Source: Bacilli bacterium (lineage in GTDB: Bacteria > Bacillota_I > Bacilli_A > RF39 > UBA660). From it: a stretch of 37,219 nt of DNA. How positions within the stretch are numbered: the first letter of the stretch is position 1; the number at the start of each line of letters is the position of its first letter. Positions 1-37,219 of the stretch are shown piece after piece. The notes below the pieces were generated by a model. The model searched no databases. It saw nothing but the letters and a program-made list of their open reading frames with translations, and was not told where the DNA came from. Both the position numbers and the translations under genes were made by a program. The DNA lies in NCBI GenBank assembly GCA_030602345.1, contig JAUVZX010000007.1:1-37219 (forward strand), written 5' to 3'.

Positions 1-2
1 AA

Positions 3-98
3 GAAACAAAAAAAGAAATAAAAAAATACATTGAATGGTATAACACTCAACGTATTCAAAAATGTTTAGGATATCTAACTCCTGAACAATACACATAA
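3..98 (+). pseudogene. IS3-family transposase, C-terminal tail (partial at window edge)
   Basis: Reading from base 3 gives a 31-residue open tail ending in a TAA at 96-98. It contains IEWYNTQRIQKCLGYLTPEQY, cut short here only by the window edge. The pattern W/FYN-x-x-R-I-x-x-x-L-G-Y-L-T/S-P-x-x-Y is the usual end of the IS3-family OrfB transposase (rve integrase domain), just after its catalytic glutamate. The upstream part, including the DDE residues, lies outside the window, so I cannot say whether the element is intact. Confidence 0.75.
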
Positions 99-128
99 AA
101 TAGTTTTTTATTTAGTGTGTACTTGACA
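99..128 (+). repeat. Possible right end of the IS3-like element
   Basis: The 30 bases after the transposase stop end in GTGTGTACTTGACA, whose reverse complement starts TGTCAAGTACACAC. A TG...CA terminus with this A/C-rich lead is the usual form of IS3-family inverted repeats, and the position straight after OrfB fits. The left inverted repeat is outside the window, so the exact boundary cannot be confirmed. It is a tentative call. Confidence 0.35.
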
Positions 129-191
129 GGTACTAGTATCTCACGTGTATTTTTATATAATATTATTATTACTCAAAAAAGGAGAAGAGAG

Positions 192-1379
192 ATGCGTTTA
201 GATCAATTAATAAAGAAAATAAGCAACTTAATATTAATAATACCGTTAGTATTAATTGTGGTATCATCGATCATGTTAATAAGCAGAGAACCCAAAAAAT
301 ATAGTAATATTGAAAATAGAAATTTAAAAAGTTTGCCTTCGTTTTCATTTGAAGATTTTTTTCAAGGAGAATATCAATCTGATTTAGAGAGTGCAATTGC
401 TGATCAATTTCCTTTGTCTCAAACTATAAAAAAGAATATGTTATCTTCGGAAAATTCAATTTCATATTACTTTAGTAATGTTGTAAATAAAATCATTGGG
501 TGTGAAAATAGATATGTGAAATTTTTAAAAAATTCCTATGTTTTTTCGTGTGACGATTATTTAATAAGGAGTCCGTTGGATATTGAAAAAAGGAAAAACG
601 ATTTATCTAAAACTCTTTTGCCACTTTCTAAAATCAATGCTTCAACAACTTTTTTATACATAAACTCAAGTGATAGCATAGATTTTTCAGAAGAAAAAAT
701 AAATGATAAGTTTTATGATTATATTGTGGAAAATTATTTTTTCGAAAACATTGATGAATTGGAAATAAAAGATTGGGATACATATAAAAAATATTATTAT
801 AAGACAGATCACCATTTAAATCATGTTGGCATTCAAAAGGCATATGAAAAAATAATAAGAATTTATGATATTCCTAGTGCAATTCAACCATTTAAAGAAA
901 TCGAATTCGAAGTAAATTTTGATGGCTCGAGAGCGAGAACTGAATCTTTCTATCTGTTTAAAGAAAACTTTAGAGTATATAAATATAATTTTTTCAATTT
1001 CGATACATATATAAATGGTGTGTTAAAACCTTACGGAAATTACGACAAATATTATAATTTTAAATATGATTCAACTGTTGGCGTAAATCATTATGGGAGT
1101 TTTTATGGGGGAGATGTAGGCGAATTGATTTATGATACAAAACGAAACGAACTTAAAAATATTTTGATAATCTCATCATCATTTTCTAATGCTTTAAATC
1201 CACTTGTTGCAAATCATTTCAATAAAACCTTCGTCATAGATCCTAGACATTATAGTAGAGATATGAACGAAGAATTTGATATTAATAATTATATAATCAA
1301 AAATGAAATAGATGAGGTTTTAATTTTCTTTGACATAACAGCTATTCTTGATGAAAAATTTATTTTGGAGGTAAAATAA
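192..1379 (+). CDS. DHHW/AlgJ-like SGNH-fold polysaccharide O-acyltransferase partner
   Basis: A 395-residue membrane-anchored extracytoplasmic protein. I chose the ATG at 192 because AAAGGAGAAGAGAG precedes it at good spacing; the frame stays open back to 117 but that part has no ribosome site. Residues about 12-32 form one N-terminal transmembrane anchor. The motif TDHHLN (D206-H207-H208) is the signature of DHHW-type proteins, and a later ISSSFSNAL has the look of the SGNH nucleophile block. In AlgJ/AlgX-type systems such a protein takes acyl groups passed across the membrane by an MBOAT protein and puts them on an exported polysaccharide. The next gene is exactly such an MBOAT, overlapping by one base (TAATG), so the pair is almost surely translated together. 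The glycan substrate is unknown; the nearby teichoic-acid genes make a wall polymer a reasonable guess. Confidence 0.75.
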   Translation: MRLDQLIKKISNLILIIPLVLIVVSSIMLISREPKKYSNIENRNLKSLPSFSFEDFFQGEYQSDLESAIADQFPLSQTIKKNMLSSENSISYYFSNVVNKIIGCENRYVKFLKNSYVFSCDDYLIRSPLDIEKRKNDLSKTLLPLSKINASTTFLYINSSDSIDFSEEKINDKFYDYIVENYFFENIDELEIKDWDTYKKYYYKTDHHLNHVGIQKAYEKIIRIYDIPSAIQPFKEIEFEVNFDGSRARTESFYLFKENFRVYKYNFFNFDTYINGVLKPYGNYDKYYNFKYDSTVGVNHYGSFYGGDVGELIYDTKRNELKNILIISSSFSNALNPLVANHFNKTFVIDPRHYSRDMNEEFDINNYIIKNEIDEVLIFFDITAILDEKFILEVK

Positions 1380-2779
1380 TGTTGTTTAGTAGTTTAGTAT
1401 TCATCTTTTTTTACCTTCCGCTTCTTATCTTTTTTTATTATATTTTTAAAAAAAGATCAATAAAAAATCTCATTTTATTAACATTTAGTTTATTTTTTTA
1501 CAGTTGGGGAGAACCAATTTATTTGTTTTTGATGCTTTTATCAATATCTTCTAACTATTTAATTGCGATTTTTTTGGATAAACATAGAAGCAATTTTAAT
1601 AAACATATGATGCTATTAGCAGTTGCTTTTAATGTTGGATTTTTATTTTATTTTAAATATTTCAATTTTTTTATAACAAATATTAATAATATTTTTTCTC
1701 TTAAAATAGAGTTTAATGAGGTTATGTTACCGATCGGTATTAGTTTCTATACATTTCAAATATTATCATATGTTATCGATGTATATAGAAAGAAAGTGGA
1801 ACCTCAAAAAAACATTTTAAATTTAGCGATGTATGTTTCGTTATTTCCACAGTTAATTGCTGGACCCATCGTCAGATATGAAACCGTAGAAAATGAAATT
1901 GTTAACCGCAGTGAAAATCTTGATGATTTTTTGGCAGGTTTCAAACGTTTTATAATTGGTTTAGGAAAGAAAGTATTGATTGCAAACAATATGGCATTGA
2001 TTGCAGATACCATAATGTCTAATGATATTTCAAGAATGAGCTCTCTTTGGCTGTGGATAGGAATTGTCGCTTATTCTTTTCAGATTTTTTTTGATTTTTC
2101 AGGTTATTCTGATATGGCGATTGGGCTAGGAAAAATGTTCGGTTTTAATTTTTTAGAGAACTTCAATTATCCATATATAGCAAAAAACATTACAGATTTT
2201 TGGAGAAGATGGCACATTTCACTATCGACATGGTTTAGAGATTATTTATATATACCTATGGGTGGAAATAAAGTTTCTCAATTTAAGTGGTATAGAAATA
2301 TATTTGTTGTTTGGTTAATAACGGGTTTGTGGCACGGTGCTAGTTGGAACTTTGTAATTTGGGGGCTTTATTTTGGAACAATATTGATTTTAGAAAAATA
2401 TTTCATAATAAAAATATTGCAATTGATACCAAATTTCTTTTCTCATTTTTACTCAATCATTCTAATTATAATAGGGTGGGTTATATTTAGATTAGAAGAT
2501 ATGTCTCTCGTTTTCACTTATTTAAAAGGCATGTTTTTTATTAATAAAAATGAATCGCTTTATTTTTATATGGAAAATTTAAACATAACTAATAGTTTTA
2601 TATATTTTATCCCAGCTATTATTTTATCTACACCATTAATAAAAAATATCATTGATAAAAATAAAGAAAATCAATTTTTCATTTTGCTTTACAACACGAG
2701 TTTAATTTTTATTTTTTTAATGTGTATTGCTAAATTGTTGACATCGTCGTACAATCCGTTTATATATTTTAGATTTTAA
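1379..2779 (+). CDS. MBOAT-family O-acyltransferase (AlgI/DltB-like)
   Basis: A 466-residue polytopic membrane protein of the membrane-bound O-acyltransferase family, close to the usual AlgI length. The hallmark blocks are present: LFPQLIAGPIVRY, then FWRRWHISLSTWFRDYLY with H279, then LWHGASWNFVIWG with the invariant histidine H319. These proteins move acyl groups, usually acetyl, from a cytoplasmic donor to an acceptor outside the membrane. It is co-translated with the DHHW/AlgJ-like gene upstream through a TAATG overlap. A strong terminator follows at once, so the two genes form a complete unit. AlgI-like acetylation is more likely than DltB-type D-alanylation because no DltA, DltC or DltD gene is nearby. 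Confidence 0.9.
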   Translation: MLFSSLVFIFFYLPLLIFFYYIFKKRSIKNLILLTFSLFFYSWGEPIYLFLMLLSISSNYLIAIFLDKHRSNFNKHMMLLAVAFNVGFLFYFKYFNFFITNINNIFSLKIEFNEVMLPIGISFYTFQILSYVIDVYRKKVEPQKNILNLAMYVSLFPQLIAGPIVRYETVENEIVNRSENLDDFLAGFKRFIIGLGKKVLIANNMALIADTIMSNDISRMSSLWLWIGIVAYSFQIFFDFSGYSDMAIGLGKMFGFNFLENFNYPYIAKNITDFWRRWHISLSTWFRDYLYIPMGGNKVSQFKWYRNIFVVWLITGLWHGASWNFVIWGLYFGTILILEKYFIIKILQLIPNFFSHFYSIILIIIGWVIFRLEDMSLVFTYLKGMFFINKNESLYFYMENLNITNSFIYFIPAIILSTPLIKNIIDKNKENQFFILLYNTSLIFIFLMCIAKLLTSSYNPFIYFRF

Positions 2780-2788
2780 CAAGTTTGT

Positions 2789-2817
2789 AAAAAAAATAGA
2801 GTCATCTCTATTTTTTT
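2789..2817 (+). terminator. Terminator after the MBOAT gene
   Basis: A hairpin ATAGAG-TCAT-CTCTAT (2796-2801 with 2806-2811), lengthened by A/T pairs, is followed by a run of seven T. It sits 10-40 bases after the MBOAT stop and separates that unit from the RNA gene downstream. Confidence 0.85.
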
Positions 2818-2823
2818 GTGCAT

Positions 2824-2850
2824 TTGAAAAAATAGCGAAAATATGATAAT
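2824..2850 (+). promoter_or_regulatory. Probable promoter of the OLE RNA
   Basis: TTGAAA at 2824-2829 and GATAAT at 2845-2850 have 15-base spacing, a little short of ideal; TATGAT at 2842-2847 overlaps it. The -10 element lies about 10 bases before the 5' strand of the closing helix of the RNA. Its place between a terminator and the RNA supports an independent transcript. Confidence 0.55.
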
Positions 2851-2859
2851 ATATATACA

Positions 2860-3437
2860 TAAATTAATGGCACATTATTCTAGTCATTAAATTTATTGTG
2901 AAGGTGGGGCTAAAAATCCACTAAAGGGCACATCTGTGAAACTTCTTGTGTTTGCTTCTTACGCCCAGTTTGGGGTGGATGCTGGAAGAAAGGTTAATGG
3001 GCGCTCGTAATGGCATACGACAACGACCCACTATCCGTGGAGACCTAGATTTGTAGTGAGCAGGACTTTATCACATCGTTGTGACTCATTACGACCTAGG
3101 AAGAACCTACTTTGTGGTTAACGCTATGAGTAGTGTAGCTTGTCTTGAGTGAGTGTATGGGAATATTTGAACAATCCTTTAAAATTTTAGCTAGATTTTA
3201 TTGGAATCGCGAATTGAAACTGTACTTGCAAAAAAGAATTAACAATAGATTATGTCGAGGAAAACTCCTAGAGTGTATTTAATTTAAGATTGTAGTGCGT
3301 ACTAAGTGGCAATCAAGTCATACGTGAGTATTAGTTTTTTTAAAGGGGAACCGCTATATTGGTAACGATAAGTAAAAACTAGGGAAATCCTACTTGACCT
3401 AAGACGTAAAGTTTATTAAATTAAGGCCATTAATTTA
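2860..3437 (+). ncRNA. ole: OLE RNA (ornate large extremophilic RNA)
   Basis: This fills the only long gap between genes in the window. It has no sustained reading frame, is visibly richer in G and C than the flanks, and is packed with helices. A 12-bp perfect closing helix pairs 2860-2871 with 3426-3437. Inside I see GTGG/CCAC (2904-2907 with 2918-2921), TGGG/CCCA (2998-3001 with 3027-3030) enclosing TCGTA/TACGA (3005-3009 with 3016-3020), an 8-bp helix 3053-3060 with 3085-3092 capped by TCACA/TGTGA (3071-3075 with 3080-3084), AACC/GGTT (3104-3107 with 3116-3119) and GCTA/TAGC (3123-3126 with 3136-3139). The size of about 580 nt matches OLE RNA, which is known as a membrane-associated RNA bound by OapA. 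A gene I identify as oapA lies 1.1 kb downstream. OLE RNPs are linked to tolerance of alcohols, cold and Mg2+. The assignment rests on size, structure and this neighbour, not on a model search. If wrong, it is still a large structured RNA. Confidence 0.85.
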
Positions 3438-3438
3438 C

Positions 3439-3461
3439 AAGAGAGATTATTCTCTTTTTTT
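3439..3461 (+). terminator. Terminator of the OLE RNA
   Basis: AGAGA-TTAT-TCTCT (3442-3446 with 3451-3455) followed by seven T, starting two bases after the closing helix of the RNA. It fixes the 3' end of the transcript at about 3460. The next promoter begins inside the end of the T-run. Confidence 0.85.
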
Positions 3462-3471
3462 GTGCTATAAT
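3461..3471 (+). promoter_or_regulatory. Extended -10 promoter of the acyltransferase gene
   Basis: TGTGCTATAAT with a perfect TATAAT at 3466-3471, 16 bases before the start codon at 3488. Any -35 region would lie inside the OLE terminator hairpin, so this promoter probably relies on its TG extended -10. The leader would be only about ten bases long. Confidence 0.65.
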
Positions 3472-3487
3472 TTGTTTGTGGTGATTT

Positions 3488-4480
3488 ATGGAAAAACGAA
3501 TAACGAATAATATAAAATTTTTAATGCTTTTCTTTGTTTTTGGAATTCATATTCTACTTAATTTCAGAGTGAATTCAAGTGAAACTTTTCCGATAATATA
3601 TAATTTAATAGAACTACTTTTAAGACCTTCAATAAACATTTTATTTATTATAACCGGTTATGGATTGATATCTAAATACTTTGAAAAGGATTACAAATAC
3701 TTTCTAAATAAATTCTTTTATTTTGCAATTGAATCAATCATATTTTTGATACTTTTAAAAGGGATACAATACATTTTGAATCATTATGATATTTTGGTTA
3801 TAAATTATTTTTCGCCTTGGTTTTTATTTACATATGTACTTGTACCTTTCATTTTAATGATATTAAAGTTTTTCAATGTTGATATAAATAAAATTAAATT
3901 TATGTTTTTGGCTTTTTTACCAATTTCTATACTATTAACCTTCGCTAATAACTCTCACACTGGTTTCATGCCATATCCACTAACTGTTTTGGAATATTTA
4001 CCGTTTGTATTCATGGGATATTTTTTAATTCCAAAGTTATTAAAAATGAATAATTTAAAATTTTTAATTCTAAGTTTTATATATATTATAATCAGTTTTT
4101 ATTTATATATGATTTTATCTCCGGGATTAAATAAAAATGAATATATTTACAATTATTTCTATCAGTATTTTAGTCCTCACGTTATTACATTGACTTTCTT
4201 TGAATTTATACTATTATATAATATGTTCAAAAAAATGAAAAAGATTAAAATAAACTTACCAACTTTAGAATTATATATTGTTTCCGGATACTCAATTGGG
4301 ATTATTGATTATTTTATATTTAACAATAGTCTTTTAAATAAAAACTATGAACCTGTTTTTAAAGTTTGGATAATATCTTTTATTTTTGGAATATTAGTCG
4401 CATACACTTTATCTAAAATATATAAATATTTGTACTATAAATATTTATACAACCACATTAAATTATATATTGAAATTTAA
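3488..4480 (+). CDS. Acyltransferase-3 family membrane protein
   Basis: A 330-residue protein made almost entirely of hydrophobic helices (about ten). It begins with NIKFLMLFFVFGIHI, which keeps the family pattern of a first helix ending in a conserved histidine, and then RPSINILFIITGYGL, the usual second-helix block of acyltransferase-3 (WecH/OafA-type) proteins. Such enzymes O-acylate surface glycans. It has its own promoter and a short leader with GGTGA before the ATG. It lies between OLE RNA and oapA, which are normally adjacent, so it may be an insertion between them. Its link to the wall-polymer genes on either side is a better guide to function than its place beside the RNA. The substrate is unknown. 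Confidence 0.7.
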   Translation: MEKRITNNIKFLMLFFVFGIHILLNFRVNSSETFPIIYNLIELLLRPSINILFIITGYGLISKYFEKDYKYFLNKFFYFAIESIIFLILLKGIQYILNHYDILVINYFSPWFLFTYVLVPFILMILKFFNVDINKIKFMFLAFLPISILLTFANNSHTGFMPYPLTVLEYLPFVFMGYFLIPKLLKMNNLKFLILSFIYIIISFYLYMILSPGLNKNEYIYNYFYQYFSPHVITLTFFEFILLYNMFKKMKKIKINLPTLELYIVSGYSIGIIDYFIFNNSLLNKNYEPVFKVWIISFIFGILVAYTLSKIYKYLYYKYLYNHIKLYIEI

Positions 4481-4484
4481 TTAT

Positions 4485-4495
4485 TATGCTATAAT
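4485..4495 (+). promoter_or_regulatory. Extended -10 promoter of oapA
   Basis: TATGCTATAAT, a perfect extended -10, lies 18 bases before the ATG at 4513 and directly before AGGAGAACAAA, the ribosome site. It means oapA can be transcribed without the OLE RNA unit. Confidence 0.7.
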
Positions 4496-4512
4496 TTGTT
4501 TAGGAGAACAAA

Positions 4513-5112
4513 ATGACAAAAGATAAAAAATATAAAGTTAAATTGGAAACAAGACTAAAAAAACAACCAAAAACGGCAACTGTAGACTACAAGTGGGTTA
4601 CTAAAATAATTATTTTAGCATTCATTATATCAATAATATTTGCTACATCTAGTGAACTATTAATAACTAATGTATCTGGTTTTATAGGAGTAATAGTTGT
4701 ATTAATATTTATTTTTATAGGGGCCTTATTTGATATGATTGGAGTAGCAATAGCATCCACAGAAGAAAAACCATTTCATTCAATGGCTTCAAAAAGGGTC
4801 CGAGGATCTAAAATGGCAATCAAACTTATACGAAACGCTCCTAAAGTATCATCTTTTTGTAACGATGTAATAGGGGACATCAGTGGTATTATATCTGGAT
4901 CAGCAGGAGTTACAATTGCAATCAAACTATCAGAAACACTAGGAACTAATCTAATACTAACCACATTAACTATCACTTCTATCATTGCAGCGCTTACAAT
5001 TGGAACAAAAGCTATAGGTAAGAGCTATGCTATAAACAAAAGTGAATATATAATTTATGAATTTTCAAAAATAATCTCATATTTCTATAAAGAAAAAGGT
5101 ATTACAAAATAA
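4513..5112 (+). CDS. oapA: OLE-associated membrane protein A
   Basis: A 199-residue protein with a basic N-terminus (residues 1-28, rich in K and R), then four hydrophobic helices at about 30-51, 55-82, 122-138 and 146-168. Between helices 2 and 3 lies a strikingly conserved-looking stretch: EEKPFHSMASKRVRG (85-98), KLIRNAPKVSSFCND (104-118) and GDISGIISGSAG (121-132). This arrangement resembles the DUF21 membrane domain of CNNM/CorC-type Mg2+ proteins. It matches what is known of OapA, a small four-helix basic protein that holds OLE RNA at the membrane. The RNA-binding role is inferred from the family and from the large RNA upstream. It has its own promoter, and a terminator overlaps its stop. 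If it is not OapA, it is a DUF21-like membrane protein. Confidence 0.8.
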   Translation: MTKDKKYKVKLETRLKKQPKTATVDYKWVTKIIILAFIISIIFATSSELLITNVSGFIGVIVVLIFIFIGALFDMIGVAIASTEEKPFHSMASKRVRGSKMAIKLIRNAPKVSSFCNDVIGDISGIISGSAGVTIAIKLSETLGTNLILTTLTITSIIAALTIGTKAIGKSYAINKSEYIIYEFSKIISYFYKEKGITK

Positions 5113-5128
5113 AAGTAATATCTTTTTT
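5097..5128 (+). terminator. Terminator overlapping the oapA stop codon
   Basis: AGGTATTAC (5097-5105) pairs with GTAATATCT (5115-5123), nine pairs with one G-T, followed by a run of T. The stop codon of oapA lies in the loop. Confidence 0.65.
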
Positions 5129-5149
5129 ATATTAAAAATAACTATATAA

Positions 5150-5160
5150 TATGTTATAAT
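5150..5160 (+). promoter_or_regulatory. Extended -10 promoter of the glycosyltransferase fusion gene
   Basis: TATGTTATAAT with TATAAT at 5155-5160, 36 bases before the ATG at 5197. AAAAAAGGAG provides the ribosome site. Confidence 0.65.
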
Positions 5161-5196
5161 TAATTAGCAATAATATTTTAAAAAAGGAGTATATAC

Positions 5197-7845
5197 ATGC
5201 AATATAAATATAAATTTTCTGTCGTAATGGCTATATATAATGTAGAAAAGTGGTTAGAAGAATCAATAAGTAGTATAATTAATCAAACATTGAATTTTGA
5301 AAGAGACGTTCAAATAATTTTAGTTAATGATGGAAGCACAGATAATTGTGAAGAAATATGTTTAAAATATGAAAAATTATATCCCAACAATATACTTTAT
5401 AAATTTAAAACAAATGGCGGACAAAGCTCGGCAAGAAATTTGGGAATAAAATTCGCTGAAGGTGAAATCATTAATTTTTTAGACCCCGATGATACTTTCC
5501 CTAAAGATACTTTTAAGGAAGTATATAGTTTTATGAAGAAGCATTGGGAGAGTATAGATTTTGTAACGTTACCGCTTTATTTTTTTGAAGCAAAAAAAGG
5601 ATTACATGGTAAATATAAAGATTTTGGAAATAAAAATAGAATAGTGGATTTGAGAGAAGAACCGCATAACTTTGTTTTATCTTCAGCGGCATCTTTTTAT
5701 AAAAAATCAAAAATTGAAAAATTAATGTTTGATGAGTCATTTAGTCATGCTGAAGATGCAGATTTTAATTTAAAATTATATTTGAAAAATCCAAAATTCG
5801 GTTTTGTTTGTGAAAATGAAGTTAAATATAACTATCGCCAAAGAAATGATAATAGTTCTATTGTTTCATCCGGTTCTAAAAAACCGCAAACTATAAGAAC
5901 AACGATTAAATTTATTCAAAAAATAGAAGATTTACAGTTTGATTATTTGTTTTTGAGAGAAATGGAAATTTATTTTATTAAAAATGATATCAAAAATATT
6001 GAAAAGAAAAATTTTTCAGACATTAATGAATATAACAGTATACTAAACATATTTAAAAATTTTATTTTAAGCATTGGAATAGACCGTGTTATTTCTGATT
6101 TATTTTGGTGTGAAAGTTTAGAAGAAAAGTTGATGATATTAAATTTCGTATCCCCGAATATAAAATTAGAGCTCGATGAAAAATTGAATGTCCTATATAC
6201 TACTCCCGAAAAAAGTCTAGCGTTAGGCAACATGTCCAAAGCAAAAATTGATGTTAGAAAAGTTAATTTAAAAAATAATATTCTTTTTATAGAACTAATA
6301 TATCATGATTTCGAAATAGAAAACATTGAGTTAATAATAAAAGATAATTTTAATAATCGCTTCAAACCGTATAAGAAGATAAAAACTAATTCTCCTTATG
6401 ATTTGAAAAGGGGGGAAGTTTTTCTTTCCAAAACTACCATATTATTTTATGAAGTTGATATATCTAAAGCGGAAAATTTGGATTTTTATTTTCAAATGAA
6501 TTCTAATGATCAGCATATTAAAAGAGTTAATTTTTCGGAAAGTTGTGTTTTTCACTTGAAAAATCAAAATTTATTTCTATTTAATAATAAATATTCTGTT
6601 ATTTTTAAGAAGGGCGTATTAATTATTAAAAGAGGTCCCCGCAGTCAAATTAAATACAATATCGTTTCCTTTATTAAGATTTGGAAAAAATATAAAAAGA
6701 GGACATTCTTTAGATTGTTAAATTCAAAAAGAAAAAAATATATTTTAATAATGGATCGTCCTAACGTTGCTGGAGATAATGGTGAAGCCATATTTAAATA
6801 TATTAGTAAATTAAGCAATAAAGAAAAGAAAAATTATTTCTTTGTAATTTCAAAAGAAAGTCCAGATTATCTTAGACTTAAAAAATATGGTAAAGTAATC
6901 GCGAAAAATAGTTTTATTCATAAATTTTTATACGTCAATTCTAAAATGATAATTACCTCGCATATCCATCCGCTATTCTATAAACCTTTTAGTAAAGCCC
7001 ATAATAAATATTATCTGGATATATTAAATTATAAACTTTTTTGGTTGCAACACGGAATAATAAAAGATGATTTGTCTTCTCAAACAAATAAATATATTCA
7101 TAACATAGATAGATTTGTAGTCTCGACAAGAGGTGAATTAGACGAAATTTCTCAAGAAAAATATCTGTATTTCAATAAAGAAATAATATTAACTGGCTTA
7201 CCTAGGTTCGATTTTTTGATTAATAATCCCAAAAATATAATAACAATTATTCCAACTTGGAGAAAAGAATTAAGCGGACCAATTCTTCCAAATGGACAGC
7301 ATTCTAAATTAAAAAACTTCGAACTTACTAATTATTATAAAAACTTTTCTTCATTATTGAAAAGCGAAAAATTGAAATCACTTTTAATTAAAAGTGATAT
7401 TAAAATCATTTTTGTTTTACATCCTGCCATGGATGAATATTATGATCACTTTGAAATTTTTAATAATGATGATATAAAAATAATTAAATCATGCGAAACC
7501 GTATACTCTAAGATTTTTGCGGAATCTAAGTTATTAATAACTGATTATTCAAGTGTTTTTTTCGACTTTGCATATTTGAAGAAACCAGAAATTTTCTTTC
7601 AATTTGATAAAGACATTTTTTTTGATAGCCACTATAAAAAGGGTAATTTCGACCATGAAAGAGATGCATTTGGTGATGTATTAACAACTGTAGATGAAGT
7701 CGTCGATAAAGTTGAATATTATATTAATAATAATTTTAAGATGGAAGATAAGTATATTGATAGGGTAGATAATACTTTTGCATATACTGACAGAAATAAT
7801 TGTAAACGAGTATATGAAGAAATATTAAAGTTAGATAAAGAATAA
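5197..7845 (+). CDS. Fused GT2 glycosyltransferase and CDP-glycerol glycerophosphotransferase (TagF-like)
   Basis: An 882-residue two-enzyme protein. Residues 1 to about 230 are a GT-A family 2 glycosyltransferase with VNDGSTD (43-49) and the metal-binding DPDD (96-99). A middle region of about 300 residues looks like the linker found in many teichoic-acid synthases. From about 500 to 880 is a TagF/TagB-type glycerophosphotransferase with LQHG (H619), LHPAMDEYYD (H742) and TDYSSVFFDFAYLKKP (D783), the blocks that bind CDP-glycerol. It would make or prime a poly(glycerol phosphate)-type wall polymer inside the cell. The TagG/TagH exporter genes follow at once, which supports a wall teichoic acid role. 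The polymer could carry ribitol instead of glycerol; sequence alone does not settle this. Confidence 0.88.
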   Translation: MQYKYKFSVVMAIYNVEKWLEESISSIINQTLNFERDVQIILVNDGSTDNCEEICLKYEKLYPNNILYKFKTNGGQSSARNLGIKFAEGEIINFLDPDDTFPKDTFKEVYSFMKKHWESIDFVTLPLYFFEAKKGLHGKYKDFGNKNRIVDLREEPHNFVLSSAASFYKKSKIEKLMFDESFSHAEDADFNLKLYLKNPKFGFVCENEVKYNYRQRNDNSSIVSSGSKKPQTIRTTIKFIQKIEDLQFDYLFLREMEIYFIKNDIKNIEKKNFSDINEYNSILNIFKNFILSIGIDRVISDLFWCESLEEKLMILNFVSPNIKLELDEKLNVLYTTPEKSLALGNMSKAKIDVRKVNLKNNILFIELIYHDFEIENIELIIKDNFNNRFKPYKKIKTNSPYDLKRGEVFLSKTTILFYEVDISKAENLDFYFQMNSNDQHIKRVNFSESCVFHLKNQNLFLFNNKYSVIFKKGVLIIKRGPRSQIKYNIVSFIKIWKKYKKRTFFRLLNSKRKKYILIMDRPNVAGDNGEAIFKYISKLSNKEKKNYFFVISKESPDYLRLKKYGKVIAKNSFIHKFLYVNSKMIITSHIHPLFYKPFSKAHNKYYLDILNYKLFWLQHGIIKDDLSSQTNKYIHNIDRFVVSTRGELDEISQEKYLYFNKEIILTGLPRFDFLINNPKNIITIIPTWRKELSGPILPNGQHSKLKNFELTNYYKNFSSLLKSEKLKSLLIKSDIKIIFVLHPAMDEYYDHFEIFNNDDIKIIKSCETVYSKIFAESKLLITDYSSVFFDFAYLKKPEIFFQFDKDIFFDSHYKKGNFDHERDAFGDVLTTVDEVVDKVEYYINNNFKMEDKYIDRVDNTFAYTDRNNCKRVYEEILKLDKE

Positions 7846-7849
7846 TAAT

Positions 7850-7860
7850 TATGTTAGAAT
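7850..7860 (+). promoter_or_regulatory. Extended -10 promoter of the exporter genes
   Basis: TATGTTAGAAT, one base off the motif shared by this window, 15 bases before the tagG-like ATG. The ribosome site AAGGTGA sits between. The exporter pair may thus be expressed apart from the fusion gene. Confidence 0.5.
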
Positions 7861-7875
7861 ATATAAGGTGATAAA

Positions 7876-8658
7876 ATGAAAAAATTTATAGATAATGTTA
7901 AAAAATATTATAGTTATGCGATTTATAGCGCTAAAAGCGAACTTAAAAGCGAGGTGGCTGGTTCTTATTTGAATTGGCTTTGGTGGATATTAGATCCGCT
8001 TGCTTTCATGATGATTTATACGTTTATAGTTACAATTGTTTTTAGGAGTAATGAACAATATTTCCCGGTATTTGTATTAATTGGTTTAACAACGTGGAAT
8101 TTCTTTAATTCTATGATTACAAGTAGTGTCAAAATAGTTAATAATAATAGAAATATTGTTTCTAAAATATATTTGCCTAAATACATATTAATAATTTCAA
8201 AATCATTTGTATTATTGTTTAAGATGAGTATATCATTTGCATTAATAATATTAATGATGATAGTTATGCAAATACCATTTTCATGGACTATTTTTCAATT
8301 TTTACCAATATTAATAGTTTTATATGTTATTACTTTTGGAATATCTAGTATATTATTGCATTTTGGTATTTTTGTAGAAGACTTGGCTAATTTAATGAAT
8401 ATAGTTTTAAAATTAATGTTTTATTTATCAGGAATATTTTATTCTATAGGAACAAGACTTCCTGTGCCATATAATTCATATTTTTTAAATTTTAATCCAG
8501 CGGCTTTAGTCATTGATTCATTTAGAAAAATATTGATTAATGGTAGTAATCCTGATTACTTATGGTTATTTATTTGGCTAATTATAGGTTTATTGTTAAC
8601 TATGATTGGTATTAATATAATCCATAAACACGAAAATAGTTATGCGAAGGTGATTTAA
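7876..8658 (+). CDS. tagG: Teichoic acid ABC exporter permease (TagG-like)
   Basis: A 260-residue ABC-2 type permease. A cytoplasmic, amphipathic start with KSELKSEVAGSYLNWLWWIL leads into about six transmembrane helices. That lead-in is typical of TagG/Wzm proteins. With the ATPase encoded next (one-base TAATG overlap) it would carry the lipid-linked polymer made by the preceding enzyme across the membrane. The same family exports other polysaccharides; the TagF-like neighbour is what favours teichoic acid. Confidence 0.85.
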   Translation: MKKFIDNVKKYYSYAIYSAKSELKSEVAGSYLNWLWWILDPLAFMMIYTFIVTIVFRSNEQYFPVFVLIGLTTWNFFNSMITSSVKIVNNNRNIVSKIYLPKYILIISKSFVLLFKMSISFALIILMMIVMQIPFSWTIFQFLPILIVLYVITFGISSILLHFGIFVEDLANLMNIVLKLMFYLSGIFYSIGTRLPVPYNSYFLNFNPAALVIDSFRKILINGSNPDYLWLFIWLIIGLLLTMIGINIIHKHENSYAKVI

Positions 8659-9395
8659 TGAAAAAAAGAGAAATAGCCCTTACAGTTAAAGATCTAAGAA
8701 TCACTTATAAGGGTTTGAAAAAGTTTTCAGTAAAAAAAGCTTTACTATCATTTAGAACAAGTAAAGCAGAAACTTTTGAAGCGTTAAGAGGAGTAAGTTT
8801 CGAACTTCAAAAAGGTAAAATATTGGGAATCATCGGAAAAAATGGTAGTGGTAAATCAACTATGCTAAGAGCAATTGCAGGAATATTTTCTCCTGATAAA
8901 GGAACAATTGATCTACACGGAAATAACGTTTCGCTATTATCTATTGGAGTAGGGTTCCAACCTAAACTAACCGGGCATGAAAATATATATTTATCAGGAA
9001 TGTTATTAGGTTTTAGTGAAGCAGAAATTAAAGCTAAATATAAAGAAATAGTAGAGTTTTCAGAATTAAAAGACTTTATTCATAAACCTGTGAAAACATA
9101 TTCAAGTGGTATGTATTCTAAATTAGCTTTCTCAGTAACTGCTATCTTAAAAACAGATATCATGTTAATTGATGAAGTATTAAGCGTTGGTGATGCAAAA
9201 TTCAAAGAAAAAAGTTATAACAAGATGAAAGAATTGATAAGTGATAAACATAGAACGGTTGTTATTGTTTCACATAATATTGATACTTTAGATGAACTTT
9301 GTAATGAAATACTATGGTTAGATGAAGGTAAAATTAAAATGTATGGTCCTTCTAAAAAAGTTTTAAAAGCGTATAAAGAATTTATGGCTAACTAA
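8658..9395 (+). CDS. tagH: Teichoic acid ABC exporter ATPase (TagH-like)
   Basis: A 245-residue ABC ATPase with Walker A GKNGSGKST (60-68), a signature YSSGMYSKLAFSV (148-160) and Walker B IMLIDEVLSVGD (168-179). The N-terminal spacing, with VKKALLSFRTSKAETFEAL before the first strand, is that of TagH/Wzt exporters. It lacks the long extracellular C-terminal part of Bacillus TagH and ends just after the nucleotide-binding domain, as many shorter homologues do. It pairs with the permease just upstream through a one-base overlap. Confidence 0.87.
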   Translation: MKKREIALTVKDLRITYKGLKKFSVKKALLSFRTSKAETFEALRGVSFELQKGKILGIIGKNGSGKSTMLRAIAGIFSPDKGTIDLHGNNVSLLSIGVGFQPKLTGHENIYLSGMLLGFSEAEIKAKYKEIVEFSELKDFIHKPVKTYSSGMYSKLAFSVTAILKTDIMLIDEVLSVGDAKFKEKSYNKMKELISDKHRTVVIVSHNIDTLDELCNEILWLDEGKIKMYGPSKKVLKAYKEFMAN

Positions 9396-9396
9396 T

Positions 9397-9407
9397 TATG
9401 TTATAAT
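9397..9407 (+). promoter_or_regulatory. Extended -10 promoter of rubrerythrin
   Basis: TATGTTATAAT with TATAAT at 9402-9407, directly followed by the ribosome site AGGAGGAG and the ATG at 9428. The TAA of the TagH-like gene overlaps its upstream side. Confidence 0.7.
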
Positions 9408-9427
9408 TATACTAGGAGGAGAATAAA

Positions 9428-9967
9428 ATGGAAATAAAAAACACTAAAACAGAAAAAAACTTACATGAAGCATTTAGAGGAGAAGCCGAAGCTTTTATAA
9501 AGTACCTTTTCTTCGCTTCTAGAGCTAAAAAAGATGGATATGAGCAAATAGCTGAGATATTCGACAAAACGGCTCTAAATGAAAAAGAACACGCTAAAAT
9601 ATGGTTTAAATTATTAAAGGGTGGTAAAGTTCCACATACACTTGATAATTTACAAGATTGTATTGATGGTGAAAACTATGAACACACTCAAATGTATGTT
9701 GACTTTGCTAAAGATGCTAAAGAAGAAGGATTTGATAAAATAGCAGAACTATTTTTAGGAGTAGCTAAAATTGAAAAAGAACATGAAGAAAGATACCAAC
9801 ATCTATATAATTTAGTTAAAGAAAATAAAGTTTTTGAAAAAGAAGACGAAATGATTTGGATATGTAGAAACTGTGGTAATGTTCATTATGGAAAACAAGC
9901 TCCTGAAATATGTCCGGTTTGTGATCATGAACAAGCATTCTATCAAATTTTAGTAGAGCAATATTAA
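9428..9967 (+). CDS. rbr: Rubrerythrin
   Basis: A 179-residue peroxide-scavenging non-haem iron protein. Residues 1 to about 135 are the four-helix di-iron domain, with glutamates in RGEAEAF (18-23), NEKEHAK (51-57) and KIEKEHEER (115-122). A C-terminal rubredoxin-like knuckle has C146-x2-C149 and C162-x2-C165. Rubrerythrin reduces hydrogen peroxide in anaerobes using electrons from reduced redox carriers. It is a single-gene unit with its own promoter and terminator. It is the clearest sign in the window of an oxygen-sensitive lifestyle. Confidence 0.95.
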
Positions 9968-9990
9968 AAACAGAGATATCTCTGTTTTTT
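9967..9990 (+). terminator. Terminator of rubrerythrin
   Basis: CAGAG-ATAT-CTCTG (9971-9975 with 9980-9984), extended by AAAA/TTTT and followed by a T-run, starting at the stop codon of the gene. Confidence 0.85.
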
Positions 9991-9994
9991 TATA

Positions 9995-10018
9995 CAAAAA
10001 AAATCACCTAAGTGATTT
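9995..10018 (-). terminator. Terminator of tRNA-Met
   Basis: On the minus strand AAATCAC-TTAG-GTGATTT is followed by a run of T (10018 down to 9995). It stands back to back with the rubrerythrin terminator, keeping the two converging units apart. Confidence 0.8.
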
Positions 10019-10028
10019 ATTATATACA

Positions 10029-10105
10029 TGGTAGCGACGGAGGGATTCGAACCCACGACCTACCGGGTATGAACCGGTTGCTCTAGCCAACTGAGCTACA
10101 TCGCC
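10029..10105 (-). tRNA. tRNA-Met (CAT), elongator type
   Basis: A 77-nt tRNA including an encoded CCA (10029-10031). The D arm (GCTCAGTTGGCTAGAGC), the anticodon arm ACCGG-TTCATAC-CCGGT with anticodon CAT, and the T arm with GGTTCGAAT are all regular. The molecule starts with G and pairs G1 with U72, so it lacks the C1-A72 mismatch of initiator tRNA. It closely resembles my recollection of the Bacillus elongator tRNA-Met. A tRNA-Ile with lysidine also has CAT, but its body differs. It lies against the direction of its neighbours, with its own promoter and terminator. Confidence 0.93.
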
Positions 10106-10121
10106 ATAAACATGCACTATA

Positions 10122-10150
10122 ATAATAGCAAATTACATACTTGTTTGCAA
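10122..10150 (-). promoter_or_regulatory. Promoter of tRNA-Met
   Basis: On the minus strand TTGCAA (10145-10150) and TATTAT (10122-10127) are 17 bases apart, with TG-type bases before the -10. It is one of the few promoters here with both elements, as expected for a stable RNA gene. Confidence 0.7.
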
Positions 10151-10210
10151 TACTTTTATAGCAAAAAAACTTAAAATATGTTAATATAATTATTAGAAAT
10201 GGAGAAGTTC

Positions 10211-11575
10211 ATGGATATATTAAAAAAAATAAAAAATAATAAAATAGGATCTTTTAGTCCTTATGAAATAGAAGAATATCTAAACAATGTTACGGATTTA
10301 TATAATGATCCTATTTTAATTGAATTAGCTTCTTCAAAAGAAAAATATGAATTTTTATTGATGCCTATTTTAAAAAGAGATTATAATACCATTCTAGGTA
10401 AAATAAAAAACAACTTTAATCCAGAAAAATACTTCAAAAAACATATTAATATGTTAAACGAAAACAATATGATCTATGCTCATCAGTTAAAAAAGAAGAT
10501 AGAAACAATACTTGCATATACTATGCCAATTGAGTGTAAATGGTATATAAACTATCTAAAATATAAATATGAGAATTCTTTTGCTAAAAAAATTGATTTA
10601 TCTTTCTTTCCTTCGTTATCTCATTTTAATCATAAATTTGAATGGTCACAAGGATTATCTGTACAAGAAAAAAACCATCGAATAGGGATTATTAAAAACA
10701 GTAGGGGGTCTATATTGACTTCCAAAGGCAAACACTATATTTATATAAATTTACAAGAATATTATAAGGAAATTTTAAATTCGGGTCTTAACGATGCTAA
10801 TTTTGATTTAATAAATACCTTTTTCCACGAACTTACTCATGCAAAACAATTAAATCCTAGTTTCTCAAATAAACTCCATAGTTATAAAATAGACAAATCT
10901 TATTTTGCTTTAAACGCCTGTAAAAATGATAATAATTATAAGGAAAATTATGATTATTTTTATCATTATGCTTATCATGAATATGATGCCAGAATAAATG
11001 CGGCAGCTTTAGCAAAAAATGAAATAGAAAAATATAACTTTACCGGAAAAGAAGATTTGTTAAAAAAAGCAGATGATATAATACTATACAATTCATTATT
11101 TACTTTAAACAAAGCAAACAGTGAATTTGAAGATTTATTTGACTCTATAGCACATAAAAATGATCATTATGGGTATCCATTTGATTATAGTTTTGAATAT
11201 GATGAAAATTGGAAAAGAATGAGCTTAAGTGATTTTATGAATAAAAATTATAATCTAATCAAAGAAGACTTAGGTAATTACATTGCTCAAAGAATAATAG
11301 AAACTAATGATGAAGTAGCTTTATCAGAACAAATGGCCCTTATTAGTAATCAGCACCAAAGTATCGTTTTAAAGATTATAAAGGAAAGATTAAACGAAAT
11401 AGGTACTCATAAAGAATTAACTAATAGAGCTTTAAAAATTGAAGATATTAACACTAATATGCAGCTTATTGGTTTAGAAAAACTTCAATATTTAGATTCG
11501 TTAGAAGGATCATTAATCAATAAATTTAATACACTTAAAAAGGAGTATAACCATGAATTACATCGTCGTAAGTAA
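10211..11575 (+). CDS. Unrecognised protein with a zincin-type HEXXH motif
   Basis: I do not recognise this protein. I chose the ATG at 10211 (454 residues) because GGAG at 10201-10204 stands six bases before it; the ATG at 10199 lacks a ribosome site. It has no signal peptide and looks cytoplasmic. At residue 206 it has FFHELTHAKQLNPSF: HELTH fits the HEXXH zinc motif of metallopeptidases, and a downstream YHEYDARINAA could supply a third ligand. The flanks are K/N/Y-rich helices. The C-terminus overlaps holA by 23 bases, and the holA ribosome site AAGGAG lies within it, so the two are in one unit. Peptidase activity is an inference from one motif. Confidence 0.6.
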   Translation: MDILKKIKNNKIGSFSPYEIEEYLNNVTDLYNDPILIELASSKEKYEFLLMPILKRDYNTILGKIKNNFNPEKYFKKHINMLNENNMIYAHQLKKKIETILAYTMPIECKWYINYLKYKYENSFAKKIDLSFFPSLSHFNHKFEWSQGLSVQEKNHRIGIIKNSRGSILTSKGKHYIYINLQEYYKEILNSGLNDANFDLINTFFHELTHAKQLNPSFSNKLHSYKIDKSYFALNACKNDNNYKENYDYFYHYAYHEYDARINAAALAKNEIEKYNFTGKEDLLKKADDIILYNSLFTLNKANSEFEDLFDSIAHKNDHYGYPFDYSFEYDENWKRMSLSDFMNKNYNLIKEDLGNYIAQRIIETNDEVALSEQMALISNQHQSIVLKIIKERLNEIGTHKELTNRALKIEDINTNMQLIGLEKLQYLDSLEGSLINKFNTLKKEYNHELHRRK

Positions 11576-12449
11576 GGAAAAAAGTCATGCTTCTTTTGAA
11601 ATTGATAAAATTGTTAACGATTTAAACATTTCTAAAGACAGTATTATCTATTATGATTATGAAGAAGGACTTATGAATCAAATTTTAGATGAAGCTAATA
11701 TTATGCCTTTGTTTGATCATACAAAAGTAATCGTAGTAGATAATGTTTCAATGGCTAAACCTGATAAAAAATTATTAGAGTATTTAGATGATCCTTGTTT
11801 AACTACATGTCTTATTCTAATAGATTATGAAAGTGATATTAAAAAAATTACTTGTCCTGAACAAACTAAATTAATAAATTGTAACTTATCTACCGATAAA
11901 TTTAGTTATATTAAAGAGTATTTGAAAGAATATAAAATAGATAGTATAGCGCTTAAATATATTTATCAAATATCTAGTGATGATTTAAATCATATTAAAA
12001 ATGAATTAGATAAGATTATGATGTATAAATGGGAAGAAAAAGAAATAACAATTAAAGATATTGAAAAAATCATGTATTTTCCAGAAGAAACAGATGTCTT
12101 CAAGTTAATTGACTATATTGTTTTAAAAGACTCTAAAAAGGCTTTAAAAACATATTATGAGCTGTTAAACAAAGAAGACCCCATTAAAATAATAACGATC
12201 TTAGCAAATCAAATAAGATTAATATATCAAATAAAATCATTATCTAATTTTAGTAATGATGAGATTGCTAAAGAATTGAAAGTTCATCCATATCGTGTTA
12301 AATTAGGAAAAGAAAAGGCAAGAATTTACGATGAAAATAAATTGATCGAAATAATATATGCTTTATCAGATATGGATATTGCCATTAAATCAGGTACAAT
12401 TGATAAAAAAGAAGCCTTAGAAAATTATATAATATTGTTGAAAGAGTAG
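11553..12449 (+). CDS. holA: DNA polymerase III subunit delta
   Basis: A 298-residue clamp-loader subunit of usual length. The N-terminal part has the family look of FDHTKVIVVDNV, then a region near 160-220 with FPEETDVFKLIDYIVLKDS and ANQIRLIYQIKSL, the DNA pol III delta blocks (compare ...F.L.DAi...a). Delta opens the sliding clamp in the gamma/tau complex. The ATG at 11553 follows AAGGAG inside the end of the preceding gene. xerD and an AlkD-like gene follow, forming a DNA-maintenance unit. Delta sequences diverge strongly, but the pattern and length here leave little doubt. Confidence 0.88.
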   Translation: MNYIVVSKEKSHASFEIDKIVNDLNISKDSIIYYDYEEGLMNQILDEANIMPLFDHTKVIVVDNVSMAKPDKKLLEYLDDPCLTTCLILIDYESDIKKITCPEQTKLINCNLSTDKFSYIKEYLKEYKIDSIALKYIYQISSDDLNHIKNELDKIMMYKWEEKEITIKDIEKIMYFPEETDVFKLIDYIVLKDSKKALKTYYELLNKEDPIKIITILANQIRLIYQIKSLSNFSNDEIAKELKVHPYRVKLGKEKARIYDENKLIEIIYALSDMDIAIKSGTIDKKEALENYIILLKE

Positions 12450-12456
12450 GGATAGT

Positions 12457-13335
12457 ATGATAGTAAAAGATGCTATAGAAGAATTTTTAAATTATTTAAG
12501 AATCGATAAAAAATATAGTGAAAATACTATCTTTTCTTATGAAAGAGACTTAAAAAAAATATTTAATATATACTTAAATGAAGACATCAATAATTTAAAT
12601 AAAGATCACATCAAAAAAGAAATAGCAAAAACTAAATTAGCAGTGTCATCTACATCTAGATTAATATCATCTATCAAAAGTTTTTATAAATACTTAAGAA
12701 CATTCAATATGGTTACCATTAATTTAGCAGATGATTTAATTATGCCTAAAAAAGAAAAGAAAATACCTAAAGTGTTATCTATTGCTGATATTGAAAAGCT
12801 ATTATCTTTAGAACCTAAGGATAAACTTGACTATCGCAATAAAGCGATAATTGAATTATTATACGCAACAGGAATAAGAGTAAGTGAATTAATTAATATT
12901 AAGTTAAACGATTTAGACTTAAATAACGATGTTTTAAGAACGTTTGGAAAAGGTAACAAGGAAAGAGTCATACCTCTAGGAGATTATGCAAAGGAAGCCT
13001 TAAAAACATATATTAATAACTATAGAATATTTTTAGCCAAACCAGGAAGTGAATACTTATTCTTAAATAATCATGGTCATAAAATAACAAGACAAGGAAT
13101 ATTTAAAATATTAAACCAAGTAGCTAAAAAAACAATGATGAATACACCATTTTCACCACATACTCTAAGACACTCATTTGCAACACACTTACTAAACTAT
13201 GGAGCAGACTTAAGAAGCATTCAAGAGTTATTGGGACACTCAGATATATCTAGCACACAAATATACACTCATGTTTCCAAAGAAAAATTAAAGAAAAATT
13301 ACAACGATTTCCATCCACACAGTAAGGAAAAATAA
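12457..13335 (+). CDS. xerD: Tyrosine recombinase XerD (or XerC)
   Basis: A 292-residue tyrosine recombinase with an N-terminal SAM-like DNA-binding domain (1 to about 90) and a full catalytic set: R141 (TGIRVSEL), K165 region (GKGNKERVIPL), H235 and R238 (PHTLRHSFATHLL), H261 (LGHSDISSTQ) and the nucleophile Y270 (IYTHV). The size and the motif spacing are those of XerC/XerD, which resolve chromosome dimers at dif. A dif site lies about 730 bp downstream, so this enzyme and its target are neighbours. XerD is my choice, but XerC cannot be excluded; a second Xer protein should exist elsewhere in the genome. It starts seven bases after holA. Confidence 0.87.
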   Translation: MIVKDAIEEFLNYLRIDKKYSENTIFSYERDLKKIFNIYLNEDINNLNKDHIKKEIAKTKLAVSSTSRLISSIKSFYKYLRTFNMVTINLADDLIMPKKEKKIPKVLSIADIEKLLSLEPKDKLDYRNKAIIELLYATGIRVSELINIKLNDLDLNNDVLRTFGKGNKERVIPLGDYAKEALKTYINNYRIFLAKPGSEYLFLNNHGHKITRQGIFKILNQVAKKTMMNTPFSPHTLRHSFATHLLNYGADLRSIQELLGHSDISSTQIYTHVSKEKLKKNYNDFHPHSKEK

Positions 13336-13336
13336 T

Positions 13337-14050
13337 ATGAACTTAGAAAATATAACTTGGAATGAACAAAACTATCAACTATTCATTAACCACTTAAAAG
13401 AAAATGTCAATCAAGAATATAAAACATTTAACACTAGACTACTAAACACTAAAAGTGAAGTAATCGGCAATAATATTCCCTTTATAAGAAATATTGCCAA
13501 ACAAATTAAAAAAGGTGATTATAAAGGCTTCTTTGCCATAAATAAACACCACTATTATGAAGAAACAACTATTCAAGGAATAATAATAGGAGAACTAAAG
13601 TTAGATATAGAAGAAACTATCGATTATTTAAAAAAATATACTAAGTATATCGATAATTGGGCTACAAATGACGTTGTTGCCAATAGTTTAAAGATATTTA
13701 AACAAGAAAAAAGTAGGGGAATACAGTATATTAAAGAATTAGTTAAATCTGATCATCCATTTGAAGTAAGATTTGGACTAATCCTATTATTGTGTCACTA
13801 TATTGAAGAAGACTACATAGATCAAATAATCGATATATCAACCAAAGTAAAGAGTAGTGACTACTATATCCTAATGGGAAACGCTTGGTTATTATCAATG
13901 TGCTACTTTAAGTTTAAAGATAAAATATTATATTTATTGAAAAATAATATATTAGAAACTAAATTACACAATAAAACTATTCAAAAGATAAAAGAATCTA
14001 ATCGTATAACTAAAGAAGAGAAGATATACTTATCATCTATTAAGAGATAA
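13337..14050 (+). CDS. AlkD-like DNA alkylation repair protein
   Basis: A 237-residue all-helical HEAT-like repeat protein of the AlkC/AlkD DNA glycosylase family. The family block appears as IRNIAKQIKKGDYKGFF (50-66), TTIQGIIIGELKL near 77-89 and YIDNWATNDVV (107-117), where the aspartate would be the catalytic one. Such proteins remove alkylated bases such as 3-methyladenine and 7-methylguanine. It starts one base after xerD, so it is co-transcribed. Its end is 16 bases from the dif site. Confidence 0.8.
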   Translation: MNLENITWNEQNYQLFINHLKENVNQEYKTFNTRLLNTKSEVIGNNIPFIRNIAKQIKKGDYKGFFAINKHHYYEETTIQGIIIGELKLDIEETIDYLKKYTKYIDNWATNDVVANSLKIFKQEKSRGIQYIKELVKSDHPFEVRFGLILLLCHYIEEDYIDQIIDISTKVKSSDYYILMGNAWLLSMCYFKFKDKILYLLKNNILETKLHNKTIQKIKESNRITKEEKIYLSSIKR

Positions 14051-14066
14051 ACAATTAATATTTACT

Positions 14067-14094
14067 AGTTAACATAATATACATTATACGAAGT
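14067..14094 (-). other. dif: dif site for XerC/XerD chromosome dimer resolution
   Basis: Reading the minus strand: a XerC-type arm ACTTCGTATAA (14094-14084), a six-base spacer TGTATA, then a XerD-type arm TTATGTTAACT (14077-14067). This is the canonical 11-6-11 layout. From memory, positions 8-26 are the same as in the Escherichia coli dif, and 24 of 28 match the Bacillus subtilis dif. It lies between the xerD-containing unit and the gene on the other strand. Coding strand switches exactly here, from + on the left to - on the right, as expected where the two replication forks meet. The site does not lie in a mobile element. Confidence 0.9.
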
Positions 14095-14106
14095 TATATA
14101 TAAAAG

Positions 14107-14131
14107 AAAAAAGACTAATTATAGTCTTTTT
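14107..14131. terminator. Shared bidirectional terminator beside dif
   Basis: AAGACTA-ATTA-TAGTCTT (14111-14117 with 14122-14128), with A's before and T's after on both strands. It can end the AlkD unit from the left and the HTH gene from the right. Confidence 0.8.
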
Positions 14132-14132
14132 A

Positions 14133-14909
14133 TTATACTTTTCTTGATTGAATTTCAACTATTTTAGCTAAAACTTCTTGTAAATTTTTATCAGTTACTT
14201 CAGTATAACCAAGTTCTTTTAAAGCTTGAACTCTAGCAACATTTAATTCTAAAGTTCTTCCTAATTTTTCTTCTTGTCTTTGCTCAATCTTATCGATGAA
14301 ACGTTTTCTCGCTTCAGCTATTTTAGCTGGCGAATATCCCTTAGCACCATATAAATTGATCGCTGAGAATAATATACTCTCGAAAACATACTGCTCATCT
14401 TGATTAAAGACAAATTCTGTTGGTTTAGTCATACCAATTGATTTTGATACATAAGCTAGGATATATTTAATTTCTTTTGATGATTCCATAGCTTGAACGA
14501 AATTATATAAATATTTCATACTATGATAAGCATCTTCTTTTGATTCACCTTCAAATTTTAATTTAATTAAATCAATAATATTAGATAATAATTCTTTTTC
14601 TTTCTTATCTAAACCTTGAAATAAGTTATTATTATCAGAATAATCAACATTAGCAGAGCTCTCTAATAAAGCCTTAATTCTATCTTCAACTTCTTTAATA
14701 TAGTCTGTTGTAACTTTAATTGAATTAATATCTTCAGCAGCTTTAACTCCTAATAAGTTCAATAATAATACTTTTTTATCTTTTGGCCATTTACTTATAT
14801 CATCAAGCTCTAAATAATTATAAATCATTTGTCTTGAAACTCCTAAATATTTTGCCAAATTAACTTTTGATATTCCTAATTCATGTAAAATTGTATTTAA
14901 CTTCTCCAT
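14133..14909 (-). CDS. Unrecognised HTH-domain protein
   Basis: A 258-residue protein. I chose the ATG at 14909 since AGGAGGTTTTGAT lies before it; an ATG seven codons upstream has no ribosome site. Residues 1-35 form an XRE/Cro-type helix-turn-helix with ISKVNLAKYLGVSRQMIYNYL. The rest is acidic and helical, with a likely coiled stretch at 60-110 and GAKGYSPAKIAEARKRFIDK towards the end. No known effector domain is seen. It may be a transcription or DNA-organising factor; the target is unknown. Its promoter carries two adjacent TTGACA copies on its strand. Confidence 0.65.
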   Translation of the reverse strand: MEKLNTILHELGISKVNLAKYLGVSRQMIYNYLELDDISKWPKDKKVLLLNLLGVKAAEDINSIKVTTDYIKEVEDRIKALLESSANVDYSDNNNLFQGLDKKEKELLSNIIDLIKLKFEGESKEDAYHSMKYLYNFVQAMESSKEIKYILAYVSKSIGMTKPTEFVFNQDEQYVFESILFSAINLYGAKGYSPAKIAEARKRFIDKIEQRQEEKLGRTLELNVARVQALKELGYTEVTDKNLQEVLAKIVEIQSRKV

Positions 14910-14928
14910 ATCAAAACCTCCTATTATC

Positions 14929-14956
14929 ATTTTATCATAACTGTGTCAATTGTCAA
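14929..14956 (-). promoter_or_regulatory. Promoter of the HTH gene with tandem TTGACA
   Basis: TTGACA at 14956-14951 and TAAAAT at 14934-14929 are 16 bases apart. A second TTGACA at 14949-14944 follows, giving a direct repeat with a seven-base step. One copy serves as the -35; the pair could be an operator for the HTH protein itself, but nothing proves this. Confidence 0.5.
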
Positions 14957-14978
14957 TCGTAAAGTAAAAGTATACTAA

Positions 14979-16076
14979 TTATGCTATTTTAACGCCTTTT
15001 TTATATACTTCTTTAATAATTCCTCCACCTAAACACAAATCATCCTTATAAAAGACACATGCTTGTCCTGGTGTTACTGCTTTAATTCCATTAGGATATT
15101 TAACTATTACTTCATCATTATGTTTTTCAATTATTACTTCTTGATCTGCTTGGCGATATCTAAATTTAGCTGTACAATTGGTTATTTCTTCTTCAATAAA
15201 CCAATTTAAATCAGATATAATCGCTGAATCACTAATTAAAAAGTCATTTTCTTCACCTGAAGCTACATATAATATATTATTAATAGTATCTTTTTTAACC
15301 ACGAATAATTTATCTTCATAGCCCCCTACTTCTAATCCTTTTCTTTGACCAAGAGTGTAGTACATTAAACCAATGTGTTTGCCTAATTTTTGATTATTTT
15401 CAATATGAATAATATCTCCAGCTTGGTTTGGTAAATAATTTTTCAAGAATTGTTTAAAATTTCTTTCTCCAATAAAGCAAATTCCAGTAGAATCTTTTTT
15501 ATCAGCAGTATATAAGTCATATTCATGCGCTATTTGTCTCACCTTTTGCTTATCTATATCTCCCAAAGGAAATAATACCTTAGGAAGAATAGAACTAGGT
15601 ATTTGAGATAGAAAATAAGATTGATCTTTATTTTTATCATAAGCTTTATATAATTTGTTATCTAATATCTTAGCATAGTGACCCGTTGCAATATAATCAG
15701 CACCTAATTTTAAAGCCTCTTTATAAAAAGCATCAAATTTAATATATTTATTACACATAATATCAGGATTAGGAGTTCTACCTCTTTTTAATTCTTCTAA
15801 AAAGTAATTAAAAACATGGTCCCAATATTCTTTAATGAAATCGACACGATAAAGAGGTATGCCTAATTTCTTGCATACTTCACTCGCATCATTATAATCT
15901 TGTTCTTGAGGACAAATTTCATCATTAACTGTTGGATTACCTAAATAATCATTATTTAAAGTACTATCCCAGTTTCTCATAAATAGTCCAATTACTTCAT
16001 ATCCTTGGTTTTTAAGGAGTAAAGCAGCAACACTGCTATCTACTCCACCGCTCATCCCAATTACTACTTTTTTCAT
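14979..16076 (-). CDS. mnmA: tRNA 2-thiouridine(34) synthase MnmA
   Basis: A 365-residue enzyme that puts sulfur on U34 of tRNA for Lys, Glu and Gln. It has the PP-loop SGGVDSS (9-15), the catalytic cysteine C108 in NPDIMCNKYIKF, and the second cysteine C200 in DSTGICFIGERNF. The C-terminal beta-barrel ends with AVTPGQACVFY. Length is standard. It starts three bases after the stop of the P-type ATPase gene, so the two are in one transcript, although their functions do not obviously join. Confidence 0.96.
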   Translation of the reverse strand: MKKVVIGMSGGVDSSVAALLLKNQGYEVIGLFMRNWDSTLNNDYLGNPTVNDEICPQEQDYNDASEVCKKLGIPLYRVDFIKEYWDHVFNYFLEELKRGRTPNPDIMCNKYIKFDAFYKEALKLGADYIATGHYAKILDNKLYKAYDKNKDQSYFLSQIPSSILPKVLFPLGDIDKQKVRQIAHEYDLYTADKKDSTGICFIGERNFKQFLKNYLPNQAGDIIHIENNQKLGKHIGLMYYTLGQRKGLEVGGYEDKLFVVKKDTINNILYVASGEENDFLISDSAIISDLNWFIEEEITNCTAKFRYRQADQEVIIEKHNDEVIVKYPNGIKAVTPGQACVFYKDDLCLGGGIIKEVYKKGVKIA

Positions 16077-16079
16077 ATG

Positions 16080-18731
16080 TCACCTACTTTTCATTTTTTT
16101 GTATGCTTCCATAATTACTATTAAAGGAATTCCTACTAATAATAAGATAAACCATGAATAAAGTGAGATTGGTTTAATATACAATACTTTATTCATAAAT
16201 GGTGTATACATCGCAAATAATTGTAACACTATTTGAGCTAAAAATCCATAGATAAGAACCTTGTTATCAAGAAGTGGTATTTTAAATAAAGACTTTCTTT
16301 CAGAACGACAATTAAGAACGTGGAAGTTTTGTAATATAAATAACGTTAATAATAATGTGGCTCTAGATTCATATAAACTCATATTTAATCCATAGTATAC
16401 AACTATCCATATAATTAAAGACAGTACTGCTATTACTGCACCTGATAATATTGTTTGTTCTAACATTTGACCATTGAATATATTTTCTTTTGGTGATCTT
16501 GGTTTTCTTTCCATCGCCTCTTTTTCACCTTTTTCAAATGCTAATGCAATATCTTGAATACCATTTGTAACTAAGTTTAACCATAATATTTGAGTTGGTA
16601 ATAAAGGGATCGGAGAACCCATTAATACCGCTGCTGCAAATATTAATAATTCTGCTATAGCTGTTGAGATAAGTAAATAAGTAACTTTTCTAAAATTGTC
16701 ATAAGCATATCTTCCTTCTTCAATACCATCGACAATTGACAAAAAATTATCGTCAGAAATAATCATTGAACTAGTTTGAATAGCAATGTCTGTTCCAGAT
16801 CCCATCGCTACACCAATATTGGCATTTTTTAAAGCTGGGGCATCGTTTACTCCATCGCCAGTAACTGCTACAAACTCTCCTAAATCTTTTAAAGTTTGAA
16901 CAATTAATTGTTTTTGATAAGGAGATACTCTTGCAAATACAATTGTCTCTTTAACTGTCTCCATTAGTTGTCTTTTATCATCAGCAATTAATTCGATATC
17001 TTTTCCTTCTTTAACACTGTTCATGTCAGAAATTATACCCATTTCTTTACCAATGTGATATGCAGTATCCTTTTGATCTCCTGTAATCATAATGACTTTA
17101 ATACCGGCTTTTTTACACTTATTAATAGCTTTATTTATATTTGGTCTTAAAGGATCTAAAAATGCTATTAAACCAAAGAATATTAAATCATCTATTTTAT
17201 CAATATCAGCTTCTTTAACATAGTTACCTGCAATCGCAAGTACTCTATAACCTTTTTTAGTCATTGAATATACTTGTTCCATAATTAATTTTTGATCAAT
17301 AGCTACAACCTGATCTTTTATTTGCATATATTTTGTTTTTTCCAATAAAGTTTCTGGGGCACCTTTTATTCCAACGAAAGTTTTATTTGTATCTTTATAG
17401 AATGCTGCAGAATACCTCTTTTCAGATTCATATGGAAGCATTCCAAATATTTCGTATTTATTTAGGACATTTTCTTTAGTAACGTTGTTTTTATAAGCCA
17501 TAGCTAAAAAGGCTATATCAATCGAATCACCATAATATTTCCATTCATTATTTTTCTTTTCAAGACTTGCTTCATTTGCTAATATTCCTATTTTACATAA
17601 TAATTGGAAATTATTGATACTATTGATATCTTTTGCTGATTCATTAACATATTTGATATTACCATCACCATGATAACCAAGTTCTGTCATCTCATAAATA
17701 CTACCATCTGGTAATATAACTTGTTTAGCAGTCTGTTCATTTAAAGTTAATGTTCCTGTTTTATCACTTGCTATTACTGTACAACTTCCTAATGATTCAA
17801 CCGCATTTAATTTTCTAACAATAACATTTTTCTTAGCCATTCTAACTGTTGCAATTGATAAAACTACTGTTAGAGCAATTGGTAAGCTTTCTGGTATTGC
17901 AGAAACACTCACCGTAATTGCAAAAGGAAATATTTCTGTAAATGGCATTCCTCTTAATAATAAAATAATTGCCATGAATGAAACAACAGAAAATATAAAA
18001 ATGCTTATTTGTTTAATAAACTTTTCAACCCTTATTACCAAAGGTGGTTTTTCTTGTTTGGTATTTTGTAAATTATCGGCTATTTTACCAACTTCAGTTT
18101 GAATTGATATAGCAACTACCACTCCTGTAGCACGACCATTTAAAATAGTTGATCCTGCATATAACATATTATTGTATGAAATATTTATATTTTGAGGTTC
18201 ATCCGTGTTAGTTTTATTAACAGGTTTACTTTCTCCCGTTAAAAAAGATTCATCTGAACTTAAATTAAAGCTTTCTAAAATTCTGACATCTGCAGGGACT
18301 TTATTACCTGCTTCTAAATAAACGATATCTCCTACTACTATTTCTTCTGAGTCAATAATTAATATTTCATTATTTCTTTTTACTTTCACTTTTTCTTTAA
18401 TTATTTCTTGAAGAGAAAATGCTTTTCTCTCTGCATTCCACTCTTGATGAGCACCAAGCAAAGCATTTAAAATAATTGCCACAAAAATAAATGTAGCATC
18501 GACTATTTCATCGATAAAAATAGACGCCACTCCCGCGAACGAAAGTATAATCATTAACGGAGTAATAAACTGCATTAAAAACATATTAATAAATGTTTTA
18601 GGTTTTTGTTTTGGAAGAATATTCTTTCCTTCATTCTGTTTTTCTAAAACAACAGATTCTTCTAATCCATTAAGATTTGTATTTAAAACTTCTAATAGTT
18701 TTTCTTTTCCAATTAATTGTATTTCTTTCAT
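16080..18731 (-). CDS. P2-type cation-transporting ATPase (Ca2+-ATPase-like)
   Basis: An 883-residue P-type ATPase, full length. TGES (165-168) is the dephosphorylation loop, D323 in SDKTGTLT is the phosphorylated residue, and GDGVNDAPALK closes the P domain. The transmembrane ion site shows PESLP (280-284) in place of the common PEGLP, and NLVTNGIQDIALAFEKGE in helix 6. This pattern is of bacterial P2A-type pumps related to SERCA and LMCA1, so Ca2+ export is likeliest. Mn2+ or other cations are possible. It begins with AGGAGGCTTTTATG. mnmA follows three bases downstream. Confidence 0.87.
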   Translation of the reverse strand: MKEIQLIGKEKLLEVLNTNLNGLEESVVLEKQNEGKNILPKQKPKTFINMFLMQFITPLMIILSFAGVASIFIDEIVDATFIFVAIILNALLGAHQEWNAERKAFSLQEIIKEKVKVKRNNEILIIDSEEIVVGDIVYLEAGNKVPADVRILESFNLSSDESFLTGESKPVNKTNTDEPQNINISYNNMLYAGSTILNGRATGVVVAISIQTEVGKIADNLQNTKQEKPPLVIRVEKFIKQISIFIFSVVSFMAIILLLRGMPFTEIFPFAITVSVSAIPESLPIALTVVLSIATVRMAKKNVIVRKLNAVESLGSCTVIASDKTGTLTLNEQTAKQVILPDGSIYEMTELGYHGDGNIKYVNESAKDINSINNFQLLCKIGILANEASLEKKNNEWKYYGDSIDIAFLAMAYKNNVTKENVLNKYEIFGMLPYESEKRYSAAFYKDTNKTFVGIKGAPETLLEKTKYMQIKDQVVAIDQKLIMEQVYSMTKKGYRVLAIAGNYVKEADIDKIDDLIFFGLIAFLDPLRPNINKAINKCKKAGIKVIMITGDQKDTAYHIGKEMGIISDMNSVKEGKDIELIADDKRQLMETVKETIVFARVSPYQKQLIVQTLKDLGEFVAVTGDGVNDAPALKNANIGVAMGSGTDIAIQTSSMIISDDNFLSIVDGIEEGRYAYDNFRKVTYLLISTAIAELLIFAAAVLMGSPIPLLPTQILWLNLVTNGIQDIALAFEKGEKEAMERKPRSPKENIFNGQMLEQTILSGAVIAVLSLIIWIVVYYGLNMSLYESRATLLLTLFILQNFHVLNCRSERKSLFKIPLLDNKVLIYGFLAQIVLQLFAMYTPFMNKVLYIKPISLYSWFILLLVGIPLIVIMEAYKKMKSR

Positions 18732-18783
18732 AAAAGCCTCCTATTATATTATAACATAAAGTGTAGTTTTTCATTTTAATCTG

Positions 18784-18792
18784 TGGTATAAT
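18784..18792 (+). promoter_or_regulatory. Extended -10 promoter of the small membrane protein gene
   Basis: TGGTATAAT with TATAAT at 18787-18792, 20 bases before an ATG that also has TGGAGG as its ribosome site. Promoter, ribosome site and reading frame together argue that the short gene is real. Confidence 0.65.
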
Positions 18793-18812
18793 TTATTTTG
18801 TGGAGGTAAAGT

Positions 18813-18923
18813 ATGAGTAAAATCAAGCCTAAGAAAAGAAAAATAAACTATATGGCTATATTTGCATTAATAATCATGTTAATTGCTACTATTTTGCCAA
18901 TAATTGCTGTTGTAATGAATTAA
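18813..18923 (+). CDS. 36-residue single-pass membrane protein
   Basis: A very short gene: a basic head MSKIKPKKRK followed by one hydrophobic helix (about 14-35) and an asparagine at the end. A TGGTATAAT promoter, TGGAGG seven bases upstream of the ATG, and a clean terminator right after the stop all support it. It resembles in form the tiny basic/one-helix proteins of Bacillota such as the DUF4044 or Prli42 groups, but sequence of this length cannot settle the family. Function is unknown. It lies opposite to the genes around it. Confidence 0.65.
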   Translation: MSKIKPKKRKINYMAIFALIIMLIATILPIIAVVMN

Positions 18924-18947
18924 AAAAAGAGTTAAAACTCTTTTTTT
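18922..18947. terminator. Bidirectional terminator between the small gene and xseB
   Basis: AGAGT-TAAA-ACTCT (18928-18932 with 18937-18941), flanked by A7 and T7. It serves the 36-codon gene on + and the nusB-xseA-xseB unit on -. Confidence 0.85.
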
Positions 18948-19161
18948 AGTTATTAGGAACAAAATCTTCTAATTTTCCATCAACTAATATTTTATTAATT
19001 TGTTCCTCGGCATTTGCTAGATACTCATTACATTCTTTAGCAATAGCCATTGCTTTAGTATATTTAGAAATGGCAGAATCTAAGTCTAGATCTCCTTTTT
19101 CTAAATCTTTAACTAAATCTTCTAATTCTGTTAATTTTTCTTCTAAATTAAATTTTTTCAT
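18946..19161 (-). CDS. xseB: Exodeoxyribonuclease VII small subunit
   Basis: A 71-residue helical protein with the family start FNLEEKLTELEDLVKDLEKG and a second helix with SAISKYTKAMAIAKECNEYL. It binds several-fold to XseA to form the nuclease that degrades single-stranded DNA. Its start codon lies 14 bases inside xseA and follows GGAGGAAATAA, so translation is coupled. It is the last gene of nusB-xseA-xseB. Confidence 0.93.
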   Translation of the reverse strand: MKKFNLEEKLTELEDLVKDLEKGDLDLDSAISKYTKAMAIAKECNEYLANAEEQINKILVDGKLEDFVPNN

Positions 19162-20350
19162 TTATTTCCTCCAATAAAGTAACTAATGATCCATCAGTAA
19201 AAGTCACTTCTATTTTATCTTTCAATTTAAGATTTTTAATACTTGTTATAACCTTGTTATCTTTTTTAGTAATTGTATATCCCCTTTTTAAAGTATTCAT
19301 GGGATTTAATAAGTTTATTTTATCAATCAAGTTATTAAACTTGATTGTTTTATTATTAAGATAATTACTAATATTGATATTAGCTCTTTCTTGCATGAAA
19401 TCTAATTGTAATTGTTTATTTTGATATATTGCTAAAGGATTTTTTAAAATATAACTATCCTTTATTTTTTGATATCTTAATTTTAAGTTTTTATACTTAT
19501 TATTAATAGTATTATTTAATGAATTTTTATACATATTAATTCTATTATAAATATCAACACTATTAGGAACAGCAAGTTCTGCTGCTGCTGTTGGAGTTGG
19601 TGCTCTTAAGTCTGCTACAAAATCGCTAATTGTAAAGTCTATTTCGTGGCCTACAGCACTTATAATAGGAATATTTGATTCATATATCGCTCTTGCTACT
19701 ATTTCTTCATTAAAAGCCCATAAATCTTCAATAGAACCACCACCTCGACCTAATATAATTACATCTAAGTCATAAGTATTAGCTAATTTAATGTTTTTAA
19801 CAATATCTTCTTTAGCAGCTTCTCCTTGAACTAAACTTGGAAATAAAATAGTCTCTGCTTTTTTATACCTTCTATTTAAAGTAGTTAGTATGTCTCTAAC
19901 GGCTGCTCCTGTGGGAGCAGTTATAATACCTACTTTTAAAGGAACAAAAGGAATTGGTTTTTTTAAAGATTTATCGAATAAACCTTCTTGCTCTAATTTT
20001 AATTTTAATTTTTCATACTTATCAAATAATAACCCAACACCATCTAATAATATTTCATCAACATATATTTGATATCCTCCAGAAGATTCATAAATAGATA
20101 CTCTTCCTACTATTAATACATTTTGTCCATCTTCCATTTTGAAAGAAACATTATTAATTTGATTTCTAAACATAACGGCATTTATTCTTGAATTTTCATC
20201 TTTCAAAGTAAAATATGCATGACCATTAGTATGCATCTTTAAATTAGATATTTCTCCTTTTATAAAAACACTCACTAAATTTTCATCAGTATCAAACTTA
20301 TATTTAATATATTTATTAAGTGCTGTTACTGTTAAATATTTATCATTCAT
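19148..20350 (-). CDS. xseA: Exodeoxyribonuclease VII large subunit
   Basis: A 400-residue protein. The N-terminal OB fold (about 1-100) carries FIKGEISNLKMHTNGHAYFTLKD without interruption. The catalytic region has GIITAPTGAAVRDI, ILGRGGGSIEDLWAFNEE and SAVGHEIDFTISDFVADLRA, all family hallmarks, followed by coiled helices that hold XseB. It sits eight bases after nusB. Confidence 0.95.
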   Translation of the reverse strand: MNDKYLTVTALNKYIKYKFDTDENLVSVFIKGEISNLKMHTNGHAYFTLKDENSRINAVMFRNQINNVSFKMEDGQNVLIVGRVSIYESSGGYQIYVDEILLDGVGLLFDKYEKLKLKLEQEGLFDKSLKKPIPFVPLKVGIITAPTGAAVRDILTTLNRRYKKAETILFPSLVQGEAAKEDIVKNIKLANTYDLDVIILGRGGGSIEDLWAFNEEIVARAIYESNIPIISAVGHEIDFTISDFVADLRAPTPTAAAELAVPNSVDIYNRINMYKNSLNNTINNKYKNLKLRYQKIKDSYILKNPLAIYQNKQLQLDFMQERANINISNYLNNKTIKFNNLIDKINLLNPMNTLKRGYTITKKDNKVITSIKNLKLKDKIEVTFTDGSLVTLLEEINEKI

Positions 20351-20358
20351 AGCAACCT

Positions 20359-20751
20359 CTATTTTTCATTGTATATTTTATCTAAAGCCGCATTAATCAT
20401 TTTTCTAACTTCGTCATCACTATAATTTTTAGCAAGTTCTACCGCTTCATTAATTGCTACTATATCAGGAGTATCTGTATATAATAATTCATATACACCC
20501 ATGCGAATAATCGCTTGATCAGTATTACCCAAACGATCAATCGTCCAATTAGTTAAAGCTTTATTAGCTATTTCATCTAATTCATTTTGGTGTGTAATAA
20601 CACCATATACTATATCTTTAACAAATTCGTTTTCAATTTCTACTACTTCTTTTATTATTTGTTCAATTTCATAAGAAATCTTATTTTTTTGATAAACGTT
20701 TACTTGATACAAAATGGTCATAATTAATTTTCTTAATTCACTTCTATTCAT
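20359..20751 (-). CDS. nusB: Transcription antitermination factor NusB
   Basis: A 130-residue all-helical protein of usual length. It has MNRSELRKLIMTILYQVN at the start and the family C-terminal block AIIRMGVYELLYTDTPDIVAINEAVELAKNYSDD. NusB with NusE binds boxA of rRNA transcripts. It heads the nusB-xseA-xseB unit, with its own promoter right after the mutS terminator. Confidence 0.95.
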   Translation of the reverse strand: MNRSELRKLIMTILYQVNVYQKNKISYEIEQIIKEVVEIENEFVKDIVYGVITHQNELDEIANKALTNWTIDRLGNTDQAIIRMGVYELLYTDTPDIVAINEAVELAKNYSDDEVRKMINAALDKIYNEK

Positions 20752-20755
20752 CTAA

Positions 20756-20778
20756 ATCACCTACTTAATTTTAACATA
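20756..20778 (-). promoter_or_regulatory. Promoter and ribosome site of nusB, shared word-for-word with mutS
   Basis: On the minus strand TATGTTAAAAT (20778-20768) is an extended -10 and TAGGTGAT is the ribosome site. The 21 bases 20756-20776 are identical to 23350-23370 before mutS, covering both -10 and ribosome site. Confidence 0.6.
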
Positions 20779-20793
20779 AAAGACTATAAAATA

Positions 20794-20820
20794 AAAGAAA
20801 GTATCTTAAATACTTTCTTT
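20794..20820 (-). terminator. Terminator of mutS
   Basis: A ten-pair stem AAAGAAAGTA with TACTTTCTTT (20794-20803 with 20811-20820) and a seven-base loop, followed on the minus strand by TTTTATTTTATAG. It lies four bases after the mutS stop. Confidence 0.8.
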
Positions 20821-20823
20821 TTG

Positions 20824-23346
20824 TTATTCCTTAGCTTTATTATGCAATTTATATAAAACATCAATTGCTTCTAAAGGAGTCATCTGAAGAACATTTAATT
20901 TTTTAAGTTCTTCTTTTAAATCGTCTTTTTCTTCAAAAACTAAGTGCTCTTGTACTTTAACACTTCTTACTTTTTCTTTAGTTTCATAGACTTCTAAAAC
21001 ATCATTAGCTCTTGCAATAATTTTTTTAGGTAATTTAGCTAAAGAAGCGACATAAATACCATAACTCTTATCAACACTACCCTCTTTTACTTTATGAATA
21101 AAAGTTAATTCTTTATTTTCTTCAATGGCACTAACATGCATATTTTTTAAAGATGGCAATGATTCTTCTAAATCGACTAATTCATGATAATGAGTAGAAA
21201 ACATTGTTTTACACTTAATATCAGTTGCTATATATTCTAAAATAGCTTGCGCAATGGCAATACCATCAAAAGTTGCAGTACCTCTTCCTAATTCATCAAA
21301 TAAAATTAATGAATTAGAAGTTGCATTGACTATAGCATTCTTAGCTTCAATCATTTCAACCATAAAAGTTGATTCACCACTGACTAAATCATCACTAGCT
21401 CCTATTCTTGTATATATTGCATCAAAAATAGGTAATTTAGCCTCTTTAGCAGGAATAAACGATCCCATTTGATGCATAATCGTAATTAATGCCATTTGCC
21501 TTAAATAAGTACTTTTACCGGCCATATTAGGACCAGTTATTAATAAAATATTAGTTTCTTTATCAAAAATAATATCATTGGGAATAAATGCATGATCATT
21601 AGCAAGTTCAATAACCGGATGTCTTCCATCTTTTATATATACCTCATTACTCTCATTAATAGTAGGTCTTATATACTTATTATCAGAAGCCACGATTGCT
21701 AAAGAACTTAAAGCATCAATTAACGCAATAATATTAGCATTATCTTGAATAATAGGAATATATTGTTTTGCTATTTCTTTTATCTCACTAAATAATTCTT
21801 GTTCTAAAGAAATAATTTTGTCTTCAGCATTTAATATTAGTGATTCTTTTTCTTTTAAGATTGGACTAATATATCTCTCACAATTACTTAATGTTTGTCT
21901 TCTTTCATAACCGTATTCTTCCTTTACTAAATCAACATTCCCTTTTGAAACTTCAATGTAATAGCCGAAGACACGGTTATACCCTACTTTTAAGTTCTTG
22001 ATACCTGTTTTTTCTTTTTCTTCAGATTCAAATTTAGCAATAAATTTTTTAGCATCAAACTTTAATAATTTTAATTCATCTAATTCTTGATTATAACCTT
22101 TTTTTATAACGTTTCCATCTTTAATGTTAACAGGAGCATCTTCCTCAATTGAAACATCTAAAAGTTCATATAAAGCAGAAGCATCTTTTAATTTTTGATT
22201 AAAGTTTATTTTTTCTAATATTTCATTTATATAAGGAAAATTTCTAATTGAACTCTTAAGTAAATTAATCTCTTTAGGGTTAATTGTTCCAAATGAAATT
22301 TTACCAATTAATCTTTCTAAATCAGCGATTGTTTTTAACATTTCAATTAAATTATGATGTTCTAAAAAATTAGTCATTAATGATTCGATTACATCTTGTC
22401 TTTGCATAATAATATCTTTATCCAACAAAGGATTTTCAATCATATTTCTTAATTTTCTAGCACCTAAAGATGTATTAGTTTTATTTAAGATTCCAAATAA
22501 AGAATATTTTTTATTTTGCAATCTAATTGTTTCTCTTAATTCTAAATTTTTCTTAGTATGAACATCTAAATATAAGTAGTTATTCTTGTTTACTAAATTA
22601 ACTTTTTGTAAATGAAATAGTTCTCTTTTTTGAGTGTTAATTAAATAAGAGAATAAATAATCTAACGTTTCTATAATTCTTTCATCTTTGATATTTTCAT
22701 AAACATATTCATATTTTTTTAAATAATCTTGATATTTGTACTTAGTAACCATGATTTGATGTTTATTTCTTAAATTATTAATTAAATTAAAATTATCAAT
22801 ATTTTGATATACAACTTCTTTAACATCATTACTTAAGATTTCATTTAATATTTCATATTCATCATTCATAACCATTTTAGCGTTTATTTGTCCTGTTGAA
22901 ACATCACAGAAAACTAAACATGCCATATGATCAATTATGTTAATTGCAACTAAATAATTATTAGAAGTCATATTTAATGAATCAATGGAAGTACCTTTGC
23001 TAATAACTCTTATAATATCTCTTTTAACAATACCTTTAACATTTTTAGCATCTTCTAACTGTTCACATATACCTACTTTATAGCCTTCTTCAATCAACTT
23101 ATTAATATAATTTTCTGCCGAATGATGTGGAACTCCACACATAGGTATTTTAGTATCTAGACCTGCATTTTTTCCAGTTAAAACTAAATCTAATACTGAT
23201 GATGCAATTTTAGCATCTTCAAAAAACATCTCATAGAAATCACCAAGTCTAAAAAAGATAATTACATCTTCATAATCTTTCTTAATTTCTAGATACTGTT
23301 TCATCATAGGTGTAACTTTATCTAAATCAACACTTGTTCTTTCCAT
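20824..23346 (-). CDS. mutS: DNA mismatch repair protein MutS
   Basis: An 840-residue MutS1. The mismatch-reading motif F37-Y38-E39 lies in GDFYEMFFEDA. Walker A GPNMAGKST is at 605-613, followed by DELGRGTATFDGIAIAQAI and FSTHYHELVDLE. The C-terminus ends in a short helical tail. It binds mismatches and small loops after replication. mutL, its usual neighbour, is not in this window; mutS forms a single-gene unit between two terminators. Confidence 0.97.
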   Translation of the reverse strand: MERTSVDLDKVTPMMKQYLEIKKDYEDVIIFFRLGDFYEMFFEDAKIASSVLDLVLTGKNAGLDTKIPMCGVPHHSAENYINKLIEEGYKVGICEQLEDAKNVKGIVKRDIIRVISKGTSIDSLNMTSNNYLVAINIIDHMACLVFCDVSTGQINAKMVMNDEYEILNEILSNDVKEVVYQNIDNFNLINNLRNKHQIMVTKYKYQDYLKKYEYVYENIKDERIIETLDYLFSYLINTQKRELFHLQKVNLVNKNNYLYLDVHTKKNLELRETIRLQNKKYSLFGILNKTNTSLGARKLRNMIENPLLDKDIIMQRQDVIESLMTNFLEHHNLIEMLKTIADLERLIGKISFGTINPKEINLLKSSIRNFPYINEILEKINFNQKLKDASALYELLDVSIEEDAPVNIKDGNVIKKGYNQELDELKLLKFDAKKFIAKFESEEKEKTGIKNLKVGYNRVFGYYIEVSKGNVDLVKEEYGYERRQTLSNCERYISPILKEKESLILNAEDKIISLEQELFSEIKEIAKQYIPIIQDNANIIALIDALSSLAIVASDNKYIRPTINESNEVYIKDGRHPVIELANDHAFIPNDIIFDKETNILLITGPNMAGKSTYLRQMALITIMHQMGSFIPAKEAKLPIFDAIYTRIGASDDLVSGESTFMVEMIEAKNAIVNATSNSLILFDELGRGTATFDGIAIAQAILEYIATDIKCKTMFSTHYHELVDLEESLPSLKNMHVSAIEENKELTFIHKVKEGSVDKSYGIYVASLAKLPKKIIARANDVLEVYETKEKVRSVKVQEHLVFEEKDDLKEELKKLNVLQMTPLEAIDVLYKLHNKAKE

Positions 23347-23349
23347 AAT

Positions 23350-23370
23350 ATCACCTACTTAATTTTAACA
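23350..23370 (-). promoter_or_regulatory. Promoter and ribosome site of mutS
   Basis: TGTTAAAAT (23370-23362) as -10 and TAGGTGAT as ribosome site, the same 21 bases as before nusB. The 5' side abuts the terminator of the pilin unit. Confidence 0.6.
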
Positions 23371-23404
23371 AAAAAAAAGTTATAAGTCTATAAGACTATA
23401 ACTT
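23371..23404 (-). terminator. Terminator of the prepilin genes
   Basis: On the minus strand AAGTTATAGTCT-TAT-AGACTTATAACTT, a long stem with one bulged T, runs into eight T. It starts at the stop codon of the second prepilin. Confidence 0.8.
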
Positions 23405-24174
23405 TAAACTGCTGGTAAAATAGTTACTTTTCTTGTTTTAACATCAACAATAGTTCCGCCTGTTCTCAAAGTATACGTAATTGTATATGTTTCTCCGGCG
23501 ACATCACCAACCGAACCAGAAATAGTAACATCTGATGAAGTGTCAGTGATTGTTCCATTTGCTTCTAAAACATAATAACCAAATTCAGTATACGTACCAC
23601 CCTCATACATAAACATATCGATTGGTCCTTTTACCAATAATGCTCTTGAAGTAGAAGAACTAGAATCAAATACTACATTTGAAATAGATGTATTACGACT
23701 ATTATATTGATAAACAATACTTAATCCATAATCAGAAGGAAAATCTTTATGAAAAATAGGAACTCTAACAACAAATATAGAATCATTTTTATTATTTGTT
23801 ACAGGAAATACCGTTTCATTATAAACTTCAATGTCTCTAAAACCGCTTCCTGGCACTAACTTAGTTGTATAAGTGCCATATTTTACTTGATTATTAGCTT
23901 TATCAATAATCAGTTCTTTACTACTATTATCATCAAAGAAAATTCTTACACAGTTAGCACCACATTTTACAATAACCGATACTTTTCGATTGTTAAAATC
24001 AAAATTAATTTTGCTACTTAATAAAGCTTGTTTAGTTAATAATTGACCTTTTACTCCAGTATCAACGTAAACATCTCTAAGGACTATTAACATCTGGAAA
24101 AGCAAAGCTGATACTAACATAGTAAGGGCAAAAGAAACGATTAATTCAACTACTGTAAAACCATTTTTTTTCAT
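23404..24174 (-). CDS. Type IV prepilin-like protein (minor pilin)
   Basis: A 256-residue protein with a class III signal: MKKNG then FTVVELIVSFALTMLVSALL, with glycine at -1 and glutamate at +5, the site cut and methylated by prepilin peptidase. The remaining part is a beta-rich globular head. The C-terminal 60 residues (GTITDTSSDVTISGSVGDVA and on) look like an immunoglobulin-like end domain. It is too large for the major pilin, so it is probably a minor pilin of a ComG-like pseudopilus. It overlaps the preceding pilin gene by one base (TAATG). Confidence 0.8.
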   Translation of the reverse strand: MKKNGFTVVELIVSFALTMLVSALLFQMLIVLRDVYVDTGVKGQLLTKQALLSSKINFDFNNRKVSVIVKCGANCVRIFFDDNSSKELIIDKANNQVKYGTYTTKLVPGSGFRDIEVYNETVFPVTNNKNDSIFVVRVPIFHKDFPSDYGLSIVYQYNSRNTSISNVVFDSSSSTSRALLVKGPIDMFMYEGGTYTEFGYYVLEANGTITDTSSDVTISGSVGDVAGETYTITYTLRTGGTIVDVKTRKVTILPAV

Positions 24175-24683
24175 TACATTCCCTCACTTATCTTGATACT
24201 AGAAAAAGTACCATTTTCAAATTCAAGAATTAAACGATAAACGCCGGCGTCATTATCATATTTGATATATTTAGCAAACTCTTTTAACTCTTCACTTAGA
24301 TCTCTAATATTTCTAAATTCAGAAATAAATAAAGTAGGATTTTCTTGAATCATAATAACTGTTTTGACTCCTAAAGTTTCTTTTAATTTATTACAAAAAA
24401 CAGTGTTTGTAAGACCTGTGTTATTACAAGAAGATAAATCAACATATCGATCTCCACTTAATAAAAAATCATCTCTAACTATTTCAAAACCATTATCCAG
24501 TAAATATCTTCTCATATTAGCTGCAGCATATAAACCATCTGAATGATTATACTTTAAAGAATTAGCGTAACTAGACTCTAATTTTTGAAATTGAATAAAA
24601 ACAAACAGTAAAACAGACAAGGTAAATACTGAAACAACAAGTGTTTCTACTAGCATAAAACCTTTACTTGATAAATATTTCAT
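24174..24683 (-). CDS. Type IV prepilin-like protein (minor pilin)
   Basis: A 169-residue protein starting MKYLSSKG then FMLVETLVVSVFTLSVLLF, a class III prepilin signal with the +5 glutamate. The head has two cysteines, in LSSCNNTGLTN and TVFCNKL, about 14 residues apart, that could form a disulfide outside the cell. It resembles ComGF/ComGG-type minor pilins in size. It heads the two-pilin unit and is divergent from pilB, whose promoter region it shares. Confidence 0.78.
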   Translation of the reverse strand: MKYLSSKGFMLVETLVVSVFTLSVLLFVFIQFQKLESSYANSLKYNHSDGLYAAANMRRYLLDNGFEIVRDDFLLSGDRYVDLSSCNNTGLTNTVFCNKLKETLGVKTVIMIQENPTLFISEFRNIRDLSEELKEFAKYIKYDNDAGVYRLILEFENGTFSSIKISEGM

Positions 24684-24773
24684 TTTTCACTTCCTTATTG
24701 TATTATTGTCAAATTTATTATATAATATTTTTAGACTAAATACTAGTATTATGATAACAAGGGGGGTTAATCA
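24684..24773. promoter_or_regulatory. Divergent promoter region of the prepilin and pilB genes
   Basis: Ninety bases between two divergent starts. On + TATGATAAC lies 24 bases before pilB and is followed by AAGGGGGG. On - a TATAAT-type box lies in TATTATATAATAAATTTGACAA, and AAGGAAG precedes the prepilin ATG. The AT palindrome around 24720 can be read both ways, so the two units may be expressed together. Confidence 0.45.
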
Positions 24774-26051
24774 ATGCTTAGAAAATTTGACTATGAAAAA
24801 GAACCAGTCGTTGAGATAGTAAACGAAATTATATTGGACGCCTCAAGAAGAGGAGCATCCGACGTACATTTTGACCCTCAACCAACTGAAATGAGAGTTA
24901 GAATCAGAATAGATGGTGCTTTACTAGACTATGCTGAAATACCAAACACTATTAAAAAGAATTTAGTCACTCGTATAAAAATATTGGCAGGTATGAATAT
25001 TACTGAATCGAGATTACCTCAAGATGGTGCCATTAAAACGACATTAAAAGATACAGACTTAGATTTACGTGTCTCTTCTTTGCCAACTAATGAAGGAGAA
25101 AAAATAGTTATTCGTTTATTAGACTATTCGATGAGCTTAGCAGGATTAGAAACGCTAGGATTAAGTCAAAAGAATTTAAACAAAGTATTAACAATGATTA
25201 GTGCTCCAAACGGAATTATCTTAGTAACTGGGGCAACCGGAAGTGGTAAGTCTACTACTGTTTACTCAGTCTTGAATAGATTGAATCGTGAGGACACAAA
25301 TATTATAACTGTTGAAGATCCAATAGAAATGGATATTACTGGAATCAACCAAGTTCAAACAAATAGTGAAATTGGTTTAAACTTTGCAACAGCATTAAGA
25401 TCAATATTAAGACAAGACCCGAATATCATTATGATTGGGGAAATTCGTGATACTGAGACCGCTAAAATTGCCGTTAGGGCTTCTATTACAGGACACTTAG
25501 TATTATCTACCCTGCACACTAATAATGCTTTAAATACAATTGAACGTTTACTTGATATGGAAGTTGAAAGATACTTACTTGCAAGTGCTTTAACAGGAAT
25601 CATATCACAAAAATTAGCAAGAAGATTATGTGAAAAATGTAAAGAAAAGAGACCTACTTCTCAATATGAAAAAGATATGTTTAAACGTGTTTTAGGAGAA
25701 GATATTAACGAAGTATATACTGCAGAAGGATGTGACTACTGTGGTAATGGTTATAAAGGTCGTATTGCGATACATGAAGTATTATTAATCAATCAAGAAA
25801 TTAGAGATGCTATTAGTAATAATGTTAAAAAAGAAAATTTAAGAGAATTAGTTTATAAAGCAGACGTTACTAGTTTACTAAAAGATGGTTTAGAAAAAGT
25901 TAGAGATGGTGCAACTAGTTTTGAAGAACTAATTAAATTAATTGAACTTGATGATGCTATTGAAGATAAGAGATATGGAAAACTAGATCTTAAAAGTGCA
26001 TTAGAATTAGATGAGATAACAAGTGATGATGACGATATCATTGAAATTTAA
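24774..26051 (+). CDS. pilB: Type IV pilus assembly ATPase (PilB/GspE/ComGA-like)
   Basis: A 425-residue secretion ATPase. Walker A GATGSGKST is at 153-161, the Asp box at VEDPIEM (180-186), Walker B PNIIMIGEIRD at 216-226, and the His box STLHTN near 245-250. A C-terminal four-cysteine zinc site (LCEKCKEK and CDYCGNGYKG) is that of PilB/GspE and not PilT. It lacks the long N-terminal MshEN part of PilB and so is nearer to ComGA. It would drive growth of the pilus together with the PilC-like protein. It is the only gene of the pilus set on the + strand. Confidence 0.92.
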   Translation: MLRKFDYEKEPVVEIVNEIILDASRRGASDVHFDPQPTEMRVRIRIDGALLDYAEIPNTIKKNLVTRIKILAGMNITESRLPQDGAIKTTLKDTDLDLRVSSLPTNEGEKIVIRLLDYSMSLAGLETLGLSQKNLNKVLTMISAPNGIILVTGATGSGKSTTVYSVLNRLNREDTNIITVEDPIEMDITGINQVQTNSEIGLNFATALRSILRQDPNIIMIGEIRDTETAKIAVRASITGHLVLSTLHTNNALNTIERLLDMEVERYLLASALTGIISQKLARRLCEKCKEKRPTSQYEKDMFKRVLGEDINEVYTAEGCDYCGNGYKGRIAIHEVLLINQEIRDAISNNVKKENLRELVYKADVTSLLKDGLEKVRDGATSFEELIKLIELDDAIEDKRYGKLDLKSALELDEITSDDDDIIEI

Positions 26052-26075
26052 AACTAGAGAAATCTAGTTTTTTTT
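26051..26075 (+). terminator. Terminator of pilB
   Basis: AAACTAGA-GAAA-TCTAGTTT (26051-26058 with 26063-26070) with a GAAA tetraloop and a T-run. Confidence 0.87.
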
Positions 26076-26081
26076 ATGCAT

Positions 26082-26104
26082 AAAAAAAGAGACTTAGTCT
26101 CTTT
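26082..26104 (-). terminator. Terminator of the pilC-pilD unit
   Basis: On the minus strand AAAGAGAC-TAA-GTCTCTTT is followed by TTTTTTTA; the stem covers the stop codon of the prepilin peptidase. It stands back to back with the pilB terminator. Confidence 0.8.
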
Positions 26105-26870
26105 ACCACCAATTTAATAGTGAACCCAATTTTTGAATATCCAATTGTAAAAAAGTAATTACCATTGCCGCTAAACTTAGAAACGGTCCATAAGGAATAA
26201 CGTTATCTTTCTTTAAAATTAAAATTACTAAAGAAATTGGAAGACCTATAAAAGCACTTAAGAAAATAGCAAATAAAGCCATTTCATAGCCAAAGTATAG
26301 ACCAAATAGAAACATTAATTTAACGTCTCCCCCACCCATTGCTTCTTTTTTAAAGACATAATCACCAAACAATTTAATTGCCCACATAAAGAAGAAAGCA
26401 ATAAAACCACTTATCATTGAAGATAAAAGCAAATCAAAACCACCTTTAAACAACAATAATATAGAAATAGTAACTATTCCAAACAATAATACTTCATCTG
26501 CAATAATCATTGTTTGATAATCACTAATAATTACAATTACTAAAGTAGATAAAAATACTAAAGCTATTAATAACTCTAAACTCATTCCAAACAATAAGTA
26601 TGATGCACCAAATAAGATTCCTGTAAAAAATTCAAAAAATGCATAAAACGGCGATATTTTCACCTTGCAACTTGAACATTTTCTACCCAAAAATAAATAA
26701 GATAAAATTGGTATTAATTCCCATGCAGTAAGCTTGTGATTACATTTTGGACAATGAGAAGGAGGAGATACGATTGACTCCCCCTTTGGTATTCTATAAC
26801 CTACTACATTGTAAAATGAACCAAATACAGTACCCATTAAGAAAAATACGATTGTATAATATATAGTCAT
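26103..26870 (-). CDS. pilD: Prepilin peptidase / N-methyltransferase
   Basis: A 255-residue polytopic aspartic protease. I chose the ATG at 26870 as AAGGAG lies before it; the frame stays open upstream into pilC. The N-terminal block GTVFGSFYNVVGYRIP and two CxxC pairs (C40/C43, C65/C68) mark the methyltransferase domain. The catalytic aspartates are D117 in ISDYQT and D182 in the GxGD-type GGGDVKLM. It trims and methylates the class III signals seen in the two prepilins of this window. The start lies 13 bases after pilC. Confidence 0.93.
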   Translation of the reverse strand: MTIYYTIVFFLMGTVFGSFYNVVGYRIPKGESIVSPPSHCPKCNHKLTAWELIPILSYLFLGRKCSSCKVKISPFYAFFEFFTGILFGASYLLFGMSLELLIALVFLSTLVIVIISDYQTMIIADEVLLFGIVTISILLLFKGGFDLLLSSMISGFIAFFFMWAIKLFGDYVFKKEAMGGGDVKLMFLFGLYFGYEMALFAIFLSAFIGLPISLVILILKKDNVIPYGPFLSLAAMVITFLQLDIQKLGSLLNWW

Positions 26871-26883
26871 ATAATTCTCCTTT

Positions 26884-29148
26884 TTAGCCTGATAAAGTGT
26901 TATATAGATTAAACATTGGTATAACAATAGATAAGACAATTCCACCAACTATAGTCGTTAAAAATACGATTAGAATTGGTTCTATAAACGCTTTAATTCT
27001 AGCCACTGATTGTTTATGCTGTTCTTGGTAATAAGAAGCAACTTTCGCCATCATCTCTGGAAGTTCTCCAGTTTTTTCACCTGTAACGATCATTTCATAT
27101 GCAGGTGCTGGGAAAGCCCAATGACCTCTAAATGATGTTGATATCTTATCTCCTTTAGCAAGGTTAGTAATTGTGTCTAAAATTAACATTTTATAAATTT
27201 CATTATTAGTGACTTTATTTAAAATATCCATACTCTCTGTAATAAAGACATTATGACTCAACAATGAAGAGAAAGTTTTAGAGAACATTGTAACTTCATT
27301 ATATATAATAACTGTTTTAACAACTGGAATATGCATTAATATCCATTGAATCAAAGTCTTAAATAATTTAACATTCTTATATAAATATCTAAATATCATA
27401 ACGAACGCTACGAATCCAATTATAACAATATGCCAACTGTTTTGTAAAAATTCACTAAATGCCATGATAAACAATGTAATCGCCGGTATTTGTGCTCCAT
27501 CTAATGATTCATAGATTTGAACAAATCTTGGAATAACAAATATCATAATGAAACCAATAACTACGACTGCAACTACGAAGATTAATGCTGGGTACATCAT
27601 AACAGTAACCATTTGCTTTCTAGTTTTATCAATTTCAGTAAAGTAATCAGACATATCATCTAATACTTCTGGTAATTGACCAGTCATTTCTGATGCTTTA
27701 ACCATATTTATCAAAATACGAGGAAACGAATCACCCTGTTTAACCATAGCTTCAGATAATGAATCACCCATCGTTAAATCATAAATTAATGTTCTAAATA
27801 ACCTTTGATATTTTTTATTTTTAGTAAATTGATTAGTTAATATTTTCAATGATTCAACTAAGGGAATACCTGCTTTAATATAAGTTGATAATTGAGTTAA
27901 AAAGAAAATCAAATCTTTAGTTTTTATTTTAACTCTAAACCCTTTACTACTACCATGCAATAATTTTAACCATTCATTAGTCTTAATACTATAAACTTCC
28001 ATTCCTTCACCCAATAAGAATGAATGAACTTCAACCCTCGAATAAGCATCAAAATAACCTTTAACTACTTTTCCATCTTCATTTCTAGCAACATATTCAT
28101 AAAGTTGTTTAACCGAACTTCTTCGATCATCTTCAACTTCAAAACTTATCAACAACGCTTCTCTTTCAATATCACGCTTATTTTTCATGTTTTTAACAAC
28201 AGCTGAACTATTATAAGTTTTCTTAATATTATTCACTAAAGTTACTGGTATTTTAATGAAGTTACTTAAAGCTTCATCTAATATTTGACCAAAATTTTTC
28301 TTTTCGATTTTGACGTTAGTATTTTGATAAGTGTCTAAATCTCTTTTTCTTTTTCTATCTTCAATTAATTGAACACGTTTATTTTTAATTTCAGCTTCTT
28401 TTCTAATTCTTTCTTCTCTTTTTCGAATTAGTTCTTGTTGTTTTTCAATAAATTTTCTTTCTGCTTCTTCTTTTTTCTTCTTTTGATTTTCTTTATATTT
28501 TTTATAATGCCTACCAATAAAAACTGTAATAAAACTAAATAAACTAACAAATCTTACTAAAGATCTATAAAATAAATAAGACGTAACTATAAAACCATAA
28601 ACTGGATACTTAACTGAATAATATAACGTTTTATAAACAAAATATGATGTAAATATAAACCCTAAAACTGGATATTTAACTGTGTTTTTAACTAAATAAA
28701 ACATTCCCAAAGCAGACACTTTAACACCTATTAAAAGATATCTTACAAAACCATAAATAGTACTATATATAAATTTACTTAATACAAGAAACCCTAAAAC
28801 CGAATATTTAAAAAATTGATAAATTGTTTTAAAAATAAATAATATTCCTTTATAAATATTTATGAAAATGACACTTAGCATCTTAAGTATAAAACTAAAG
28901 ACGGTATAAACACCAATTCCAATTAACCTAATAATACTATAAATACCTAAACCAACTGTTTTAAAACCAATTAATATATATCTAATTAAATTATAAAAAG
29001 TAGTCCATAAAAACTTACCGAATCCCATGATAGAAACGATAAACCCTAAAACTGCATAATTAACAAACTTAACCGGAAAAAGAATAGTCATTTTAACTAT
29101 TCTATAAACTAGAATAAATGGCATTAAATATATTGGTTTATTTATCAC
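26884..29148 (-). CDS. pilC: PilC/GspF platform protein with a long N-terminal repeat and coiled-coil extension
   Basis: A 754-residue protein; PilC/ComGB is usually about 340-410. From about 346 to the end it is a normal GspF: YEYVARNEDGKVVKGYFDAY, two GspF domains with FLTQLSTYIKAGIPLVESL (416-434) and FSKTFSSLLSHNVFITESMD (622-641), and three membrane helices. Residues 1-212 are hydrophobic repeats: 93-114, 115-136, 137-158, 159-180 and 181-202 are all 22 residues, with a pattern like Y-x-V-L-G-F at the head and a basic residue at the end. Units of 18 and 26 come before. Residues 213-275 are a charged K/E/R helix, probably a coiled coil. It starts at GTG (29148) after AAGGGG. The extension's role is unknown. 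Confidence 0.9.
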   Translation of the reverse strand: MINKPIYLMPFILVYRIVKMTILFPVKFVNYAVLGFIVSIMGFGKFLWTTFYNLIRYILIGFKTVGLGIYSIIRLIGIGVYTVFSFILKMLSVIFINIYKGILFIFKTIYQFFKYSVLGFLVLSKFIYSTIYGFVRYLLIGVKVSALGMFYLVKNTVKYPVLGFIFTSYFVYKTLYYSVKYPVYGFIVTSYLFYRSLVRFVSLFSFITVFIGRHYKKYKENQKKKKEEAERKFIEKQQELIRKREERIRKEAEIKNKRVQLIEDRKRKRDLDTYQNTNVKIEKKNFGQILDEALSNFIKIPVTLVNNIKKTYNSSAVVKNMKNKRDIEREALLISFEVEDDRRSSVKQLYEYVARNEDGKVVKGYFDAYSRVEVHSFLLGEGMEVYSIKTNEWLKLLHGSSKGFRVKIKTKDLIFFLTQLSTYIKAGIPLVESLKILTNQFTKNKKYQRLFRTLIYDLTMGDSLSEAMVKQGDSFPRILINMVKASEMTGQLPEVLDDMSDYFTEIDKTRKQMVTVMMYPALIFVVAVVVIGFIMIFVIPRFVQIYESLDGAQIPAITLFIMAFSEFLQNSWHIVIIGFVAFVMIFRYLYKNVKLFKTLIQWILMHIPVVKTVIIYNEVTMFSKTFSSLLSHNVFITESMDILNKVTNNEIYKMLILDTITNLAKGDKISTSFRGHWAFPAPAYEMIVTGEKTGELPEMMAKVASYYQEQHKQSVARIKAFIEPILIVFLTTIVGGIVLSIVIPMFNLYNTLSG

Positions 29149-29181
29149 TAGTACCCCTTACCTTACTCTTTTTACATATTT

Positions 29182-29190
29182 AGTATACCA
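29182..29190 (-). promoter_or_regulatory. Extended -10 promoter of pilC
   Basis: TGGTATACT on the minus strand with TATACT at 29187-29182, about 34 bases before the GTG start. The -35 region is poor. It lies in the 49 bases between trmK and pilC. Confidence 0.5.
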
Positions 29191-29197
29191 TATAAAA

Positions 29198-29851
29198 TTA
29201 TTTATTAAAATAACTTATCTGATTTTTTATTAAATAATTTATATACGATAATTTCATTTTTTTAATAAAATTGTTATTACCTATCTTATCTATTAATGAT
29301 TTATTATGATTATAAATAAAAGTTACATACTCTTTTTCTTCAAATCTAATTTTAGGACCTAAATATAAATCAATAAATTTGTATTTTTTTATTCCCTTTT
29401 TAAAAAAGATAATTACATAATAATGTCCTTTTTCAAAGACTATTTTTTCATCTTCTATATAAAAATGTTTAGTCATGTGTTTTCTCAAATCATATAAATC
29501 ATTATTAGATTGAATAATGACATTATTAATTATTGATGATTTATCATTATTGAAAATGTGTTCAATAGTCTTAAACCCCATGCCCGATATCAAAACTAAA
29601 TCATCTTCTTTTAAATCGATGTTATCAAAACCATCACTTACTAAAGTTTTCATATTAGAAACGTTATATTTTAAAATGTTTGCTTTTGCAGCACTTAAAG
29701 ATTTAGGATTAATATCACTTGCAATAACTTCTTTAACTCTTTGTTCTTTCAAAGCAAATATGCCTACTAATCCATGATCACAACCAATATCAATTAGCCT
29801 TTTCTCGTTATTAATTAAATTCAAAATTGTTTTTAATCTCAACGAAATCAT
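29198..29851 (-). CDS. trmK: tRNA (adenine(22)-N1)-methyltransferase TrmK
   Basis: A 217-residue SAM-dependent methyltransferase. The glycine loop is LIDIGCDHGLVGIFAL, followed by VIASDINPKSLSAAKAN and the catalytic-pocket LVLISGMGFKTIEHI. These are the TrmK (YqfN) blocks. It methylates A22 in the D arm of certain tRNAs in Bacillota. It overlaps rpoD by one base (TAATG), the usual Bacillota neighbourhood of dnaG-rpoD-trmK. Confidence 0.93.
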   Translation of the reverse strand: MISLRLKTILNLINNEKRLIDIGCDHGLVGIFALKEQRVKEVIASDINPKSLSAAKANILKYNVSNMKTLVSDGFDNIDLKEDDLVLISGMGFKTIEHIFNNDKSSIINNVIIQSNNDLYDLRKHMTKHFYIEDEKIVFEKGHYYVIIFFKKGIKKYKFIDLYLGPKIRFEEKEYVTFIYNHNKSLIDKIGNNNFIKKMKLSYINYLIKNQISYFNK

Positions 29852-30930
29852 TAATCACCCAAATAATCTTTTAATTTTCTAGATCTAGATGGATGTTTTA
29901 ATTTTCTTAAAGCCTTAGCTTCAATTTGTCTAATTCTTTCTCTAGTAACTCCAAACATTTGCCCAACTTCTTCTAAAGTACGAGACTTACCATCTTCTAA
30001 TCCAAAACGCAATCTTATTACTTTTTCTTCGCGTTCTGTTAACGTTTGTAATACATCCGCTATCTCGTCTTTAAGCATTTCGTTAGTTGCATACTCTTCT
30101 GGAGACATGTTTTGAGTATCGGGAATAAAATCACCCAAATGAGAATCTTCCTCTTCACCAATTGGTGTTTCTAAAGAAACTGGTTCTTGAGAGATTTTAT
30201 AAATGTCTCTTATTTTATCGACTGAGATACCCATTCTTTCGGCTAACTCTTCTTCACTTGGCTCTCTATTCAATTCCAAAGTCATTTGTCTTTGAATTCT
30301 TGCTAATTTATTGATTGTTTCAACCATATGAACAGGAACTCTAATCGTTCTTGCTTGGTCAGCAATTGCACGCGTAATCGACTGTCTAATCCACCAAGTC
30401 GCATAAGTTGAGAACTTAAAACCTTTAGAAACATCAAACTTTTCAACAGCTTTCATCAACCCTAAATTACCTTCTTGAATCAAATCCAAAAATAACATTC
30501 CTCGACCAACATATCTTTTAGCTATACTAACTACTAATCTTAAATTAGCTTCTGAAAGTCTTGCTTTCGCTGATAAATCTCCTGCTAGAATACGGTCAGC
30601 AAGTTCTAATTCTTCTTCCATATTTAATAATTTTATTTGTCCAATTTCTTTTAAATACATTCTAACCGGATCATTTATAGTTAAATCTTTAGTTAAATCT
30701 GTATCGTCCATTAATATTTTATCTGTTTCTGAAGAACCTGTTTCCTCCTCAGATATAATAACTATATTATTAGCATTAAAAACTTGATATAACTCATCCA
30801 AAGCATCAGCATCTAAATCTAACCCTTTTAAAGCCACCGCTAACTCTTCATAAGAAACATATCCTTTTTCTTTTCCTAATTTTACTAATTCTTCTTTTCT
30901 TTCTTCAAAACTTTTAATCTCGCCTATCAT
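29851..30930 (-). CDS. rpoD: Primary sigma factor RpoD (SigA)
   Basis: A 359-residue main sigma-70. Region 1.2-2.1 begins at [16 protein letters not shown]; region 2.3-2.4 has [20 protein letters not shown], for opening and reading the -10; region 3 follows; region 4.2 has [19 protein letters not shown], which reads the -35. The short region 1.1 matches SigA of Bacillota. It directs the vegetative promoters seen here. dnaG ends one base into its start, so its translation is coupled. Confidence 0.97.
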
Positions 30931-32636
30931 TATTCTCCTCTTTTCAATTTAATTATTTCACTTAAATATTTTGTTTGTTTTTCTTTATCATTCTCTGTTA
31001 ACAACTTTTCAGTATATCTTTTAATCGCTGTTTGACGATTATAGTCCTCAATAACATTGATATAATCTTCAATTTCCTCAACTTTATATGTATCTTTTAA
31101 GTTTAGAGATATTATTTCTCCTAAAACTTTTAATTTATTAGGATCATTATTTATAAATGACATAAACTTAGATAAATCTATCTCTTTATATTGCTCATAA
31201 TAACCAACAATTGATGCTGCTATTAAACGATAATCTTTATTCGGTAAATATAAATCCAAATTTATATATTTTTTTATTATTTCCTTACTATTCAACATAT
31301 AATAAAGGAAATATTGCTGAGCCTTATCATATTTGTTGTATTTAATCTCTTCTTGATTAACTTTAATGATTGGCTTTTCTTCTTCCTTACCTTTAAGAAA
31401 TTTAATGTCTAAACCACTTATTTTACTAATTTTTTGATATGCTATTTCTTTATAAATATTATCATTTATTAAAGAAACATCCTTAATGATTAAGTTAATC
31501 AAATTAGTTAATTCAGCACTGTTATTAATATCATATGTTTTTTTATAATAACCAAGTTTAAAATCAATAATGTCTATTTTATAATCAATTCTTCTTTCGA
31601 ACTCTTCTTTACCAAATTTTTGTAAAAATTCATCCGGATCTTTTGCATTTTCCAAAACAATTACTGAAGGAATAACTCCTACTTTAATTAATTCATTAGA
31701 GGCATCATTAATCGCCTTTTGCCCTGCATCATCTGAATCCATACAAAGAATTACATTTTTAGCCATCTTCTTAAGAAGTAATGCTTGATTTGAAGTAACC
31801 GCTGTTCCCATTGTAGCAACAACATTTTGTATTCCTAAAGAATATGCTCTAATGACATCCATGAACCCTTCCATAACAATTACTGTTTGCTTTCTTCTAG
31901 AATGTTCTTTAGCAAGGTGATAATTATATAAAATCTCACCCTTTTTAAAAGCACTATTTTCTTTGGTGTTAATATATTTAGGATTATTATCGTTCTTCTT
32001 ATAAATTCTTCCACTATAAGCAATAACTTTTCCATTTAAATCATGAATAGCAAACATTATTCGATCTTTAAAGACATCATAATAATCATTGCCATGATTA
32101 ATTAATCCTGACTCAACTAAATCCTTATTATCAAATTTTTTAGCTTCTAAAACCTTATATAAGTTTCCTAAACTCAACCCTATTTTAAAATCATTAATTA
32201 ATTCCTTAGTAATATTACGATCTTCTAAATACTTAACCGCTTCTACTCCATCTTGAGAAAATAAATTATTTTGAAATAATTTACTAGCAGTTTCATTTAT
32301 CTCAATTAGACTAGTATTACTTTTAACAAAAGGTTTCTTGTTATCATAACCCTCTACTTTAATTCCTGATTTGTCTCCTAAAATTTTAATAGCAGAAACA
32401 AAGTCAATTCCTTCATAATCCATTAAAAACCCGACTGCATTACCTGTAGCTCCACAAGAAAAACAAGTATATATTTGTTTTTGAGGAGAAACACTCATAC
32501 TCGGAGAATGATCATCATGAAAAGGACAAAGACCAAAATAGTTTTTCCCCTTTTGACTTAAATCAACATAGTTCTTAATTAACTCAACAATATCTGTTTT
32601 TTCGATTATTTCATTAATACTATCTTTATCAATCAT
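30930..32636 (-). CDS. dnaG: DNA primase DnaG
   Basis: A 568-residue primase. I chose the ATG at 32636 as AGGTGG stands eight bases before it; a GTG four codons upstream is less well placed. The zinc ribbon has C37, H40, C58 and C61. The TOPRIM domain has [17 protein letters not shown] and [12 protein letters not shown] with the metal-binding acidic residues. The C-terminal part, from about 435, is the helical DnaB-binding domain. It makes RNA primers on the lagging strand. Confidence 0.95.
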
Positions 32637-32679
32637 ATACTCACCCACCTATAATATACACTTTATAATTTGTTTTTCC

Positions 32680-34629
32680 TTAAAATTTAGTTTTTATTTT
32701 TATTTCTCTATCTATTTTTAAATAAATCATCCCATTTTCACTAGTTAAATAAAAATTATTTAGTCTGGCAACCACTTCCCAACTCGGATGATTAAAGCGA
32801 TTATTTTTTCCTACAGAAACTAGTGAAATACTTGGATTAATTTTATTTAAAAAGTCACTAGAAGTGGATGTTTTTGATCCATGATGACCCACCTTTAAAA
32901 TGGGGTAATGCTTTAAATTGGGCAAATATTCAAGTTCATCAGAAATATATGCATCTCCCGTAAATAAAATTGAATTATTAACACTAAAGAAAAGGCTACT
33001 ATTATTTTCATCTTTTTTATCAGTATTATAAAACTTTAAAATTAATCCTTTGGATTCTATAGTTTTTGGACTTCTTATAACATTTATTTTATTATTGAGT
33101 GAATAATCAACAATCGCTTTTTCATATAAAGTATCACCATTATTATTCATTATAATATTATTAATTTTAAAGTTTTCTAAAATGTTAATAGCTTCTTTTG
33201 AATGATCTAAATCACCATGAGTAATTATTAAATAATCTATCTTAGTTATACCTATACTTTTCAAAAAAGGAATAACATTATAATAGCTGTATTTTTCATT
33301 ATTAAAAACTCCTCCGGTATCAATCAATATTTTACTGTCTTTATGATGAACAAAAATAGAATCTCCTTGCCCAACATCGATCATATATACCTTAAGTGAA
33401 TTACTATAATTATTGGTTATTATGTTGATTCCTATAACTAGAAAAAATATTGCTATCATGTAATATCGCTTATATAAAAATTGATTAATAATAAATAAAT
33501 TAACAAGGTAATATATAAAAATGTATATTAAGGACGGTCTTCCTAATACAAGATTAGTATCGAAAGATGCAATATGGTTTAATATTTGATCAAAATGATA
33601 AACAATAAAATTTAAAAAATTACTATTGTTTAAAATAAAGGAAAAAATAGACATGATGTATAAAATGACAACAAAAAGAGATACTATAGGAGTTAATAAA
33701 ATACTTATTAGATTATACTGATAAAAATGATAAATAATAATGGGAAAAGAAACTAAAGAAGCAATTAATGATATGTAAAAGCCTTTAATAAAATAATTAT
33801 CAAATCTCTTAAAAAAATTACTATACTTTATTAAAAAAAACACATTAATAAAGCTAAGTTGAAAAGCTATCGAATAGATAATATAAGGATTATAAATAAT
33901 AAAAAAAGTCATCAATAAAAGTAATATATTTTCCTTCTTAACATTTAAATTAAAATAGTCATTGATTTTTATTAATAAATAAAATAAATATGCTCTTAAA
34001 AAAGAGATAGTAAATCCTGTTAAAAATAAGTATATAAACAAAATAAATATAAGTAATATGGGATTTATCTTTTTGTTTAAAAACATTAAAATTATGCCTA
34101 TATGAAAACCTGAAATAGCGAATAAATGCGTTATTTGTAAGTCCTGATAAACAGAAGACAATTCATTATTTTTTCCTAAAATAAAAGAATTGATGAAAGG
34201 ACTATTTAAGTTATCAACTCTTTCATTTACTTTATTTTTTATATAAAAATCAATTCTTTTGACTTTATGAGTTATTATATGACTATCTTCATAAAATAAA
34301 TAGTTTATTTTTTTAGTTTTTAAATATAGAAGATAATTAAATAAATTAAAATTAGTATTTTCAGGAGGTATATTGTATTTTCCCGATATGTTTAAATAAT
34401 CACCAATCTTAAAATTTTGTTCTTCTTTAAAGTAAACTAATACTTTTTCTTGATTGTAAAGAATATATTTTTGATGATCTAGTTTTTCAATTACTACCCC
34501 ACTTAAATTAGTTTCATCTTTAAAAACTATTTTTTGATTATTGAAATAAAAAAATAAATACATGATAGTTAAACATAATAAAATATAATAAAAAAAATTA
34601 TAGTGTAATATAATTTTTAAGGTTCTCAT
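32680..34629 (-). CDS. comEC: DNA uptake channel ComEC/Rec2
   Basis: A 649-residue polytopic membrane protein, a little shorter than most ComEC (about 700-780). A first helix pair and an OB-like loop come first (KIGDYLNISGKY), then the Competence domain with ITHLFAISGFHIGIILMF. The C-terminal metallo-beta-lactamase-like domain has VYMIDVGQGDSIFVHH, ILIDTGG and IITHGDLDHSKEAI. It transports single-stranded DNA through the membrane during transformation. Its start overlaps comEA by 32 bases. With the pilus genes in this window, it predicts natural competence. Confidence 0.93.
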   Translation of the reverse strand: MRTLKIILHYNFFYYILLCLTIMYLFFYFNNQKIVFKDETNLSGVVIEKLDHQKYILYNQEKVLVYFKEEQNFKIGDYLNISGKYNIPPENTNFNLFNYLLYLKTKKINYLFYEDSHIITHKVKRIDFYIKNKVNERVDNLNSPFINSFILGKNNELSSVYQDLQITHLFAISGFHIGIILMFLNKKINPILLIFILFIYLFLTGFTISFLRAYLFYLLIKINDYFNLNVKKENILLLLMTFFIIYNPYIIYSIAFQLSFINVFFLIKYSNFFKRFDNYFIKGFYISLIASLVSFPIIIYHFYQYNLISILLTPIVSLFVVILYIMSIFSFILNNSNFLNFIVYHFDQILNHIASFDTNLVLGRPSLIYIFIYYLVNLFIINQFLYKRYYMIAIFFLVIGINIITNNYSNSLKVYMIDVGQGDSIFVHHKDSKILIDTGGVFNNEKYSYYNVIPFLKSIGITKIDYLIITHGDLDHSKEAINILENFKINNIIMNNNGDTLYEKAIVDYSLNNKINVIRSPKTIESKGLILKFYNTDKKDENNSSLFFSVNNSILFTGDAYISDELEYLPNLKHYPILKVGHHGSKTSTSSDFLNKINPSISLVSVGKNNRFNHPSWEVVARLNNFYLTSENGMIYLKIDREIKIKTKF

Positions 34630-35182
34630 AAATTGAACTTCCTATACCTGTTACTAACGTTAAGTCTTCTAGTTTTACAAAACTTCCATTTTCTTCTCTA
34701 TAAGCAATAATGGCTTTAGCTTTTGATTCACCTATTCCTGGCAAAGTCATTAGTTGCTCCAAAGAAGAACTATTGATACTTACTAAGGTTTCACTAGGTT
34801 CTGAAATATTTTGACAATCACAATCTTTATAAATATATTCAATAATTATTTTGTCTTTTACCTCCTCTTTCGAGTGGACCCAAATAATCATTTCATCTTT
34901 TACTAATTTACTTAAATTAATAAACTTAATATTAGCATTTTTAGTTAACCCACCCGCTTTTACAATCGCATCATTGACACGGTCTCCAACGCTTAATTTA
35001 TATACTCCTGGTTTTTTAACTTCTCCTTTTACGTCGACATATATATCAATAATAGTTTCTTCTTCGACTATATTAACTACTTTTTCTTCTATGATTGGTA
35101 CTATTTCTTTTGTTTCATACTTAAAACTAATTATAATAACTACTAATAAAATTAATATAATTGGTATGTATTTTTTATACAA
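34598..35182 (-). CDS. comEA: DNA receptor ComEA
   Basis: A 194-residue membrane-anchored protein with a TTG start at 35182 behind GAGGTG. An N-terminal helix (about 4-22) anchors it. An SLBB domain follows (about 48-105: VDVKGEVKKPGVYKLSVGD), then a linker with two close cysteines (DCDC), and a C-terminal helix-hairpin-helix DNA-binding domain (about 134-194) with SLEQLMTLPGIGESKAKAI and TLVTGIGSSIYENL. It binds incoming double-stranded DNA and feeds ComEC, the next gene. Its ribosome site is buried in a hairpin, so expression is probably held low. Confidence 0.93.
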   Translation of the reverse strand: MYKKYIPIILILLVVIIISFKYETKEIVPIIEEKVVNIVEEETIIDIYVDVKGEVKKPGVYKLSVGDRVNDAIVKAGGLTKNANIKFINLSKLVKDEMIIWVHSKEEVKDKIIIEYIYKDCDCQNISEPSETLVSINSSSLEQLMTLPGIGESKAKAIIAYREENGSFVKLEDLTLVTGIGSSIYENLKNYITL

Positions 35183-35184
35183 AT

Positions 35185-35218
35185 AAAATCACCTCAATAA
35201 AATATATGAGATGATTTT
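35185..35218 (-). promoter_or_regulatory. Hairpin that hides the comEA ribosome site and may terminate ftsW
   Basis: On the minus strand AAAATCATCTC (35218-35208) pairs over eleven positions with GAGGTGATTTT (35195-35185), with one G-T pair and a 12-base loop. The second arm contains the only ribosome site of comEA. It lies nine bases past the ftsW stop and is followed by ATTTG, so it may also be a weak terminator. Confidence 0.6.
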
Positions 35219-35226
35219 TATTTTTC

Positions 35227-36414
35227 CTATTTATTCTCGATATATACTCTTTGGACTAAACCTAAAGAAGTTAATAACGATATCGTATATGAGCCTCCAT
35301 AGGTGAAAAATGGCAAAGGTAATCCCGTAAGAGGAATAATCGCTAAAAGCCCTCCTAAATTGATAAAAATGTGTAAAAAGATATATGATGCAACACCTAG
35401 AGCAATAAATCTTCCTCTAACTGTTTTAGCACCTTGTGATACTTTATAAATAATATTGAGTAACCCTGCATATAAACCAAAAGCAATAGTAGCTCCAAAT
35501 AAACCTGTTTCTTCAACTAAAATAGCAAAAACACTATCGGTATGTGCCTCTGGCACATAACTATACTTTTGTTGGCTCTTACCTATTCCAAGACCAAATA
35601 GACCACCATTATTAACCGCAATTAAAGTATTACACGTTTGATAGCCACCCGTTTCATATTTGGAACAAGGATTAAAAAAATCCAGTCTCCCCGCTTGTAC
35701 TCCCGTTAATAAGTCTCTTCCTGAAGCTAAAACAAAAATTACTACTACACCAATCATAAATAAAGCAAACTGAAGCAGTCTTTTTTTAACACTAAAAGGT
35801 ATTTCAGAAGCCAAAAATAATATGCCGAAGATACCAAGCATTATAACTGCTGTTCCTAAATCTTTTTGAATTAATACTACCGCTGGAACAACAATACCTA
35901 ATGCTAATAATTTTACGATCGGAGTCATTGACTGTTCAACTTTTTTTAAATCTAAATTTTGCATTTCTTTTCGATGTTTATCAAAGACAATGGCAATACC
36001 TACAATCATAACCACTTTATAAAATTCACTTGGTTGAATACTTTGTCCAGTAAATGGAATCGGTAACCAAGCTAATGCTCCTTTATGATACTCAGCAAAG
36101 AAAAACAATGCTATTATCATCGCAAAGAATATAAAATATAGTACTTTACCTAATTTAAAATAACTTTTAGTAGGAATCATAGTCGCAAAGAAATATCCAC
36201 CAAAACCAATAAAAATCATCAATAAATGATTAAAAAAGTATTTGAACATATTATAGTCATATCTACCTACTGAAGTAGTTGTAGAAGCTGTTACTATATT
36301 CAAAACTGACCATCCAACTAAAACAATCATAATTAGCATCAACCATTTGTTAGTTGAATTAATATGATTTATTATTTGATCAAAAATACTTTGTTTTCTT
36401 TTCTTTTTTTTCAT
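35227..36414 (-). CDS. ftsW: SEDS-family peptidoglycan polymerase (FtsW/RodA)
   Basis: A 395-residue protein with about ten membrane helices. WLPIPFTGQSIQPSEFYKV and LIQKDLGTAVIML hold the conserved SEDS residues, the latter with the catalytic aspartate. The block GLFGLGIGKSQQKYSYVPEA and DSVFAILVEETG is FtsW/RodA-typical. It polymerises lipid II glycan with a partner class B PBP, so this organism builds peptidoglycan. FtsW is favoured over RodA, but this is not certain. It has an extended -10 promoter at 36441-36431. Confidence 0.88.
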   Translation of the reverse strand: MKKKKRKQSIFDQIINHINSTNKWLMLIMIVLVGWSVLNIVTASTTTSVGRYDYNMFKYFFNHLLMIFIGFGGYFFATMIPTKSYFKLGKVLYFIFFAMIIALFFFAEYHKGALAWLPIPFTGQSIQPSEFYKVVMIVGIAIVFDKHRKEMQNLDLKKVEQSMTPIVKLLALGIVVPAVVLIQKDLGTAVIMLGIFGILFLASEIPFSVKKRLLQFALFMIGVVVIFVLASGRDLLTGVQAGRLDFFNPCSKYETGGYQTCNTLIAVNNGGLFGLGIGKSQQKYSYVPEAHTDSVFAILVEETGLFGATIAFGLYAGLLNIIYKVSQGAKTVRGRFIALGVASYIFLHIFINLGGLLAIIPLTGLPLPFFTYGGSYTISLLTSLGLVQRVYIENK

Positions 36415-36430
36415 GACTCACCTTTAATAT

Positions 36431-36441
36431 ATTTTAACATA
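36431..36441 (-). promoter_or_regulatory. Extended -10 promoter of ftsW
   Basis: TATGTTAAAAT on the minus strand, 16 bases before the ATG, with AAGGTGAG as ribosome site between. It is the same box as before nusB. Confidence 0.6.
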
Positions 36442-36485
36442 AATCAAAAGCATTATGTACTACAAAACTTTTCTTTTACAAATAA

Positions 36486-36496
36486 TATGATATAAT
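36486..36496 (+). promoter_or_regulatory. Extended -10 promoter of def
   Basis: TATGATATAAT, a perfect copy of the window's motif with TATAAT at 36491-36496, 21 bases before the ATG. AAGGAGGAC is the ribosome site. Confidence 0.7.
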
Positions 36497-36517
36497 ATTT
36501 TAAGAAAAGGAGGACTT

Positions 36518-37066
36518 ATGTTTAAAAAATTAGATATTATAGATGAAATAGATAATCGCCTACGTTTAGTAAGTGAAGAAGTAAAACTACCATTAAGTAA
36601 AGAAGATAAAAAAATTATTAAAGACATAATTAAACATTTGACCTTTAGCCAAATTGAAGAATATGAAAAAAAATATGACTTAAGACCCGGGATGGGACTA
36701 GCTTTCCCTCAATTAGGAATTAATAAAAGAATTATTGTTATCGTTCATGAAGTGGAAGAAGGAATTTTTGATAACTATGTTGTTATCAATCCTAAAGTTA
36801 TATCTCACTCAAAAGAAATTATCGCTGCTGCTGCGGGTGAAGGATGTTTAAGTGTAAATCGTGAGGTCGAGGGTCATGTGCCAAGATATGCCAGAATTAC
36901 AATCGAAGGCTATGATGAAGATGGTAATTTAATTCAGGTAAGAGCAAGAGAAGAATTATCAATCGCTTTTCAACACGAAGTAGATCATTTAAATGGTGTA
37001 ATGTTTTATGATCGTATCGACAAGAATAAAAAGTTTTATACCGAAGAAGAAATAAGATTAATATAA
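36518..37066 (+). CDS. def: Peptide deformylase
   Basis: A 182-residue type II (Bacillota) deformylase that removes the formyl group from new proteins. The metal site is complete: motif 1 GMGLAFPQLG (58-67; the usual GxGLAAPQ with F for A), motif 2 EGCLSV with C110, and motif 3 QHEVDHLNG with H153, E154 and H157. It is a single-gene unit against the main strand of this arm, with its own strong promoter. Confidence 0.95.
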   Translation: MFKKLDIIDEIDNRLRLVSEEVKLPLSKEDKKIIKDIIKHLTFSQIEEYEKKYDLRPGMGLAFPQLGINKRIIVIVHEVEEGIFDNYVVINPKVISHSKEIIAAAAGEGCLSVNREVEGHVPRYARITIEGYDEDGNLIQVRAREELSIAFQHEVDHLNGVMFYDRIDKNKKFYTEEEIRLI

Positions 37067-37080
37067 AAAAAGACTAGCAA

Positions 37081-37104
37081 TGAAGTGAACCCCAAATAGT
37101 TCAC
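37081..37104 (-). repeat. Right end of an IS3-like element (inverted repeat)
   Basis: On the minus strand GTGAACTATTTGGGGTTCAC ends with TTCA at 37081. GTGAAC and GTTCAC form an internal palindrome (37085-37090 with 37099-37104). The run CCCCAAATAGTT is typical of the ends of IS3-family (IS150-type) elements, and a transposase tail reads toward it. The opposite end of the element is out of the window. Confidence 0.55.
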
Positions 37105-37110
37105 AATAAT

Positions 37111-37145
37111 AAAAAGGACTTAGAATATTAATTCTAGGTCCTTTT
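37111..37145. terminator. Terminator at the end of the IS3-like element
   Basis: AAAAAGGAC-TTAGAAT then ATTA then ATTCTAGGTCCTTTTT, a long near-perfect stem (37111-37126 with 37131-37145) with T's on both strands. It lies between the transposase tail on - and the inverted repeat. It also stops def transcription. Confidence 0.8.
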
Positions 37146-37217
37146 TGACTTTAATCTCGTTGTGTTATAAAAAAATATCCAGTCTTCAACAAGAATTATA
37201 TATTCTTGTAAAGATGT
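37134..37217 (-). pseudogene. IS3-family transposase, C-terminal tail (partial at window edge)
   Basis: Reading the minus strand from 37217 gives SLQEYIILVEDWIFFYNTTR followed by LKSKRT and a stop (TAG, 37136-37134). The EDWIFFYNTTR block is the usual end of an IS3-family OrfB. It lacks the expected ...SPxEY finish and ends inside the terminator stem, so this copy may be truncated or a short-tailed type. The rest lies outside the window. Confidence 0.6.
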
Positions 37218-37219
37218 GA

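Follow-up and report, generated by a model that had tools for sequence, protein, structure and literature searches.

The stretch of DNA analysed here (37,219 nucleotides, referred to as the window) carries near its start an OLE RNA gene, ole, on the forward strand (2851–3446). The window was compared by cmscan with 4,227 RNA families, also at E ≤ 0.1. The OLE model RF01071 matched positions 2851–3446 over its full length (model positions 1–616 of 616) with 386.7 bits against a gathering threshold of 50 (E = 2.5e-110), and the only other element found in this search was one tRNA. A sequence-only reading of this DNA had proposed a complete OLE RNA gene, and the Rfam search that it suggested confirmed the proposal. 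It is the single OLE in the 760,795-bp genome, which consists of 11 contigs and is 98.83% complete. The GC content of the OLE stretch is 36.6% compared with 26.4% for the window, and an exact 12-bp helix between 2860–2871 (UAAAUUAAUGGC) and 3426–3437 (GCCAUUAAUUUA) closes a span of 578 nt; both the GC-richer stretch and the perfect helix had been noticed in the earlier reading. When folded from its letters alone, the OLE stretch was more stable than shuffled versions (z = −2.5), none of 100 shuffles being as stable.

The claim that the gene has its own promoter and terminator stood in part: candidates for both are present, but both are weak and the promoter does not rise above chance. The candidate promoter, TTGAAA-17-TAATAT with a TG before the second hexamer (2824–2852, forward strand), is plausible but non-significant, as the region holds 20 promoter-type matches against 13.6 ± 4.4 expected. 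The candidate intrinsic terminator (3439–3461, forward strand), read from the sequence, has an AT-rich 6-bp stem formed by AAGAGA (3439–3444) and TCTCTT (3451–3456) followed by a T run, and it is missing from the strict scan list because the stem has only two G–C pairs. In this AT-rich sequence the promoter and terminator scan is uninformative.

Downstream on the same strand lie a gene for an acyltransferase-3-like membrane protein (3488–4480, PF01757 match below the cut-off), which is not part of the ribonucleoprotein, and oapA (4513–5112), which encodes a 199-aa CNNM-like membrane protein. Between the RNA and the start of oapA there are 1,066 bp, with this one gene in the gap, in agreement with the 1.1 kb noted earlier for an OapA-like gene. 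No relative of the inserted acyltransferase was found in the 64 other family ole loci or in 80 oapA loci. The inserted gene and the weak promoter and terminator are among the points counted against the best explanation, in which a genuine OLE RNA gene works together with OapA; we are nonetheless highly confident of this explanation.

The window OapA is 38–56% identical to 33 aligned OapA proteins from Bacilli and Clostridia, and its signature FCNDVIGD, with the OapA DxxxD motif, is invariant in 34 aligned OapA sequences. Pfam gave a CNNM match only, which is below threshold and in line with the remote relationship of OapA to CNNM domains described earlier (PMC11332333). Comparison with solved structures by sequence gave no match, while for the AlphaFold model (pLDDT 88.9) the only credible solved neighbour was the archaeal CNNM protein MtCorB (probability 1.00, TM about 0.5), to whose CNNM domain the predicted fold is nearest. 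In contrast to the CNNM proteins MpfA and CorB, the window protein has no CBS or CorC domain, carries the DxxxD motif and is encoded beside ole. In public genomes, OLE lies within 5 kb upstream of OapA in 75 of 80 OapA loci, once as a contig-end fragment. Of the five loci without a nearby ole, three belong to genomes that carry OLE elsewhere and a fourth lies at a contig end. The fifth, L048, is unexplained; its OapA gene (5001–5510) has 5 kb of sequence upstream, and no OLE was found in its 900-kb, possibly incomplete, genome.

In Bacillaceae, nusB–xseA is located 2–5 kb upstream of ole–oapA, and the order mutS–nusB–xseA–ole–oapA–...–mnmA is seen in one genome of the family (G045, locus L165). 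The window contains this ancestral neighbourhood without ole: mnmA, a P-type Ca2+-type ATPase gene, xseA, nusB and mutS occupy 14979–23346 on the reverse strand, the ATPase gene fills the ole slot, and ole–oapA lies at a distance of 16 kb, surrounded by teichoic-acid and acyltransferase genes. Judging from gene order, it is most likely that ole and oapA were relocated together and that the acyltransferase gene entered between them. The surrounding envelope-polymer island (117–9395) encodes a DHHW protein, a DltB-like MBOAT protein, acyltransferase 3, an 882-aa GT2–TagF fusion, an ABC-2 permease and a TagH-like ATPase. As ole–oapA is flanked by the DltB-like MBOAT operon and the GT2–TagF/TagG/TagH genes, and cell-wall genes are among the published ole neighbours (PMC12265935), the locus might mainly serve the adjoining envelope-polymer genes (teichoic-acid export and polymerase, DltB-like acyltransferase), with OLE as a cell-wall-specific regulator. 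We consider this unlikely, since the neighbourhood is essentially unconserved: among 64 other family loci, TagF/TagG/TagH genes are downstream in one (G026) and MBOAT/DHHW genes upstream in one (G047). A rubrerythrin gene (9428–9967) lies downstream of oapA in the window; rubrerythrin occurs within about 6 kb downstream of ole–oapA in 8 of 65 family loci and may be a recurrent neighbour. Further on, a 458-aa protein without a Pfam match (10199–11575) is encoded between tRNA-Met and DNA polymerase III delta.

The structure of the RNA was analysed in an alignment, made by sequence, of 83 non-redundant OLE RNAs longer than 540 nt. Forty-six are from the family, one per genus, and 37 come from Bacillota loci located via OapA, part of them again from the family of the window host. 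The pair model of 173 pairs consists of the Rfam pairs with P1/P2 and P3 added by hand. Covariation, which had been named as a check on the fold, was strong: 84.0% of cells were paired (173 pairs, 83 RNAs) compared with 41–46% when the partners were slid, double-sided changes occurred in 149 of the 173 pairs, and none of 500 shuffles was as high on any measure. Because the alignment was made by sequence and the structure was taken from Rfam, the test favours the Rfam structure over its slid versions. P1/P2 and P3, which are outside the Rfam structure, still covary. For the closing helix P1/P2 (5′ strand 2860–2871, partner 3426–3437), 11 of 12 pairs show double changes and 70.5% of cells are paired; for the 13-bp P3/P3.1 (5′ strand 2885–2899, partner 3242–3254), all 13 pairs covary within the family and 84.9% of cells are paired. 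P3 has 13–14 predicted base pairs in most of the 83 RNAs and the length of its 5′ strand has an SD of 0.8 nt, compared with 6–13 nt for P7, P8 and the tip of P9. P3 is the proposed membrane-spanning helix (PMC12265935), and its steady length fits, but does not prove, a length limit of the sort that crossing the membrane would impose.

Both P7 (3044–3100, a 57-nt region) and P8 (3107–3133, 27 nt) are present, so that the window RNA is not the published variant 2. Domain 2 (3278–3425), in which P numbers were assigned here from published descriptions, comprises the P12/P12.1/P12.2 stack, with 94.9–100% of its cells paired, and two distal arms. Its P13 hairpin, AUAC-GUGA-GUAU (3320–3331), is truncated to 12 nt, the shortest among the 83 RNAs (usual length 21 nt), and the P11 columns are empty. 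Together with the missing OapB and OapC (see below), the short P13 and the absent P11 might suggest that ole is decaying to a non-functional relic in a reduced genome. This pseudogene reading was considered and rejected as very unlikely: P11 is missing in almost all members of the family, none of the 153 positions with at least 95% conservation among the other 82 RNAs has been lost, the helices pair, and oapA, which is intact and retains its signature, appears to have moved together with ole at the rearrangement. The window RNA also matches 166 of the 184 positions that are invariant in 15 Bacillaceae and Clostridia RNAs. A different class of large structured RNA (GOLLD, ROOL, HEARO, raiA), favoured by general size and structure only, has practically no chance of being correct, as it is refuted by the Rfam OLE match, cmscan giving only OLE and the tRNA, and as the partner protein is OapA.

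The A-rich loop of P4 and the kissing loops of P5.1 and P6.1 are published dimer contacts (PMC12265935); the RNA dimer as well as the roles of P3 and OapA were described in two papers (PMC12286853, PMC12265935). All three contacts are kept in the window RNA, on the forward strand like the other elements of the RNA: the P4 hairpin (2903–2922, 93.2% of cells paired) has the A-rich loop GCUAAAAA, P5/P5.1 (2942–2988) carries the conserved kissing loop GCCCA (2963–2967) in L5.1, and P6/P6.1 (2992–3036), with P6.1 100% paired, has the near-invariant kissing loop AUGGCA (3010–3015), which contains the GGCA of L6.1. The P9 arm (3142–3238) ends in the palindromic loop UAGCUA (3188–3193), a predicted symmetric RNA–RNA kissing contact. 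At these exact columns, 71 of 78 RNAs have a self-complementary tetranucleotide in the P9 loop (GGCC in 44, GUAC in 14, and AGCU, the type of the window, in 13), compared with 1–13% at neighbouring offsets. The remaining seven loops mostly have a palindrome shifted by at least one base (e.g., GUCGAC, GUGCAC, UCGCGA, GGGCCC). Within a single molecule, neighbouring bases of so tight a loop are unable to pair with one another, which favours symmetric RNA–RNA pairing, and the palindrome, as a pattern in aligned sequences, supports an RNA dimer. The palindromes GGCC, GAUC and AGCU were described by Kretsch et al. (PMC12286853), and GUAC, the second commonest type, is an addition to them. The P9 arm is missing in 5 of the 83 RNAs and in most short-form RNAs, and the contact seems dispensable in some lineages. 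P9-less RNAs with mostly kept structure are found at loci L157 (G026), L170 (G027), L171 (G049), L041 and L007.

The distribution of OLE was examined in 98 genomes from 98 genera of the family. OLE was found in 65 genera and OapA in 65, with both in 63, neither in 31 and only four discordant (Fisher p = 8e-21, ignoring shared ancestry). In three discordant genomes (G018, G084, G086) the gene is at a contig end, while G034 has no such explanation. In the order sample OLE was present in 79 of 117 genomes, every genome listed for the order belonging to one family. One genome (G025) gave two OLE matches (L152 and L210), one full with 413.6 bits and one partial with 154.4 bits (model positions 54–595); the partial match is near a contig end and reflects either a duplicate or a mixed assembly (4% contamination).

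A search of the genome for OapB and OapC had been suggested earlier, and both are absent from the window genome and from all 98 sampled. The OapB query was an alignment of sequences from five control genomes that carry OLE, each of which yielded OapB, and the seed of the alignment was verified by its match to PDB 7k9b, "OLE-associated protein B"; this query gave no match in the 98 family genomes, the window genome included. Proteins of the L7Ae group, to which OapC and YlxQ belong, were likewise found in none of these 98 genomes, the B. subtilis control being positive. The window genome does encode bS21. OapB and OapC are essential in H. halodurans, not in all clades, and are not defining of OLE. 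OapB binds P13 together with P12.2 in other species (PMC9723947, PMC12265935). The usual 21-nt P13 is nevertheless kept in 34 of the 46 family RNAs, and since OapB is in no sampled family genome, the P13 site either decays slowly or has another use. PF03471, the CorC/HlyC domain of MpfA, was found in none of the 98 genomes, the window genome included, and complete CNNM domains are present in only four (G015, G045, G057, G088), three of which also carry OLE. These counts show no inverse relation between OLE and MpfA in the family. MpfA as a replacement for OLE was therefore rejected for the family, as its OLE-less genera gained no MpfA; this restricts how far MpfA can be regarded as a general substitute for OLE. 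The published phylum-wide anticorrelation of OLE and MpfA (PMC11332333) is not contradicted by this family result.

The description of the host as a reduced, AT-rich, Mollicutes-like genome holds in its first two terms and not in the third. The genome has two penicillin-binding transpeptidase genes as well as FtsW/RodA, TagF/TagG/TagH-like and DltB-like genes; TGA is used once, as a stop, the standard code leaves long frames open, and an alternative genetic code was rejected because TGA is not read as sense. These features indicate a member of the Bacillota that has a cell wall and uses the standard code. The rubrerythrin gene suggests an anaerobe, and the host is probably anaerobic. Named relatives are metagenome-assembled genomes called Bacilli, Tenericutes or Mollicutes, several from ruminant or deer guts by name. 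Taken with PMC11332333, these relatives suggest that the host belongs to GTDB order RF39. The window also carries competence and pilus genes (24774–34629) for a PilB/GspE/ComGA-like ATPase, a 754-aa T2SSF-domain protein, a prepilin peptidase and a ComEC-like protein, and natural transformation may have been retained in this 0.76-Mb genome.

Anaerobic hosts are a standard habitat of OLE. The earlier proposal that OLE in a reduced host would need a different rationale is thus not sustained: no special rationale is required for a walled, probably anaerobic host, and OLE is no surprise here, being common in the family (65 of 98 genera) and published in reduced-genome, probably symbiotic gut lineages. 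Fernando and Breaker (2024, PMC11332333) described OLE in gut symbionts of the RF39 and TANB77 groups of Bacillota, which have reduced genomes and mostly lack OapB and OapC, and they named the short OLE variants 1 and 2. The window RNA shares with these TANB77 and RF39 variants a reduced-genome host and the lack of OapB and OapC, and with variant 1 the loss of the P13 end, but its P7, P8 and P9 are full-size. The length of OLE in the 65 genera is bimodal: 47 have the long RNA (534–617 nt), 16 a short form of 470–519 nt without P7 and P8, and two are partial. With the OLE of H. halodurans and C. acetobutylicum (RF01071) the window RNA shares the whole model, helices, conserved nucleotides, dimer-contact loops and a downstream OapA, and it differs in the absent P11, the 12-nt P13, AU-rich helices and AGCU instead of the common GGCC in P9. 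The all-or-none pairing of ole and oapA per genus, the uniform absence of OapB, OapC and CorC-type MpfA in the family, the finding that the long form predominates there, the loop type GUAC, the relocation away from nusB–xseA, the frequency of the P9 palindrome, the shortest P13 and the lack of MpfA gain after OLE loss seem to be new relative to the literature consulted.

For a bona fide OLE working with OapA, we infer dimerisation in the cell, a membrane location and a metal or stress function as follows. The RNA would be made from its own candidate promoter and fold into two domains, and it would dimerise through the P4 A-rich loop, the P5.1–P6.1 kissing loops and the self-complementary P9 loop UAGCUA. 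OapA dimers would attach to the RNA at P2/P4a and hold it in the membrane, and the 13-bp P3 helix would lie at the bilayer or cross it. The resulting particle would be a stress and divalent-metal device like its H. halodurans counterpart, and in the order it would be reduced to RNA and OapA, perhaps with bS21, and without OapB or OapC. On balance, we favour the wider proposition of a stripped two-part OLE in the order, consisting of a symmetric RNA dimer and OapA without OapB, OapC or CorC-type MpfA, which is kept or lost whole together with OapA, whose P9 switches freely among palindromes and whose OapB docking hairpin decays at rates that differ by genus.

To our knowledge, few conserved bacterial RNAs whose biochemical function has yet to be established are as large as OLE. 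What survived genome reduction is the RNA core, the dimer contacts, the P3 helix and OapA, and not OapB or OapC, and these surviving parts suggest a minimal particle suitable for reconstitution in vitro. The switching of the P9 palindrome would moreover provide independent evolutionary evidence that the RNA–RNA dimer seen by cryo-EM is used in the cell.
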